From positions 1 through 64,000 of the forward strand of contig NVUW01000004.1 in NCBI GenBank assembly GCA_002733205.1: a DNA stretch of 64,000 nucleotides, in the 5' to 3' direction. A model generated the notes under the pieces. The model did not search any database. It saw nothing but the letters and a program-made list of their open reading frames with translations, and was not told where the DNA came from. Source of the DNA: Thalassobium sp. (GTDB taxonomy: Bacteria; Pseudomonadota; Gammaproteobacteria; Pseudomonadales; Oceanobacteraceae). Both the position numbers and the translations under genes were made by a program. This document shows, piece after piece, positions 1-64,000 of this stretch. The stretch's first letter is position 1, and each line of letters starts with the position of its first letter.

Positions 1-861
1 GGCCGCCTGCAACTTATGCAACGCATTAATTAAGGCATCACTGCCGGTAACGGATACGGCAACCAGGTCGGCGTTAAATTCCATTTCGCGACTCAGGGCA
101 CGTTCCGCAATGATGACCAGGCGGAACATCGTGTCGACCACCGCGCGGATCGACCAGATAATCAGCGACAACAACCACCCCAGCCAGGCAATGCGCAGAT
201 CGGTACGGCCCAGGCCCCGCACCAGATTATCCAGCCAGTCACGTGTCGCCAGCATATGGCCGATGATCTGCTGGGCAACGTATACCCAACGCCCAACCAT
301 CATCGAACGCTGGGCAAAATGGCCAAATTCATGAGCCAGTACGGCTTTCAGTTCACCCAGTGTTAGTACATTCACCAGCCCGAGGCCGATGATCAGATTC
401 TTTTTCGATGGAAAAATCAGGTTCAATAACGACAGATCATAAAATACCGCCGCATTAACTTCCGGCGTCAGAAACACCCGGTGCGGGCGTGGCGCGCCGA
501 TTTCATCCGCCAGTCGATAAATAAATGCGAATAATTGCGGCTGGTCCTGTTCGCTGATTTCTATACCGTGCGGGTCACCGGATTTGCGTACCGCAAACAA
601 TGATTTACCAATAAACAGGGTCAGCAGACCCGCACACACCGTAATGACCAGGCGGAACAGATCAAAACCCCAGGTGTTGAGGTGCGTGATGCCATTAAAG
701 GTGATTACGGCAAAACAGATTCCGAGGGCAATATAACCCAGCATAAACAGAGTAAGACCTGCCATTGCCAGCCACGCCTGACGCTGATAAGAACCGCGTG
801 GTTTGGTCAGATCAGCCGGCACCTGCTGCGGGCCGGCTGGATACAATACGGGTGTTTCCAC
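1..861 (-). CDS. M48-family membrane zinc metalloprotease, 3' end cut off by the window
   Basis: Reading down from a GTG at 861, preceded by a strong AAGGAGG ribosome site, the frame stays open to base 1, so the C-terminus is missing (287 codons visible). Two hydrophobic segments lie at about residues 31-54 and 70-88. The zinc motif HEFGH is at residues 177-181 in the context AVLAHEFGHFAQRS, and the likely third ligand follows in a REMEFNAD stretch. This is the M48 (HtpX/Ste24-like) arrangement of a membrane-anchored peptidase with a cytosolic or periplasmic active site. Substrate is unknown. No ATG start fits as well as the GTG. The gene is followed upstream (higher coordinates) by a terminator-bearing spacer and an SDR gene on the same strand, with no sign of cotranscription. 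Confidence 0.85.
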   Translation of the reverse strand, partial: METPVLYPAGPQQVPADLTKPRGSYQRQAWLAMAGLTLFMLGYIALGICFAVITFNGITHLNTWGFDLFRLVITVCAGLLTLFIGKSLFAVRKSGDPHGIEISEQDQPQLFAFIYRLADEIGAPRPHRVFLTPEVNAAVFYDLSLLNLIFPSKKNLIIGLGLVNVLTLGELKAVLAHEFGHFAQRSMMVGRWVYVAQQIIGHMLATRDWLDNLVRGLGRTDLRIAWLGWLLSLIIWSIRAVVDTMFRLVIIAERALSREMEFNADLVAVSVTGSDALINALHKLQAA

Positions 862-1264
862 AAACAACCTCCTTGTTAAAAATGCCATAGGGCGAAGATG
901 AAGCGACCTGCAGTAAAGTCCACTTCCGATATTGAGCGGGATATTATCAGCAGAGGTCAAAAATCAACAAGGAAGGCGGGTCGGTTTTGTGAACGGGGCG
1001 GAGAAAACTCATAGAAAAGAGCAGGTACGCTGCACGGAAGAAGAAAAAGAAGCAGAGCAGAACAATAAAAACGGGAGGCGGGCCTCCCGTTTTTATTCGT
1101 GCTCAGAGCACCGCACCGTTATTAGGCGTTTTTTGCCCGTCACCTGGCTTTCACCTGGCTCCCACGCTCTGCGTGGTAGCCCTTGCTGGCACAGTTGCAT
1201 TCCCACGCAGAGCGTAGGAACGAGAAAGAAGAGCGTAGGAACGAGAAAGAGCACCGCACCGTCA
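862..1264. other. Gene-free spacer with terminator and a palindromic repeat insertion
   Basis: About 400 bases between the M48 gene and the end of the SDR gene hold no convincing gene. The part near 862-1066 has nothing I recognise beyond the GTG gene's ribosome site. A hairpin terminator sits at 1067-1095, and 1105-1250 carries a repeat element described separately. The ORFs that can be read here run through the repeat and are rejected. Confidence 0.7.
1067..1095 (-). terminator. Intrinsic terminator downstream of the SDR gene
   Basis: A GC-rich inverted repeat (ACGGGAGGC / GCCTCCCGT) is flanked by A-rich and T-rich runs on both sides, so it could act in either direction. On the minus strand it lies about 170 bases beyond the SDR stop codon. 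Confidence 0.8.
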
Positions 1265-1282
1265 TCAGGCGTTTTTTGCCCG
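1105..1282. repeat. Small palindromic repeat element flanked by 35-bp direct repeats
   Basis: Bases 1105-1139 and 1248-1282 are near-identical copies (two mismatches) of the last codons and stop of the SDR gene plus following sequence. Between them lie an inverted repeat (CCCACGCTCTGCGTGG at 1161-1176 against CCCACGCAGAGCGTAGG at 1202-1218) and an exact 21-bp tandem duplication (1209-1229 and 1230-1250). It resembles dispersed REP-like palindromes of the CCCACGC/GCGTGGGAA type. The duplicated gene end suggests insertion with duplication of the target. Confidence 0.6.
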
Positions 1283-2128
1283 GCGGGTGGCTTTTTTCGC
1301 CTGCATCTGCACCGCCTTGGTGAAAATCCACTGATATGTGGCCGGCAACATACGTACCAGCAGGTCAAACATCCGGGCATCCGGGCCAATCAGAATGCGG
1401 CGGCTGTTTTTGCGCACACCGTTAAGAATGGTTTTTGCTGCTTTATCCGGCGTGGTAATAAACAGCTTCTCAAATTCTTTGGTCGCTTCTTCTTGTGAAG
1501 TGCCGGTCACCTCGGCGCAGCTGGCATCCATACGCGCCGATTTAGCGATATTGGTTTTAATCCCACCCGGATGCACACAACTGCAGCTAACGGCCGAACC
1601 GGAGATTTCCAGATCCTGACGCAGCGATTCAGTCAGACCACGTACCGCAAATTTACTGGCGTTATAACCGCTCATTAACGGCTGGGATGCCAGGCCAAAA
1701 ACACTGGATGTATTAATGATATGGCCTTCGCCGGAAGCTTCCAGATGCGGCAGGAATGCTTTGGTGCCATACAGCACGCCGTTGAAGTTAATGTCCATAA
1801 TCCACTGATAATCTTCCAGACTCAGAGAAGCCACCGTTCCCGACAACGCCACACCAGCATTGTTGAAAATCATGTTGACCTTGCCGTGCTCTTTGGCGGT
1901 GTTATCCGCCCAGGCATAGACCGCTTCACGGTCAGATACATCCAGAATAGTAGTGGTCACTTTCACGCCTGAGCTTTGCAGCATCTGCGCCGTTTCTTCC
2001 AGACCTTTGGCGCTGACATCACTCAACGCCAGATGGCAGCCCTGCTGCGCCAGATTAATGGCCAGGGCACGCCCAATGCCGGAACCGGCGCCGGTTACTG
2101 CCGCCACTTTATTATTGAAATTTTTCAT
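1265..2128 (-). CDS. Short-chain dehydrogenase/reductase (SDR) family oxidoreductase
   Basis: 287-residue classical SDR. The Rossmann cofactor motif TGAGSGIG is at residues 12-19, NNAG at 89-92, the catalytic serine region NTSSVFG at about 139-145, and YNASK with Tyr155 and Lys159. It should reduce or oxidise a hydroxyl or keto substrate with NAD(P)H in the cytosol; the substrate cannot be read from sequence. The start at 2128 is chosen because AGGAGA stands six bases before it. A longer frame to 2236 lacks such a site and begins in non-conserved sequence. The C-terminus is lysine/arginine-rich, and the stop codon region is duplicated just downstream by the palindromic element. It is monocistronic, divergent from transketolase. 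Confidence 0.9.
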   Translation of the reverse strand: MKNFNNKVAAVTGAGSGIGRALAINLAQQGCHLALSDVSAKGLEETAQMLQSSGVKVTTTILDVSDREAVYAWADNTAKEHGKVNMIFNNAGVALSGTVASLSLEDYQWIMDINFNGVLYGTKAFLPHLEASGEGHIINTSSVFGLASQPLMSGYNASKFAVRGLTESLRQDLEISGSAVSCSCVHPGGIKTNIAKSARMDASCAEVTGTSQEEATKEFEKLFITTPDKAAKTILNGVRKNSRRILIGPDARMFDLLVRMLPATYQWIFTKAVQMQAKKATRRAKNA

Positions 2129-2327
2129 GCGTATCTCCTGAATTCTGAGCCTGAACCCTGTCCCGCCAGCGGCGTTCGGTGGTGTTATTGTTATTAACGG
2201 GTTCCGGCAAGAACCCAATGCTGCGCAGTGTGTCACGCGACAAAGACGCTGACCCGGTGAATATCGGCCATGATAACGGTCTGAGAATGCAGGTTTGTCT
2301 GCTATTTATCTGCCCGCAGACTGACCA

Positions 2328-2378
2328 GCGCCATTGCTGAAACAGCCCTTCTGCGCGACAATGGCGCCCCTTTTTTTA
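2328..2378 (+). terminator. Terminator-like hairpin in the transketolase leader
   Basis: GCGCCATTG (2328-2336) pairs with CAATGGCGC (2359-2367), followed by CCCTTTTTTT. On the plus strand this has the form of an intrinsic terminator, yet the next gene upstream on this strand is absent (the SDR is divergent). It therefore sits inside the probable 5' leader of tkt, about 70 bases before the start codon. It could attenuate tkt or stop stray transcription. Confidence 0.55.
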
Positions 2379-2448
2379 AAGGCTGGCAATTGGTCGCCTC
2401 CGGGCAAACCTTGCTGGCCAGAACCGAACCTTGATCAGGAGTCGTTAC

Positions 2449-4437
2449 ATGACATCTCGTTCCGAACTGGCGAACGCCATCCGTGCACTGAGCATGGATG
2501 CTGTACAAAAGGCCAAATCCGGCCACCCAGGCGCGCCTATGGGCATGGCCGATATCGCCGAAGTCCTGTGGAATGACTACCTGAAGCACAACCCGAACAA
2601 CCCGGAATGGGCCGACCGCGACCGTTTTATTCTGTCCAACGGTCACGGCTCAATGCTGATCTACTCGCTGCTGCACCTGAGCGGCTACGATCTGAGCATC
2701 GACGATCTGAAAAACTTCCGTCAGCTGCACTCCAAAACACCGGGTCACCCGGAGTACGGTTATGCACCGGGCATTGAAACCACCACCGGCCCACTGGGTC
2801 AGGGCATTGCCAACGGCGTCGGTATGGCGCTGGCCGAGAAAGTTCTGGCGGCACAGTTCAACCGCGACAAGCACAATGTGGTTGATCACCACACTTACGT
2901 GTTTATGGGTGACGGCTGCATGATGGAAGGCATTTCCCATGAAGCCTGCTCACTGGCCGGTACTCTGGGTCTGGGCAAACTGGTTGCCTTCTACGATGAC
3001 AACGGCATTTCCATCGACGGCGAAGTGGAAGGCTGGTTCACCGACGATACCGTTAAGCGTTTTGAAGCTTACGGCTGGCAGGTAATTCCACGCGTTAACG
3101 GCCACGACCCTGAAGAAATCAAACAGGCCATCGAAACCGCCCGCGCTAACACCGAGCAGCCAACCCTGATCTGCTGCAAAACCATCATTGGTTTTGGTTC
3201 ACCCAACAAAGAAGGCAAAGAAGACTGCCACGGCGCACCACTGGGCGACGACGAAATCGCCCTCACCCGCGAGCGTCTGGGCTGGAAACACGGTGCCTTC
3301 GAGATTCCTGCCAATGTGTATGAAGGCTGGAGCGCAAAAGAAAAAGGTCAGGCCGCCGAGCAAAGCTGGGACGAAAAATTCGCCGCCTATGCTGCGGCTT
3401 ACCCGGAGCTGGCAGCCGAATTCAAACGTCGTGTAGGCAATGAACTGCCAGCCGATTTCTCTGCCCAGGCACAGGCTTATATCGACGAATGTCAGGCCAA
3501 AGGCGAAGTAGTTGCTTCGCGTAAAGCTTCGCAGAACACTCTGAACGCGTTTGGCCCGCTGCTGCCGGAATTCCTCGGTGGTTCTGCTGACCTCGCCGGT
3601 TCCAACCTGACCCTGTGGAAAGGTTGCCAGGGCGTGAGCGAAACCGATGCTGCCGGTAACTACGTATTCTACGGCGTGCGTGAGTTCGCCATGAGCGCCA
3701 TGATGAACGGTATCGCTCTGCACAGAGGCTTTATTCCTTACGGCGCCACCTTCCTGATGTTTATGGAATACGCCCGCAACGCCGTACGTATGGCCGCGCT
3801 GATGAAGCAACGCTCCATCTTCGTTTACACCCACGACTCCATTGGTCTGGGTGAAGACGGTCCAACGCACCAGCCGGTAGAACAAGTCGCCAACCTGCGT
3901 AACACGCCGAACCTGGAAACCTGGCGTCCATGCGATACCGTCGAATCCGCTACCGCCTGGAAAGCCGCTATCGAGCGCAAAGATGGCCCAAGCGCGCTGA
4001 TCTTCTCCCGTCAGAACCTGCAGCATCAGCCGCGTTCTGCTGAACAGGTTGCTGCCATTGCCCGTGGTGGTTACATCCTGAAAGATTGTGCCGGTACACC
4101 GGACGCCATCATCATCGCGACCGGTTCTGAAGTAGAACTGGCGACCGCCGCTGCCGAACAATTGGCCGGTAAGAACGTGCGCGTAGTATCCATGCCGTGT
4201 GCGGAAGTGTTCTGCAAACAGGGCGCTGCCTATATGGAAGCCGTACTGCCCGCCGCCGTTAGCGCACGCGTTGCCGTTGAGGCGCTGCACAAAGATTACT
4301 GGCACAAGTTTGTGGGCCTGAACGGCAAGATCATCGGTATGGACACCTTTGGTGAATCCGCACCGGCGCCGCTGCTGTTTAAAGAATTCGGTATTACCGT
4401 GGATGCGGTAGTCGAAGCGGTTAACAGCCTGCTGTAA
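2449..4437 (+). CDS. tkt: Transketolase
   Basis: 662 residues, the usual length for bacterial transketolase. It transfers two-carbon ketol units between sugar phosphates in the pentose phosphate pathway, using thiamine diphosphate and Mg2+. The N-terminal [12 protein letters not shown] region, the ThDP-binding GDG at residues 154-156 and the central [15 protein letters not shown] segment that binds cofactor and substrate are all present. The start at 2449 has AGGAG seven bases upstream; an in-frame TTG at 2431 lies before that site and is rejected. It is a single gene with its own leader and a strong terminator after it. In Pseudomonas relatives tkt is near metK; here no such neighbour is visible. 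Confidence 0.97.
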
Positions 4438-4469
4438 TCCGCTGCCTGCTGTTATCTGTTAATAGTAAC

Positions 4470-4508
4470 GACATAAAAAAACCGGCCAATGGCCGGTTTT
4501 TTTATGTC
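4470..4508. terminator. Bidirectional terminator between tkt and lemA
   Basis: A symmetric repeat with stem ACCGGCC/GGCCGGT and A7/T7 arms (the palindrome extends to GACATA/TATGTC) lies between two convergent genes, so it can end both transcripts. Confidence 0.9.
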
Positions 4509-4521
4509 GCATCAAACCCCG

Positions 4522-5097
4522 TCAGAGATTGGGTTTGTAATCAAAACCAGCCTGAGCCTCGCTATCTGTAAAACTCTGTAGCGGTTGTTTATGGTTTAGC
4601 AGGCTGTTCACCAACGATCCGGGAAACATCTGAATCGCGTTATTAAACTCTTCAACATTGCGATTGAATATACGCAAGGCGGCACCAATCTGCTCTTGTT
4701 GTTCTGATATTTCCGCCATCAGTTTCAGATACAGATCCGAGGCTTTCAGTTCCGGATAAGCTTCAACAGCCACTTTTAATCCCTGCAAAAGACTGGCCGT
4801 GTATTTTTCAGCCTGAGCCAGCTTAGCGGTATCCGGTGCGGCAGACGATGGCTTAGCAAGTTCTGCGATGCTGTTACGCAAGCGGGTAACATCCGCCAGA
4901 ACACTGCTTTCGTGCAGCTTGTAGTCTTCGACCAACTTTTCCACATGGGGAATGATTTTATTTTTCTGACGCTCCTGAGTCAGAACCGATGCCCAGGCGC
5001 GGTCAACGGCATTAAACTTGCCCACAATGCCGTTATAAATAATGACAACGGCAATCAACAGCAGTACCGGAACCAGTAAAAAAAATAAATCGTTCAT
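4522..5097 (-). CDS. LemA family membrane protein
   Basis: 191 residues. One hydrophobic segment at about residues 4-24 is followed by the LemA-type helical domain, recognisable from the YNxxVxxxNAVDRAWASV stretch and the ESS, QEQIGAALR and FN..V..FNN..Q.FP patterns. LemA proteins are membrane-tethered four-helix-type proteins with the soluble domain on one face; their biochemical function is not settled. The start at 5097 follows GGAGAG at good spacing; the longer frame to 5124 begins inside the spacer. It is downstream of, and 32 bases from, a DUF3137-like gene on the same strand, the usual LemA partner, so the pair is probably one operon. Confidence 0.92.
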   Translation of the reverse strand: MNDLFFLLVPVLLLIAVVIIYNGIVGKFNAVDRAWASVLTQERQKNKIIPHVEKLVEDYKLHESSVLADVTRLRNSIAELAKPSSAAPDTAKLAQAEKYTASLLQGLKVAVEAYPELKASDLYLKLMAEISEQQEQIGAALRIFNRNVEEFNNAIQMFPGSLVNSLLNHKQPLQSFTDSEAQAGFDYKPNL

Positions 5098-5129
5098 ACG
5101 CTCTCCACAAAAGTAAACCGGCAACCCGG

Positions 5130-6401
5130 TCAGAGTTCAAAATTATTATCCGTCAGGCGCATCAGGTTATGCATCTGAAACAGTAAGCCATCGAGCTTTT
5201 TCAGTTCATCGTGCTTGGCAATTTCGCTGGCAAATTCAACGGGATTCTCCAGATTATAATGACGCTTATACTCCAGCATATCGTCATTATTAAAAGCAAA
5301 GCACAGATCACCACGGACGTTTATTTCCAGCACTGGACGTGAGTACTCAGACGCCATAGCCAGCATTGCTTCAATCACAGCGGGCGATAAGAAACGGGCC
5401 GCGGCAATCTCTTTATCAGCGCGGACGCTGAATAACCGGTTAAATTCATTTGAAGCTGTTGTGTACTCTTCTCCGCTGAAAGAAATACCGCTGCCACCTT
5501 CAAGACTCAACCCTCTGGCAAATGGAAAGTGCAACAGCAGACCATGACGGTAATAGCTGTTTCTTACCACGCGGGTACGGGTATTACCCTTGGAATCGGT
5601 GTAGGTTTCAGTACGACGCACAACGTAATGAAAACGGTAGAGGCGGTAATCAAAACTGTGCAGCCCGCCCTCATAATGCCCCTGATATAAATGCTGAATT
5701 TCGCGCAGATCATTACCACGAATAAATTCCTTAAACTGCTGACCCAGCTCTTTGGCTTTCTCTTTTCTTTTAAAAGGTAAAGCCTTAAGTCCATTGTTAA
5801 ACAGAATATCCAGCAGACTGATCCGCTCAGAAAGGGGTCTTCGCCAGTGCTTACGGCGATATGAGCGCCACCAGATAATACCTCCGGAAACCACTAACAA
5901 CATTGGCAGACCCAGTTCAGAAGATGCAAAGCCTCCGCCGGAAACAAGCAATGTCAGTATCTGCAATGCCCCCCAGTACAACGCTCCCCAATACGGAATC
6001 AACACCAGAGCCAGTGTTACTCCGGCTACCACCACGACACGCTGCGACGGAGTTTTAAAATGTCTGGATAAGAACCGTACCTTGCCTTTCTCCTCACGCC
6101 AGAGCTGCCATAAGACAGTGGCGACCAGAGGCAACCAATACTGGCTGTAGATCAGTACGACCCTTAACCAATAATCGAATTCATACGGCAGGCTTCGGGA
6201 AAAAATACTGAATAACGTCAGTCCTCCCAGTCCCAGAAACAGCATGCTGATAACGACCCAGAGCTTATCGTTATAATCCAGCGGGCCCGGATGATTCTCC
6301 AATGAACGAATCGTTCTGACCAAATCCTGCTGACAGGTTGCCGCCTCAATTTTTTCCTTCAGCTGAGCAATATTAGTGCTCACCTGCTGGTTGTACCTCA
6401 T
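5130..6401 (-). CDS. DUF3137-like multi-pass membrane protein, LemA partner
   Basis: 423 residues. Hydrophobic segments fall at about 46-66, 83-104, 122-160 and 166-180, then a long soluble C-terminal region (about 190-423) with a tyrosine/arginine-rich FDYRLYRFHYVVRR patch and a domain resembling DUF3137 proteins. These proteins are commonly encoded next to lemA, as here (32 bases apart), and may form a membrane complex with it; no reaction is known. The ATG at 6401 has AAGGA upstream; a TTG two codons earlier is less likely. It is first gene of the pair, so the promoter should lie in 6402-6470. Family assignment rests on context and overall look, not on a search. Confidence 0.75.
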   Translation of the reverse strand: MRYNQQVSTNIAQLKEKIEAATCQQDLVRTIRSLENHPGPLDYNDKLWVVISMLFLGLGGLTLFSIFSRSLPYEFDYWLRVVLIYSQYWLPLVATVLWQLWREEKGKVRFLSRHFKTPSQRVVVVAGVTLALVLIPYWGALYWGALQILTLLVSGGGFASSELGLPMLLVVSGGIIWWRSYRRKHWRRPLSERISLLDILFNNGLKALPFKRKEKAKELGQQFKEFIRGNDLREIQHLYQGHYEGGLHSFDYRLYRFHYVVRRTETYTDSKGNTRTRVVRNSYYRHGLLLHFPFARGLSLEGGSGISFSGEEYTTASNEFNRLFSVRADKEIAAARFLSPAVIEAMLAMASEYSRPVLEINVRGDLCFAFNNDDMLEYKRHYNLENPVEFASEIAKHDELKKLDGLLFQMHNLMRLTDNNFEL

Positions 6402-6655
6402 GAACAATCCTTAGGGTTGCGTAATGTCCCATCGCCATTTTACCAGTATTGACAACTGAAATAGTAATATATGGTTACCACATCACATCATCGGGGCCGG
6501 ATTATTCCCTGCAATGAACAGGGTTTCTCCGGATAAATCAGACTGGTAATTACCCGCAGAATACGTTATCAGATACACAGGAATGCTAAGGCACCTCTGA
6601 ATAATTCCGCACCGCTTCGCGTGAGTGCTGCAGAGTGCTTTGACGGAGAGCGTTT

Positions 6656-7627
6656 ATGTTTACACGGAAGGTATACCTGTTACTCATCAGCCTGCTGTCA
6701 GGCAGCGTTACCGCTGAGGGTCTTGAATTCGCCCTGATCGCCAAAAACACCAGCGATGAAAATTTTATCGAGGTCTGGCGGGGATGTGAGGCGGCGGCAC
6801 AAAAGAATCAGGATCATTGTGTACTGCTTGGCCCTGAGCAAGAGGCCAGCGCCCGCCTGCAGTCACAAGCGATTGAACGTGCTATCAACAGCCGCCAATA
6901 CCGTGCCATGGCCATATCGGTGACTAAATCCAGTGTCATTGCCGGTGCTGTCTCGTTGGCTGAGATTCCGGTAATCACCTTTGATTCCCCCTTCGCGGAA
7001 CCTGAGCGGAGTTTAAGCCTGAGTTATATCGGTACCGACAATCAACAGTTCGGGCGTGATCTCGCCAGACAAGCCAAAGCCCGCCACCCCAACGGCGGTT
7101 CGGTATGTTTAATGACGGCGGAGCACGATACCAACCTGGCTTTACGGGTATTGGGAGTCAGGCGGGAGCTGAGCGGAAATCCAGACTTTGCCGATGGCCA
7201 ACCTCTGCGCGGTGAAGGTGGCTGGCATGAACCTGAACGCTGCCTTTGGGACAGCGGTGACAGCAGCCAACGCGCACTGGCGCAAATACGCATTACGCTT
7301 GCAGAGATAAAGCCCGATGTGATGCTGTCGGTAGGAAGCTGGCCGCTGATCAACCCCCAGGCATACCGGAACACCCTGCTGCCGTTCCAGGAAGAACTGC
7401 GTAAAAATAAGCCACTGATGATTATCGGTGTTGGCAAAATATTACCCGAATACAACCAGCTGATGCAGGAGCAATTACTGCACGCACTGGTCAGTATCGA
7501 TTTTTTTCGCATTGGCGAACTGACGTACAACAACATGCTTAACAGCATTAACAAAAAACCGTTAAAAGCCGTTGTCTATACGCCCAACACTATCATCACC
7601 GCCGACAAACCTGCCGCCGGGCAGTGA
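6656..7627 (+). CDS. Sugar-type periplasmic substrate-binding protein, orphan
   Basis: 323 residues with a signal peptide (hydrophobic residues 5-20, likely cleavage after SVTA). The mature part follows the type I periplasmic-binding fold: an EFALIAKNTSDENFIEVWRG opening, as in RbsB/TorT-like proteins; an alternating beta/alpha pattern; VITFDSP and YIGTDNQQFG in the first domain; and DVMLSVGSW later. It should bind a small ligand, perhaps a sugar or related compound, in the periplasm. No ABC permease, ATPase, chemoreceptor or histidine kinase lies next to it, so whether it serves transport or sensing is open. GGAG precedes the ATG. It converges with puuD, 23 bases apart. Confidence 0.8.
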   Translation: MFTRKVYLLLISLLSGSVTAEGLEFALIAKNTSDENFIEVWRGCEAAAQKNQDHCVLLGPEQEASARLQSQAIERAINSRQYRAMAISVTKSSVIAGAVSLAEIPVITFDSPFAEPERSLSLSYIGTDNQQFGRDLARQAKARHPNGGSVCLMTAEHDTNLALRVLGVRRELSGNPDFADGQPLRGEGGWHEPERCLWDSGDSSQRALAQIRITLAEIKPDVMLSVGSWPLINPQAYRNTLLPFQEELRKNKPLMIIGVGKILPEYNQLMQEQLLHALVSIDFFRIGELTYNNMLNSINKKPLKAVVYTPNTIITADKPAAGQ

Positions 7628-7650
7628 GATTTATTAGTTTTAGTCCGGCT

Positions 7651-8832
7651 TCAGGGCTGCGCCTGCAACCAGAGAATCAGCTGCGTGCGTTCGCTGTCGG
7701 TCATCGCGGTAATATTCGCCAGTGGCATATAACCGGTTTGCAAAGCGCTGAGCATGCGATCTTTATATTGCAGTAATTGCACTTCATTGCCGAGCACGAT
7801 ACCCGCCGGTGCGCTGGTGAACATATCACTGGATGGCGATTCGCTGTGGCACTCAACACAGCGCAGCTGGGTAATATGCAACGCCTGTGGTGTAGTAATC
7901 ACCGTTTCACCTTGCGCTAACTGCGGCGTACGCGGAGCCATGACCGCCGCCAGCCCCAGCATCAGTATCAGTGCTACGACTAAAATCCAGGGTTTAAAAA
8001 TGCCCTGGGTTTTCAGATTAAAGAAGTGACGGGCGAATGCGCTGATAAAGCCGATAGCCGCCAGAATTAACCAGCCATATTCATGGCCATAGGTCATCGG
8101 GTAGTGATTGCTGATCATGATAAAAATCAGCGGCAGAGTGAAATAGTTATTATGGGTAGAACGCAATTTGGCCAGCTCGGCAAACTTAGCCTGCGGCTGT
8201 TCTCCTGCTTCTACCGCTCGCACCAGTTCACGCTGGGCCGGCATAATACCAAAGAACACATTGCCCGCCATAATGCTGCCAATTAATGCACCGACATGCA
8301 GGTACGCCGCACGATCGGAAAAAATCTGATCCAGTCCCCAGGCAGCCAAGACCAGCAGAGCATAAAGAATAATCGCAAACGATTTATTATGCGCCCGCAG
8401 CGGACTTTTAATTAACGCTTCATAGATAGCAAATGCACCGGTCAGAAATACCAGGCTGATCGCAATCGCCTGCCATTGGCTAAGCGCCATTTTCGCCGGA
8501 TCAATCAGGTATTGATCCGCACCCCAGTAGTACATCACCGACAGTAAGGTAAAACCGGTCAGCCAGGTGGTATAAGCTTCCCATTTAAACCAGTGTAGGG
8601 TTTGCGGCATTTTTCCCGGCCCTAACTGATATTTGGCAACCTCATAAAACCCGCCACCATGAATGGCCCACAAATCACCTTTAATACCTTTATCTTTTTT
8701 CCACTGCGGTGGCTCACGCAAGCTGAGGTCCAGCCAGACAAAATAAAAGGAAGCACCAATCCAGGCGACACCGGCAATGACATGAAACCAGCGAAAGAAC
8801 AGATTCAGCCACTCAAAGATATAGGCTTCCAT
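7651..8832 (-). CDS. puuD: Urate hydroxylase PuuD (membrane urate oxidase with cytochrome c domain)
   Basis: 393 residues. The N-terminal two thirds is a membrane domain of about eight helices starting FEWLNLFFRWFHVIAGVAWIG, typical of PuuD. The C-terminal region carries one c-type haem site, C325-V-E-C328-H329, and a distal methionine candidate in GYMPLANIT. PuuD oxidises urate to 5-hydroxyisourate and passes electrons to the respiratory chain rather than making hydrogen peroxide. The ATG at 8832 overlaps the guaD stop as TGATG, showing translational coupling. It is the last gene of the purine catabolic operon, and its product is the substrate of HiuH encoded further upstream. Confidence 0.93.
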   Translation of the reverse strand: MEAYIFEWLNLFFRWFHVIAGVAWIGASFYFVWLDLSLREPPQWKKDKGIKGDLWAIHGGGFYEVAKYQLGPGKMPQTLHWFKWEAYTTWLTGFTLLSVMYYWGADQYLIDPAKMALSQWQAIAISLVFLTGAFAIYEALIKSPLRAHNKSFAIILYALLVLAAWGLDQIFSDRAAYLHVGALIGSIMAGNVFFGIMPAQRELVRAVEAGEQPQAKFAELAKLRSTHNNYFTLPLIFIMISNHYPMTYGHEYGWLILAAIGFISAFARHFFNLKTQGIFKPWILVVALILMLGLAAVMAPRTPQLAQGETVITTPQALHITQLRCVECHSESPSSDMFTSAPAGIVLGNEVQLLQYKDRMLSALQTGYMPLANITAMTDSERTQLILWLQAQP

Positions 8833-10151
8833 CAGCAATGCCCCTCTGCTTTATGCCACTGTTTCTTGCCGGCCACCCAGGTTTCGGCAACGGCACGGTC
8901 ATCACCGAGAATCATCAGGCTGAATAAGGTTTCATCCAGCGTTTTACAGATGGCCTGACGGCGTTTCATTAAATCAGTGCTGCCAAGATCAAACACTACG
9001 AAGTCGGCTTCTTTACCGCGTTCAAAATTACCAATGTTATCGTCCAGCGACAGCGCTTTGGCGTTACCCAGCGTCATCATATAAAACGCTTTCTGAGCCG
9101 ACAGGCTGCTGCCCTTTAACTGACAGATTTTGTAAGCCTCATTCATGGTCTGCAGCATGGAAAAGCTGGTGCCGCCGCCGACATCGGTGGCGACACTGAC
9201 ATCAACCGGGTGCGGCTGATTTTCCAGCGAAAATAAGCCGCTGCCTAAAAACAGGTTAGAAGTGGGACAGAAAGAAATCTTACTATTGGTTTCGCTCATG
9301 CGGCGATAGTCTTCATCATCAAGATGCACGCAGTGGGCAAATACGCTGCGCTCCCCCAACAGACCGTAATGATCGTACACATCCAGATAGCTTTTACGTT
9401 CCGGAAACAGCTCTTTCACAAAAGCAATTTCATCCAGATTTTCGGCCAGATGTGTTTGCATATAAACGCCCGGATTAGCAGCCAGTAATTCCCCCGCTGC
9501 GGCTAATTGCTCAGCGGTTGAGGTGATGGCAAAACGCGGCGTAATGGCGTATAGCTGGCGACCGTTATTATGCCAGCGGTCAATCAACGCCTGGCTATCC
9601 GCAACCGAGCTTTCCACGGTATCGCACAAACCTTCCGGTGCATGACGATTCATCATCACCTTGCCACAAATCATCCGGGTATTGCGTTTTTCACTCTCGG
9701 TAAAGAAGGCATCAACGGAGCCTTTATGCACAGTACCGAAAACCAGAGCGGTGGTTGTACCGTTTTTCAGCAGTTCGTTCAGGAAAAAACCGGCGGCATC
9801 GGTAGCAACTGCCGGATCGGCAAAATTAAGTTCGGTCGGAAAGGTGTAATTATTCAGCCAATCCAATAACTGCTCACCATAGGAGGCAATCACATCCACC
9901 TGCGGATAATGCACATGGGTATCAATCAGGCCGGGGGTCAGCAAAGCGTTGTCATAGCACGTTACCGGCAATTTCGGGTATTGGGCCAGCAGCGTCTGGG
10001 CATCATCACACGCGACGACGGTGCCGTTATCGGCATCAACAACCAATAATCCGTCGGCAAAATAATGTGCAACCGGCTCGGCGCTGTTGGCAGTACTGGC
10101 TGGTGCATGGGTGTAATGCAGAATCGCAGCGCGATAACCCTGGTAATTCAT
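8832..10151 (-). CDS. guaD: Guanine deaminase
   Basis: 439 residues, the amidohydrolase fold. The metal-binding HxH is at residues 79-81 in PGLIDTHVHYPQ, a later ligand is in QTHLAEN, then AHCVHLDD and the ATDVGGGTSFSML segment typical of guanine deaminases. It converts guanine to xanthine and ammonia in the cytosol, feeding xanthine dehydrogenase encoded in the same operon. Two ATG codons lie at 10157 and 10151; GAGAG is only a few bases before the first but at normal spacing for the second, so 10151 is preferred. The stop overlaps the puuD start. It lies 22 bases after allA. Confidence 0.93.
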   Translation of the reverse strand: MNYQGYRAAILHYTHAPASTANSAEPVAHYFADGLLVVDADNGTVVACDDAQTLLAQYPKLPVTCYDNALLTPGLIDTHVHYPQVDVIASYGEQLLDWLNNYTFPTELNFADPAVATDAAGFFLNELLKNGTTTALVFGTVHKGSVDAFFTESEKRNTRMICGKVMMNRHAPEGLCDTVESSVADSQALIDRWHNNGRQLYAITPRFAITSTAEQLAAAGELLAANPGVYMQTHLAENLDEIAFVKELFPERKSYLDVYDHYGLLGERSVFAHCVHLDDEDYRRMSETNSKISFCPTSNLFLGSGLFSLENQPHPVDVSVATDVGGGTSFSMLQTMNEAYKICQLKGSSLSAQKAFYMMTLGNAKALSLDDNIGNFERGKEADFVVFDLGSTDLMKRRQAICKTLDETLFSLMILGDDRAVAETWVAGKKQWHKAEGHC

Positions 10152-10173
10152 GGTCATGTCTCTCGTTCAATAA

Positions 10174-10710
10174 TTAATCAGCTAAGTGAATGCTGATATC
10201 CCAGCGTTCCGGAAAGAAAAATTCCTGCAGATTATTACCCGGCCCAAGCCGGTCTACGATCCAGAAATCGCTGATTTGATTTAACGCCAGCAACGGATGA
10301 TGCCAGCAATTTGCTTTGTAATTAATGCCAGCACCTTCTGCATAAAACAGTGTCAGCGTGGCCGGGTCAGGTTGTTCTTCACCATCCACCGTTTTACTCA
10401 GACACACCAGAATCAGATAAGGCTCGGCGGATGCCGGTAAAAAGGCCTGACTGCCCAGTGGATGGCGCTCCATCATGGTAATGGGCATGGGCAGCAATCG
10501 CGGCTCGGCACGGAAAATACTGATAATGCCCTGCCCGGCTTGCGGGGCATCGCCCAGCGTGACCTGCGCCAGATTATGATAACGCTCGGTTGTACCGTTA
10601 TTAATCATAATCGGCTTACCACGCGCGCTGACAAGCTCGCCAAACGGCGCAAAACGTTCTGCGGTCAGCGGTTGTGGCGTCAATTGTATTGTCACATCCG
10701 TCGCTGCCAT
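10174..10710 (-). CDS. allA: Ureidoglycolate lyase
   Basis: 178 residues with the AllA-type layout: ERFAPFGELVS near the start, TERYHNLA, the ERHPLGSQAFLP block and KANCWHHPLLAL, followed by DFWIVDRLG. The enzyme splits ureidoglycolate into glyoxylate and urea, the last step of the allantoate branch. The ATG at 10710 starts one base after the hiuH stop codon (TGATATG), which argues for this start over the longer frame reaching 10794 inside hiuH. Its partner allantoicase is encoded in the same operon and supplies the substrate. Confidence 0.92.
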   Translation of the reverse strand: MAATDVTIQLTPQPLTAERFAPFGELVSARGKPIMINNGTTERYHNLAQVTLGDAPQAGQGIISIFRAEPRLLPMPITMMERHPLGSQAFLPASAEPYLILVCLSKTVDGEEQPDPATLTLFYAEGAGINYKANCWHHPLLALNQISDFWIVDRLGPGNNLQEFFFPERWDISIHLAD

Positions 10711-10711
10711 A

Positions 10712-11071
10712 TCAGGAACCCCGGTAAGTCGAATAGCCATTGGCTGAGAGCAACAAAGGAATGTGGTAATGCTCGTCCGGCGCATCAATTTCAAACACTA
10801 TCTCAACCTGAGGATAAAGTGTGCTCAGCCCCTGCTGCTGATAATAATCGCCACAGGCGAATACCAGACGGTATAACCCTTTCTCACGCTGCTGATCGCC
10901 CAACCAGTCGATGATCCGGCCATCGTCATTAGTGCAGGCGGTTGCCATGTGCTGCCAATCAGGCGCACTGATATCAGCACCGGCAGCACGGTACAGTGTT
11001 ACTTCAACGCCCACCGCCGGACGACCGCGCTGAGTATCAAGAATATGAGTGGTAATCACACTTTTCTGCAT
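10712..11071 (-). CDS. uraH: 5-hydroxyisourate hydrolase (transthyretin-like)
   Basis: 119 residues, standard for the family. The N-terminal SVITTHILDTQRGRPA contains the catalytic His9, and the C-terminus is the diagnostic tetrapeptide YRGS. It hydrolyses 5-hydroxyisourate, made by PuuD, to OHCU. The start at 11071 follows AAGGAC; the longer frame to 11146 overlaps uraD and lacks family similarity. There is no signal peptide, so it is cytosolic. It is also called hiuH. It sits 64 bases after uraD, whose product performs the next step. Confidence 0.95.
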   Translation of the reverse strand: MQKSVITTHILDTQRGRPAVGVEVTLYRAAGADISAPDWQHMATACTNDDGRIIDWLGDQQREKGLYRLVFACGDYYQQQGLSTLYPQVEIVFEIDAPDEHYHIPLLLSANGYSTYRGS

Positions 11072-11135
11072 TACGTTGTCCTTTTCAGGCATATGTTCAG
11101 ACGGATGTCTGGCCAGGGGTTTTCTGGCCAGAGCG

Positions 11136-11651
11136 TTATCCGCCAACCAGCCCCAGCAATTTTTTTAAGCGCAGGTCGGTAATCTGCATCTGATTATCCG
11201 CTGCGTTCTGAATTTCCTGAGCGCGGTTATTTGGCAGGCGCTGCTGTAATAGCTCCAGCATCTGCCCGGCACTTTTACCGGTCGCAAATACGATAAAGAT
11301 AAAGCCAAACTTTTCTTCATATTCGCGGTTACCACTGGCCAGCGCCAGCAATACCGACTCGCTGGCGCTCTGCGCGCCACTCTGTTCATTCGCGGCCAAC
11401 GCTTTGGTATTGGCATATTTTGCGCGTAATGATTCCACATCACCAATTTTCGGGTGGGCGGTAAAAGCCTGCAGAAAATCACTCTCTGCCATGGTTTGCC
11501 AATGGCTGTGGGCGGTTTTCAGCAGCTCGTTAGTATCGGAAAAAGGACGGCTGGCGACCATCAGATCAACCCAGCGTTCAGCGGCACAGCAACTGGTAAA
11601 GGCTGCCGCCGCGTCAGCGGCGCTGAGATTATTCAATTCATCCAAAGTCAT
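11136..11651 (-). CDS. uraD: OHCU decarboxylase
   Basis: 171 residues. The family core AHPKIGD, with catalytic His66, and the NREYEEKFGFIFIV segment are clear. It decarboxylates 2-oxo-4-hydroxy-4-carboxy-5-ureidoimidazoline to S-allantoin. The start at 11651 (MTLDELN) fits the family N-terminus. The longer frame to 11714 overlaps the allantoicase end and is rejected. Only ten bases separate it from alc. The next enzyme required, allantoinase, is not encoded anywhere in this window. Confidence 0.94.
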   Translation of the reverse strand: MTLDELNNLSAADAAAAFTSCCAAERWVDLMVASRPFSDTNELLKTAHSHWQTMAESDFLQAFTAHPKIGDVESLRAKYANTKALAANEQSGAQSASESVLLALASGNREYEEKFGFIFIVFATGKSAGQMLELLQQRLPNNRAQEIQNAADNQMQITDLRLKKLLGLVGG

Positions 11652-11661
11652 AGTTGCGCCT

Positions 11662-12657
11662 TTATTCACCATTACTGATAAAACCCAATACACGCAAACG
11701 GCTGATACCACCATCCGGGTACATATTCAGCTTGATATGGGTAAAGGTTTGCTCGCCACTGATCACTTCATCTTTGTAGAAATGTTCGGCATCGGCGGTC
11801 AGTTTCTGGCGTTCAATCACCGGCACCCACTCAGAGGTTTCCTGCGGATGCTCACCTTCCGGCATGGTAATGCCCAGCAGTGAGAAACCATCCGGATAAT
11901 TGCCTTTAAAGTGTGCGGTATCCACCACCACTTTTTTAATGGAACCGGTTGCTGCCAGCTTAATAATGATCCAATCGCATTCACGGCCACCACGGCGGCG
12001 TTTGGTTTCCCAGCCATCGCCCATGTTCACGCCACGGTCGGGCATGATCAGGTTGCTCATGGAGCTGAAAAACATATCGCTGCACGACACCGGACGTGCA
12101 CCGTTTTTCACAAAAGCCAGATCCACAGGCTCGCCTGGCAGGAACCAGTTACTGTCCATCACCGCTTCACCATAAACACGGAAACGGGCAATACCGCCGT
12201 CCGGGAAGCTGTTGATGCGTAAATGAGTCCATACACCAGTGGAATCACAATCAATAAAATTATTGCTGTCCGGATTTACATCCTGCTGCGGTACGATCAT
12301 CGTCCACTCAGTGCTGTTATCCGGTGCCGTTTTGCTGTTACAGGCTTCAATGGATACCTGTTGTGGTGCATTACCGGCAAAGTGTGTGGTGCACACGTTA
12401 AAGCCTTTAATGCGCCCCTGATTACCCAGTTTAAGGACGGCCCAGTCATAACCCGCAACGCGTTTACGACGGCTTTCCCAGCCATCCATCCATTTGCCAC
12501 GATCGGTGTATTTCCCATCAATAAACACCGGAGCTTCCGGTTTGATCAGGTTTTCCATCTCGGCAAAAAAATCATCACTGCAACTCAGCACCTGTCCACC
12601 CAGACGACGGTTCGCCAGGTCAATCCATTCGCTGTAAGGATGCACTTCGTTTTTCAT
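11662..12657 (-). CDS. alc: Allantoicase
   Basis: 331 residues made of two tandem allantoicase repeats: CSDDFFAEMENLI ... DGWESRRKR ... THLRINSFPDGGIARFRVYG, and CSDMFFSSMSNLI ... DGWETKRRR ... THIKLNMYPDGGISRLRVLG. This internal duplication is typical. It hydrolyses allantoate to ureidoglycolate and urea. The start at 12657 is chosen because GAGAA precedes it, while the ATG at 12672 has no ribosome site. A 91-base gap separates it from xdhC, larger than elsewhere in the operon, and holds an inverted repeat that could be an internal regulatory site. Confidence 0.94.
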   Translation of the reverse strand: MKNEVHPYSEWIDLANRRLGGQVLSCSDDFFAEMENLIKPEAPVFIDGKYTDRGKWMDGWESRRKRVAGYDWAVLKLGNQGRIKGFNVCTTHFAGNAPQQVSIEACNSKTAPDNSTEWTMIVPQQDVNPDSNNFIDCDSTGVWTHLRINSFPDGGIARFRVYGEAVMDSNWFLPGEPVDLAFVKNGARPVSCSDMFFSSMSNLIMPDRGVNMGDGWETKRRRGGRECDWIIIKLAATGSIKKVVVDTAHFKGNYPDGFSLLGITMPEGEHPQETSEWVPVIERQKLTADAEHFYKDEVISGEQTFTHIKLNMYPDGGISRLRVLGFISNGE

Positions 12658-12727
12658 ATCGGTTCTCAACATTGTTAGACTGAATCGTTTGCATGAATCA
12701 GTTGACTGAATTATTGGACGAAACTAT

Positions 12728-12741
12728 TGGTCGCCAGACCA
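12728..12741. promoter_or_regulatory. Inverted repeat between xdhC and alc, possible operator
   Basis: TGGTC-GCCA-GACCA lies in the largest internal gap of the purine operon. The half-site letters match those of the palindromes between xdhA and the transporter, but their order and spacing differ, so it may be a related operator or only a small hairpin. Confidence 0.3.
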
Positions 12742-12748
12742 TGACACA

Positions 12749-13684
12749 CTACTTATTCAAATCCACTTGCGGCTGCAGAGAAGAGTTACTGGCCAGTCCC
12801 TCCTGCATGTGTTTCCAGCTCAGACCTTTACGGCGGCTTTTATCGTTATCAATTCCGGCGGATGCCTGCGCGGTTTTGCGTGCTGATACCTGCGCGGTTT
12901 TACGCGCCAATAACTGCGCAGCAATAGAGATCGCCACTTCCATCGGTAACTTGCCACCGACTTCTGCCAGACCGATGGGCATAGTCAGCTGCGCCAGTTG
13001 CTCAGCACTGAATCCGGCATGCTGCAAACGCAGGGTAAAGCGTTCTGTTTTAGTCGCCGAGCCAATGCAACCGACAAAAGCAAAATCATCACGGTTTAAC
13101 GCGGCCTGTAATAAATCAAAATCAAGCTGATGATTATGCGTCAGAATCACCAACTCGCTACCAGCCGGTAGCTCGGCGATAATACTGACCGGATCAGCCA
13201 GGCAGCGACAATCAATATTGTCTGCCAGATCATCCATTGCCGGGAACTGCTCAAGACGGTTATCCACCCAGATGACGCGCTGCTCCAGACCGCCCAGAAT
13301 ATTCATCAGCGCCTTCGCTACGTGCCCGGCACCGAATACCACCAGAGGGGCCGTATCCAGTACAAACATTTCTAACAGCACGCTAACACTGCCACCGCAG
13401 CACTGTCCGGCTTTCGCCGCTAATGGAATTTTCTCCATTTTCTGCGAGCAAAACTCTGCTCCGGCAAGCGCACTATCAGACAGCCACTGCCGTGCTTTTT
13501 GAATTAATTGAAATTCAAGCTGACCGCCGCCCAGAGTGTCAAACTGATCCTGTGCCGTGATCACCATTTTACTGCCCGGATCACGCGGTACAGAACCAGC
13601 ACTGCCCATCACCGTAGCAATCACATAGGATTCACTGCGTTGCTGGCAGCGTGCAATGGCTTCATACCAGCGCACAAATTTCAT
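12749..13684 (-). CDS. xdhC: Xanthine dehydrogenase accessory protein XdhC
   Basis: 311 residues. The N-terminal XdhC/CoxI domain contains SYVIATVMGSAGSVPRDPGSK and the GGGQLE motif. A Rossmann-like part VVFGAGHVAKAL begins near residue 118, followed by ILTHNHQLD and FVGCIGSATKTERF. XdhC binds molybdenum cofactor, helps add the sulfido ligand and loads it into the XdhB subunit. The start overlaps the xdhB stop (ATGA) and has AGGAG upstream. The C-terminal tail holds a short repeat, ARKTAQVS then ARKTAQAS, encoded by a 24-bp tandem duplication at 12865-12888 and 12889-12912, outside the conserved domain. Confidence 0.93.
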   Translation of the reverse strand: MKFVRWYEAIARCQQRSESYVIATVMGSAGSVPRDPGSKMVITAQDQFDTLGGGQLEFQLIQKARQWLSDSALAGAEFCSQKMEKIPLAAKAGQCCGGSVSVLLEMFVLDTAPLVVFGAGHVAKALMNILGGLEQRVIWVDNRLEQFPAMDDLADNIDCRCLADPVSIIAELPAGSELVILTHNHQLDFDLLQAALNRDDFAFVGCIGSATKTERFTLRLQHAGFSAEQLAQLTMPIGLAEVGGKLPMEVAISIAAQLLARKTAQVSARKTAQASAGIDNDKSRRKGLSWKHMQEGLASNSSLQPQVDLNK

Positions 13685-16041
13685 GCTTTGCTCTCCTGCT
13701 GACAGAACATCACGGCATTTAATACCCGCTCTGGGGTTGCCGGTGTATCCAGCGGCGGACTGATTTTATAATCCGCCACACTGGCGACGGCATCACGCAG
13801 AGCACACCACACAGCAATACCGTGCATAAATGGCGGCTCGCCCACAGCCTTGGAGTTATAGATCGTATCTTCGGCATTGGCGCGGTCGAACAACTGCACA
13901 TTAAAGTGCTCAGGAATATCAACCGAAGTCGGAATTTTATAGGTAGCTGCGGAGTTGGATTGCAGACGGCCTTTATCATCCCACAATAATTCTTCTGTGG
14001 TTAACCAACCCATGCCCTGAATAAAGGCCCCTTCTATCTGGCCGATATCAATCGCCGGATTCAGCGAGCGGCCCACATCGTGCAGAATATCGGCGCGCAG
14101 TACTTTGTATTCGCCGGTCAGGGTATCGACTTCCACCTCTGCACAACAGGCGCCAAAAGCAAAGTAAAAAAACGGACGGCCACTGGCGGTATCGCGGTTG
14201 TAATGAATTTTCGGTGTGGCGTAATAACCGGTGGTCGAAAGCGATACCCGGTTCTGATACGCCAGCGTGACGAACTCGGCAAAAGAAATCCATTGCGCAC
14301 TGTCATCATCGCTGCCAATCACTACATGGTTATTGATAAAGCGTACGTCACTGGCATTCACCTGATAATGCTGTTGCGCAAACTGCACCAGCCGCGATTT
14401 CAGAATCTGACAGGCATTCTGTGCCGCTTTACCATTTAAATCCGAGCCGGACGATGCCGCTGTTGGCGAGGTGTTCGGTACTTTATCGGTGGCCGTGGCA
14501 CTGGCCTGAACCATATCAATGTCGATATCAAATTCATGGGCAACCACCTGCGCGACTTTGGTGAATAAGCCCTGTCCCATTTCGGTACCGCCATGATTCA
14601 GATGAACCGAGCCATCGGTATAAATATGCACCAGCGCACCGGCCTGATTTAAAAACTGAATGGTAAATGAAATACCAAAACGGATTGGTGTTAATGCCAG
14701 TCCGCGTTTTTTCCAGCGGTTAGCGCGGTTAAATTCTGTAATGGCGGCACGGCGGGTGCGATAATCACAATCCTGCTCCAGCTGCTCAACTAATTCCGGA
14801 AGATAAAAATCTTCCACCGGCTGGCCATAATGGGTACTGCCGCCATCGCGGTAAAAATTGGCTTTACGTACATCCAGCGGATCTTTACCCACGTTACGGG
14901 CAATATCATCCAGCATGGCTTCGGCAAAAATCATCCCCTGTGGCCCGCCAAAACCCCGGTAGGCGGTATTGGATACGGTGTTGGTTTTACAGCGGTGGCC
15001 GATAACCCGCGCGTTATTCAGATCGTAGGCGTTATCCACATGGAACATCGCACGATCAACAATGGCGTCGGATAAATCCGGCGAGTATCCGCAAAAACCG
15101 GCCAGCTCAATATCGGCCCCCAGAATCTTGCCGCTCTCATCAATACCCAGAAGATAGCGGTTATAAAAATCATGGCGCTTACCGGTTAATACCATATCGT
15201 CCTGGCGGTCGAGACGCATTTTTACCGGGCGGTTCAGACGTCGGGCAAAGACCGAAGCAATACAGCCCCACTGGGCGGCCTGGGTTTCTTTACCACCAAA
15301 ACCGCCGCCCATACGCCGCACTTCAACCTGCACATGGTTAATCGGCAGGTCGAGTACTTCAGCAACCAGTTTCTGCACTTCCGATGGATGCTGGCTGGAG
15401 CAATACAATTTAATGCCACCGTCTTCGGCGGGCAGGGCGTAACTGATTTGCCCTTCGAGATAAAAATGCTCCTGACCTTTAACATACAGCTCGCCACTCA
15501 ACTGCAACGGCGCGGAATTAATGGCTGCCGCCGCATCGCCTTTTTGCATTCTGTGTGCGGGACGGACAATAGCGTTTTGTTGCAATGCCTCTTTAATGGT
15601 TAACAGCGGCGGTTGCTCTTCGTAACTGACCTTAGCCAGCAATACGGCGCGCTTTGCCTGTTCAAAGCTTTCGGCCACAACGGCAAATAAAGCCTGACCG
15701 TGAAATTCAACCACGCCATCGGCAAATATCGGGTCGCCTTTAAAGACCGGGCCAATGTCTTTTTCGCCGGGAATATCATCCAGCGTTATCACATCCACCA
15801 CACCCGGCGCATTGCGCACGGCGGTTAAATCGAGCGACAGGATTTTGCCATGGGCGATGGTGCTTTTACCCACCGTGGCAAATAAAGTGCCCGCTAATTC
15901 CGGCATATCATCAATGTAAGTCGCAGTGCCCAGTACGTGCTTTTCGGCGCTTTCATGTGCCAGCTTACTGCCGCTCTTACCTTTGGCCGGACGCTGACGA
16001 CGCGCTTCCCAGGGCGTTACTTTTGAAGAAACGTGACTCAT
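13681..16041 (-). CDS. xdhB: Xanthine dehydrogenase, molybdopterin-binding subunit
   Basis: 786 residues, the normal size of bacterial XdhB. The aldehyde-oxidase/xanthine-dehydrogenase a/b hammerhead starts at SAEKHVLGTATYIDD, and the Moco region shows the family's RRMGGGFGGKE, YRGFGGPQG and HLNHGGTEMGQGL motifs. The late KAVGEPPFMHG motif includes the catalytic glutamate. With XdhA it oxidises hypoxanthine or xanthine to urate with NAD+. The start codon overlaps the xdhA stop as ATGA, and the stop overlaps xdhC likewise, so the three subunit/accessory genes are translationally coupled. Confidence 0.96.
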   Translation of the reverse strand: MSHVSSKVTPWEARRQRPAKGKSGSKLAHESAEKHVLGTATYIDDMPELAGTLFATVGKSTIAHGKILSLDLTAVRNAPGVVDVITLDDIPGEKDIGPVFKGDPIFADGVVEFHGQALFAVVAESFEQAKRAVLLAKVSYEEQPPLLTIKEALQQNAIVRPAHRMQKGDAAAAINSAPLQLSGELYVKGQEHFYLEGQISYALPAEDGGIKLYCSSQHPSEVQKLVAEVLDLPINHVQVEVRRMGGGFGGKETQAAQWGCIASVFARRLNRPVKMRLDRQDDMVLTGKRHDFYNRYLLGIDESGKILGADIELAGFCGYSPDLSDAIVDRAMFHVDNAYDLNNARVIGHRCKTNTVSNTAYRGFGGPQGMIFAEAMLDDIARNVGKDPLDVRKANFYRDGGSTHYGQPVEDFYLPELVEQLEQDCDYRTRRAAITEFNRANRWKKRGLALTPIRFGISFTIQFLNQAGALVHIYTDGSVHLNHGGTEMGQGLFTKVAQVVAHEFDIDIDMVQASATATDKVPNTSPTAASSGSDLNGKAAQNACQILKSRLVQFAQQHYQVNASDVRFINNHVVIGSDDDSAQWISFAEFVTLAYQNRVSLSTTGYYATPKIHYNRDTASGRPFFYFAFGACCAEVEVDTLTGEYKVLRADILHDVGRSLNPAIDIGQIEGAFIQGMGWLTTEELLWDDKGRLQSNSAATYKIPTSVDIPEHFNVQLFDRANAEDTIYNSKAVGEPPFMHGIAVWCALRDAVASVADYKISPPLDTPATPERVLNAVMFCQQESKA

Positions 16042-17498
16042 GCGGCATCTCCTGTCTGTCCGGCGGTTAATTCCAGATAGCTTTTCAGCAACAGATTACG
16101 CGTGACCTGCAGACGATATTCTTTGCTGGCACGGACATCCGACAGCGGCTGATAATCCTGATCGATTAAGTTTGCTGCCTGTAAAAAGGTATGCTCCGAA
16201 AACGGCTGGCCAATTAATGCCTGTTCGGTTTTTAACGCACGTAATGGTGTGGCCGCAACACCGCCGCAGGCCAGACGCGCTTTCTGAATAATGCCGCTCT
16301 GTACATCCAGATACAGGGCAAACATCACCGCTGAAATATCGTCATCGTAACGTTTACTGATTTTATGCAGCGTCAGCGATTCACTGCTCTGTAATTTATT
16401 AATGCGTATGGCGCGTAAATATTCACCGGGCTGCAGCACGGTCTGTTTATACCCCAGATAAAAATCATCAATGGCAACGTCGCGGCGGCCATGATTTCCG
16501 TCAATTTCCAGCGTGGCATTTAAAGCTAAAAAAACGGGGGGCGTATCACCAATCGGTGAAGCATTAGCAATATTGCCCCCCAAAGTGCCCATATTGCGGA
16601 TTTGGCGTGAGCCAATTCGATGCAAGAGCTGAGCAAACGAAGGAAAAAGATCAGCCAGCTCATGCTCAGCCTGACTGTAGGTAACACCGGCGCCCAACCA
16701 CAACTGCTCGTCCAGCGCCTGCGTCTGAGCAAGTGCAGTGATGCGGTTAAGACAAATAATGGTGTCGAATTGTTTAAAGCGTTGGGTAATTTCCAGACCC
16801 ACATCGGTACCGCCGGCCCACAGGCAAGCATCCGGATAGTCGCACAGCAACGCTTTCAGTTGCTCTTCAGTTAATGGCATAAATAAACGGCGGCCATCAA
16901 CATCCTGCAGCGCAACCGGAGAACCATCGGCCGGTACATCGCTTTGCGGGTTAAACGTTTGTACGCCACTGCGGGCAGAAATGTCGCGTACATCACAGGC
17001 TGGCAGTTCTGCCATTTTATGTGCCGCTTCGATAATCGGACGATAACCGGTGCAGCGGCACAGGTTTCCGGACAATGCGGCGTGAATCTGCTCATCGGTT
17101 AATGCGCTCTGCTGCGCATGCAGACCCGCCTGCTGATACAGGTTGGCCAGCGACATAACAAATCCCGGAGTACAGAATCCGCATTGTGAGCCATGGCAAT
17201 CGACCATTGCCTGCTGTGCCGGATGCAATTGCCCGGCACGGCCAATACCGGAAGGCGTTAACAGATAGCGTTCGTGCGCATTGGCCATTAACGCAATGCA
17301 GGCATTCAGTGTGCGGTACTCAATACCACGCTCTGTCATTTCGCCCAGCATCAATGTGCAGGCACCGCAATCACCCGCGGCACAACCTTCTTTTGCATCA
17401 GGTTGCATCATCGTGGTGCGCAGGTATTTCAGAATGGTACAATTTGGATCAATTTTATTGTCTTCAATCCAGCGACCGTTTAGGTTAAATCGAATCAC
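16038..17498 (-). CDS. xdhA: Xanthine dehydrogenase small subunit (2Fe-2S and FAD)
   Basis: 486 residues. The first 2Fe-2S cluster uses C39, C44 and C47 in KEGCAAGDCGACT plus a later cysteine. The second uses CGFC and CRC in the GSQCGFCTPGF and NLCRCTGYRP blocks. The FAD domain begins near LWAGGTDVGLE. It moves electrons from the molybdenum site to NAD+. The start is a GTG at 17498; no ATG lies upstream in frame at a sensible place. It is the first gene of a nine-gene operon (xdhABC-alc-uraD-uraH-allA-guaD-puuD) that runs almost 10 kb, divergent from the nucleobase transporter. Confidence 0.95.
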   Translation of the reverse strand: MIRFNLNGRWIEDNKIDPNCTILKYLRTTMMQPDAKEGCAAGDCGACTLMLGEMTERGIEYRTLNACIALMANAHERYLLTPSGIGRAGQLHPAQQAMVDCHGSQCGFCTPGFVMSLANLYQQAGLHAQQSALTDEQIHAALSGNLCRCTGYRPIIEAAHKMAELPACDVRDISARSGVQTFNPQSDVPADGSPVALQDVDGRRLFMPLTEEQLKALLCDYPDACLWAGGTDVGLEITQRFKQFDTIICLNRITALAQTQALDEQLWLGAGVTYSQAEHELADLFPSFAQLLHRIGSRQIRNMGTLGGNIANASPIGDTPPVFLALNATLEIDGNHGRRDVAIDDFYLGYKQTVLQPGEYLRAIRINKLQSSESLTLHKISKRYDDDISAVMFALYLDVQSGIIQKARLACGGVAATPLRALKTEQALIGQPFSEHTFLQAANLIDQDYQPLSDVRASKEYRLQVTRNLLLKSYLELTAGQTGDAA

Positions 17499-17635
17499 GC
17501 TTACACCTGTTTTCTGCCCGACAGCTCTGTTTATCCGTGCGGCCTGTACGCTTTAAAGGCGTATTCCCGGCAGCATCGCCCGACATAGCTGAATTTCAGT
17601 AGAGAATTCTGTCCGGGGAATGCTTTGCAATTTCC

Positions 17636-17649
17636 TGACCAACTGGTCA
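17636..17649. promoter_or_regulatory. Palindromic operator candidate, copy 1 (xdhA/transporter spacer)
   Basis: TGACCA-AC-TGGTCA is a perfect six-base inverted repeat about 140 bases upstream of xdhA. A second, near-identical copy lies 78 bases away. Repetition of one palindrome in the shared control region of divergent purine genes is what a dedicated repressor or activator site would look like; the regulator is not in the window. Confidence 0.55.
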
Positions 17650-17713
17650 AGCATATAACAAAACATGTTGAAATGTGCAGCAGCAGCATGTGGCAAGCTA
17701 ATTGCTAACGATT

Positions 17714-17727
17714 TGTCCAAGTGGTCA
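17714..17727. promoter_or_regulatory. Palindromic operator candidate, copy 2 (near transporter start)
   Basis: TGTCCA-AG-TGGTCA repeats the first palindrome with one mismatch in the left arm. It is 24 bases before the GTG of the ATPase gene, where it would overlap the promoter or the start of the transcript. Confidence 0.55.
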
Positions 17728-17750
17728 GCTTTTAAATTTGAGGAATCTTA

Positions 17751-19310
17751 GTGCCAGCACAAGAATCAACCATGCGCCTGCATCTGAGCGGTATCCGCAA
17801 AGAGTATCCGGGCTGCCTTGCCAACGATGATATTGAATTGTTGGTGAATGCCGGCGAGACCCACGCCTTACTTGGGGAAAACGGCGCCGGCAAGAGCACC
17901 CTGATGAAAATCATCTACGGCGTTATCAAACCCGACGCTGGTAAGATTGTCTGGCAGGGAGAAGCCATTCAGATGAACGGCCCGGCTCACGCGCGCCAGC
18001 TGGGTATTGGTATGGTGTTTCAACATTTTTCATTGTTTGAAACCCTGACCGTCGCCGAAAACATTGCCCTGAGTCTGCCGGCGGAAGAAAGCCGTGACAT
18101 GGAAGCACTAAGTAAGCGCATCCGTGAAATTTCTACGCACTACGGAATGGCACTGGACCCTGATCGCCATGTACACACCCTCTCGGTCGGTGCTCAGCAG
18201 CGGGTGGAAATCGTCCGCTGTTTACTGCAAGACATTAAGCTGCTGATTCTCGACGAACCCACTTCGGTTCTTACCCCACAGGAAGTGCGCGAACTGTTCC
18301 GCACCCTGAAAACCCTGGCCGCCGAAGGCTGCTCCATTCTGTTTATTTCGCACAAGCTCGATGAGGTCACCGAGCTGTGTAATGCCGCCACCGTACTGCG
18401 TAATGGCCGGGTTACCGGCCGCTGCAATCCACAGGATGTCAGCAGTGAAGACCTGGCGCGGATGATGGTGGGTGAAGATACCCCGCTGAATCAGAATTAT
18501 CAGAAAGCCGAAGGCGGAGAGACCGCCCTCAGCCTGAACAACCTCAGCTTTGCGCCGGAAGATCCGTTCGGCGTGACCCTTAATAATCTGAACCTGAAGG
18601 TAAAAGCCGGCGAAATTCTCGGCATCGCGGGTGTTGCCGGTAATGGTCAGGATGAACTCTGCGCTCTGCTCAGCGGTGAAGAAATCACCCGCGCCGACAG
18701 CATTGAATTACTCGGCCAGAATATCGGTGCCATGAGCCCCGATCAGCGCCGTCGCCTGGGCTTTGCGTTTGTGCCTGAAGAGCGTCTGGGGCGCGGTGCC
18801 GTGCCCAATATGTCACTGGTTGAAAATACCCTGCTCAGCAGCAGTCATCGTGATTTAAAAGCCAACGGTTGGATTAACTACCGCAAAGTACGCGAATTCG
18901 CCCGCGATATTATTGAAAAATATAATGTGAAATGCGCCAACGAATACGCTCAGGCCAAAAGCCTGTCCGGCGGTAACCTGCAAAAATTCATTATTGGCCG
19001 CGAAATAGAACAGCAACCGAAATTGCTCGTGTGTTCTCACCCGACCTGGGGTGTGGATATTGGCGCTGCCATTTTAATCCGCCACGCACTGATTCAACTG
19101 CGTGACGAAGGTGCCGCCATTATTGTGGTATCGGAAGATATTGATGAGCTGTATCAGATATCCGACCGCATCGGTGCTATTTGTGATGGGCAATTGAGCC
19201 CGGTAAAACCAACCCAGGAAGTGGGCATTGAAACACTGGGTCAATGGATGGCCGGTCAATTTGGTCACGACAGTGCCAATCCATCCGCTGTGGAGAGCGC
19301 ACATGCTTAA
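17751..19310 (+). CDS. BmpA-type nucleoside/purine ABC transporter, ATP-binding protein
   Basis: 519 residues with two ABC domains in one chain. The first has Walker A GENGAGKST at residues 42-50, signature LSVGAQQRVE and Walker B LLILDEPT. The second has a degenerate Walker A (GVAGNGQDEL) and signature LSGGNLQKF. This layout is that of the NupO/YufO and sugar-type ATPases that work with two membrane subunits. The GTG at 17751 has GAGGAA at good spacing; an ATG at 17772 is an alternative. It is the first gene of a three-gene operon, divergent from xanthine dehydrogenase, so purine bases or nucleosides are the likely cargo. Confidence 0.9.
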   Translation: MPAQESTMRLHLSGIRKEYPGCLANDDIELLVNAGETHALLGENGAGKSTLMKIIYGVIKPDAGKIVWQGEAIQMNGPAHARQLGIGMVFQHFSLFETLTVAENIALSLPAEESRDMEALSKRIREISTHYGMALDPDRHVHTLSVGAQQRVEIVRCLLQDIKLLILDEPTSVLTPQEVRELFRTLKTLAAEGCSILFISHKLDEVTELCNAATVLRNGRVTGRCNPQDVSSEDLARMMVGEDTPLNQNYQKAEGGETALSLNNLSFAPEDPFGVTLNNLNLKVKAGEILGIAGVAGNGQDELCALLSGEEITRADSIELLGQNIGAMSPDQRRRLGFAFVPEERLGRGAVPNMSLVENTLLSSSHRDLKANGWINYRKVREFARDIIEKYNVKCANEYAQAKSLSGGNLQKFIIGREIEQQPKLLVCSHPTWGVDIGAAILIRHALIQLRDEGAAIIVVSEDIDELYQISDRIGAICDGQLSPVKPTQEVGIETLGQWMAGQFGHDSANPSAVESAHA

Positions 19311-20373
19311 GCTTGAAAAACGTCAGGCCGACTCACGCCTGATGAGTTATGTATCCCCTCTTATCGCTATTGTGCTGACCCTGCTGGCCGGTGCACTGCT
19401 GTTTTCTGTGCTGGGCCATGATCCGCTGCACGCGCTGTATACCTTTTTTATCTCGCCACTGACCAATACTTATGGCTGGACTGAACTGGGAATAAAAGTA
19501 GCGCCGTTGTTACTGTGTGCGATGGGTCTGACATTATGTTACCGCGCCAAAATCTGGAATATCGGTGCCGAAGGCCAGTTTATTATGGGTGCTCTGGGCG
19601 GCAGTATGGCCGCACTGCAGTTTCTTGATGCCGAAAGCCGCTGGGTATTAGTGCCGATTCTGATTGCCGGCAGCATCAGTGGTTTATTGTGGGGAGCATT
19701 GGCAGCGTGGCTGAAAACCCGCTTTAACGCCAACGAAATTCTGACCACCATCATGCTTAACTACATTGCACTGAATGCTCTGCTGTACGCCGTACACGGA
19801 CCGTTACGCGATCCGGCCGGGTTTAACTTTCCGGAATCCGCCATGTTTGCCGATGCCGCATTACTACCCTTATTCAGCGACGATTACCGTCTGAATATTT
19901 CCATTCTGTTTGCGCTGTTTTTTACCGTGGTTATCTGGACGGTCATGGCCCGCAGCTGGGTTGGTTATCAGATTCAGGTGTTGGGTGAAGATGCCAAAGC
20001 CGCACGTTATGCCGGCTTCAACACCAACCGCCTGACCTGGGTTGCCTTATTAGTCTGTGGTGCCTTGGCGGGCCTTGCCGGTGTGTCTGAAGTCACCGGC
20101 CCGATTGGTCAGCTTATCCCGCATGTTTCTCCTGGCTATGGCTATGCGGCCATTATTGTCGTCTTTTTAGGCCGCATGCAGCCCTTCGGTATTCTGCTGG
20201 CCAGTATGCTGCTGGCACTGACATTTATGGGCGGGGAAATGGTGCAGATCGAAATGAGCCTGCCGAAATCCCTGACCGGTTTATTCCAGGGAATGCTGTT
20301 GTTCTTCCTGCTGGCTGCGGATCTGTTGATCAGTTATCGCATTGTCTTTCAACCTCGTACTGCCCGGGCCTGA
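19303..20373 (+). CDS. Nucleoside/purine ABC transporter permease (first subunit)
   Basis: 356 residues, highly hydrophobic with about eight to ten membrane helices. The block KIWNIGAEGQFIMGALGG and the later EDAKAARYAGFNTNR loop are characteristic of NupP/YufP-type permeases that pair with BmpA binding proteins. It overlaps the ATPase gene by eight bases. The ATG at 19303 with GGAGAG upstream is preferred over an earlier in-frame codon that lies deep inside the ATPase gene. Together with the next gene it should form the inner-membrane channel. Confidence 0.92.
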   Translation: MLKLEKRQADSRLMSYVSPLIAIVLTLLAGALLFSVLGHDPLHALYTFFISPLTNTYGWTELGIKVAPLLLCAMGLTLCYRAKIWNIGAEGQFIMGALGGSMAALQFLDAESRWVLVPILIAGSISGLLWGALAAWLKTRFNANEILTTIMLNYIALNALLYAVHGPLRDPAGFNFPESAMFADAALLPLFSDDYRLNISILFALFFTVVIWTVMARSWVGYQIQVLGEDAKAARYAGFNTNRLTWVALLVCGALAGLAGVSEVTGPIGQLIPHVSPGYGYAAIIVVFLGRMQPFGILLASMLLALTFMGGEMVQIEMSLPKSLTGLFQGMLLFFLLAADLLISYRIVFQPRTARA

Positions 20374-20376
20374 GTC

Positions 20377-21303
20377 ATGGATATCGATTTAATTACTAAC
20401 ATTCTGTTTGCAACATTCAAGACAGGCACTCCGCTTATTCTGATTGCACTGGGTGAAATGGTGTGCGAGAAATCCGGTGTTCTGAACCTGGGTCAGGAAG
20501 GTATGTTGTTGGTGGGTGCGGTGGTCGGTTTTATTGCCGCATCGGTAACCGGCAATTATTTCCTGGCAACCTTCTGCGCCATATTCGCCGGTATGGGCAT
20601 GGCTTTTTTGTTTGGTTACCTGTCAATCACTCTGGCTTCCAATCAGGTGGCAACCGGTCTGGCGCTGACCATTTTTGGTGGCGGTCTGAGTGCCTTTCTG
20701 GGTACTAATTATATTGGTATCGGCCTTGAAGGCATTCAGGTCTGGTCGGTTCCGCTGCTCAGCGATATTCCGGTAATCGGTAAGGTGCTGTTTCAGCATG
20801 ATCCGCTGGTGTATTTAACCCTGACATTGTTCGCTCTGGTGTTCTGGGTATTCCGCAGCACCCGCCTGGGTTTAAAAATCCGTGCCGTTGGCGAAAATCC
20901 GGAAGCTGCCAATGCCATTGGTATTAATGTTCAGCAGATCCGCTTTATGGCTGTGCTTTTTGGTGGTGCGATGACCGGCCTGGCTGGTGCGTATTTGTCA
21001 TTGGTTTACACCCCGATGTGGAGTGACGGCATGTCTGCCGGGCGTGGCTGGATCGCATTATCACTGGTCGTATTTGCCAGTTGGAAAGCCGAACGTATTC
21101 TGCTCGGTGCTTACCTGTTTGGTTTTGCCAGCATTCTGCATCTGGTACTGCAGGGCACACGCTTTGAAGTTCCACCAAACATTATGGCCATGCTGCCTTA
21201 TGTGGCGACCATTATTGTGCTGGTCTGGCTGTCATCCGATGCCATTAAAACCAAAATGAGTGCACCCAAGTCTATTGGCCAGCCTTACCGGCCACTGGCT
21301 TAA
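20377..21303 (+). CDS. Nucleoside/purine ABC transporter permease (second subunit)
   Basis: 308 residues, about eight membrane helices. It has CEKSGVLNLGQEGMLLVGA near residue 28 and the GENPEAANAIGINV loop, both hallmarks of NupQ/YufQ-type permeases. It starts three bases after the first permease ends. No BMP-family binding lipoprotein follows; a MITE-like element occupies the position where one might be expected, so the binding protein must be elsewhere or lost. Confidence 0.92.
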   Translation: MDIDLITNILFATFKTGTPLILIALGEMVCEKSGVLNLGQEGMLLVGAVVGFIAASVTGNYFLATFCAIFAGMGMAFLFGYLSITLASNQVATGLALTIFGGGLSAFLGTNYIGIGLEGIQVWSVPLLSDIPVIGKVLFQHDPLVYLTLTLFALVFWVFRSTRLGLKIRAVGENPEAANAIGINVQQIRFMAVLFGGAMTGLAGAYLSLVYTPMWSDGMSAGRGWIALSLVVFASWKAERILLGAYLFGFASILHLVLQGTRFEVPPNIMAMLPYVATIIVLVWLSSDAIKTKMSAPKSIGQPYRPLA

Positions 21304-21307
21304 AAAC

Positions 21308-21575
21308 TAGGGTCTGTTGACACTAAGTAAATCCAGCCTGCTGAGAGCCAGTTTTTCTCAGAACAAGGAGAGAGGAGTGATATTAGCGGGCTAAATGAAT
21401 GACGAACGACGATGTTAATGGGGAAAACTGGCCTCAGCCCGAAGGGTTATGGCTAAAAATCCCTCATCCAGCGTTGCTGTTCGCTCGCTTAACCCGTTAG
21501 GCCACACTCTCAGCGCCTTGTTTGAGATATTTTTAGCCAATAACAGGCCTGTTTAATTAGTGTCGACAGGCCCTA
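21308..21575. mobile_element. MITE-like element with 19-bp terminal inverted repeats
   Basis: The left end TAGGGTCTGTTGACACTAA (21308-21326) and the right end TTAGTGTCGACAGGCCCTA (21557-21575) are inverted copies matching at 17 of 19 positions. The 268-bp body has no gene. The outermost TA on each side could be a target duplication, as made by IS630/Tc1-type transposases, which would make this a non-autonomous derivative. It sits directly after the permease stop codon. Confidence 0.7.
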
Positions 21576-21590
21576 ATAGAATACCCCCAT

Positions 21591-21628
21591 AAAAAAACCG
21601 CCGCGGTTTTCACCGCGGCGGTTTTTTT
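21591..21628. terminator. Bidirectional terminator after pnp
   Basis: Stem ACCGCCGCGGT/ACCGCGGCGGT is flanked by A7 and T7. It ends pnp on the minus strand and can stop transcripts entering from the transporter side. Confidence 0.9.
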
Positions 21629-21641
21629 AACTCAGAAAGAA

Positions 21642-23750
21642 TTAAGCAGGCTGCTCAATACCTTTCATGGTCAGTTTGATACGACCTTTAGGATCGACAT
21701 CGGCAACGTGTACGTTAACGATCTGACCTTCGGTCAAGAAATCAGCAACGTTTTCTACACGGTCTTCGCTGATCTGAGAGATGTGCAGCAAACCATCTTT
21801 ACCAGGCAGAACGGTGATGAACGCACCGAAGTCAACGATCTTGCTCACTTTACCGGTGTAGGTAGTACCCACTTCGATATCAGCAGTGATGGCTTCAATC
21901 ATCTGACGGGCAGCATCAGACGCTTCTTTGCCAGCAGCAAAGATTTTGATCTCGCCGTTGTCATTGATGTCGATGGAAGCACCGGTTTTCTCGGTGATAT
22001 CACGGATAGTCGCGCCACCTTTACCAATCACGTCACGGATCTTGTCAGACGGGATCTTCATGGTCGACATGGTCGGAGCATTTTCCGCCAGTTCTTTGCG
22101 TGGCTCAGCAATCACGGTGTTCATCTGCTCAAGGATGGTAAAGCGTGCAGCTTTGGCCTTTTCCAGAGCGATTTCCATGATTTCTTCGGTGATACCTTCG
22201 ATCTTGATATCCATCTGCAGAGCAGTGATACCTTCGTCAGTACCGGCCACTTTAAAGTCCATATCGCCGAGGTGATCTTCATCACCCAGGATATCGGTCA
22301 GAACGGCAAACTTGTCGCCTTCTTTGATCAGACCCATGGCGATACCGGCAACCGGTGCCTTGATCGGTACACCGGCGTCCATCAGAGACAGAGACGCGCC
22401 ACACACAGAAGCCATGGAGGAAGAACCATTGGATTCGGTGATTTCCGATACCACACGGATGGTGTACGGGAATTCGTCATGGTTTGGCATCATCGCCTGA
22501 ATACCACGACGGGCTAAACGACCGTGACCGATTTCGCGACGGCCTGGAGCGCCCAGACGACCAGCTTCACCCACAGAGTATGGAGGGAAGTTGTATTGGA
22601 ACAGGAACGGATCGTCTTTGGCGCCGTGCAGGAAGTCGATCATCTGTGCATCGCGGGTTGAACCCAGCGTAGTCACAACGATGGCCTGAGTTTCACCACG
22701 GGTAAAGATGGCAGAACCGTGAGTGGTTTTCAGCACACCGGTTTCGATGGTCAGTGGACGTACGGTGTCGTTATCACGACCGTCGATACGTGGCTGACCA
22801 TCAATCACGCGGTTACGAACCACTTCATACTTCAGCTCACCAACCATGTCGGCGATTTCGTCAGCGGAGAAACCTTCTTCGCCTTCAGCAGCCGCCAGTT
22901 TTTCAACGGCAGCTTTTTTCACTTCGTCCAGACGGGCATAGCGGGCCATTTTGTCGGAGATGGTGTAAGCCTCACCGATGCCAGCAGCCGCTTCGGCTTT
23001 AACCGCTTCGTACAGTGCGGTGTTTTTAGCTTCAGCCGTCCAATCCCACTTCTGTACACCCAGCTCTTCAACCCATTCGTTGATGGCAGTGATCGCAGAC
23101 TGGAAACCGGTGTGGGCGAACAGGACTGCACCCAGCATTTCGTCTTCGGTCAGTTCCTGAGCTTCAGATTCAACCATCAGCACGGCGTCTTTAGTACCGG
23201 CAACCACCATGTCCAGCAGAGAATCCTGCATCTGGGTCTGGGTTGGGTTCAGCATGTAACCGTCTTCTTCGGTGAAGCCAACGCGGGCACCACCGATAGG
23301 ACCGTTGAAAGGCACACCCGAAATGGCCAGCGCAGCAGAGGTCGCGATCATGGCGCAGATATCCGGATCAACTTCTTTTTCAGAAGACATTACGGTCAGG
23401 ATAACCTGAACTTCGTTCATGAAGCCTTCGGCAAACAATGGACGAATCGGACGGTCAATCAGACGGGAAGTCAGGGTTTCTTTTTCGGAAGGACGGCTTT
23501 CGCGCTTCAGGAAGCCACCAGGGATACGGCCAGCGGCGTACATTTTTTCCTGATAGTGAACAGACAGCGGGAAGAAATCCTGGCCTGGCTTAGTGCTTTT
23601 AGCGGCAACGACAGTCGCCAGCACCTGGGTTTTGCCCAGAGTGGCCAGTACTGCACCATCCGCCTGACGGGCTACGCGCCCGGTTTCCAGGGTGAGGGTA
23701 TCGTTACCGAATTGAAAGCTTTTGGTCTTAGCAACAGGTTTTGTGCTCAT
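21642..23750 (-). CDS. pnp: Polyribonucleotide nucleotidyltransferase (PNPase)
   Basis: 702 residues: two RNase PH-like domains, then a KH domain ([20 protein letters not shown]) and an S1 domain ([18 protein letters not shown]) at the C-terminus. PNPase degrades RNA 3' to 5' with phosphate and works in the degradosome. AAGGAAA precedes the ATG. It follows rpsO by about 265 bases, the classic arrangement, in which the leader often carries an RNase III site for autoregulation; I see no decisive hairpin there. Confidence 0.98.
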
Positions 23751-23975
23751 GTATACGTATTTCCTTAAATTTACCGATAAACCTGCTGACTGCCGGTACT
23801 TCTAAGCATTAGCTCTGGCATGGCGGTGTTCTGCCGGGGCAGAAGTGGTCCGCATGCAAAGCCAATATTTAGAAGCACCACCACATTCCTATGAATCGTG
23901 GGGTTGGCACCACAGCTTGGCAGGTAGTTGTTATTCCACAGAAGCAGAACAGGATAGCCTGACTGGCCAGATACA

Positions 23976-23999
23976 ACAAAAGCCCCGGAGGGCTTTTGC
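23976..23999 (-). terminator. Hairpin after rpsO, weak terminator
   Basis: AAAAGCCC/GGGCTTTT closes a four-base loop about 17 bases beyond the rpsO stop. The downstream T-run on the minus strand is broken (TTTTGTTGT), so partial read-through into pnp is likely. Confidence 0.65.
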
Positions 24000-24015
24000 T
24001 GCAAGCTTTGAGATC

Positions 24016-24285
24016 TTAGCGACGCAGACCCAGACGACCGATCAGCGCGGTGTAACGGGAAGCATCTTTACGCTTCAGGTAATCCAGCAGCTTACGACGC
24101 TGGTTAACCATGCGGATCAGACCACGACGTGAGTGGTGATCTTTACCGTGTTCTTTGAAGTGGCTCTGCAGACCAACGATGTTGTGGGTCAGCAATGCAA
24201 CCTGAACTTCAGGAGAACCGGTATCGCCTTCAGCAGTTTGATACTCTTTTACAATCTCAGCTTTATTAGCAGCAGTTAATGCCAT
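24016..24285 (-). CDS. rpsO: Ribosomal protein S15
   Basis: 89 residues, exact family length. The [20 protein letters not shown] segment and the C-terminal LIGRLGLRR are signatures. S15 binds the central domain of 16S rRNA early in 30S assembly. It sits between truB and pnp as in most gammaproteobacteria. Confidence 0.98.
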
Positions 24286-24413
24286 CTTTACTTACTCCAT
24301 GAATGTGCGCGGACATCACAAGATGTTCCGGGATTATGTAATCATCGTCACCGTGCACATTAACAGTGAGATGCGTGCCGCCTTGTGGCGACAGTCAAAC
24401 CAGATTTGACCGG

Positions 24414-25358
24414 TTAAGGCAGTGTGACCTGCAACAAACGCTGCGGTTTCACTTTGCCGTTTTCAATGCGGCCAATGCCAAGCAATTGCCGGACGTCTGA
24501 TTCAACGGCCCACAATTGTACAGAAGGACAGGCAGGCAGGCCAGTGCTGACTGGCTGACCGTGCAGGATTTTATCCGCTTCAGCCAGCGTCAGTGCGACT
24601 TCCGGCCAGTCCGGCAGAGCCGTTTCGGTTGGCAGCAGCAACGCGTCGAGAGCATCATGCCCCTGCTCTGCCGCTTCCTGCACCTGTTCCAGCGTCACCA
24701 TCTGGGCTGCATGGTAAGGCCCGCACAAAGTACGGTGCAACTTACTGACGTAAGCGCCACAACCAACCGCCTGGCCAATGTCTTCGACCAGCGTGCGGAT
24801 GTAGGTGCCTTTCGAGCAACGCACGGACAAATCCAGCTCCGTGGCGCGCTGTTCAAGCAGCAGCAGTTCATGAATGGTGATGATGCGGCGCTTTTTCTCC
24901 GCCACCGCCCGGATCTCTTCCTCGCTCATGCCCTGACGCGCCAGCTCATAGAGCGGCTTACCATCCAGCTTGAGTGCCGAAAACATCGGCGGCACCTGCT
25001 CAACCTCACCACGGAAGCGCGCAAGAATGGCTTCAACCTCAGCGGCCGTAAGCGGCGGCACGTCAGCCGTGGCAATCACCTCGCCTTCGCCATCACCGCT
25101 GGAACGGATTTCGCCCAGCAGTGCGGTGGTGTCGTAACCTTTGTCGGATTCGAGCAACAGTTGCGAGAACTTGGTGGCCTCCCCCAGACAGATCGGCAAT
25201 ACGCCGGTGGCCAGAGGGTCCAAAGCACCGGTATGACCGGCTTTTTGCGCCCCGAACAGGAATTTCACCCGTTGCAGCACCTGATTGGACGACAGCCCTA
25301 ACGGCTTGTTAATAACCAGTATGCCGCTGACTGCACGGCCTTTTTTTCCACGCGCCAT
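24414..25358 (-). CDS. truB: tRNA pseudouridine-55 synthase
   Basis: 314 residues. The catalytic region GHTGALDPLATGVLP carries the active aspartate, and the SKGTYIRTLVEDIG block and the C-terminal PUA-like LLGIGRIENGKVKPQRLL are present. It makes pseudouridine at position 55 in the T loop of tRNAs. It begins three bases after rbfA ends, in the rimP-nusA-infB-rbfA-truB-rpsO-pnp series. Confidence 0.97.
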   Translation of the reverse strand: MARGKKGRAVSGILVINKPLGLSSNQVLQRVKFLFGAQKAGHTGALDPLATGVLPICLGEATKFSQLLLESDKGYDTTALLGEIRSSGDGEGEVIATADVPPLTAAEVEAILARFRGEVEQVPPMFSALKLDGKPLYELARQGMSEEEIRAVAEKKRRIITIHELLLLEQRATELDLSVRCSKGTYIRTLVEDIGQAVGCGAYVSKLHRTLCGPYHAAQMVTLEQVQEAAEQGHDALDALLLPTETALPDWPEVALTLAEADKILHGQPVSTGLPACPSVQLWAVESDVRQLLGIGRIENGKVKPQRLLQVTLP

Positions 25359-25361
25359 GAA

Positions 25362-25775
25362 TCAGTTCCGGTCGCTGGATGGGTCTTCATCATCCTGATG
25401 ATGAGCTTCGTCTTCTGCCAGCGCTTTTTTGATCAGACCGGTCAGATGATGACCGCGATCCATGCTCTCATCGTAATGAAAACGCAGATGCGGAGTGATG
25501 CGGGTGCGCATGATACGCGCCAGCTCGTTACGCAGATAACCGGCGGCATCGTTGAGGATGGCTGAGGTCTGCTTACGGATCTCGACATCGGTTTCGCCTT
25601 TGGCACCCATCACGGTGAAGTAGATATCGGCATAGCCCAGGTCTTTGGCAACTTTTACGTAATTCAGTGTGACCATACCCAGGCGTGGGTCTTTCATTTC
25701 AAACTGAATCATATGAGCCAGGTCGCGCTGAATCTGTTCACCCAGGCGCGAGGTACGGCTGTAATCTTTTGGCAT
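25362..25775 (-). CDS. rbfA: Ribosome-binding factor A
   Basis: 137 residues of the KH-like RbfA fold: R.S.RLGEQIQRDLAHMIQ, then a DPRLGMVTLNYVKVAKDL strand-helix and RTRITPHLRFHYDESMDRG. RbfA binds the 30S precursor and assists 16S 5'-end maturation. AGAGGA lies at good distance from the ATG. The C-terminus is acidic and histidine-rich. Confidence 0.97.
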   Translation of the reverse strand: MPKDYSRTSRLGEQIQRDLAHMIQFEMKDPRLGMVTLNYVKVAKDLGYADIYFTVMGAKGETDVEIRKQTSAILNDAAGYLRNELARIMRTRITPHLRFHYDESMDRGHHLTGLIKKALAEDEAHHQDDEDPSSDRN

Positions 25776-25836
25776 TTTTAAATCCTCTGTTACCCAATGG
25801 CCGGCATGTGTTCAGCCTGATCATTGGTCTGTCAGA

Positions 25837-25873
25837 GACAGCAAAGCCCGACACGGAGCCGGGCTTTGCTGTC
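25837..25873 (-). other. Long perfect hairpin in the infB-rbfA spacer
   Basis: GACAGCAAAGCCCG and CGGGCTTTGCTGTC form a 14-bp perfect stem with a nine-base loop, followed by a second small GGGCC/GGCCC hairpin at about 25876-25890. Neither has a T-run on the minus strand, so this is more likely an RNA-processing or stability element than a terminator. Confidence 0.5.
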
Positions 25874-25908
25874 AGGGCCCGAAGGCCCGTTACAGGTGTT
25901 GATGCAGA

Positions 25909-28425
25909 TCAGAGTGTACGGGCAATTTCACGTACATCGAACACTTCGATCTGGTCGCCCGGACGGACGTCCTGATAGTTCTTAACACCGATACCACATT
26001 CCATACCCTGACGAACGTCGGCAACGTCATCTTTGAAGCGGCGCAGAGATTCCAGCTCGCCTTCATAGACCACAACGTTGTCGCGCAGTACGCGGATTTT
26101 CTTGTGACGGTAGATAACACCATCAATCACCATACAGCCGGCAATCTGACCGAATTTCGGTGAGTTGAAGACATCACGAACTTCGGCAATACCGGTGATT
26201 TCTTCACGCAGTTCCGGCGCCAGCAGACCAGCCATGGCCTGTTTAACGTCGTCCAGCAGATCGTAGATCACGCTGTAGTAGCGCATATCCACACCGTTGT
26301 TTTCGACCACTTTCTTCGCCGCGTTATCCGCACGAACGTTGAAGCCGAACATCACAGCACCAGAAGCGACGGCCAGCGTTGCGTCGGTTTCAGTGATACC
26401 ACCAACACCGGAAGACACAACGTTAACGCGTACTTCGTCGGTCGCCAGTTTCTGCAGGGAAGCAACAATGGCTTCCAGCGAACCACGAACGTCGGTTTTT
26501 ACAACCACGTTGAGGTTAGCAACCTGACCTTCACCCATACCACTGAACAGGGCATCGAGTTTGGCCGCTTGCTGACGCTGCTGTACCACTTCCTTCATTT
26601 TGTTTTCGCGGAATTCAGCCACTTCACGGGCTTTCTTCTCGCTTTCAACAACCATGAAGTTGTCACCGGCTTCCGGCGTTCCGTTCAGGCCGAGAATCTC
26701 AACCGGAATGGATGGGCCTGCACCATTAACTTGCTGACCATTTTCATCCAGCAGAGCACGGGCACGACCGTAGCAGGTACCCGCCAGAACGATGTCGCCT
26801 TTTTTCAGCGTACCGTTCTGTACCAGCAGAGTGGCAACCGGACCACGTCCTTTATCCAGACGCGATTCAACCACAACACCCTGACCAGGACCGCTGAAAT
26901 GAGCTTTAAGCTCCAGAATTTCGGCCTGCAGAAGAACCGCTTCAAGCAGTTCATCAATACCCTGACCTGTGTGCGCAGACACCGGGATAAACGGTACAGT
27001 ACCGCCCCAATCTTCCGGCAATACGTCACGGGCAGACAGTTCGCTTTTAACCCGTTCCGGGTCTGCGGACTCTTTATCCATTTTGTTGATGGCAACCACG
27101 ATTGGCACGCCTGCCGCTTTCGCGTGCTGAACGGCTTCTTCGGTTTGCGGCATCACACCATCGTCAGCAGCCACCACCAGGATCACCACGTCAGTGGATT
27201 GAGCACCACGGGCACGCATGGAGGTAAACGCGGCGTGTCCCGGAGTATCCAGGAAGGACACCATGCCATGATCGGTTTCTACGTGGTACGCACCGATGTG
27301 CTGGGTAATACCACCGGCTTCACCGGATACCACGCGGGTACGACGGATATAGTCGAGCAGCGAGGTTTTACCATGGTCAACGTGACCCATTACGGTAACC
27401 ACCGGTGCACGTGGTTGCTCATCACCCTCGTAAGAAACGGATTCGGTAACGGCTACTTCCAGCGCGTTATCGGCAATCAGCTTGGTCACTTTGTGACCCA
27501 TTTCTTCAACCACCAGAGTGGCTGTATCCTGATCCAGAATCTGGTTGATGGTCGCCATCACACCCATTTTCATCAGGGTTTTAATCACTTCACCAGCTTT
27601 TACGGCCATTTTCGATGCCAGATCGGCAACGGTAATGGCTTCCGGCAGTTCAACTTCATGAACCACGGGCGCTGTAGGACGGGTAAAGGCGTGTTCATTG
27701 GCAGACTGCTGACGGCCACGGCCACCTTTCGTCTTGCCTTTGCCACCACGACGGGAACGGTTGCGATCATCGTCACCACCATCGGTAAAGCGGCTGTTCT
27801 CACGCTGATCAACGCGCTTCTTGTCGACTGTTTTGTTCGACTTTTTGCGATTTTCTTCCTGACGCGCCTGAGCGGCTTCAGCTTCTGCACGTTTCTGCGC
27901 AGCGTCTTCTTCCACCGTGGCCGGCTTGGCTTTGGCGGCCGGTTTGGCGCTGGTCGCTGCCGGTTTTTCGGCGGCTGGTGCTTCTGCTTCTGCTTCTGCT
28001 TTTACTTCAGCAACGGCTTCTGCCGGTGCTTCTGCGACGGCCGGTGCTGCTGCAGCTTCAGCAGCTACCTGAGCGGCGGCTTCTGCACGAGCAGCTTCTT
28101 CTTTGGCTTTTTCAGCTTCCAGATCCAGCTCTTCGCGTTTTACATACGTGCGTTTTTTACGAACTTCAATGGCGACGGCTTTTTTGCCACCCTGACCCGT
28201 TTTCAGGGTCGTGGTCACTTTACGCTTAAGCGTAATTTTGTTCGGCGTAGCCGCTGCTTCACCATGGCTTTTCTTCAGAAAAAGCAGCAAAGACTGTTTC
28301 TGATCATCAGAAACAGACTGACTGGCTGCGGTTTGTGGCAACCCCGCTTCTTTCATTTGGGACAATAAGCGATCAACGCTTGTCCCTACCACGTCGGCGA
28401 GTTCTTTAACTGTTACATCTGCCAT
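25909..28425 (-). CDS. infB: Translation initiation factor IF-2
   Basis: 838 residues. An N-terminal helical domain is followed by a long Ala/Glu/Lys-rich linker (about residues 90-230). The GTPase domain has G1 [10 protein letters not shown]3 DTPGHAAF and G4 NKMD. The C-terminal domains end in [17 protein letters not shown]-2 places initiator tRNA on the ribosome using GTP. AGGAGA precedes the ATG. It lies 25 bases after nusA. Confidence 0.98.
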
Positions 28426-28450
28426 ACGTTTCTCCTATGCCGAGCAGTGG

Positions 28451-29947
28451 TTAGTCGTTGCCCTCAAACCAGGGCTTGCGGGCGGTCATAATCAATTCCG
28501 CCGCTTTTTCTTCAGTCATCTGTTCAATGTCCAACAGGTCATCGATGGATTGCTCGGCCAGATCTTCCATCGTACAAATGCCTTTACTTGCCAGAACCAG
28601 TGCCAGGTGTTTCTCCATGCCTTCCATGTTCAGCAGATCATCTGCCGGCTGAGAATTTTCCAGTTTTTCTTCGGAAGCAATGGCCTGGGTCAGCAGTACG
28701 TCTTTTGCGCGGTTGCGCAGTTCGGTAACCACATCTTCATCCAGACCGTCGATGCTGAGCATCTCTTCCATTGGCACGTAAGCCACTTCTTCCAGCGTGG
28801 TGAAACCTTCTTCAACCAGCAGGGTGGCAAAGTCTTCGTCCAGATCGAGGGATTTCATAAATCCTTCGATAAAGCCGGAGGCTTCTTCATTTTGTTTCTC
28901 GGATGCTTCTTCTTCCGTCATCACGTTGATTTCCCAGCCGGTAAGCTCGGAAGCCAAACGTACGTTCTGACCGCCACGACCAATCGCCTGGGCCAGATTG
29001 TCGGAAGCAACTGCAACATCCATCGTGTTGGTTTCTTCATCCATAATGATCGACGCAACATCGGCCGGAGCCATGGCGTTAATCACCAGCTGTGCCGGAT
29101 TGTCATCCCACAGCACGATGTCGATACGCTCGTTACCACCCAGTTCGTTGGTCACTGCCTGAACACGCGCGCCGCGCATACCCACACAAGCACCCACCGG
29201 GTCGATGCGTTTATCGTTGGTTTTTACCGCAATTTTTGCACGGGAACCCGGGTCACGGGCCGCGCCTTTAATTTCGATAACTTCTTCGGCGATTTCCGGT
29301 ACTTCGATACGGAACAGCTCGATCAGCATTTCCGGAATGGTGCGGCTCAGCATCAGCTGCGGACCACGGTTTTCCGGACGTACTGCGTGCAAAATGGCAC
29401 GCACACGATCGCCCATACGCATAATTTCGCGACCAATCAGCTGATCTTTCGGCAGCAGACCTTCGGCGTTATTACCCAGATCGACGATAACGTTATCGCG
29501 TGTCACTTTTTTAACAGTACCGTTAATCAATTCACCAACGCGATCCTGGTACTGATCAACAATCTGTGCACGCTCTGCTTCACGGACTTTCTGTACGATG
29601 ATCTGCTTCGCAGCCTGAGCGGCGATACGGCCGAAGTCAGGGTTGTCGATTTCGATTTCGTAGGTATCGCCAGGTTGCAGATTGGTATCAATTTCATGAG
29701 CTTCCTGCAGGGTCAGCTCATCGCCAAGCCCCGGAACCACATCATTGCTGACAACCAGCCAACTGCGAAAGCTCTGGTAGTCACCGGTTTTACGGTCAAT
29801 ATCCACACGGATAGTGGCTTCTTCATCTTCGTAGCGCTTCTTGGCGGCCGCTGCAAGGGCTGACTCAATTGCTTCAAAAATAATTTCTTTTGAAACGCCC
29901 TTTTCGTTGGATACCGCTTCCGCGACCAGGAGAATTTCTTTGCTCAT
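28451..29947 (-). CDS. nusA: Transcription termination/antitermination factor NusA
   Basis: 498 residues: N-terminal polymerase-binding domain, S1 domain ([23 protein letters not shown]), two KH domains ([31 protein letters not shown]) and two C-terminal acidic repeats, the gammaproteobacterial form. GAGG precedes the start. NusA affects pausing, and in related operons represses its own transcription through leader terminators; two terminator-like hairpins are seen upstream of rimP. Confidence 0.98.
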
Positions 29948-29969
29948 CTTCTAGCCTCGCTCTGCAACC

Positions 29970-30428
29970 TTAGTCCTTGAATTGTGGTACTACATTGGCA
30001 TGGTCAATCAGCTCAATCGGCAGTAAATATTCGTGCTCATCAACAACGAGAACGACATCTTCCTGCTCAACACCAATTAACTGGCCTTTGTATTTTCGAC
30101 GCCCTTCAAAGGGCATACGCAGACGCACATCAATAATGTGGCCAGCATATTGTTGAAATTGTTCGAGTGTGAATAGCGGACGATCCATCCCCGGGGATGA
30201 AACCTCCAGCGTGTAATCCTGCGCAATCGGATCTTCTACATCGAGAACCGCACCCAGCTGTCGGCTGACGGCTGCACAATGATCGACAAGAATGCCATCT
30301 TCATGGTCGATGAAAACACGCAACAGGGAATGACGCCCCTGAGGAATAAACTCCAGGCCCCAATAGGTAAATCCCATGGATTCAACTACCGGCGCTAACA
30401 GCTCTGCTAATTGCGTATCTTTTGCCAA
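29970..30428 (-). CDS. rimP: Ribosome maturation factor RimP
   Basis: 152 residues with the RimP pattern: [31 protein letters not shown], then [17 protein letters not shown] and a C-terminal SH3-like domain. It is needed for 30S maturation. The start is TTG at 30428: an in-frame TAG stands six bases upstream and GGGGGT is at ribosome-site distance, so no other start is possible nearby. It is the first protein gene after the tRNA-Leu gene. Confidence 0.95.
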
Positions 30429-30446
30429 AAACTACCCCCACCACAA

Positions 30447-30474
30447 ACAAAAACTGGGCAACGTTGTGCCCAGT
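30447..30474 (-). terminator. Terminator-like hairpin just upstream of rimP
   Basis: ACTGGGCA/TGCCCAGT encloses a short loop and is followed on the minus strand by TTTTTGTTT. It lies only about 20-45 bases before the rimP TTG, inside the leader, where it may attenuate the rimP-nusA-infB operon. Confidence 0.6.
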
Positions 30475-30572
30475 CCGCTACTGCTTTATGCAGACCGAAA
30501 CCCGCTTTTATCAAGCGGATTCCTGTGAGATTCATACACGACACAGCCGCTTTGAATCGCTTCCGAAAAGCA

Positions 30573-30612
30573 ACTACTAAAAAGCCCCTGACTCGAGGGG
30601 CTTTTTAGTAGT
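30573..30612. terminator. Long-stem terminator between tRNA-Leu and rimP
   Basis: ACTACTAAAAAGCCCCT pairs with AGGGGCTTTTTAGTAGT across a six-base loop: a 17-bp perfect stem whose lower part supplies the U-run. It probably ends the secG/tRNA-Leu transcript, with leak-through or a promoter after it. Confidence 0.8.
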
Positions 30613-30686
30613 GCTCTCTAAAAGCACGCGCATTATAGGCGCTTTAAACAGAAAAAGCGAACCATGTTCGCTTTCCCGGAATAAAT

Positions 30687-30772
30687 TGGTGCGGATGGCG
30701 AGACTCGAACTCGCACGAGCTAGGCTCACCACCCCCTCAAGATGGCGTGTCTACCAATTCCACCACATCCGC
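30687..30772 (-). tRNA. tRNA-Leu (anticodon GAG)
   Basis: The minus strand folds as a class II tRNA of 86 bases: acceptor GCGGATG with CATCCGC, D-loop GGTAGACAC, anticodon loop TTGAGGG with GAG at 30738-30736, a long variable arm, T-loop TTCGAGT and an encoded CCA. It closely matches the gammaproteobacterial tRNA-Leu(GAG) that often stands between secG and rimP. Confidence 0.96.
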
Positions 30773-30789
30773 ACTAAAACTGATTAACC

Positions 30790-31179
30790 TTAGTTGCCAG
30801 TGGTTTCCACGGCAGGCTCATCAGAGGTTGATGCATCCAGTTCGGGTGCATCAGAGGAAGGCGCGTATTCTTCCACAAGTGGGGTATCTTTCTCAAGCTT
30901 TTCAATCACTTCCTGACTAGGAATTCCTAAATCAGTGTAACCCTGTGCTTTTTGCTTGGCATAAATACCCAGACCAAGACTGGTTACGAAGAATAACGTC
31001 GCCAGAATAGCCGTTGTGCGGCTGAGAAAATTACCTGAACCACTGCTGCCGAAGACAGTCTGGGAGGCACCGCTACCAAATGATGCGCCTGCGTCGGCAC
31101 CTTTACCCTGCTGCAGCATCACAAAACCAATGATGCCAAGAGCCAGCACGATATGAACGATCAGAATAATGGATTCCAT
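30790..31179 (-). CDS. secG: Protein translocase subunit SecG
   Basis: 129 residues. There are two membrane helices (about 3-23 and 52-72), joined by the conserved GFVMLQQGKGADAGASFGSGASQTVFGS loop, and an acidic C-terminal tail. SecG assists SecYEG export. AAGGTAAATT leads to the ATG. It starts eight bases after tpiA, in the usual order, with tRNA-Leu immediately after it. Confidence 0.96.
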   Translation of the reverse strand: MESIILIVHIVLALGIIGFVMLQQGKGADAGASFGSGASQTVFGSSGSGNFLSRTTAILATLFFVTSLGLGIYAKQKAQGYTDLGIPSQEVIEKLEKDTPLVEEYAPSSDAPELDASTSDEPAVETTGN

Positions 31180-31187
31180 AATTTACC

Positions 31188-31928
31188 TTATGCCCGACAA
31201 ATACCCAGAAATTCAGCGGCGTCGAGCGATGCACCGCCGACCAGACCGCCATCAATATCAGGCTGCGAAAAAAGCTCCGCAGCATTGGCAGCTTTTACAC
31301 TGCCACCATACAAAATTCGTGTCGCCTGCGCGACGTCCGCACCCAAGATCTGCAACTGGGCGCGAATAAAAGCATGCATTGCCTGCGCTTGCTCAGGCGT
31401 AGCGGTTTCTCCGGTACCAATAGCCCACACCGGCTCGTAAGCCAGAATAATGTGTTGCCACTGCTGTGCATTCAGCTGTTCAAGCAACAGCTTTAATTGC
31501 TGAGCAACGACCACTTCTTCCTGGCCGGACTGACGCTCGACGAGTGTTTCACCGATACAGACAACCGCAGTCACTTTGCTGGCCAACAGTTGCCGGGTTT
31601 TTGCCAGCACTGTTTCATCGGTTTCACCATAAAAGGTGCGACGTTCTGAATGACCAACCAACGCCATCGCACAGCCGACATCAGCCAGCATTGGTGCAGC
31701 GACTTCACCGGTAAATGCTCCGGATTCTTCTGCAGCACAATTCTGCGCACCAAGCGCAACAGCACTGCCAGACAGCAACTGAGCCGCCTGAGTCAGATAA
31801 GGAAACGGCGGAAATACCGCAACATCACACTGGTCAATCTGAGCGGCACGGAGTTCCGACAGCAGACTCTGGGTCATCGCCACAGAGGCATTCATCTTCC
31901 AATTTCCGGCAACCAACAAACGACGCAT
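31188..31928 (-). CDS. tpiA: Triosephosphate isomerase
   Basis: 246 residues, a TIM barrel. The N-terminal GNWKMN has the catalytic lysine, GHSERR the catalytic histidine, YEPVWAIGTG the catalytic glutamate and YGGSV the phosphate loop. It interconverts dihydroxyacetone phosphate and glyceraldehyde 3-phosphate. GGGAGAC precedes the ATG. It belongs to the ftsH-folP-glmM-tpiA-secG series. Confidence 0.98.
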   Translation of the reverse strand: MRRLLVAGNWKMNASVAMTQSLLSELRAAQIDQCDVAVFPPFPYLTQAAQLLSGSAVALGAQNCAAEESGAFTGEVAAPMLADVGCAMALVGHSERRTFYGETDETVLAKTRQLLASKVTAVVCIGETLVERQSGQEEVVVAQQLKLLLEQLNAQQWQHIILAYEPVWAIGTGETATPEQAQAMHAFIRAQLQILGADVAQATRILYGGSVKAANAAELFSQPDIDGGLVGGASLDAAEFLGICRA

Positions 31929-32017
31929 GACGTCTCCCTAAATTCAAAGAGCGCAGATACTATCTAAGAAGCCCCGGCGAGACAAGCAACAGCGCGTCTG
32001 CAGAGGCATTCTGCGGC

Positions 32018-33352
32018 CTAAGCCAGCGCCCGTTCGACCACTGCGGCCAACTCTTCAGCCAAAGTCTGCACCTGTGCAGCATCCTCGCCTTCGACCATCA
32101 CCCGCACGACAGGCTCTGTACCGGACGGACGCAGCAATACGCGACCACGACCGGCAAGCTTTTCTTCGGTCGCGGCAATCGCCTGAACAATTTCCGGCAG
32201 ACTCATCACATCGGCCTGACGGCTGCGTTGCACATTAATCATAACCTGCGGCATTTTGCTCATGCGCTTCTGCCAGTCATGCAATGATGTTTCACTGTCT
32301 TTCAGCGCTTGCAATACCTGCAGGGCGGCAACAATGCCATCGCCGGTGGTATTAGCATCCAGACACAAAAGATGTCCGGAGGATTCGCCGCCAAAGCGCC
32401 AGCCATGTTCATTAAGCAGTTGCATCACATAGCGATCACCGACCTTGGCACGCAGAAAATCAATGCCCAGATCCTTCAACCCTAATTCCAGGCCCAGATT
32501 GCTCATTAATGTGCCAACCACTCCGCCATTTAAGCGGCCCTGTTTTTTGGCATGGGTAGCAATAATAAACAGCAGCTGATCACCATCAACCAACTCGCCA
32601 CGATGATCGACCATCATCAACCGGTCGCCGTCGCCATCAAAAGCAATGCCCAGATCGGCATGCTCCTGCAGCACCCGCGCCTGCAAAGCCGCCGGTTCAG
32701 TAGAGCCCACGCCTTCATTAATATTCAGACCGTCCGGTTTAGCACCAATGGTAATAACCGTGGCCCCCAGCTCAGAAAAAACCGCCGGGGCAATCTGGTA
32801 CGTCGCGCCATGGGCACAATCCAGCACAATGGTTAGCCCGCGCAGATTCAGCGAACTGGCCGTGCCTTTGCAAAACTCAATATATCGTCCGCCAGCATCA
32901 TTAATACGGGCAGCTTTCCCCAGCTGCGCAGATTCAACGCAACTCATGGGTTTATCCAGCCAGGACTCAATGGCCAACTCAGTTTCATCCGGCAATTTTT
33001 CACCATTGCCGGAAAAGAATTTAATGCCGTTATCGTAATACGGATTATGTGAGGCACTGATGACGATGCCAGCCTGCGCGCGGAAGGTGCGGGTCAAATA
33101 AGCAATACCCGGTGTAGGAATAGGCCCTAACAAACCAATATCAACACCTGCCGAAGACAAACCGGCCTCCAGTGCGGACTCAAACATATAGCCGGAAATA
33201 CGCGTATCTTTGCCGATTAAAATCCGGCTCTTTCCCTGTTGAGCGAACACTTTGCCGGCGGCCCAGCCCAATTTCATAACAAATTCCGGGGTAATAGGGT
33301 ATGCACCCACCCGACCACGAACACCATCGGTGCCAAAATATTTTCTAGACAT
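32018..33352 (-). CDS. glmM: Phosphoglucosamine mutase
   Basis: 444 residues. The active phosphoserine loop is [12 protein letters not shown], the metal loop DGDGDR, the sugar loop GGESSGH and the phosphate-binding [12 protein letters not shown]. It converts glucosamine 6-phosphate to glucosamine 1-phosphate for UDP-GlcNAc and thus peptidoglycan and LPS. The ATG at 33352 lies inside the end of folP (eight-base overlap) with AGGGAAGG before it; a TTG at 33373 is less likely. Confidence 0.97.
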
Positions 33353-34187
33353 GCCCTTCCCTCTGAGTGGCAATTACGACACGCAATGCTTCTGTTGTTT
33401 GTTTTACGTCGTGTACGCGGATGATTTTCGCACCTTTTAATGCACAGATCACGGCACCGCTCACACTTCCTGCGATTCGCTCGGCGGCATTGCTGTTGCC
33501 CGTGGCTTCACCAATCATGCGTTTGCGCGACAAGCCCGTCAGCAGCGGCAGATTCAATTCATGCAGACGCTCCAGATGGTTAAGCAAACGGTAGTTATGT
33601 TCGAAGGTTTTACCGAAGCCGAATCCAGGATCGAGCAACAATCGCTCACGCCGTATTCCGGCTTCCTCACACGCCGCAACGCGTGCAGCCAGATACGCCA
33701 AAACAGCTTCTTCAACCGGCATATCGTAATGCGGAGCAGCCTGCATAACCTGTGGCTCGCCATTCATATGCATCAGGCAGACCGGCAAATCAGAAGACGC
33801 CGCCGCCGCCAACGCCCCTGACCTTGTCAGCGCACGTACATCGTTAATCAGATGCGCACCAGCCTGAGCACTGGCACGAATAACGGCGGCACTGCTGGTA
33901 TCAACCGAAATAGCCACATCCAACCGCCGGGCAATGGCCTCGACGACAGGAATCACCCGTGCCAATTCCTCGTCCTCACCAACCGTCGCCGCACCGGGAC
34001 GAGTCGATTCACCACCAACGTCGATTAAATCCGCCCCGTCGTGCAGCATCTGCTCAGCATGACGCAGCGCAGAATCCAGCGCGGTAAAATGACCACCATC
34101 AGAAAATGAATCGGGAGTGACATTAAGAATCCCCATTACCCGGGGAACAGAGAGATCGAGCTGACGATTACCACACTGAAATTTCAC
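33345..34187 (-). CDS. folP: Dihydropteroate synthase
   Basis: 280 residues. The signatures [15 protein letters not shown] and [13 protein letters not shown] are present, followed by [23 protein letters not shown] and GLSRKR. It joins p-aminobenzoate to the pterin pyrophosphate in folate synthesis. The GTG at 34187 with AGGA seven bases upstream is chosen; a TTG at 34205 lies before that site. The stop overlaps the start of glmM. Confidence 0.96.
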
Positions 34188-34226
34188 GCGAAATCCTGAG
34201 TACAACGATTAGATATTCGACCCAAT

Positions 34227-34251
34227 AAAAAGGCGGCTAATGCCGCCTTTT
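34227..34251. terminator. Terminator between ftsH and folP
   Basis: AAAAAGGCGGC/GCCGCCTTTT hairpin immediately after ftsH. It has A and T runs on both sides; some read-through into folP is likely since the gap to folP is short. Confidence 0.75.
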
Positions 34252-34270
34252 AACTATCCAGCAGAGCGAA

Positions 34271-36193
34271 TCAGTTCTGTTCGCCGGCCGGATCACCTAC
34301 CGCATCATCATCGGCATCACTGGCCATATCACGGCTTTCTTCTGCCGGAGCGGCCGGACCAGAGCCGTTATCGCCCCAGGATTTAGGCGGACGCGGTTTT
34401 TTACCGGCCATGATGTCATCGATTTGATCCGCATCAATGGTTTCATATTCCATCAGCGCATCTTTCATCAGTTCAAGCTTATCGCGGTTTTCTTCCAGAA
34501 TTTTGCTGGCACGCTGATAACAGACGTCCAACAGATTTCTGACTTCCGCATCAATGACCCGCGCCGTTTCATCCGATAAATGAGACATCTGACCACCGCC
34601 AGACGACCCCAGATAACCGTTTTGTTCTTCCTCAGTGTAAAGCTGCGCGCCTAATTTCTCGGACAAGCCCCACTTGGTGACATAGTTTCGTGCGTATTTG
34701 GTTGCACGCTCAATATCGTTGGAAGCACCGGTGGTGACACCGTCTTTACCCAGCGTCATCTCTTCAGCAATACGGCCACCATACAGCGAGCAAATATTAC
34801 TTTCGATACCACGCTTACTGATGGAATGGCGATCTTCTTCCGGCAGGAACATCGTCACACCCAACGCACGACCGCGGGGAATAATCGATACTTTGTATAC
34901 CGGGTCATGCTCCGGAACCATACGACCAACAATCGCGTGACCGGCTTCGTGATAAGCCGTATTGGTCTTTTCTTTTTCCGACATCACCATGGTTTTACGC
35001 TCGGCGCCCATCAGGATTTTATCCTTGGCTTTCTCGAACTCTTCCATGGTAACCAGATTACGGTTTGAACGAGCAGCAAAGAGTGCTGCTTCGTTCACCA
35101 GATTCGCCAGATCGGCACCGGAGAATCCTGGCGTACCACGGGCAATAATAGAGGCATTCACATCATCAGCCAGCGGCACTTTGCGCATGTGGACATTCAG
35201 AATCTGCTCACGGCCACGGATATCCGGCAGACCCACAACCACCTGACGGTCGAAACGGCCCGGACGCAACAGCGCCGGATCCAGTACATCCGGACGGTTG
35301 GTGGCAGCAATAACAATGATGCCATCGTTAACTTCAAAGCCGTCCATCTCAACCAGCAGCTGGTTCAGAGTCTGTTCGCGCTCATCGTTACCACCACCAA
35401 TACCGACACCACGGGAACGGCCGACGGCATCAATCTCATCAATGAAGATGATACAAGGTGCCTGTTTCTTGGCCTGCTCAAACATGTCGCGCACACGGGA
35501 GGCACCAACACCAACAAACATTTCAACGAAATCGGAACCGGAAATCGAGAAAAACGGTACACGCGCCTCACCGGCAATGGCTTTTGCCAGCAGCGTTTTA
35601 CCGGTACCCGGCTGACCAACCATCAGCACACCGCGCGGAATTTTACCGCCAAGGCGCTGGTATTTGCCCGGATCACGCAGGAATTCGACTAACTCTTTAA
35701 CGTCTTCTTTGGCTTCATCACAGCCGGCAACATCTTCAAAGGTGGTTTTGATCTGATCTTCGCTGAGCAGTTTGGCTTTGCTTTTACCAAACGCCATCGG
35801 ACCGCCTTTGCCGCCACCGCCGCCCTGCATCTGACGCATAAACAGCATAAACACGGCAATAATGATCAGAATAGGCAGTGATGCCAGCAACAACTGAGTG
35901 AAGAACCCTTGTTTTTCAGGCTTTTCGCCTAACACCTGAACATGATTGTTCAGCAGGGTGTCCATCAGTTTGTCATCGTAAACCGGCAGAATGGTCTCAA
36001 AGGCTTCGCCACCGCTGTTAACACCAGAGATGGTCTGGCCAGAAATGGTGACTTTTTCCACCTGACCGCTTTCCACGGCAGTAATGAACTCAGAGTAGGA
36101 ATACTCCTTACCCTTGCCCACATTCTGGAAATTGTTGAACACCATCATCAGAACGGCTGCAATCACCGCCCATAATATGAAATTCTTCGCCAT
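34271..36193 (-). CDS. ftsH: ATP-dependent zinc metalloprotease FtsH
   Basis: 640 residues. There are two membrane helices (about 5-24 and 97-117) around a periplasmic domain. The AAA domain has Walker A GQPGTGKT, Walker [10 protein letters not shown] and the SRH arginines in RPGRFDRQ. The peptidase domain has HEAGH and a later aspartate ligand. FtsH degrades membrane proteins and short-lived regulators such as LpxC and sigma-32. The ATG at 36193 has GAGGTGG upstream; GTG codons further out are less likely. It follows rlmE by about 80 bases. Confidence 0.98.
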
Positions 36194-36274
36194 ACCCGGC
36201 ACCACCTCATTGGCTGCGGAGTCGGGCCATATCCCGACGTCCCTTCTTTAACTGTCTAGCTTAGCAAGCATTGG

Positions 36275-36895
36275 CTAAGCGCGGAAACCTTTCCCAACAA
36301 CGTAAACCTCGCGCGAACGCGGACGAGACGCCTTAGGCTTACGAATCAAAACTTTTGTAAAGGATTGTCTGACGCCCTTTACGTATTCATCAAAACCATC
36401 GCCCTGGAACACTTTCGCCACAAACTGACCATTCGGACGCAGCACCTGACGCGCCATATCCAGCGCTAACTCTACTAAATACATAGAACCAGGCTGATCA
36501 ATTGAAGGTACTCCACTCATATTGGGGGCCATATCGGAGATTACAAGGTCTACCGGACGACCATCGACAATCGCCATTAATTCATTAAAAACCGACTCTT
36601 CGGTGAAATCGCCCTGAATAAACTCAACATCAGCAATGGGGTCCATCGGCAGAATATCGGAGGCAATCACCACCCCCTTACCATTCAGCTTACGACCAAC
36701 CACCTGTGACCAGCCCCCCGGGGCCGAACCAAGATCGATGATGGTCATACCGGGCTTTATGAGCTGGTCTTTCTCATCGAGTTCAATCAGTTTGTAGCTG
36801 GCACGCGTGCGATAGCCATCCTGCTGTGCTTTTTGCACATAAATGTCGTCAACATGCTCTTTCAGCCAATCGGCACTGGTTTTTGAACGCGCCAT
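36275..36895 (-). CDS. rlmE: 23S rRNA 2'-O-methyltransferase RlmE
   Basis: 206 residues, the FtsJ fold. The SAM site is [13 protein letters not shown], and the catalytic K-D-K-E set is represented by the N-terminal lysine region (RASYKL), the aspartate of SDMAPN, and KVFQG. It methylates U2552 of 23S rRNA. It is divergent from yhbY and upstream of ftsH, as in most gammaproteobacteria, where both are often heat-induced; I found no clear sigma-32 site here. Confidence 0.97.
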
Positions 36896-37034
36896 GCAGG
36901 TACTTGCTCCAAGGTCAGGTATACTAAGGGCTGTTTAATTCGTGGAAACGACCCCAGCGGTCTTCACCGCATATAAAGCGCTAAGTTTACCACCGAACCA
37001 CATTACTACCGAACTACAGAGCTCCCGAATCTAT

Positions 37035-37337
37035 ATGGCATTATCAAACGAACAGAAAAAGGCCTATCGTGCCATCGGCCACACGCTGAATCCGATTGTC
37101 ACCGTCGCCGCCAATGGCCTGACCGAAGGGGTCATTGAGGAACTGAACCGCGCACTGAACGATCACGAGCTGATCAAAATCAAAGTGTCTGTTGGTGACC
37201 GTGATGTTAAAAAAGAAGTGCTGGCAGAGATTCTGCGCATTACCGGGGCAGAAATGCCACAGCAAATCGGCAACACCGCATTGCTGATGCGCCGCAATCC
37301 AAAAGCCAATCCTAAGCTGTCCAACCTGAAGCGCTGA
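37035..37337 (+). CDS. yhbY: YhbY-type CRM-domain RNA-binding protein
   Basis: 100 residues forming one CRM domain (KKAYRAIGHTLNPIVTVAANGLTEGV ... HELIKIKV ... GNTALLMRR). YhbY associates with pre-50S particles in E. coli. The start at 37035 matches the family N-terminus (MALSNEQKK); the longer frame to 36942 is not conserved-looking. The ribosome site is weak. It is divergent from rlmE. Confidence 0.93.
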   Translation: MALSNEQKKAYRAIGHTLNPIVTVAANGLTEGVIEELNRALNDHELIKIKVSVGDRDVKKEVLAEILRITGAEMPQQIGNTALLMRRNPKANPKLSNLKR

Positions 37338-37347
37338 AGCACTCAGG

Positions 37348-37734
37348 TTATCTGACCGCCGGAGCATGATCCCGGCGGATCACCGACACCGGCGCAATCA
37401 ACAACCAGGCTAACCCCAGAACCGAGATGGCATGCATCAGCATCATCTGCAGCTTCCACCACGGCATAAATGCGAAATACACCAGTGACAGAAACGTCAT
37501 AATCAACACCAACTGCACGGGCAATTGCCGCCAGCTGAGCGCATGAAACAGCCTGCTCATCAGCAGAATCACACACCCCGCCACGCCACCAAGCCCAACC
37601 ATCACATGCATAACGTCCATACCATGCTGCGGAAAGAACCCGCGGTGTTCCAGCAGTGGCCGGACTACATACGCACACGCCCACAACCCGCCCAGCCAGA
37701 ACGTACGGAATAAAATCAGATAATGCCGGATCAT
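37348..37734 (-). CDS. Small membrane protein, DUF4149-like
   Basis: 128 residues with four predicted membrane helices (about 8-24, 43-60, 71-91, 97-117). An FRTFWLGGLWACAYVVRPLL opening and an H-G-M pattern resemble DUF4149 proteins, which are often found between yhbY and greA in Pseudomonas-like genomes. Function unknown. It converges with yhbY. No signal for an operon partner. A shadow frame of similar extent on the same strand (37343-37684) is rejected because it lacks hydrophobic segments. Confidence 0.75.
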   Translation of the reverse strand: MIRHYLILFRTFWLGGLWACAYVVRPLLEHRGFFPQHGMDVMHVMVGLGGVAGCVILLMSRLFHALSWRQLPVQLVLIMTFLSLVYFAFMPWWKLQMMLMHAISVLGLAWLLIAPVSVIRRDHAPAVR

Positions 37735-37889
37735 GGCGATGACTCCGTCCGGATACTCCGGATCAGTACAGAAAAAGATAAATCCGTGGCCTGACTGGCC
37801 AGATCAGCCTGACGTTAACAAGCTTACACCAAAGGGGAGTTGGAAGACCGGACTGTTCCGGTGATAATAGCGAAAAAAGTAAGGTTTCA

Positions 37890-39014
37890 ATGCTCATGTC
37901 CGATATCGTAATTTCCGGCTCCGGCCTGTTCATCCCGCCTTTTACCATCACCAATGATGAACTGGTAGAAGCCTACAATGCCTATGCAAATCGTTTTAAC
38001 GAAGAGCATGCCGACGCCATCGCCGCGGGCGAAACCGAAGCTCTGCCATTATCCAGCAGTGAATTTATTGAAAAAGCCTCCGGCATCAAAGCACGTTATG
38101 CCATGTACAAAGATGGCATCGTGAATCCGGACATCATGCATCCCGTATTCCCGATGACACAGGAAGGTGCCACCCCGGAAATGGTCACCATGGGGGTTGC
38201 TGCCGCTCGTGAAGCCATGCAACAGGCCGGCAAAACCGCTGACGATATTGATATGGTCATTGTTTCAAGCACCTTCCGCCAGCGTGACTACCCGGGCATG
38301 TCTGTTGAAATTCAACGTGAACTGGGCATTAAAGGTTTCGCCTACGACATGGGCATTGCCTGCTCATCCGCGACCTTCGGTCTGATCAATGCCTACACCG
38401 CACTGAAAGCTGGCACCGCTAAGTGTGTGTTATTTGTGAATCCTGAATTCACCACACCCGGGCTGGACTTCAAAGATCGCGACAGCCATTTTATTTTTGG
38501 TGATGTTGCAACCGCAGCAATTCTGGAGCCTGCAGAAACGGCAACGTCAGAGCATATTTTCCGCATCCTGAGTACCAAACAATTTACCCAGTATTCAGAC
38601 AATATTCGCTGCGATGCATCTTACGCCGATTACTGCTTTGAAAATGTGCCCGCCAACCGCTACGCCTTCAAACAACAGGGCCGGAAAGTATTTAAAGAAC
38701 TGCTGCCACTGGTTACTAACTTCATTGAGAATCTGCTGAGCGAAAATCAGCTGGAAGCTTCTTCACTGAAACGCATGTGGCTGCATCAGGCCAACGTTAA
38801 TATGAACTTATTTGCCGTTAAAAAACTCCTCGGCCGGCTGCCGGAAGGGAATGAAGCGCCTGTGGTTCTGGATGAGTTTGCCAATACCGCTTCTTCTGGT
38901 TCAGTTATCGCCTTCCACCGCCATAAAGATGATTTCATCTCCGGCGATAAAGGCCTGATCTGTTCTTTTGGTGCAGGCTATTCCATTGGCAGTCTTTTAG
39001 TCGAAAAAGTCTGA
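37890..39014 (+). CDS. Beta-ketoacyl-ACP synthase III-type condensing enzyme
   Basis: 374 residues, thiolase fold. The catalytic triad is Cys158 in GIACSSATFG, His299 in WLHQANVN and Asn332 in FANTASSGS. The insertion-rich length (about 370) and the EKASGIKARY region resemble the longer Pseudomonas KAS III enzymes that condense medium-chain acyl-CoA with malonyl-ACP, rather than the roughly 320-residue FabH; that sub-assignment is inference. AAGG stands five bases before the first ATG; a second ATG lies at 37896. It precedes fabA by about 150 bases on the same strand. Confidence 0.85.
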   Translation: MLMSDIVISGSGLFIPPFTITNDELVEAYNAYANRFNEEHADAIAAGETEALPLSSSEFIEKASGIKARYAMYKDGIVNPDIMHPVFPMTQEGATPEMVTMGVAAAREAMQQAGKTADDIDMVIVSSTFRQRDYPGMSVEIQRELGIKGFAYDMGIACSSATFGLINAYTALKAGTAKCVLFVNPEFTTPGLDFKDRDSHFIFGDVATAAILEPAETATSEHIFRILSTKQFTQYSDNIRCDASYADYCFENVPANRYAFKQQGRKVFKELLPLVTNFIENLLSENQLEASSLKRMWLHQANVNMNLFAVKKLLGRLPEGNEAPVVLDEFANTASSGSVIAFHRHKDDFISGDKGLICSFGAGYSIGSLLVEKV

Positions 39015-39166
39015 TAACAGCCCCCATTTTCCGGCGTAATCCGCGCCGGAAAATGCCATCTATTAATTCCTTTTTTTCAAAAAACCTTCATTAGCTATCA
39101 TGCTGTAAATATGTCAGTGTACGGGCATACTTATAACGACTGCAAAAGACCAAAAGAGGAATCTGC

Positions 39167-39682
39167 ATGACTCACCAACACTCCTTTAACCGTGAAGAAC
39201 TGCTGGCCTGTGGCCGCGGCGAACTGTTTGGTGAAGGAAATGCCCGCCTGCCACTTCCCAACATGCTGATGATGGATCGCATTGTGCACATCAGCAGTGA
39301 AGGCGGCGCTTACGGTAAAGGCGAAATTATTGCCGAACTGGATATTGATCCGTCTCTGTGGTTTTTTGACTGCCACTTTGAAACGGACCCGGTCATGCCT
39401 GGTTGTCTGGGTCTGGATGCCATGTGGCAGCTGGTTGGTTTCTTTCTCGGCTGGCGTGGCAACCCCGGTCGCGGTCGCGCCCTCGGTTCCGGCGAGGTGA
39501 AATTCCGTGGCCAGGTGCTGCCAACCGCCAAAACAGTTACCTACCGCATTGATATCAAACGCGTTATGGAACAGAAACTGGTCATGGGCATTGCTGATGC
39601 CAGAATGGAAGTGGATGGCCGCGAAATTTATACCGCCAAAGATCTGCGTGTGGGTTTGTTTACCTCCACTGAAAACTTCTGA
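39167..39682 (+). CDS. fabA: 3-hydroxydecanoyl-ACP dehydratase/isomerase
   Basis: 171 residues, a hot-dog fold. The active His70 lies in [14 protein letters not shown] and Asp84 in LGLDAMWQ, the same numbering as E. coli FabA. It dehydrates 3-hydroxydecanoyl-ACP and isomerises the product, starting unsaturated fatty acid synthesis. AGAGGAA lies before the ATG. The usual partner fabB does not follow; the next gene is a thioesterase and the gene before is a KAS III-type synthase. Confidence 0.97.
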
Positions 39683-39803
39683 ACGCCACCGCTTGCTGTT
39701 CAGGTTCTGTCATTATTGACAGGGCCTGACCTTCTCAACATTCCCACGTTATCTCCTGACTGATTTCCGTTAAACTGACGGCATCATTCTGTGAGGTATC
39801 CCT

Positions 39804-40325
39804 GTGGGACAGATCATACAAACCGAGATGACGGTACTCGTCACTCCGGACATGGCCAACTTCTCCGGCAACATGCATGGCGGCGAATTACTCAAGCTGT
39901 TAGACAAAGTCGCTTATACCTGTGCGATGCGTTACAGCGGACATTACGCCGTCACCCTCTCGGTCGATAATGTTTTATTTAAAGAGCCCATTTTAATCGG
40001 AGAACTGATCACCTGCCTGGCGACCATTAATTACACCGGCCGCACCTCGATGGAAATTGGCATCAAAGTCGTTGCTGAAGATATCAAGCTGCGTACTGTT
40101 CGCCACACGCATACCTGCTTCTTTACCATGGTCGCCATGGGAGACGACAACAAACCCACCCCTGTTCCAGAATTGGAATTAAAAAATGAAGTACAGATCC
40201 GGCGCTGGAATAAAGCGCTGAAACGTCGCCAGGCGCAGAAAAAACTGCAGGCCATGATGCGTGCAATTGAGCGTGACGATGGCTCAGATGATTTTGACGA
40301 TTTACCACTGATTCCGTGTCCCTGA
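39804..40325 (+). CDS. Acyl-CoA thioesterase, hot-dog fold
   Basis: 173 residues. The GNMHGGELLKLLDKVAY segment is the HotDog-ACOT/YciA-type active region, followed by SVDNVLFKEPILIGEL and a charged C-terminal tail rich in arginine, glutamine and aspartate. It should hydrolyse acyl-CoA in the cytosol. The start is GTG at 39804 with GAGGT upstream. It lies about 120 bases after fabA, which suggests a lipid-related cluster, though cotranscription is not shown. Confidence 0.9.
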   Translation: MGQIIQTEMTVLVTPDMANFSGNMHGGELLKLLDKVAYTCAMRYSGHYAVTLSVDNVLFKEPILIGELITCLATINYTGRTSMEIGIKVVAEDIKLRTVRHTHTCFFTMVAMGDDNKPTPVPELELKNEVQIRRWNKALKRRQAQKKLQAMMRAIERDDGSDDFDDLPLIPCP

Positions 40326-40349
40326 GCCGCACTATCGGTTAACAGGTAT

Positions 40350-40378
40350 AAAAAAACCGCGCAATGCGCGGTTTTTTT
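40350..40378. terminator. Bidirectional terminator between thioesterase and greA
   Basis: ACCGCGC/GCGCGGT with A7 and T7 arms lies between convergent genes. Confidence 0.9.
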
Positions 40379-40400
40379 ATGTCGGCAACAAGAGCAGAAA

Positions 40401-40877
40401 TCAGACGTGTTTTACTTCGTCAATTTCATACTCAACGGTGCCGCTGGGAATCTTAACGGTAACCGCATCGCCTTCTTCCTTGCCAATCAGCGCACGCGCA
40501 ATCGGTGAGGAAATAGAAATACGGTTAGCTTTAATATCCGCTTCGTCTTCACCGACAATGCGGTATTCCACTTCAGCATCAGTATCCACATTGATGATGC
40601 GCACCGTAGTGCCAAACAAAACCTTACCGGTGTGCGGAATGGTTTTGATATCAATCACCTGAGCATTGGACAACTTACCTTCGATGTCCTGAATACGACC
40701 TTCAATAAAACCCTGCTGTTCACGGGCGGCATGATACTCAGCGTTCTCTTTCAGGTCGCCGTGCTCACGCGCCTCAGCAATCGACGCAATAACACGCGGC
40801 CGATCAACTGTTTTCAGACGCTGAAGCTCTCCTCGCAGAGCCGCTTCACCCTCAACAGTCATTGGATACTTTTGCAT
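40401..40877 (-). CDS. greA: Transcription elongation factor GreA
   Basis: 158 residues: an N-terminal coiled coil with the [22 protein letters not shown] tip region, and a C-terminal FKBP-like domain ending in [18 protein letters not shown]. GreA promotes RNA cleavage in backtracked polymerase. It lies 35 bases after carB, the conserved carAB-greA order. Confidence 0.98.
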
Positions 40878-40912
40878 ACTGTTATGACTCCCTAACTATT
40901 TGAATGCGACCA

Positions 40913-43900
40913 TTAAATGGTCGCATGCAGATCCTGCAGTCGGCGAACTTCTTTCAGGCCTTCGGAGCGCAGCGCTTCAACCACCGCTTCTGCGCCCGCC
41001 AGGGTCGTTGTGTAATACACTTTATGCTGCAGCGCGCTGCGACGGATGTCAGCAGAATCTGCAATGGCTTGCGGGCCATCGGTGGTATTCACAATCAAAG
41101 AAATTTCGTCGTTTTTAATCATATCCACAATGTGTGGACGACCTTCGGTCACTTTGCTGACGCGATCAACAGCCACACCAGCGGCCTGCAGCACTTTACA
41201 GGTACCTTCCGTCGATACCAGTTTAAAGCCACGCTCGATCAGACCTTCAGCAACAGCAACCACACCGGACTTATCGGCATCTCGCACAGAAACAAAAGCC
41301 ACACCGCTGTCCGGCAATTTCGCACCGGCACCCAGCTGCGCTTTAAAGAACGCTTCGCCAAAGGTTTTACCGGCACCCATCACTTCACCGGTGGATTTCA
41401 TTTCCGGTCCAAGAATCGGGTCAACACCCTGGAACTTGTTGAACGGGAACACCGCTTCTTTTACGGAGAAGTACGGTGGAATGATTTCTTTGGTAAAGCC
41501 CAGTTCAGCCAGTTTCTTACCGGTCATAACCTTGGCAGCAACCGCGGCCAACGAGGTGCCGATGCATTTCGACACGAAAGGTACCGTACGGGAAGCACGC
41601 GGATTCACTTCGATCACATAGATCTCGCCGTCCTGCCACGCCAGCTGCGTATTCATCAGGCCAACCACGCCCAACTCCATCGCCATCGCCGCGACCTGCT
41701 TACGCATTTCATCCTGCACCTCAGCCGGCAGGCTGTATGGTGGCAGAGAACACGCGGAGTCACCGGAGTGAATACCCGCCTGCTCGATATGCTGCATGAT
41801 ACCGCCGATAACAACCTGCTCACCGTCGCAAATGGCGTCGATATCCACTTCAACCGCACGATCGAGGAAGTAGTCCAGCAATACCGGAGAATCGTTGGAT
41901 ACTTTTACCGCTTCAGTCATATAACGACGCAGTGAGGCTTCGTTATTCACAATTTCCATCGCCCGGCCACCCAGAACATAGGATGGGCGAACCACCAGCG
42001 GGTAACCGATTTCTGCAGCTTTAATCACTGCTTCTTCAGCAGAAGTAACAGTAGCGTTAACCGGCTGCTTCAGACCCAGACGCTGAATCATCTGCTGGAA
42101 ACGCTCACGGTCTTCGGCACGGTCGATCGCTTCCGGAGAAGTACCGATGATCGGCACACCCGCGGCTTCCAGCTCGTCGGCCAGTTTCAGCGGCGTCTGA
42201 CCACCGTACTGTACGATCACGCCTTTTGGCTTTTCACGGTCGACGATTTCCAGCACGTCTTCCAGAGTAACAGGCTCGAAATACAGACGGTCAGAAGTGT
42301 CGTAGTCGGTAGAAACCGTCTCCGGGTTACAGTTCACCATAATGGCTTCGTAACCTTCTTCTTTTGCCGCCAGCGCTGCGTGCACACAGCAATAATCGAA
42401 TTCAATACCCTGACCAATACGGTTAGGACCACCACCCAGTACGATGATTTTTTCGCGGTCGGATGGATTCGATTCGCACTCTTCTTCATAGGTCGAGTAC
42501 ATATACGCCGTGTCAGTGGCGAATTCCGCCGCACAGGTATCCACGCGTTTATAAACCGGGCGAATACCCAGTTTCTGACGCTGCTTGCGGAAGGTTTTTT
42601 CGGTCACACCCAGCAGTGTTGACAGACGAGCGTCGGAGAAACCTTTGCGCTTCAGACGGTAAATACGATCGGCATCCATCGAGGTCAGGCTGCTCTGAGC
42701 AACCGCGCCTTCTTCTTTGATCAGATCTTCAATCTGTACGAGGAACCATGGATCAATACCGGAATACTGATAAATTTCATCAACGCTCATACCGGCACGG
42801 AAGGCATCGCCCACATACCAGATACGGTCCGCGCCCGGCACCCGCAGTTCAGAGATAATTTTATCTTTGCTGCCCGCATCGTTCAAATCCACCTTCGGAT
42901 CAAAACCGGTAGAGCCCACTTCCAGACCGCGCAGCGCTTTTTGCATGGATTCCTGCTGGGTACGGCCAATCGCCATCACTTCGCCCACGGACTTCATTTG
43001 CGTGGTCAGACGACCATCAGCCTGCGGGAATTTTTCGAAAGTGAAGCGTGGAATTTTGGTCACCACGTAGTCAATCGATGGCTCAAACGATGCCGGGGTG
43101 CGACCACCGGTAATATCGTTCTGCAGTTCGTCCAGGGTGTAACCCACCGCAAGCTTGGCCGCCACTTTAGCAATCGGGAAACCGGTTGCCTTGGAAGCCA
43201 GCGCCGAAGAACGGGACACACGCGGGTTCATCTCGATCACGACCATACGGCCGGTTTTCGGATCCATACCGAACTGAACGTTGGAGCCGCCGGTTTCAAC
43301 ACCGATTTCACGCAGCACCGCCAACGAGGCGTCACGCATGATTTGATATTCTTTATCACTGAGGGTCTGTGCCGGAGCAACGGTGATGGAGTCACCGGTG
43401 TGCACCCCCATAGCGTCAAAGTTTTCGATGGAACAAATGATGATGCAGTTGTCGTTTTTATCACGCACAACTTCCATCTCATATTCTTTCCAACCGATCA
43501 GAGATTCGTCAATCAGCAGCTCATTGGTTGGCGACAGGTCCAGACCACGGGTACAGATTTCTTCGAATTCTTCTTTGTTGTAAGCAATACCACCACCGGT
43601 GCCGCCCATGGTAAAGGACGGACGGATGATGCACGGGAAGCCCAGAGTCTTCTGTACTTCGCGGGCTTCTTCCATGCTGTGCGCAATACCGGCGCGCGGA
43701 CACTCCAGGCCGATCTTTTTCATCGCCTTATCAAAGCGGTTACGGTCTTCGGCTTTGTCGATGGTGTCAGCGTTGGCACCAATCATTTCCACACCGAATT
43801 TTTCCAGTACACCAGCCGCTTCCAGACCCAGAGCACAGTTCAGTGCGGTCTGGCCACCCATGGTTGGCAGCAGTGCATCCGGACGCTCTTTCTCGATGAT

Positions 43901-44128
43901 TTTGGCAACCGCATCAACGGTAATCGGTTCGATATAGGTTGCATCCGCCATCGACGGATCGGTCATGATGGTCGCCGGGTTAGAGTTCACCAGAATTACA
44001 CGGTAGCCCTCTTCACGCAGAGCCTTACAGGCCTGAGCGCCGGAGTAGTCAAATTCACAGGCCTGGCCGATAACGATAGGGCCGGCGCCAATGATCAAAA
44101 TACTTTTTATGTCAGTACGTTTTGGCAT
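40913..44128 (-). CDS. carB: Carbamoyl-phosphate synthase large subunit
   Basis: 1071 residues, full length. Two homologous ATP-grasp halves (each with a GIEF/CEFDYSG-type opening and an R-S-YVLGGR or [11 protein letters not shown] loop) are followed by the C-terminal methylglyoxal-synthase-like allosteric domain that binds UMP and ornithine in relatives. It makes carbamoyl phosphate for arginine and pyrimidines with CarA. It starts 16 bases after carA. Confidence 0.99.
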
Positions 44129-44144
44129 AACTCAGTCTGTCCTG

Positions 44145-45293
44145 TTATTGGGCGGCCTTGGCAGCAACAATCAAATCAATAAAGTGGTCGAACAGTGGCG
44201 CAACATCGCGCGGGCCAGGGCTGGCTTCCGGGTGACCCTGGAAGCTGAAAGCAGGCTTATCGGTGCGGGCAATGCCCTGCAGGGTGCCATCGAACAATGA
44301 CTTATGCGTCACCTTCATATTGGCTGGCAGCGTGCTTTCTTCTACCGCAAAGCCGTGGTTCTGACTGGTAATCATCACCCGGCCGGTTTCGATATCCTGT
44401 ACCGGATGGTTGCCACCGTGGTGGCCATGACCCATCTTCATGGTTTTAGCACCCGAAGCCAGGGCCAGCAGCTGATGACCCAGACAGATACCGAACACCG
44501 GAATATTGGTTTCCAGAATGTCCTGAATCGCTTTGATGGCGTAATCACAAGGCTCCGGGTCACCAGGGCCGTTGGACAAGAAGATACCGTCCGGATTCAG
44601 CGCCAGAACGTCGGCTGCCGGAGTCTGCGCCGGAACAACGGTCAGCTCACAGCCACGTTCTGCCAGTAAACGCAGAATATTGCGTTTAACACCGAAGTCG
44701 TACGCCACGACTTTGAATTTTGGTTCGGTCAGTTCGCCATAACCTTTACCCAGCGTCCAATCCGTCTGAGTCCAGCGGTAAGCTTCCTTAACGGTTACTT
44801 CTTTCGCCAGATCCATGCCTTTCAGGCCCGGGAATGCTTTGGCTTCGGCCAGCGCTTTTGCCACGCTCTCTTCAGAATGCGCATCCGCAGCCGCCAGAAT
44901 GCAGCCATTGAGGGAGCCTTTTTCACGCAGAATACGGGTCAGGCGGCGGGTATCGATATCGGCAATGCCCAGCACATTGCGCTCTTGCAGGTAAACATCC
45001 AGTGCCTGTTCACTGCGGAAGTTGGATGCGATCAGCGGCAGGTCGCGGATCACCAGACCTTTGGCATAAATACCATTGGATTCTTCATCTTCACTGTTGG
45101 TACCGTAGTTACCAATATGTGGATAGGTCAGAGTAACGATCTGGTTGGCGTAGGAAGGGTCGGTCAGAATCTCCTGATAACCGGTCATGGAGGTGTTGAA
45201 AACAACTTCTCCCACTGACAGGCCTTCGGCACCGATGCTGGTACCTTTGAAGATACTGCCGTCCTCAAGAGCTAGAATGGCTGGCGTAGACAA
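44145..45293 (-). CDS. carA: Carbamoyl-phosphate synthase small (glutaminase) subunit
   Basis: 382 residues. An N-terminal [16 protein letters not shown] region is followed by the class I glutamine amidotransferase domain with the nucleophile in [10 protein letters not shown] and the His/Glu pair in [10 protein letters not shown]. It supplies ammonia to CarB. The start is TTG at 45293: it gives the family's usual N-terminus and length, and no ATG lies near. An upstream in-frame TTG at 45311 would add six residues. A promoter and a leader terminator lie upstream. Confidence 0.95.
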
Positions 45294-45373
45294 GGCTAAA
45301 TCCCCGAACAAAGAATAAACTTGCAGACTACCGCACCGGGCCGGAGGAGGTCTGAACCAGAATCTACAGTCGT

Positions 45374-45412
45374 AAAAAAGCGGAATGGCGACAAATTGAC
45401 TCCATCCCGCTT
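45374..45412 (-). terminator. Leader terminator (possible attenuator) upstream of carA
   Basis: On the minus strand AAGCGGGATGG and CCATTCCGCTT form an 11-bp stem (one G-U pair) followed directly by six Ts. It lies about 80 bases before the carA start and downstream of a good promoter, so it should interrupt the carAB leader under some condition. The plus strand has no T-run after it. Confidence 0.65.
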
Positions 45413-45488
45413 ATGACTCGCTATGGACTGATAGCGGATTCCGGCGACAAAAAACGATCACCGCAGTGCGTGTATAAACTAACCCTAA

Positions 45489-45517
45489 ATGATACTGAAA
45501 ACAGGGGCTTGTGTCCA
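45489..45517 (-). promoter_or_regulatory. carA: Sigma-70-type promoter for carAB
   Basis: Read on the minus strand: TGGACA, a 17-base spacer, then TATCAT. Transcription would start near 45482 and yield a leader of about 190 bases before carA that includes the terminator at 45374-45412. Confidence 0.55.
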
Positions 45518-45993
45518 TTAAAGCTGGCGGATTGTGCATCAGTAGCGCACCAACAAGCAGCACCTAAGGCCGCACTTTGTTTTCAGCACATCAAGAACCT
45601 GCTCCCCGATATCCTTTCCCCGTAATCAAACGTCCTTCCGTAAGGCAGCTCGGCTTGTTATCACTCAAGCGCCGCATCTGAAATATCCTTCCGATAAGCA
45701 TCGCAGCTTTACCGGAACCACTCCGGAACAGTATCAATACAACACCGAAAATTAATGATAAAACCAATACTAAATGGCCAGATACATAAGTTTACATTTT
45801 GTAACATACAAATATACACTTAATATAACTTCACACAGATCCAAATGAGTCATTTCATAGTTGTATATTGAGAGGGAAAACTACTGTCTGACTCATTAAC
45901 AGTTAAAGATATTTTTAAACATTTAAATATCTGACTAATAAGTCAGAAAATAAGGACAACAACAATTAAAACCATAATGAAGAGGTCTGCCCC
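45518..45993. other. AT-rich control region upstream of the HapR-like gene
   Basis: No gene is supported here; a 70-codon frame at 45413-45625 overlaps the carA promoter and looks like chance. From about 45750 the DNA turns strongly AT-rich and holds several dyads: TTTGT-AACAT-ACAAA region at 45799-45813, AATGAGTCA/TGACTCATT (45844-45852 and 45889-45897), AGATATTT/AAATATCT (45907-45932) and TCTGACT-AATA-AGTCAGA (45930-45947). They are plausible regulator sites for the following gene. Confidence 0.6.
45930..45947. promoter_or_regulatory. Perfect palindrome upstream of the HapR-like gene
   Basis: TCTGACT and AGTCAGA flank AATA, a 7-4-7 perfect inverted repeat 46 bases before the start codon. 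The same GACT core recurs at 45850 and 45889. This fits an autoregulatory operator, as LuxR/HapR proteins commonly control their own genes. Confidence 0.45.
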
Positions 45994-46602
45994 ATGCCTG
46001 TAGCCGTAGATGGTCGTCGTCGTCTGCAACCGGAAGAGCGTAAGCGCTTATTATTAACCAATGCTGTTGAAGTATTTGCCCGCCGGGGAATCGGCCGTGG
46101 CGGTCATACAGAAATTGCCGAAATCGGTGGTGTCTCTGTAGCAACGGTATTTAATTATTTTAAAACCCGCGAAGCGCTGGTCGAAGCCGTTCTGGAAGAA
46201 GTAGAAAGCTTTCTGCTGAATCTGGCCGAGGCCGTGTATGCCGAAGAGGACAACCCACTCGAAGCTATCCGTCTGCATGTCAAAGCATTTCTCAACGCCT
46301 GTGAAGAAAATCCGGACTACATCAAAGTCTGGCTTGAGTGGAGCGCATCGGTACGGGAAGAAATCTGGCCACAGTATCTGGAATTCCAGAACAAGCTGCT
46401 GGATCTGATTGCCAAACAAATCGACAAAGGCATCAAGAAAGGCATTCTGGAACAGGGTCTGGCACCCAAAGAACGTGCTCGCTGGGCACTGGGCAATGCG
46501 CAGATGCTGGTATCCATGGTGTTCGATCCGAATGGCAAACCACGCGGTATGGAAAAAATGGTCGAACGTGGCTTCGATCACATGCTTGGCGTAAAAGCCT
46601 GA
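45994..46602 (+). CDS. TetR-family regulator of the LuxR/HapR quorum-sensing type
   Basis: 202 residues. The N-terminal helix-turn-helix (about residues 38-57) reads EVFARRGIGRGGH, then VSVATVFNYFKTRE, which from memory is nearly the same as Vibrio LuxR/HapR/OpaR. A later block, IKVWLEWSASVREEIWP, also resembles the HapR dimer/ligand region. In vibrios these are master quorum-sensing regulators; here the role is inferred only from likeness. It is a single gene on the plus strand between dapB and carA, which are adjacent or nearly so in Pseudomonas-like genomes. AGAGG precedes the ATG. Confidence 0.88.
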   Translation: MPVAVDGRRRLQPEERKRLLLTNAVEVFARRGIGRGGHTEIAEIGGVSVATVFNYFKTREALVEAVLEEVESFLLNLAEAVYAEEDNPLEAIRLHVKAFLNACEENPDYIKVWLEWSASVREEIWPQYLEFQNKLLDLIAKQIDKGIKKGILEQGLAPKERARWALGNAQMLVSMVFDPNGKPRGMEKMVERGFDHMLGVKA

Positions 46603-46624
46603 GCATCTGAGCCAAAACTCAGAC

Positions 46625-46657
46625 AATAAAAAGCCGCTCACTGAGCGGCTTTTTATT
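46625..46657. terminator. Bidirectional terminator between the HapR-like gene and dapB
   Basis: AAGCCGCTCA/TGAGCGGCTT hairpin with A-rich and T-rich arms between convergent genes. Confidence 0.9.
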
Positions 46658-46669
46658 CAATGCCGGGCG

Positions 46670-47494
<825 letters not shown>

Positions 47495-47577
47495 TCAGAA
47501 TGGCGCTAAGGATATAGCGATTCAACAGGAGATGCGAGGCGCAGCCCGAAGGCCGCACCTGCAGAGAGCACAGCGGC

Positions 47578-48696
47578 TCAGATTTCTTCGAAGAACTTTT
47601 TCACGCCTTCAAACCAGCTCTTCTTTTGTGGCGAGTGTTTTTCGCCGGTCAGAGAAGCCTGGAATTTCATCAGCAGATCTTTCTGCTCAGCGTTGAGGCT
47701 GACCGGTGTCTCGACCTGCACACGGCACAACAGATCACCAGCCGGGCCACCGCGGACCGGCAGCACACCCTTACCACGCAAACGGAACTGCTTACCACTT
47801 TGGGTTTCTGCCGGAATTTTCAGCTTCACCCGCCCATCCAGTGTCGGCACTTCCAGCTCTGCACCCAGCGCCGCATCGACGATACTGATCGGTACTTCGC
47901 AATACAGGTTGCGACCATCACGATGGAACAACTTATGCTCCAGCACACTGACCTGTACATACAGATCACCGGCAGGGCCGCCCATGGCTCCCGCTTCACC
48001 TTCACCGGACAAACGGATACGGTCGCCGGTATCCACACCGGCCGGAATTTTAACCGACAGCGTTTTGGTTTCTTCTTTAACGCCACGCCCATGACAACTG
48101 GTGCATGGATCTTCGATCAGCGTGCCCTGACCACGACAGCTCGGACAGGTTTGCTGCACTGAGAAGAACCCTTGCTGCATACGCACCTGACCAGCACCAT
48201 GACAGGTGTTACAGGTCTTAGGCGTTGTTCCTGGTTTGGCACCACTGCCATCACAGGTGGTACAGGCGGTCAGCGTTGGAATGCGGATTTTTTTCTCCAC
48301 GCCCCGTACCGCTTCTTCCAGCGTCAGCTCCATGGTGTAACGCAGGTCGGACCCACGCTGCGGTCCTCCGCGCGAGCCACGACCACCGCCACCAAAAATA
48401 TCGCCAAATACATCACCGAAAATATCGCTGAAGTTAGCACCGCCACCGCCAAAGCCGCCACCGGCCTGACCATCCACACCGGCATGACCGTACTGATCAT
48501 AAGCCTGACGCTTCTGCTCATCGCCCAGCACTTCGTAAGCTTCGGTTGCCTCTTTAAACTTGGCATCGGCATCTTTATCGTCCGGATTACGGTCCGGGTG
48601 ATATTTCATCGCCAGCTTACGATACGCTTTTTTCAGTGTTGGCCCATCGACGTCCTTACTGACGCCAAGAACCTCGTAATAATCTCGTTTAGACAT
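47578..48696 (-). CDS. dnaJ: Chaperone protein DnaJ
   Basis: 372 residues: a J domain with HPD in KYHPDRN, a Gly-rich/Phe region, four CxxCxGxG zinc repeats ([32 protein letters not shown]) and C-terminal substrate-binding domains. It stimulates DnaK ATPase activity and delivers substrates. AGGTGAAGT precedes the ATG. It is third in grpE-dnaK-dnaJ. Confidence 0.99.
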
Positions 48697-48799
48697 ACTT
48701 CACCTGTTTTTTGGTCTGCCACCCGGAAGCTGCTCCACTCTGGCGACAGGAACAAACCCAGCACGCATTGCTGCGCTTCTGACGTGTTGTGATAACAAA

Positions 48800-48837
48800 G
48801 CAAAACGCGACAGCTTCCGAAAGAAAACTGCCGCGTT
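48800..48837 (-). terminator. Hairpin between dnaK and dnaJ, weak terminator or processing site
   Basis: On the minus strand AACGCGGCAGTTTTC pairs with GGAAGCTGTCGCGTT (three G-U pairs) around a tiny loop, followed by TTTTGCTTT. It could lower dnaJ expression relative to dnaK. Confidence 0.5.
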
Positions 48838-48863
48838 CGCTTAACGACTGATGCAGCCGTTAA

Positions 48864-50771
48864 TTACTTGTCTTTAACTTCTTCGAACTCGGCGTCAACA
48901 ACGTCATCGTCCTGATTACCGGACTGACCTTCTGCACCGCCCTGCTGAGGCTGAGCCTGCTCGGCGTACAGACGCTGTGCCAGTGAGCTGGACGCTTCAG
49001 TCAGAGCCTGAGTTTTGGCTTCGATGTCTTCTTTATCGGTGCCTTTAATAACCGCTTCCAGATCAGCGATGGCTTTTTCGATGGCGGTTTTCTCGTCATC
49101 GGTTACCTTGTCCTTCGCGTCTTCCAGAGTCTTCCTGGTCGCATGAATCAGGCCATCGGCGGTGTTACGCGCTTGCACCAGTTCTTCAAACTGACGGTCA
49201 GCATCCGCATTCGCTTCGGCATCGGCTACCATTTTTTCAATCTCATCATCGCTCAGACCTGAAGAAGCCTTAATGACGATGGACTGCTCTTTACCGGTTG
49301 CCTTGTCTTTCGCGCTTACGTTCAGAATACCGTTAGCATCGATGTCAAAGGTCACTTCAATCTGTGGCATACCGCGCTGTGCTGGCGGAATATCGGCCAG
49401 GTCAAAACGACCCAGTGATTTATTCTGCGCAGCCTGCTTACGCTCACCCTGAACCACGTGAATGGTTACTGCCGTCTGGTTGTCATCAGCGGTTGAGAAC
49501 ACCTGAGATTTCTTGGTTGGAATCGTGGTGTTTTTCTCAATAACCGCCGTCGCAACGCCACCCATGGTTTCGATACCCAGAGTCAGCGGAGTTACGTCCA
49601 GCAGCAGTACGTCTTTTACATCACCGGACAGTACAGCACCCTGAATGGCAGCACCAACGGCTACAGCTTCATCCGGGTTCACGTCTTTGCGCGGCTCTTT
49701 ACCGAAGAAGTCTGCAACGCTTTTCTGTACCAGTGGCATACGGGTCTGACCGCCTACCAGAATTACTTCATCGATCTCACCAGAGCTCAGGCCAGCGTCT
49801 TTCAGTGCGATGCGGCAAGGCTCCAGAGAGCGGGTGACCAACTCTTCGACCAGAGACTCCAGCTTGGCGCGGGTGACTTTCACATTTAAGTGCTTAGGAC
49901 CCGTCGCATCGGCCGTGATGTACGGCAGATTAACATCGGTCTGTTGCGCAGAAGACAGCTCAACTTTGGCTTTCTCTGCCGCTTCTTTCAGACGCTGCAG
50001 GGCCAGTGGGTCGTTGTGCAGATCGATGCCGCTTTCTTTCTTGAACTCAGCTGCTAAATATTCGATCAGACGCAGGTCAAAGTCTTCACCGCCAAGGAAT
50101 GTATCACCGTTGGTTGCCAGTACTTCGAACTGTTTTTCGCCATCGACGTCAGCCACTTCGATAATGGAAATATCGAAGGTACCACCCCCCAGATCGTATA
50201 CCGCGATGGTGCGATCGCCGCCTTCTTTATCCATACCATAAGCCAGTGCCGCAGCGGTTGGCTCGTTGATGATACGTTTAACTTCCAGGCCCGCGATTTT
50301 ACCGGCGTCTTTGGTTGCCTGACGCTGGGAATCGTTAAAGTAAGCCGGTACGGTAATAACCGCTTCAGTTACTTTCTCGCCCAGATAATCTTCTGCGGTT
50401 TTCTTCATTTTCTTCAGAATTTCAGCAGAGATTTGTGGTGGCGCGTATCTCTCGCCTTTGACTTCCACCCACGCATCACCATTGTCCGCTTCCATGATTT
50501 TGTAAGGAACCATGGAAATATCTTTCTGCACCACAGCGTCTTTGAAACGGCGGCCGATCAGACGCTTAACCGCAAACAACGTGTTGTTTGGGTTGGTAAC
50601 GGCCTGACGTTTGGCAGACTGGCCAACCAGTACTTCGCCGTCAGCATAAGCAACGACAGAAGGTGTGGTGCGGTCGCCTTCAGAGTTTTCAATCACTTTG
50701 GTTTTGTCGCCATCCAGGATTGCCACACAAGAGTTGGTGGTGCCCAGGTCGATACCAATAATCTTACCCAT
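48864..50771 (-). CDS. dnaK: Chaperone protein DnaK (Hsp70)
   Basis: 635 residues. The ATPase domain opens [12 protein letters not shown] and has the [13 protein letters not shown] phosphate motif. The linker [15 protein letters not shown], substrate domain and helical lid end in an acidic [10 protein letters not shown] tail. The ATG at 50771 follows GGAG at nine bases; an ATG at 50786 lies before the ribosome site. It works with GrpE and DnaJ encoded on either side. Confidence 0.99.
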
Positions 50772-50887
50772 TTTCAAATTCTCCATTCATGGCAGCTTAC
50801 GCTGCGTGAACTATTAACCGTTGTATTTGTGTTGCTTTCTATATGAGTCCGGGAAACAGGCTTTCAAGGCCTCCGGTAACAATTAAA

Positions 50888-51472
50888 TCAGGCGTTTTCG
50901 TCGATTTGTGGTGCGCCTTTACTCACCACGACCATTGCCGGACGTAGCAGACGTCCCTGCAAGGTGTAACCCTTCTGCATCACGGCAATCACGGTATTGG
51001 GTGCGGCATCCGGATTTTCAACCATTGCCATTGCCTGGTGAAATTCAGGGTTAAACGCAGAACCGACCGGATCAACGCTTTCTACTTTGAATTTTTCCAA
51101 ACCCGCGACCAGACCACTCAGTGTCATTTCCACACCTTCGCGCAGTGCCCGGGTTGATTCATCATCAGCAACGGCGGCCGCCAGAGCACGCTCCAGGTTA
51201 TCAACCGTTGCCAGCATTTCGTTGGCAAATTTCTCAACCCCGAATTTGTGGGCTTTTTCCACATCCAGCTCAGCACGGCGACGGACATTCTGCATTTCTG
51301 CCTGAACACGCAGCACCTGTTCTTTCAGGTTTACCACTTCCTGCTCTGCGGCCACCAGTGCGGCAGTCTGATCATCAGCAGAATCTGTTGCCGTGGCATC
51401 CGCTGCATCCACCAGGGTTTCAGTATCCAGTTGCTCCTGGAGTTCTTCTTGAACTTTCTGCTCTTCCGACAT
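50888..51472 (-). CDS. grpE: Nucleotide exchange factor GrpE
   Basis: 194 residues. A long acidic coiled-coil N-terminus is followed by ENxRRRAE-type RRRAELDVEKAHKFGVEKFANE and the beta-wing region NPEFHQAMAMVENP...GYTLQGRLLRPAMVVV. GrpE releases ADP from DnaK. The start at 51472 has GAGGAAA upstream. A heat-shock promoter of sigma-32 type lies 40-70 bases before it. Confidence 0.97.
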   Translation of the reverse strand: MSEEQKVQEELQEQLDTETLVDAADATATDSADDQTAALVAAEQEVVNLKEQVLRVQAEMQNVRRRAELDVEKAHKFGVEKFANEMLATVDNLERALAAAVADDESTRALREGVEMTLSGLVAGLEKFKVESVDPVGSAFNPEFHQAMAMVENPDAAPNTVIAVMQKGYTLQGRLLRPAMVVVSKGAPQIDENA

Positions 51473-51509
51473 GTATCTTTCCTCGGTCACTATTTTCGAA
51501 ACTGTCCGC

Positions 51510-51541
51510 TATATGGGGGACGAATAGATGAGATTCAAGGG
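51510..51541 (-). promoter_or_regulatory. grpE: Sigma-32-type heat-shock promoter of grpE-dnaK-dnaJ
   Basis: On the minus strand CCCTTGAA is followed, after about 15 bases, by CCCCATATA. Both elements fit the RpoH consensus closely, and transcription would start about 30 bases before grpE. Confidence 0.8.
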
Positions 51542-51559
51542 CTGAGCAACAACATTCTC

Positions 51560-51608
51560 TTGACAGAATCAGATACTGTATATAAAAACACTGTATATCC
51601 ATTCAGAT
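51560..51608 (+). promoter_or_regulatory. recN: recN promoter with two overlapping LexA boxes
   Basis: TTGACA (51560-51565) and TATAAA (51581-51586) form a promoter. Over it lie TACTGTATATAAAAACACTG (51574-51593; CTG-N10-CAC) and CACTGTATATCCATTCAG (CTG-N10-CAG, 51591-51606). Double SOS boxes are known for recN in E. coli. Confidence 0.8.
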
Positions 51609-51621
51609 ACGGAGCATCCCT

Positions 51622-53295
51622 ATGCTGGCTCATCTGTCCATTCACCAGTTTGCGTTAGTCGACCAACTGGAACTCGAACTACAACCCGGCATGTCGGTTA
51701 TTACCGGTGAAACCGGCGCTGGCAAATCCATTTTGTTGGATGCCCTGGGGCTTGCTCTGGGCGAACGGGCCGATGCCGGCTGCGTCCGCAACGGTGCCGA
51801 GAAGGCGGAGGTGTCGGCCTCGTTCACACTGAATGAACAGGCCCGGCTGTGGCTGCAGCAACGCGATATTCCGACCGATGACGACCTGATTATTCTGCGC
51901 CGCATTATTTCCGCCGAGGGACGCTCACGCGGCTATATCAATGGCCGCCCAGCCTCCGCTAACGATCTTAAAGACATCGGCCAGTGCCTGATTGAGATTC
52001 ACTCCCAGCATGCGCATCAGCGTCTGCTGCAAAAAGACACCCCGCGTCAGCTACTCGATGCCTTTGGCGGCCTGCAGCTGCAGACAACCGAAGTTTCTCT
52101 GGTGTGGTCCGAATGGCAACAACATGCCAAACGCCTGGCCATGCTGCAGGAAGAAAGCGCCGAAGTCACCGCACAACGCCAACTGCTGACCTATCAGGTC
52201 GAAGAGCTGCGCCAGCTGGCACCGGGCGAAACCGAACTCGAAGAGCTGGAAGCCGAACACAAGCGTTTGGCCAATGCCGAGAATATGTTGCTTAACGGCC
52301 AATACGCGATGGCCGCCTGCTACGGTGACGACAATGGCGAACTGGCGGCAACCCAGCTGGCCTATCAGGCCATTACCCGGCTCGATAACATTGATGACCA
52401 GCACCCACTGCTGAACGAAGCCCGCGAACTGCTAAAACAAGCACAAATCCAGCTGGAAGAAGCCGGGCGTTCATTGCAGCATTATCTGGAGCTGGTCGAT
52501 ATCAATCCGCATCGGCTACAGCAGGTTGAAAGCCGCCTCAGCGATATTTACAGCATGGCGCGTAAACATCAGATTCAGCCGCAACAATTACATGCTTACT
52601 GGCAGGAACAGGAAGAAGCACTCGCCGGACTGAACCTCAGCGACGACGATCTGGCCGAACTCGAACAACAGGTGCAGGCACTGCAAGCCGAATACAGTAC
52701 GCTGGCACAACAGCTCAGCAGTGCCCGCCAGGCCGCCGCTGCGCGCATGGACAGCGAAGTGGAAGCTCACTTCGAAGCACTGGCTCTGGGCCGCGCCCGC
52801 TTTATCACTCAGGTTGAAAGCGGCAGCGCCGAAAGTGGCAACAAACACGGTATCGACCAGATCGGCTTTTTTGTACAGACCAACCCCGGCATGCCCGGTG
52901 GCCCGCTGGCCAAAGTCGCTTCCGGAGGCGAGCTGGCGCGCATCAGTCTGGCGATTCAGGTAGTTACCGCAGCGGTAAGCGAAACGCCAAGCCTGATTTT
53001 CGATGAAGTTGATGTGGGCATTGGCGGCGGTACGGCTGAACGAGTCGGCCGCCTGTTACGCACCCTCGGCAAAGACAGCCAGGTGCTCTGTGTAACGCAC
53101 CAGCCACAGGTTGCTGCACAAGCACACCAGCACTATCAGGTCAGTAAAATCAGTGGTGACAGCGCAACCCACACCCAGCTTCGTGAACTGAGTGAGAAAC
53201 AGCGCTCAGAGGAAATTGCGCGCATGCTGGGCGGTGTCGATATCACCAAACAGACCCTGGCGCATGCGCAGGAAATGTTGGCGCTGGTCAGGTAG
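51622..53295 (+). CDS. recN: DNA repair protein RecN
   Basis: 557 residues, an SMC-like ATPase. The N-terminal GETGAGKS Walker A, a long coiled-coil middle (about residues 160-370), and the C-terminal signature VASGGELARISLAI with Walker B LIFDEVDVGIGG are present. RecN acts in double-strand-break repair and is SOS-induced, which agrees with the LexA boxes upstream. It is divergent from grpE and convergent with fur. Confidence 0.98.
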   Translation: MLAHLSIHQFALVDQLELELQPGMSVITGETGAGKSILLDALGLALGERADAGCVRNGAEKAEVSASFTLNEQARLWLQQRDIPTDDDLIILRRIISAEGRSRGYINGRPASANDLKDIGQCLIEIHSQHAHQRLLQKDTPRQLLDAFGGLQLQTTEVSLVWSEWQQHAKRLAMLQEESAEVTAQRQLLTYQVEELRQLAPGETELEELEAEHKRLANAENMLLNGQYAMAACYGDDNGELAATQLAYQAITRLDNIDDQHPLLNEARELLKQAQIQLEEAGRSLQHYLELVDINPHRLQQVESRLSDIYSMARKHQIQPQQLHAYWQEQEEALAGLNLSDDDLAELEQQVQALQAEYSTLAQQLSSARQAAAARMDSEVEAHFEALALGRARFITQVESGSAESGNKHGIDQIGFFVQTNPGMPGGPLAKVASGGELARISLAIQVVTAAVSETPSLIFDEVDVGIGGGTAERVGRLLRTLGKDSQVLCVTHQPQVAAQAHQHYQVSKISGDSATHTQLRELSEKQRSEEIARMLGGVDITKQTLAHAQEMLALVR

Positions 53296-53344
53296 ACCGG
53301 TGCCAGCACGGCGATACTGACACACAGAAGCGCTAACCGACACG

Positions 53345-53378
53345 CATAAAAAAAGCAGCCAGTGGCTGCTTTTTTATG
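53345..53378. terminator. Bidirectional terminator between recN and fur
   Basis: AAGCAGCCA/TGGCTGCTT with A7 and T6 arms inside a longer CATAAA/TTTATG palindrome. Confidence 0.9.
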
Positions 53379-53393
53379 CACAACAATACAGGC

Positions 53394-53801
53394 TTATTTC
53401 TTTTTGCGAACGTACAGCACCAGGCTGTGCTCAACCAGATCAAAGCCGTGCTCTTCAGCAATTTCATGCTGCAGACGTTCAATCTGCGCATTGGTAAATT
53501 CGATCACCGTACCATCATCAACATTCACCATATGGTCATGGTGTTCACCACGCGCCAGTTCAAACACAGAATGACCACCATCAAAGTTATGACGGGTCAC
53601 CAGACCTGCGCTTTCAAACTGAGTTAAAACCCGGTAAACCGTTGCTAAGCCAACGTCTTCACCCGCTTCAATCAGGGATTTATAAACATCTTCGGCACTC
53701 ATATGAGCGTCGATATTGGTTTCCAGAATGCTCAGGATTTTCACTCGTGGCAAAGTGACTTTAAGGCCTGCTTTACGCAACTCCACGTTCTGATCGGACA
53801 T
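53394..53801 (-). CDS. fur: Ferric uptake regulator Fur
   Basis: 135 residues. A winged-helix N-terminal region (AGLKVTLPRVKILSILE ... VGLATVYRVLTQFESAGLV) and a C-terminal metal site with HHDHMVNVDDG are present, but without the CxxC pairs seen in some Fur proteins. With Fe2+ it represses iron-uptake genes. The start at 53801 has GAGGAAAG; the longer frame to 53822 lacks support. It is divergent from bamE, the conserved neighbour. Confidence 0.97.
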   Translation of the reverse strand: MSDQNVELRKAGLKVTLPRVKILSILETNIDAHMSAEDVYKSLIEAGEDVGLATVYRVLTQFESAGLVTRHNFDGGHSVFELARGEHHDHMVNVDDGTVIEFTNAQIERLQHEIAEEHGFDLVEHSLVLYVRKKK

Positions 53802-53913
53802 TGCTTTCCTCGAATATTTCACAGCAACTTGAATTATCGGGTATTATCGCGGGTCTAAGTCACAACGCAACAACAATGCAACTACAACGCACTAAGAGAC
53901 AACACCTATTATT

Positions 53914-54312
53914 ATGCGAATCTCAATTCTGACCCTTTTACTCGGTTTTGCAACCCTTTCCGGCTGTGTCTTCCCAGGGGTCTACAAATTGAACGTGCAG
54001 CAAGGCAACATCGTCACCGCCGACATGCTGGAACAGCTTAAACCCGGCATGAATGCCCGTCAGGTGGCGTATGTGATGGGTAATCCTGTGGTACGCAATC
54101 CATTCGAGCAACAGCGTTGGGACTACCTTTACACTCTGGAACAGCGCGACAAAGTGATTAAAAACTATACCATCAGTGTCTACTTTGATGCCCAGGGTAA
54201 CTACACCCACTATACCGGCACCCTGCCCGATCAGGGATTTAAAGAAGAAGATCAACTGAAAACGCTGCCAAAAGAAGAAACGTCAGTGAATACCGTACCG
54301 ACAGACATCTGA
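53914..54312 (+). CDS. bamE: Outer membrane assembly lipoprotein BamE
   Basis: 132 residues. A lipoprotein signal peptide with lipobox LSGC (Cys18) is followed by the BamE fold: LNVQQGNIVT, MNARQVAYVMGNP and RWDYLYTL. It is part of the BAM complex that inserts outer-membrane beta-barrels. It stands back to back with fur, as in Pseudomonas. Confidence 0.96.
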   Translation: MRISILTLLLGFATLSGCVFPGVYKLNVQQGNIVTADMLEQLKPGMNARQVAYVMGNPVVRNPFEQQRWDYLYTLEQRDKVIKNYTISVYFDAQGNYTHYTGTLPDQGFKEEDQLKTLPKEETSVNTVPTDI

Positions 54313-54329
54313 GAGCAGCCATTTCAGCC

Positions 54330-54362
54330 ATAAAAAAGCCAGGCAGTGCCTGGCTTTTTTAT
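54330..54362. terminator. Bidirectional terminator between bamE and rnfH
   Basis: AAAAAGCCAGGCA/TGCCTGGCTTTTT palindrome between convergent genes. Confidence 0.9.
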
Positions 54363-54396
54363 ACTATGTATATTGTGTCACCGGCGTGTATCACAC

Positions 54397-54690
54397 TTAC
54401 TTCTGCGCTTTGGCCGCCCGGTTAGCGCGAGCCTGCTTAGGATCAATAAGCAACGGTCGATAAATCTCAATACGCTCACCTTCACGCACCACATCACTTT
54501 CCGGTGCCCGCGAAGCTTTACCAAAAATCCCGAATTTAGCCTCTGCCAGCACCAGCTCCGGAAACTCAGCTTCGATACCCGACTGGCGCACAGCATCAAG
54601 CATACTGGTGCCTTCCTCTACCTCAACACTGAGGATTTTTTGCTTGTGCGGCAAAGCATAAGCCACTTCAACGCGAATCATGTCAGCCAT
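54397..54690 (-). CDS. rnfH: RnfH family ubiquitin-like protein
   Basis: 97 residues of the beta-grasp RnfH family: IRVEVAYALPHKQKILSVEV, then a FGIFGKASR stretch and IEIYRPLLIDPKQAR with a basic tail. It is usually paired with ratA; the role is not established. The ATG at 54690 overlaps the ratA stop by eight bases, which settles the start over the longer frame to 54720. Confidence 0.92.
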   Translation of the reverse strand: MADMIRVEVAYALPHKQKILSVEVEEGTSMLDAVRQSGIEAEFPELVLAEAKFGIFGKASRAPESDVVREGERIEIYRPLLIDPKQARANRAAKAQK

Positions 54691-55114
54691 AAATTTCTTT
54701 TGCTCGCTTAACAAAGGCATCCACCATCATATTGGCGACCTGTTTAAAAACCGCTCCCAGTGCCACTCCGGCCAGCTTATTGCCCACACTGAAATCCATA
54801 TCCAATGAAACCTTACAGGCTTCATCCGACAGCGGCTGAAAGTGCCAAACACCATGAAAGTGCGAGAAAGGCCCATCAACCAAACGCATTTCCATACGCA
54901 GCGGACGCTGTAACGTGTTACGGGTGCTGAAGCTTTGGTTCACCCCGGCCTTGGCAATGGTCAGCCGGGCTTCGATAAAATCGTCGCCCTCGGCCAGCAC
55001 TTCGGTCGCCTGACAGCCATTAAGAAACTCAGGGTAACGACGCACATCATTGACCAGATCAAACATCTGCTCAGCGCTATACATTACCAACGCACTACGC
55101 GTAATACTGGTCAT
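54683..55114 (-). CDS. ratA: RatA/coenzyme Q-binding START-domain protein
   Basis: 143 residues, a START/Coq10-like domain: ALVMYSAEQMFDLVNDVRRYPEFLNGC, then PFSHFHGVWHFQPL and DFSVGNKLAGVALGAVF. E. coli RatA is described as blocking 70S assembly, while related proteins bind ubiquinone. The ATG at 55114 is chosen; a TTG at 55123 is closer to GGAG and remains possible. It overlaps rnfH. Confidence 0.92.
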   Translation of the reverse strand: MTSITRSALVMYSAEQMFDLVNDVRRYPEFLNGCQATEVLAEGDDFIEARLTIAKAGVNQSFSTRNTLQRPLRMEMRLVDGPFSHFHGVWHFQPLSDEACKVSLDMDFSVGNKLAGVALGAVFKQVANMMVDAFVKRAKEIYG

Positions 55115-55136
55115 TCGCGCCAACTGCTCCGAAGCC

Positions 55137-56645
55137 TCAGGCGAGGCCTTCTATAAAGATAAAGAAAATAGCGACCGGTGAAATGTAACGCACCATAAAC
55201 CGCCAGAGATTAAACAGTACCGGGCTTTTAACACGCGCTTCAGCAGCGACCGATTCCCGTGTCATAAACCAGCCAACAAAGATCGCAATCAGCAATCCGC
55301 CAAGCGGCATCATCAGATTGGTGGTCAGAAAATCAAGCACATTAAAGAAGGTTTTACCTTCGGTCTTAACAACGAAACCCTCGGCCGCTGCAGCTTTCAG
55401 CTCGTTAACATCGGCGTACCAATGAAACTTTGTACTCACAACCTCCGCTTCTGTCGCGGCTTCCTCCTCTGCCACGAGTTCAGGATTGACGGCATGACTG
55501 ACGGTTTCAGTCACAAAAATTTGCTTGCCGCTCCAATCACTGAACGACATCACCGTTCCTAATCCGAGCAACCAGGCAAAACCACAGACAATGATGGTTG
55601 ACCGCAGGCGACCCCAGCCACGTTCAACCGCCCATGCAACGGCAGGTTCCGCAATTGAAATGGCCGAGCTCCAGGCCGCAATAAGTACCAACAGGAAAAA
55701 CAGCGTACCAATCATTGCTCCGCCCGGCATATTACCAAAGGCGATAGGCAGGGTCTGAAACAGCAAACCAGGACCGGAATCCGGTTCCAGCCCATAAGAA
55801 AATACAATAGGGAAGATGACCAGGCCGGCCGTCAGAGCAACCAGCGTATCAAGAACACCAACCGCTAATATGGTTTTGCCCAGCGACGCATTGGCAGGCA
55901 TGTAAGCGCCGTACGCCATGATGGCGCCCATGCCCAAACTCAGGGTAAAAAAGGAATGTCCCAAAGCAGAGACCAGTGCATCGGATGTAAGCGCCGCTGT
56001 CTGAAAATTAAACAAAAAACTCCACCCCTGCGAAAAACCAGGTGTTGTCATGCTGTAACCAAGCAACAGTACAAGCATCACGAATAAAAGCGGCATAAGA
56101 ATACGAACAGAATTCTCAAGGCCATGTTTAACCCCACGGGCAATCACGGCACCTGTCATCAAAATAAAGATTGTATGCAGGCCGGTAAGCATCCAGGGAT
56201 CGCTCAGCAACTGACCAAAAACATCACCGGTAACTTCTGCCGTAGCGCTGGAAAATTCACCGCTGGCCATTTTCCCCACATACGCCAGAGTCCACCCGGC
56301 AATCACACTGTAAAAAGACAGAATAAAGAAACCCGCAACGGCACCCATCCAGCCGATGCCGCGAAAGGCATGTGGAGCATTCTCTTTATTGGTCATTTCC
56401 CGCATCGTATTAATCGGACTCATACGACCTTTGCGACCCAGCAATACCTCGGCCATCATCACCGGTATACCGACACTCAGAATACAAAGGAGGTACATCA
56501 ATACAAAGGCACCACCACCATTCTCGCCTGCCATATAAGGAAACTTCCAGATATTCCCCAGGCCTACAGCTGATCCGGTTGCGGCAAGAATAAATGTCCA
56601 GCGATTACCCCAAATCCCGTGCATTCCGCGTTTGTCTGCGCTCAT
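55137..56645 (-). CDS. Sodium-dependent amino-acid/neurotransmitter-type transporter (NSS family)
   Basis: 502 residues, about twelve membrane helices. The first helix motif [24 protein letters not shown] is the NSS (LeuT/MhsT-like) signature with sodium and substrate contacts. Other features are [13 protein letters not shown] and [16 protein letters not shown] long soluble loop at about residues 405-455, rich in Glu and Ala, is unusual in LeuT itself but seen in some bacterial members. Substrate likely an amino acid. The start at 56645 gives a normal N-terminus, though the ribosome site is weak. It sits between ratA and smpB, where Pseudomonas has no gene. Confidence 0.92.
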
Positions 56646-56763
56646 CGTTCTTTTTACCCAATCCTCATTTCGGCGTATTGTCCGGGATTTGCTCGTTCGC
56701 CTCAACCCAAAGCCACACGACAGCTACTGCCTTTTCTACACTTCGTCAGTTATACTCGCGATC

Positions 56764-57246
56764 ATGAGTACCAAGAAAAAACCCAAAACGAATGGCGGCA
56801 CGATCGCCCTCAACAAAAAAGCCCGTCACGATTACTTCCTGGAAGACAAACTGGAAGTCGGACTGGTGCTGACCGGTTGGGAAGTAAAAGCACTGCGCGA
56901 AGGCAAATGTCAGCTGGTTGATTCCTATATCGTCATGCACAAAGGCGAAGCCTGGTTGAGCGGCGCATTGATCACTCCGCTGAAACAAGCCTCAACGCAT
57001 ATCGTTACCGAGCCACGGCGCGAACGTAAGCTGCTGATGCATCGTCGTGAAATCGACCGTCTGAACCAGAAAATTCAGGCCAAAGGCTACACCTGCGTCT
57101 GCACTGCGATTTACTGGAAAGGCCCCAACGTCAAAGCAGAAATTGCTCTGGCCAAAGGTAAGCAAAGCCACGATAAGCGCGATGCATCCAAAGACCGCGA
57201 CTGGGCCAAACAAAAAGAACGGATCATGAAGCACACCACCCGCTGA
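56764..57246 (+). CDS. smpB: SsrA-binding protein SmpB
   Basis: 160 residues: [31 protein letters not shown], then [11 protein letters not shown] and a basic C-terminal tail [21 protein letters not shown]. It binds tmRNA and brings it to stalled ribosomes. The start at 56764 fits the family; the longer frame to 56632 runs into the transporter region. Its RNA partner ssrA follows about 120 bases later. Confidence 0.96.
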
Positions 57247-57368
57247 CAGCCGTCAGGAAACTGTGGTAAGCTCACCAATCTTGTTTGCGGACAGGCAGGG
57301 GTTGAAAAACACCGGTTTGTCCTCATATAAGACACTAAGACCTGAGCACGTTGTCAGGCGACGAATTC

Positions 57369-57724
57369 GGGGATGATTAGGATTCGACGTTGATTACAAA
57401 GCTATGGGTGCATGCCGAGAGTGTATAGCGATCTCGTAAATAAACGTTATACATAGTTATAGTCGCAAACGACGAAACTTACGCACTAGCGGCTTAAGCC
57501 CGCTTACCTCCGAACTCGGGTTCCTATAGCCGGGGGACGAGGGCGACGTCTTATAGGATCGCTTGGAGGCTTCGCTCGTAGCCAAAGAGTTAAACTTAAT
57601 CGAGCTCGTTCTGAACGGCCTGCCCCTCGGCCCGTGACGAACTAAATCAATAGAGACGGCTAAGCATGTAGATCCTCTAGTGGAGGATTGGCGGACGCGG
57701 GTTCAAATCCCGCCATCTCCACCA
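57369..57724 (+). ncRNA. ssrA: Transfer-messenger RNA (tmRNA)
   Basis: The 5' end GGGGATGATTAGGATTCGACG pairs GGGGATG with CATCTCC at the 3' end, which continues to ACCA and contains the T-arm GCGGGTTCAAATCCCGC-like loop. The tag frame at 57465-57497 reads ANDETYALAA and then TAA, a standard proteolysis tag. It rescues stalled ribosomes with SmpB. The 3' end is a frequent integration site for islands. Confidence 0.97.
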
Positions 57725-57734
57725 TATAAATAGA

Positions 57735-57768
57735 GAAGGCCCGACGCGAAAGCGCCGGGCCTTTTTTA
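57735..57768 (+). terminator. Terminator of ssrA
   Basis: AAGGCCCG-ACGC with GCG-C-CGGGCCTT around a GAAA loop, followed by T6, right after the tmRNA. Confidence 0.85.
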
Positions 57769-58106
57769 CTTGCTGAAGCGGGGATTCTGCACCTGCCACA
57801 GTTGGATTCCATAAAAGGCAGGACAGCCGTTTTGCACTGCGAAGCAGCCCGAAGGGCGAGGTAAATTGATGTACCGAGTGCAATCCCCCATCGAACTCGC
57901 ATCAGGGGCTTTTTATTTCCTTGATAATATTTATGAAATCTAGCAAATGAATAGAACCTGACGAGTCAAACTTGATGATAATTTTTAATTTAAATATCTC
58001 GATGCAGCCCCAATAACTATCCTGCCCAATTGCGAATCTAAACGAGCTGACGCATCATCCTTGTTTAAAAGAAAATGCGAATACAGTACCGCAATAGGGA
58101 TAGTTG
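57769..58106. other. Gene-free, partly AT-rich spacer between ssrA and the MoxR/vWA operon
   Basis: No credible gene: the minus-strand frames reaching into ssrA are translation of tRNA-like sequence. The first 130 bases are GC-balanced with a terminator-like CCCC...GGGGCTTTTT at about 57885-57915. From 57915 to 58080 the DNA is AT-rich. The promoter of the following operon should lie here; TTGTTT at 58061 is a possible weak -35. I see no integrase or clear attachment repeat within the window. Confidence 0.6.
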
Positions 58107-59687
58107 ATGCCTTTCAAAATTTTCCAACGAGTTTCCGCTGCCCCCACCAATCCGCAACGAGTCACCCGACCGAAGCAGTTTGATGTGGCGGATCTCTATC
58201 AGGGCCCTTTGCAATCCGAGTTTGATCCGGCACCAGCTGCCATCGCTTTGGATGAGAAGCTGCGTCAGGCGTATTTCTGGATTGTGAACAGTGCGATCAT
58301 CAGTCCGCACTACGACATTGAATATAACCTCACTCCACCACAGAGTTTCATTGTCGGTGACAGCAAAAGACGCCTGACACTGCCGTCAGCACAGAGCTAT
58401 TCAAGTTACGTGTTACTCCCTCTGCTTACCTTCGCTACCCGGCGTAAGTGTTTGTTTGTCGGCGGTCCAGGGCGCGGTAAAACCGCCAGTGCCATTCTCA
58501 TGGGCGTACTCGCCGGCTACCCGGTAAAAGAAGTACGCAGGGCCATGCAGCACGGCCATCCACAAATGACGATCGCGGATCTGCTGGGAAATCCTCTACC
58601 CGCGGATCTCGTCGGTGCCCAGCGTATGGAAGACATCCGTATCGCCTGGCGTAACTGGCTGGGCATGCGGGTCAAGATCATCGACGAATATAACCGCATC
58701 CCAACCCGCACTCAGAGCGCGCTGCTAACGGTCATGGGCGACAATTACGCCGAAGTGCTGAACCATGTTTTCGAATGCCCGGATTCCGCCTGGTATCTAA
58801 CCGCAAATGACGATCAGGGTGGCGGCACCTATCAGGTAATTGAGGCACTGCGCGATCGTATTGATGTGATAGTACAGGCACTGGCGTTCAATCCACGCTT
58901 TCTTGGCGAACTACTGATGCGAATAGAAGAAGGATTGCGACCAGAAGAAGTGGTTCCGAAAGACATTGTGTTCACTGAAGCCGAAATTGATCAGATGAAC
59001 GCGGATATTCTTAAGATCGAACTGCCGCCACCGCTGCGCCGCCGCCTGGAATTTTTCACCAGTCAGTTTGAATTGTCAGAAGCCGCCGGTGCTCAGTTCG
59101 AGTACATGACCAAAGACACTGCCCGATTAGCGGCCATCGATTGGGCACAACTGGTCGCAGCCGATAACGGGCGTGACCGTCTCAAAGACCTCGGCTGCCA
59201 GACCCTGAATGGCCTGTCGGTGCGTAATCTGATGACGCTTATTATTTACGCTAAGTCGCTGGCCTATTTCCGCGGCAACACCTCTGTCGAACTCGAAGAT
59301 CTGCGTCAGATTCTGCCGTTCGTTTTGAACGACAAACTGACGCCCGACCTGGATGCACCGTTTTTCGCGTTACCTCAAAATGCCGCCTTCCGTTCAGACA
59401 GCATAAGCTGGCTACGCCATCTGTTTGATCTCTCCAATGCAGAATTTGAACGTCTGGGCCTGGATCACGATGATCCGGTGCAACAACTTGATCTTGAGTT
59501 TTCTGCTGGGTTAGATGGGCTCACTGAAAGTGAAGTCCGGACAAGAATAGGCAGAATCGAGCGACTGGTCGGAGAATGGTGTAAAGGCCGGAAGCTCTAT
59601 GGCCATATCTACGATGACTTACTCAAACTGAAATATCTGCACCAGCGTTACACCAATTATCTGCATTGGCTGCAGTTACAACGATGA
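58107..59687 (+). CDS. MoxR-type AAA+ ATPase, first gene of an unusual operon
   Basis: 526 residues. After about 100 residues without a recognised domain comes an AAA+ core: Walker A GGPGRGKT at 119-126, Walker B VKIIDEYNR at 189-197 followed by IPTRTQSALLTVMGD as in MoxR proteins, sensor-1 TANDD at 232-236 and arginines in ALRDRID (about 248-253). A long C-terminal extension (260-526) is mostly helical and unassigned. MoxR ATPases usually act with a von Willebrand A protein in metal insertion or remodelling; such a partner is encoded two genes on. AGGGA precedes the ATG; an adjacent TTG at 58104 is less likely. The stop overlaps the next start (ATGA). Confidence 0.88.
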   Translation: MPFKIFQRVSAAPTNPQRVTRPKQFDVADLYQGPLQSEFDPAPAAIALDEKLRQAYFWIVNSAIISPHYDIEYNLTPPQSFIVGDSKRRLTLPSAQSYSSYVLLPLLTFATRRKCLFVGGPGRGKTASAILMGVLAGYPVKEVRRAMQHGHPQMTIADLLGNPLPADLVGAQRMEDIRIAWRNWLGMRVKIIDEYNRIPTRTQSALLTVMGDNYAEVLNHVFECPDSAWYLTANDDQGGGTYQVIEALRDRIDVIVQALAFNPRFLGELLMRIEEGLRPEEVVPKDIVFTEAEIDQMNADILKIELPPPLRRRLEFFTSQFELSEAAGAQFEYMTKDTARLAAIDWAQLVAADNGRDRLKDLGCQTLNGLSVRNLMTLIIYAKSLAYFRGNTSVELEDLRQILPFVLNDKLTPDLDAPFFALPQNAAFRSDSISWLRHLFDLSNAEFERLGLDHDDPVQQLDLEFSAGLDGLTESEVRTRIGRIERLVGEWCKGRKLYGHIYDDLLKLKYLHQRYTNYLHWLQLQR

Positions 59688-60661
59688 GTATTTCTACCGA
59701 ATTTGCTGAACTGCTGCGTGCTGGCAGGCCGCAGTTTAATGCCCGGGTCGCCGAAGCCCACCACCGCTACCGCGGTTTTAATACCGATGAATTCACCCTG
59801 TTTCTGCAGGAGTGCGTCGATCCGATGATCGTCAATATAGACGCAGCAAACCGCGGTGCTTTTGCCAGCTCGGCGTTCGACATTGCGCTGGATCTCGTGG
59901 GCCGCGAACTGACAGGCGCTCACCCACGGGGGAAGTTACTTACAGCGTTATGGCAAGACACCCTACCAACCCTGACATCGGCTATGGCTGACCGCCCTTC
60001 GTTGTTGATCAGCGCCCTGTGCAATGCACTGCTCAATCTCGAAGCTCTGCCCGCTGCCCGTCCCAATCAATGGCTGGAACTACTCAGAAAATACGGCGGT
60101 AGCCTCACAGCTCCCGATGATCTGCTGCAACTAGGAGTGCTCGCGGCATGGCGCGCAGGTGCCGCACACTTCCGCTTGCCCGCATTACAAGCGGCAGCAC
60201 GTCTTCCACATATCGGTTGCACACTGCTCGATTTAACGCCAGAGAGTGATATGCAGGAACAACTGCGCCTGGCTGAACAGAATCCCTGGCTGATAGCACG
60301 CTCAGACAAGGCTCTTGAGGTAGGTGCGTTCACCGGACTTGGAGGACAGTTTGCAGAGCCACCCGAAGTACGTGCAACCCACGATGGCTTCATCGTCAAA
60401 AGCAGCGACCGTTGTTTCCAGCTTATCGCTGATGGCTTTGGTGCTGTGCTGCTGCCAGCGACTCAGGCTGAATTTGACAGCGCCGGACATGCGGCAAGGG
60501 AAGGCAGACCACCCAAGCTAAGTGCCAATACTCTGATCTATGCGAATTCTTCCGTTGTCATTCCTCTGCCTGCCGATGGGTTACAACTGACCTGGAATGC
60601 ATACACTGCGGCACTGACTTCGCCCTACAGTTTTTCCATCAGTATCGTGCCCTTATTATGA
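59684..60661 (+). CDS. Unrecognised protein of the MoxR/vWA operon (325 aa)
   Basis: I do not recognise this family. The first 190 residues or so look helical, with leucine- and alanine-rich stretches (for example LLISALCNALLNLEALPAARP) but no membrane helix or signal peptide. The last 120 residues look beta-rich, with short hydrophobic strands (GFIVKSSDRCFQLIADGFGAV, SFSISIVPLL). No catalytic motif is visible. Start and stop both overlap neighbours by ATGA, so it is translated together with the ATPase and the vWA protein and is likely to be part of the same complex. Pfam-type MoxR-vWA ternary-system (bpX) domains are one idea to test; I cannot claim it. Confidence 0.7.
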   Translation: MSISTEFAELLRAGRPQFNARVAEAHHRYRGFNTDEFTLFLQECVDPMIVNIDAANRGAFASSAFDIALDLVGRELTGAHPRGKLLTALWQDTLPTLTSAMADRPSLLISALCNALLNLEALPAARPNQWLELLRKYGGSLTAPDDLLQLGVLAAWRAGAAHFRLPALQAAARLPHIGCTLLDLTPESDMQEQLRLAEQNPWLIARSDKALEVGAFTGLGGQFAEPPEVRATHDGFIVKSSDRCFQLIADGFGAVLLPATQAEFDSAGHAAREGRPPKLSANTLIYANSSVVIPLPADGLQLTWNAYTAALTSPYSFSISIVPLL

Positions 60662-62472
60662 CTGGATCTGCAGAGCCTCTTTCACTGCTGGAGCGTTGGC
60701 AGTCCGCCTGGCCCCAGGCTCTGGCTGTCTGGAGTCAATTCACGCGCTTGTCTGATCCGAATCTATGTCAGTCGTCCGTAACTGCAGCCAAAGAAGGACT
60801 TACCAGCAGTTTCGCTATGATCCGTTTGGCCGACCAGAGTGTGGTTGTCGATCTTGAAGGCATAGAAAGGCTGAAGCTGCAGGATTTTGCAGTCGAAGTT
60901 CTTGCCCACGAAATCGGCCACCATGTATTAGCTCCGGCCAACGCCAGTGATCACTATCGACTGCTGGCACGAATCCGCCAGGGCCTGCCAACACTTGAGC
61001 AACACGCGCCAATGGTGGCGAACCTCTATACCGACCTACTGATCAACGATCGCCTGCAACGACAAAGCGGGCTGCGTATGCACGCCATCTATCAACGTCT
61101 GGTCGACTATGACGATCCTATCCGGAAGTCAGGTGTATGGGCCCTCTACCTGCGGATTTACGAAATTTTATGGCAACTTGATCGCGGTGCGCTCGGCGTA
61201 ATGGTTGAAGACAGCCTGTTCAATACTCATGCGTGGCTGGGAGCGCGTCTTGTGCGGGTGTACGCCAATGACTGGTTGACCGGTGGAGCGCGATTTGCCG
61301 CGTTACTGCTGCCCTATCTACATGCGGCAGAGCAGGAAAAAGAAGCGCAGGAAAAAGCTCTTCAACAACTCATGGATACTCAATCAGCAGGTCAGGACTG
61401 CGAACCCACAGGTCTGATTGATTTTGACGATGATGAAAAGGTGCCGCAGTTGCACCCGTCGGAAGATCCTCTGATCACAGACATTGAACCCGATGAAGAA
61501 GAAGCATCAGACACTCCACGGGATGAACAGATAATTCCCGGCCGGGGACAACGTCGGGAACCGTTCGAATATGGCGAAATTCTGCGTGCAGCAGGCCTGA
61601 AGCTCACCGACCATGAACTGGCTGTCCGCTACTACCGCGAAGCCGCTTTACCCTATCTGATCCCCTTTCCTAAGCGTGCTGCACCACAGACTCTGGAGCC
61701 ACAGATGGAAGGACTCGAGGTATGGGAGATGGGTGACGCCCTGGACGAAATCGACTGGCTACAGAGCCTCAGCTATTCACCACAGCCAGTGCCAGGCATA
61801 ACCACATTGAAACGCCGGTATGGCATGGTCGCGGGTGCAGAACCTGCGACACGTCCAGTGGATCTGGATATCTATGTCGACAGCTCAGGCTCTATGCCAA
61901 ACCCGCAGCAACGTATTTCTTATATGGCTCTCGCGGGAGCCGTTATCTGCCTGTCGGCTCTACGCAGCGGAGCGCGCGTGCAAGCCACGTTATGGAGCAG
62001 CAAACACCAGTGTGTCTCCACACCTGGATTCGTTCGTGACGAAGACAGCATTCTGAGTATATTAACCGGCCATTTCGGAGGAGCTACGGCGTTTCCGATT
62101 CACAAACTGCGCGACACCTTTGCCCAGCGTGATCTACAGGATCGCGACTGTCATATCCTGCACATATCCGATGACGGTATCACCACCATGTTTGATCAGG
62201 ATGAGCAGGGCAACAGCGGTTGGGATATCGCTGCAATGGCTCTGGAAAAGGGCCGTGCCGGCGGCACCATGGCTCTGAACCTGTATCGCGAATGGACAAC
62301 ACAGAACGCCACCTACGCAAACGACCTGCGCAAGGCACGGGATCAGCAAGGTTGGGAGGTTTATGCCGTGACAGATCTTGCTCAATTGCTCGAATTTGCC
62401 CGTGAATTCTCCCACCGGCACTATGGCCAGCGCTCAGGTACTCTCCCATCAGCCAAATTTAACGCGGAATAA
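60658..62472 (+). CDS. HEIGH metallopeptidase-like and von Willebrand A domain protein
   Basis: 604 residues. Near the N-terminus HEIGH at 84-88 (VLAHEIGHHVLAP), with NLYTDLLINDRL after it, looks like a zinc-peptidase core of the kind seen in predicted metallopeptidases that pair with MoxR ATPases. The middle (about 220-300) is charged and acidic, with a DFDDDEK and a PDEEEASD stretch, a likely flexible linker. The C-terminus is a von Willebrand A domain: MIDAS DSSGSM at 408-413, the threonine in GGATAFP (477) and the aspartates in HISDDG (505-506). No signal peptide, so it is cytosolic. ATGA coupling to the gene before it supports a common complex. Confidence 0.85.
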   Translation: MTGSAEPLSLLERWQSAWPQALAVWSQFTRLSDPNLCQSSVTAAKEGLTSSFAMIRLADQSVVVDLEGIERLKLQDFAVEVLAHEIGHHVLAPANASDHYRLLARIRQGLPTLEQHAPMVANLYTDLLINDRLQRQSGLRMHAIYQRLVDYDDPIRKSGVWALYLRIYEILWQLDRGALGVMVEDSLFNTHAWLGARLVRVYANDWLTGGARFAALLLPYLHAAEQEKEAQEKALQQLMDTQSAGQDCEPTGLIDFDDDEKVPQLHPSEDPLITDIEPDEEEASDTPRDEQIIPGRGQRREPFEYGEILRAAGLKLTDHELAVRYYREAALPYLIPFPKRAAPQTLEPQMEGLEVWEMGDALDEIDWLQSLSYSPQPVPGITTLKRRYGMVAGAEPATRPVDLDIYVDSSGSMPNPQQRISYMALAGAVICLSALRSGARVQATLWSSKHQCVSTPGFVRDEDSILSILTGHFGGATAFPIHKLRDTFAQRDLQDRDCHILHISDDGITTMFDQDEQGNSGWDIAAMALEKGRAGGTMALNLYREWTTQNATYANDLRKARDQQGWEVYAVTDLAQLLEFAREFSHRHYGQRSGTLPSAKFNAE

Positions 62473-62503
62473 TCCCGGTGAACTCAATGACAAGGATTTC
62501 AGC

Positions 62504-63088
62504 GTGAATAACATTGGACCAGATCTGCAACACCTGTTGCGGCGGATATCTGCCACACCAGCGGATTTTCTGGATGATCCGAAAATGCATGGCCGTGGCG
62601 ACCTAGCAGTTGCCGCGCTGGTGCACGATACACTCCGCCAGACCGGCCATCAGGCCACTGCTGAACAACTGCAACGATTCACTGGCAGTCATGCAGAAAA
62701 GGATCACAACCGACTGAGGTTGGTAGCATTGGCCATCTGGGTACTGAACGATGACTGGTTTAAGAGCACATTACATGATGCCGATGCACTGCTGTCCCTG
62801 CTCGACCTGGCGATGCAGCAACTGGCCGATGTCAGTACGGCGACTAAATACATTAATGACAGTGAACGCCGTGAAGAATTTGCGCGTTTCCTTCTGGCGC
62901 GCCTCGACTACCGCCCTGCGGGCGAAAGTATTACACAAGCGACAGATCGTCTCAGTGCCCTGAGCACGACTGAGCGCAATCGTCTGCTACAGGAAAGCCG
63001 TGAAGCAGAAGCCCGCGCGCGGGCTATCCGTGAAGCTCTCGCAAAGCAGGCGGCCGCAGAATCTGCCGACAAGTGGACACGGGAATGA
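62504..63088 (+). CDS. Unrecognised charged helical protein (194 aa)
   Basis: Not recognised. The start is GTG at 62504, with AAGGA seven bases before it; an upstream in-frame ATG at 62423 would overlap the vWA gene and has no ribosome site. The protein is rich in Leu, Arg and Glu, without membrane segments. The last 60 residues (QESREAEARARAIREALAKQ and around) predict a coiled coil. An HD-like scatter of histidines and aspartates at residues 15-75 (for example LVHDTLRQTGH) is not a clear motif. Its stop overlaps the next start by ATGA, tying it to the adenylating enzyme. Confidence 0.7.
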   Translation: MNNIGPDLQHLLRRISATPADFLDDPKMHGRGDLAVAALVHDTLRQTGHQATAEQLQRFTGSHAEKDHNRLRLVALAIWVLNDDWFKSTLHDADALLSLLDLAMQQLADVSTATKYINDSERREEFARFLLARLDYRPAGESITQATDRLSALSTTERNRLLQESREAEARARAIREALAKQAAAESADKWTRE

Positions 63089-64000
63089 ATCCGTATTTAG
63101 ACCCGGAACGCTATCCTACTCTGAGCGAAGACGGTGCCCGTATGCTCAAATTTCTTCGCGAACATCCACAGGCACCAATCTACCGCAACAGTAGTGGCAA
63201 TAAGCTTACCTCCGAGGATCTGAACCTGCTGGCTGACTATGAGCGAAAACTGAATAACAGCAGAGTCGACTGGAATGACCGTCAACTTCCACATTGGCTG
63301 AATACATTTGTCGATAACGTGTATCGCGACGTCCCATTTTACCGGTCGCAGGGACAAGTGCCCCAATTTAGCGGCATAACTCCAGTGACCCGAGCGGATT
63401 TCAGTCGCGATATTACCGCCTTCGTGCCTGACAGCGTCCCACTCGATCGCATGATCAATTTCCAGACCACAGGCACCAGTGGCAATCCATTATTGTTACC
63501 ATCACATCCCCGTATCGCTGCGACATATCTGTGTTTTCATCGCCGGGCACTGCGCCGGTTTGGCATCGAACTGAGCCACGGCCCTGATAACGTTGGGGTT
63601 GTGCTGGTCGGATATCAGCGTCGTTGCTTCACCTATATTTCGGTCACACCGCAACTGGGCGAATCCGGCCTGGCAAAAATCAACCTGCACACTGACGACT
63701 GGGGAAAGCCCAGTGACCGTGAAGCCTATCTCGATGCGCTGAATGCGGAGATTTACACGGGTGATCCGTTGTCTCTGAGCGCACTGAAAAATCTGCCGCT
63801 AAGCACCCGCCCCAAAGCACTCATATCTGTTGGCATGATGTTATCGGATGGACTGAGAACAGAACTTGAATCCCACTTTAACGCTCCCGTGCTCGACATT
63901 TATTCGTTAAATGAATCAGGGCCTGTAGCGGTTTTCGATCAAGCTCTTGGCGGACACCTGCTATTACAGCCCGAACTCTATGTAGAAATTCTGGATACCG
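63085..64000 (+). CDS. Phenylacetate-CoA ligase-like adenylate-forming enzyme, cut off by window end
   Basis: 305 codons are visible, open at the right edge; a full PaaK-like protein would need roughly 100-150 more. The phosphate-binding loop FQTTGTSGNP is at about 126-135, and the adenylate motif YSLNESGP at 273-280, both as in PaaK/coenzyme F390 synthetase-like enzymes. These activate a carboxylate with ATP to an acyl-adenylate, then usually pass it to CoA or another thiol. The N-terminal 80 residues include YRDVPFYR, common in the family. The substrate is unknown. ATGA overlap with the gene before it places it in the MoxR/vWA operon, an unusual partner. Confidence 0.82.
   Translation, partial: MNPYLDPERYPTLSEDGARMLKFLREHPQAPIYRNSSGNKLTSEDLNLLADYERKLNNSRVDWNDRQLPHWLNTFVDNVYRDVPFYRSQGQVPQFSGITPVTRADFSRDITAFVPDSVPLDRMINFQTTGTSGNPLLLPSHPRIAATYLCFHRRALRRFGIELSHGPDNVGVVLVGYQRRCFTYISVTPQLGESGLAKINLHTDDWGKPSDREAYLDALNAEIYTGDPLSLSALKNLPLSTRPKALISVGMMLSDGLRTELESHFNAPVLDIYSLNESGPVAVFDQALGGHLLLQPELYVEILDT

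Follow-up and report, generated by a model that had tools for sequence, protein, structure and literature searches.

The window, a stretch of 64,000 nucleotides from a Thalassobium sp. contig, carries most of an operon whose gene order, MoxR–P2–HExxH/vWA–(radical SAM)–P4–PaaK-like ligase and usually NadR, is found in at least seven bacterial phyla. We tentatively propose, as a possibility held with limited confidence, that these genes encode a dedicated two-part system in which a MoxR–P2–vWA machine would act on the protein P4 and be tied to a ligase and to a supply of NMN/NAD. No description of the gene system was found in the literature searched.

An operon conserved in content and order

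Seven adjoining plus-strand genes make up the operon. They encode a MoxR-type AAA+ ATPase (58107–59687; 526 aa), P2 (59684–60661), a protein combining a zincin-like HExxH region with a vWA domain (60658–62472; 604 aa), P4 (62504–63088, GTG start; 194 aa), a PaaK-like adenylate-forming ligase (from an ATG at 63085, with an in-frame GTG at 63073, to contig position 64431, the window ending at 64000), the nicotinamide riboside importer PnuC (contig positions 64428–65018) and NadR, a nicotinamide riboside kinase/NMN adenylyltransferase (contig positions 65005–66123), the last two beyond the window end. The coordinates confirm the five genes with three ATGA overlaps (at 59684, 60658, and 63085) and a single intergenic gap of 31 bases (62473–62503, between the vWA gene and P4) reported in the initial annotation. 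That annotation also read the MoxR ATPase, HExxH/vWA protein, and adenylating enzyme as one unit, a reading borne out by the recurrence of the gene order across phyla, which rules out a chance arrangement. Past position 64000, the operon continues with PnuC and NadR, which that annotation had missed. These two genes tie the unit to nicotinamide riboside and NAD.

Loci were drawn from the best 80 MoxR matches listed, and farther MoxR relatives may carry another gene set. Gene content was counted in the 72 loci that extend 7 kb or more downstream, with 11 shorter loci set aside; L011 and L027 are one genome and both are counted among the 83 loci. Among these matches listed, P2 is present in 72 of 72 loci, vWA in 71, P4 and the ligase each in 68, NadR in 64 (one a 75 aa remnant in L076 and one only the adenylyltransferase half in L081), PnuC in 34, and a radical SAM gene in 25, and content and order are nearly constant. 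The concern that the ligase might accompany these genes only in this genome is thus unfounded (68 of 72). P4 and the ligase are missing near MoxR in four loci (L065, L073, L080, and L089); P4 lies elsewhere in all four genomes, with the ligase beside it in each of the three whose P4 regions were fetched.

Co-occurrence extends beyond adjacency. P4 is present in 20 of 20 system genomes searched with all candidates scored, and strong vWA and strong P4 matches identify the same three of 398 Pseudomonadota genomes (best eight candidates per genome scored for P4). Weak vWA matches in that search (G257 and G149, below 20 bits) and a weak P4 match (G306; 23 bits over 59 residues, containing a stop) were taken as chance. 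Identities of the system parts correlate between loci, a pattern that common descent gives as well. It is very improbable that a MoxR–vWA unit, a nicotinamide riboside salvage unit, and a ligase pair merely adjoin one another: PnuC–NadR pairs do occur where the genome has no strong P4 or vWA match (L135–L137), but the recurrence over phyla, the rearranged orders, and the occurrence of the missing half at another site of the same genome argue against unrelated units.

The MoxR, P2, and HExxH/vWA proteins

The first and third genes have the marks of a MoxR–vWA pair, a MoxR-type AAA+ domain with Walker A and a vWA domain with a DxSxS-T-D MIDAS. The ATPase matches Pfam AAA_3 (31.1 bits; cut-off 27) and AAA_lid_2 (27.3 bits; cut-off 22.7), and its Walker A sequence GGPGRGKT (residues 119–126; 58461–58484, plus strand) is invariant in a three-sequence alignment. 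The Pfam match of the vWA protein to VWA_2 is below cut-off (21.8 vs. 27 bits), and the domain is clear from conserved motifs. Across 36 sequences, D408, S410, and S412 of the MIDAS motif DSSGS (residues 408–412; 61879–61893, plus strand) are invariant, as is D505, and T477 is conserved in at least 90%. In the same number of sequences, H84, E85, G87, and H88 of the N-terminal HEIGH motif (residues 84–88; 60907–60921, plus strand) are invariant.

The two middle proteins had gone unrecognized in the initial annotation, and indeed the P2 and P4 of the window match no Pfam family convincingly. Weak matches of P2 are to DUF4867 (E 0.011) and ELK, and a scan of 55 P2 members returned nine families, each weak and each in one member only. 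The AlphaFold2 model of P2 (pLDDT 96.1) has a helical N-terminal domain, residues 1–200, followed by a C-terminal beta domain resembling propeller blades. Its best structural comparison is to 5h13 (Z 8.5, rmsd 3.4 over 108 residues), a level the tool grades as middling; Foldseek returned no match to the model at E 0.001, and the P2 sequence matched nothing in the PDB up to an E of 1. Among the parts of the system, P2 changes fastest, with a mean pairwise identity of 35% versus 72% for MoxR (53 loci, after excluding 12 Janthinobacterium loci and L016, L023, L027, and L063 as near-copies).

P4 ends in an acidic residue and keeps to the ligase

P4 is predicted to be all-helical. Its AlphaFold2 model has a pLDDT of 93.1, with the end of the helix at low confidence (67 in the last block), and the best Foldseek match has an E of 1.4 with no Z of 5 or more, which does not in itself speak for a new fold. 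The P4 of the window has no Pfam match, and matches among 51 members are scattered (DUF4158 in four, best E 4e-5; TY-Chap3 in one, E 1.7e-4). The C-terminal tail, KWTRE in the window (63071–63085, plus strand), is conserved. All 71 sequences compared end in E or D, 67 of them in RE; many are Janthinobacterium near-copies, and the fragment in L084 was left out. The acidic end is also found in 23 sequences where the called ligase start comes after the P4 stop.

Matches of the ligase to Pfam AMP-binding (27.3 bits; cut-off 29.9) and, far more so, to NCBIfam (68 bits; cut-off 300) are below cut-off, and its identity is clear from motifs and PDB relatives, the nearest sequence being 9s3l (E 7.9e-22). 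The ATP-binding motif TTGTSG (residues 132–137 counted from the GTG at 63073; 63466–63483, plus strand) and the other ANL motifs of a PaaK-like enzyme, including the A10 lysine, are present in an alignment of 30 ligases. The A10-type lysine, K434, is absent by eye in 3 of the 30 (L085, L088, and L090), and the P4 proteins of these loci still end in E. The nearest solved relatives are CoA ligases and similar enzymes that act on small acids. Among 67 plus-strand loci counted from the matches listed, the median gap between P4 and ligase genes is −4, with 39 ATGA-type overlaps, and the two genes remain adjacent even in loci away from MoxR–P2–vWA. For this reason, the P4 tail may serve the ligase rather than the vWA MIDAS.

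The initial annotation had suggested activation of a small carboxylate or of a protein C-terminus. The uniformly acidic end of P4 agrees with the hint that a protein C-terminus matters; activation of this end would be a further, putative step. Made concrete, this idea would have the ligase adenylate the C-terminus of P4, which would then be joined to an amine or nucleotide in a tagging or conjugation reaction, and the HExxH site would serve as the deconjugating peptidase. The tight adjacency of P4 and ligase and the conservation of the tail up to its last residue are consistent with such tagging, but the small-acid substrates of the nearest solved relatives and the acidic P4 ends that persist beside ligases without the A10-type lysine argue against it, and we consider it quite improbable.

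NadR accompanies the system, with a possible role beyond NAD supply

NadR of the operon matches TIGR01526 across both domains with 138.8 bits, below the cut-off of 341, and motifs of both domains are conserved in 31 aligned sequences (H22, G24, H25, R170, and G201 invariant; K202 in at least 90%). Among the matches listed, 58 of 64 loci have its gene downstream and in the same orientation, 2 have it upstream, likewise in the same orientation, and 4 have it in the opposite orientation. With all candidates scored, nearly full-length NadR is encoded in 18 of 20 system genomes, including 8 of the 10 chosen for having none near MoxR; one genome yielded no NadR and another only the kinase half. The background rate is at least 27 of 398 Pseudomonadota genomes, with the best five candidates per genome scored. 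On a NadR tree that excluded the same 12 Janthinobacterium loci and L016, L023, L027, and L063, and in which a trimmed L010 replaced its over-long frame, 10 changes of the label "in operon" are required, 8 of them forced by starred branches. NadA was found in 18 of 20 system genomes, 17 of them shared with the NadR set (not found in G451 and G455), so NadR is no stand-in for a missing de novo route in those genomes, and NAD auxotrophy was rejected as the reason for its presence.

The radical SAM protein of some loci has SPASM-type relatives. It was rejected as an essential part, as 16 genomes without an operon copy have at most 63 bits elsewhere, compared with 462 and 516 for operon copies. 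RiPP-like modification of the P4 tail (W/Y-[ST]-R) is unsupported since the tail is much alike with and without radical SAM, and identity with viperin was also rejected (best NCBIfam match of one member 49.9 bits; cut-off 180).

These genes could alternatively build a cofactor. The ligase would activate a pyridine or aryl carboxylate, NadR and PnuC would give the nucleotide, and MoxR–vWA would insert an NAD-derived or metal cofactor. LarE, which acts on an NAD-derived acid, offers a parallel, the nearest solved relatives of the ligase include aryl-acid ligases, and NadR is linked to the system. MoxR–vWA pairs insert metals (PMC13036017), iron in the case of NorQD. Against this reading, an apo-enzyme is not seen in the operon, 47 of the 72 loci among the matches listed lack radical SAM, and the 16 genomes mentioned above have at most 63 bits elsewhere. 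We regard it as a rather unlikely alternative.

A genomic island and the question of defense

The operon is part of an island of 9.4 kb that adjoins the 3′ end of its integration site, the tmRNA gene ssrA (57369–57724, plus strand; ARAGORN). A 40 nt left attachment repeat (57706–57745, plus strand; L003 1207–1246) has a partner at contig positions 67115–67154 (L003 10616–10655) that is 90% identical. The empty integration site is seen in relative G002, and the system is absent in 54 of 54 relatives searched. An integrase gene adjoins locus L011.

This setting bears on a role in conflict, in which the genes would form a phage-defense system related to MoxR–vWA ternary systems and NadR and PnuC would restore NAD after an NAD-consuming attack. 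The layout of MoxR, vWA, and a third component is as expected, and two of three marks of conflict systems given in section 6 of PMC7159879, variable parts and patchy presence, are seen at least partly in the fast-changing P2 and in the sparse distribution among relatives. NadR and other NAD salvage genes also occur in phages (PMC9503650). But the third mark, repeated effector swapping, is not seen in these loci of nearly constant content and order. Searches with the vWA protein found no match in phages and plasmids at E 1e-3, MoxR had none in plasmids (E 1e-20) or phages (E 1e-10), and viral contigs, the only such set searched with P4, had no match to vWA, MoxR, or P4. PADLOC matched NadR alone of the seven proteins, and weakly. 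Janthinobacterium loci have flanking gene families in common, and one integrase query had matches in a single genome (L011 = L027) among 83 loci. A search of E. coli with MoxR and P2 DNA was empty. The defense role raised in the initial annotation therefore loses ground, with the island, sparse presence, and variable P2 left on its side; given the empty phage, plasmid, and viral searches and the little variation in gene content, it is less likely, and the conflict reading as a whole is unlikely.

A proposed mechanism

From the gene set, its co-occurrence, its motifs, and the predicted folds, we infer how the proteins of the two-part system would interact, what the ligase would act on, and where NAD would enter. 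In the first part, MoxR, P2, and the HExxH/vWA protein would form a machine of the NorQD/CbbQO type that uses ATP for remodeling or processing, and the fast-changing P2 would be its adaptor. The second part, P4, the ligase, PnuC/NadR, and sometimes radical SAM, would supply client and chemistry. The sixth ligand of the MIDAS metal comes from the target, as reported in PMC13036017. P4 would be a dedicated client or adaptor whose invariant acidic C-terminus provides that ligand in the vWA protein. The MoxR ring would then twist or thread P4 or its cargo, which the HExxH site may hydrolyze. The ligase is predicted to form an acyl- or aryl-adenylate, and PnuC and NadR would channel nicotinamide riboside into NMN/NAD within the operon. 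Because adenylate formation and PnuC–NadR fall in one unit, the operon probably serves to mature or repair an enzyme or cofactor connected with NAD chemistry rather than to supply NAD as such. It goes against the two-part system that a client enzyme is not seen in the operon and that, among the matches listed, PnuC accompanies only 34 of the 72 loci. A fuller version, which we consider rather unlikely as a whole, has the MoxR–vWA–metallopeptidase machine act on P4 via its free acidic C-terminus. In this version, NadR and the PaaK-like enzyme would together make a new nicotinamide-derived cofactor or modification, to be attached either to P4 or, by way of P4, to a client enzyme, in at least seven phyla.

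A gene set kept together or in the same genome over at least seven phyla points to a conserved biochemical job, seemingly undescribed, and P2 and P4 represent protein families without a name in the libraries searched. With its invariant acidic C-terminus, the system would be a clean test of client choice by a MIDAS, and its tie between a protein machine and the salvage of nicotinamide riboside would extend the role of PnuC–NadR past feeding the NAD pool.

Comparison with known systems

The MoxR–vWA ternary conflict systems (VMAP, iSTAND, FtsH, and beta-propeller; PMC7159879, available part) likewise combine MoxR, vWA, and a third component, and in some of them a metallopeptidase, a protein whose C-terminal peptide is conserved, and a radical SAM enzyme are encoded nearby. 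The present system differs in having no FtsH gene, no propeller behind the vWA, and nearly constant content, and neither a PaaK-like ligase nor NAD genes are mentioned for those systems in that part of the source. Membership in the beta-propeller type, which the initial annotation named, is not supported. In section 22 of the same source, the propeller lies behind the vWA; here, the vWA match spans residues 407–505 and conserved columns reach residue 589 of 604, so there is no room for one. Its MoxR P-loop is often, though not strictly, GXXXTAKS, compared with the canonical GGPGRGKT. Its third component has TPR and propeller regions; P2, which might or might not correspond to it, has a helical and a beta domain and a middling similarity to 5h13. 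MoxR motifs of the VMAP type (WxhapG and PsWRxa) are absent, the sole W before Walker A being in FWIVNSA (by eye). The third component of that type is a VMAP protein; in a general Pfam scan, no family appeared in more than 1 of 55 P2 members. In the iSTAND type this place is taken by an inactive STAND NTPase, and the P2 model has helices over residues 1–200 ahead of its beta domain. As for the FtsH type, no second such AAA+ protein is encoded in the window's operon, the one locus considered.

Group 2.2 jumbo phages also pair MoxR with an N-terminal metallopeptidase fused to vWA, for which a part in assembling the virion has been suggested; the available part of PMC7824862 mentions no ligase, P4, or NadR beside the pair. 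DUF2201_N (PF13203) metallopeptidase–vWA proteins share HExxH, then D-x-x-[IV]-N, then a DxSxS vWA-type motif. The profile comparison is weak (hhalign probability 7.7%, E 0.0045), with HExxH and DxxIN in register, and DUF2201_N was not reported in a Pfam scan of 36 vWA members. PaaK-like ligases (9s3l, 4r1l, and AjiA1) have ATP-binding and catalytic motifs in common with the ligase of the window, which is set apart from them by the best E and NCBIfam score given above. NorQ–NorD and CbbQ–CbbO, as described in PMC13036017, are alike in their MoxR AAA+ ring and MIDAS-bearing vWA partner. Relative to these pairs, the present operon is one in which a client enzyme is not seen and in which the vWA protein has an N-terminal HExxH region and is accompanied by P2, P4, the ligase, and NadR.

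Results and Discussion

The five genes lie where the initial annotation had placed them, overlapping by ATGA at three junctions and separated by 31 bases at the fourth. They encode MoxR, P2 (the second gene product), an HExxH/vWA protein, P4 (194 aa) and a PaaK-like ligase. Past position 64,000 the same strand carries the remainder of the ligase gene, then PnuC (contig 64428-65018, plus strand; PF04973, 160.7 bits, cut-off 27.3) and NadR (contig 65005-66123, plus strand), which matches TIGR01526 across both domains with 138.8 bits, below the cut-off of 341. At the 3′ end of NadR are perfect 22-base inverted repeats with arms 242 bases apart (contig 66065-66086 and 66329-66350; 9566-9587 and 9830-9851 of L003, the fetched island region). 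The first arm falls within the NadR frame, a one-mismatch copy is located at 6586-6607 of the window, and the pair resembles a small transposable element.

The arrangement recurs across bacteria. Species genomes were scanned with a MoxR alignment, and at least 268 of the pattern matches proved to be relatives; the 80 best, together with three further loci, were then scanned with profiles. Across these 83 loci we found MoxR in 83, P2 in 82, vWA in 76, P4 in 71, ligase in 69, NadR in 64, PnuC in 34, and a radical SAM protein in 26. Where 7 kb or more of downstream sequence is available (72 loci), the numbers become 72 (P2), 71 (vWA), 68 (P4), 68 (ligase), 64 (NadR), 34 (PnuC), and 25 (radical SAM). 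P4 and ligase follow MoxR-P2-vWA in Pseudomonadota, Acidobacteria, Geobacteraceae, Gemmatimonas, Verrucomicrobia, Spirochaetes, and Planctomycetes, though many of these genomes are metagenome bins and single taxonomic placements may be wrong. The MoxR-P2-vWA and P4-ligase halves are separated in a Chloroflexota genome, NadR is located elsewhere in the genome of an acidobacterial locus, and only the kinase half of NadR was detected in a Gemmatimonas genome.

Layouts also vary locally. Ten loci have an extra frame of ∼157 aa between MoxR and P2, ∼1.6 kb past the MoxR start; eight are from Janthinobacterium (L043, L046, L049, L050, L053, L054, L056, and L058). The verrucomicrobial locus L081 has two P4-ligase pairs with a different radical-SAM-like gene between them (14418-20074), and its NadR is reduced to the adenylyltransferase half. 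In Pseudoxanthomonas daejeonensis (L011), a 1174 aa protein without a Pfam match (15448-18972, minus strand) adjoins the operon, with an integrase and tRNA-Val on the operon's other side.

Several patterns point to one unit. P4 and ligase are missing nearby in only 4 of the 72 loci, and all four genomes carry P4 elsewhere (P4 is present in 20 of 20 genomes searched). In the three displaced P4 regions that were read, ligase adjoins P4 in each, PnuC and NadR are also present in two, and in the L065 genome the displaced region and MoxR are apparently on one contig, since both contigs have a length of 56,852. In 398 Pseudomonadota genomes, the three strong vWA and three strong P4 matches fall in the same genomes, with all others below 24 bits. 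Pairwise identities of five parts covary over 53 loci (Spearman 0.79-0.88; 0.64 for NadR versus MoxR), as is also expected from common descent.

The proteins differ in conservation. MoxR is highly conserved (mean identity 72%, minimum 59%) and P2 is the least conserved part (mean 35%). The predicted P2 model (pLDDT 96.1) has a helical domain and a beta domain, the latter resembling part of a propeller at a level that is middling for the tool (best Z 8.5, rmsd 3.4, 108 residues). In 36 vWA proteins, the HExxH and MIDAS (metal site) residues are invariant or nearly so. The ligase retains the motifs of ANL (adenylate-forming) enzymes, and its nearest PDB sequence is phenylacetate-CoA ligase. P4 is predicted to be helical with a long C-terminal helix (pLDDT 93.1), and structure comparison of the predicted fold gave no convincing relative. 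Of 71 P4 sequences, 69 end in E and 2 in D, with R as the penultimate residue in 69. This acidic end is not a by-product of overlap with the ligase start, since the 23 P4 proteins whose stop precedes the called ligase start end alike (RE 20, RD 2, GE 1).

Integrin-like complexes have reportedly been observed for midasin. In vWA partners, the target supplies a ligand to the MIDAS metal, according to the relevant part of PMC13036017. Because of this, and because P4 travels with an intact MIDAS, the invariant acidic C-terminus of P4 would most simply be a docking handle for MIDAS. The tail could instead be a ligase substrate, which is mildly disfavored: the A10 lysine is, by eye, seemingly absent in 3 of 30 ligases and P4 at those loci is still acidic-ended.

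The linkage of the NAD genes to the system is strong. In 58 loci NadR lies downstream on the strand of the operon; it is upstream on that strand in two and has the opposite orientation in four. Of 20 system genomes, 18 carry a near-full-length NadR, among them 8 of 10 chosen for a missing or broken NadR near MoxR. The figure is at least 27 of 398 for Pseudomonadota genomes, a base rate that may be low, with five candidates scored per genome. On a 65-row NadR tree, the in-operon label takes 10 changes, of which well-supported branches force 8; thus, NadR joined or left the operon repeatedly. PnuC-NadR does not look like rescue of an absent NAD route, since 18 of 20 system genomes encode NadA and a second PnuC exists in the window's genome. 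The salvage pair is also found on its own: the pairs in L135, L136, and L137 closely resemble the operon type, and their genomes gave no strong P4 or vWA match. A NAD step is the least certain part of the proposed mechanism.

The operon is situated behind ssrA (57369-57724), and a 40-base repeat of the ssrA end is found again 9,409 bases further. In the relative G002, ssrA is directly followed by the sequence that here lies to the right of the second repeat (locus L103: positions 1-669 align with the ssrA side at 93%, positions 608-4244 with the right side at 89%). The operon is therefore carried by a 9.4 kb island, and its empty site is visible in G002. One integrase query found no integrase within it. 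A search for the vWA gene in 55 genomes, those of the window and 54 relatives, found it in the window's genome alone. The sequence after ssrA varies among species of the genus (L105 of G006, L108 of G004), which suggests a hot spot for insertion at the ssrA end. L003 also has a 300-base direct repeat (11544-11843 and 14213-14512, 90%), presumably chemotaxis-receptor-like from its sequence, and another receptor-like frame (10079-10552) within the right end of the island.

Conflict systems have three marks, according to the part of PMC7159879 that treats them: they swap effectors, some of their parts vary strongly, and their distribution is patchy, with lateral transfer. The variability of P2 and the patchy presence and island setting fit a defense role, but effector swapping was not seen in 72 loci and the searches made found no phage, plasmid, or viral carrier; we keep defense as an improbable rival reading. 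We found no published description of the gene set in the portion of the open-licence PMC literature covered, and it may be described elsewhere. The sections consulted on jumbo phages describe a metallopeptidase-vWA protein paired with MoxR (PMC7824862), and those on phage NAD salvage include NadR and leave MoxR unmentioned (PMC9503650). Four MoxR-vWA ternary systems are distinguished by Kaur et al. 2020 (PMC7159879). In the iSTAND type the third component is an inactive STAND NTPase; the third component here would be P2, with its predicted helical and beta domains. The unit differs from the beta-propeller type in one strict feature, and from the VMAP and FtsH types in one tested feature each.
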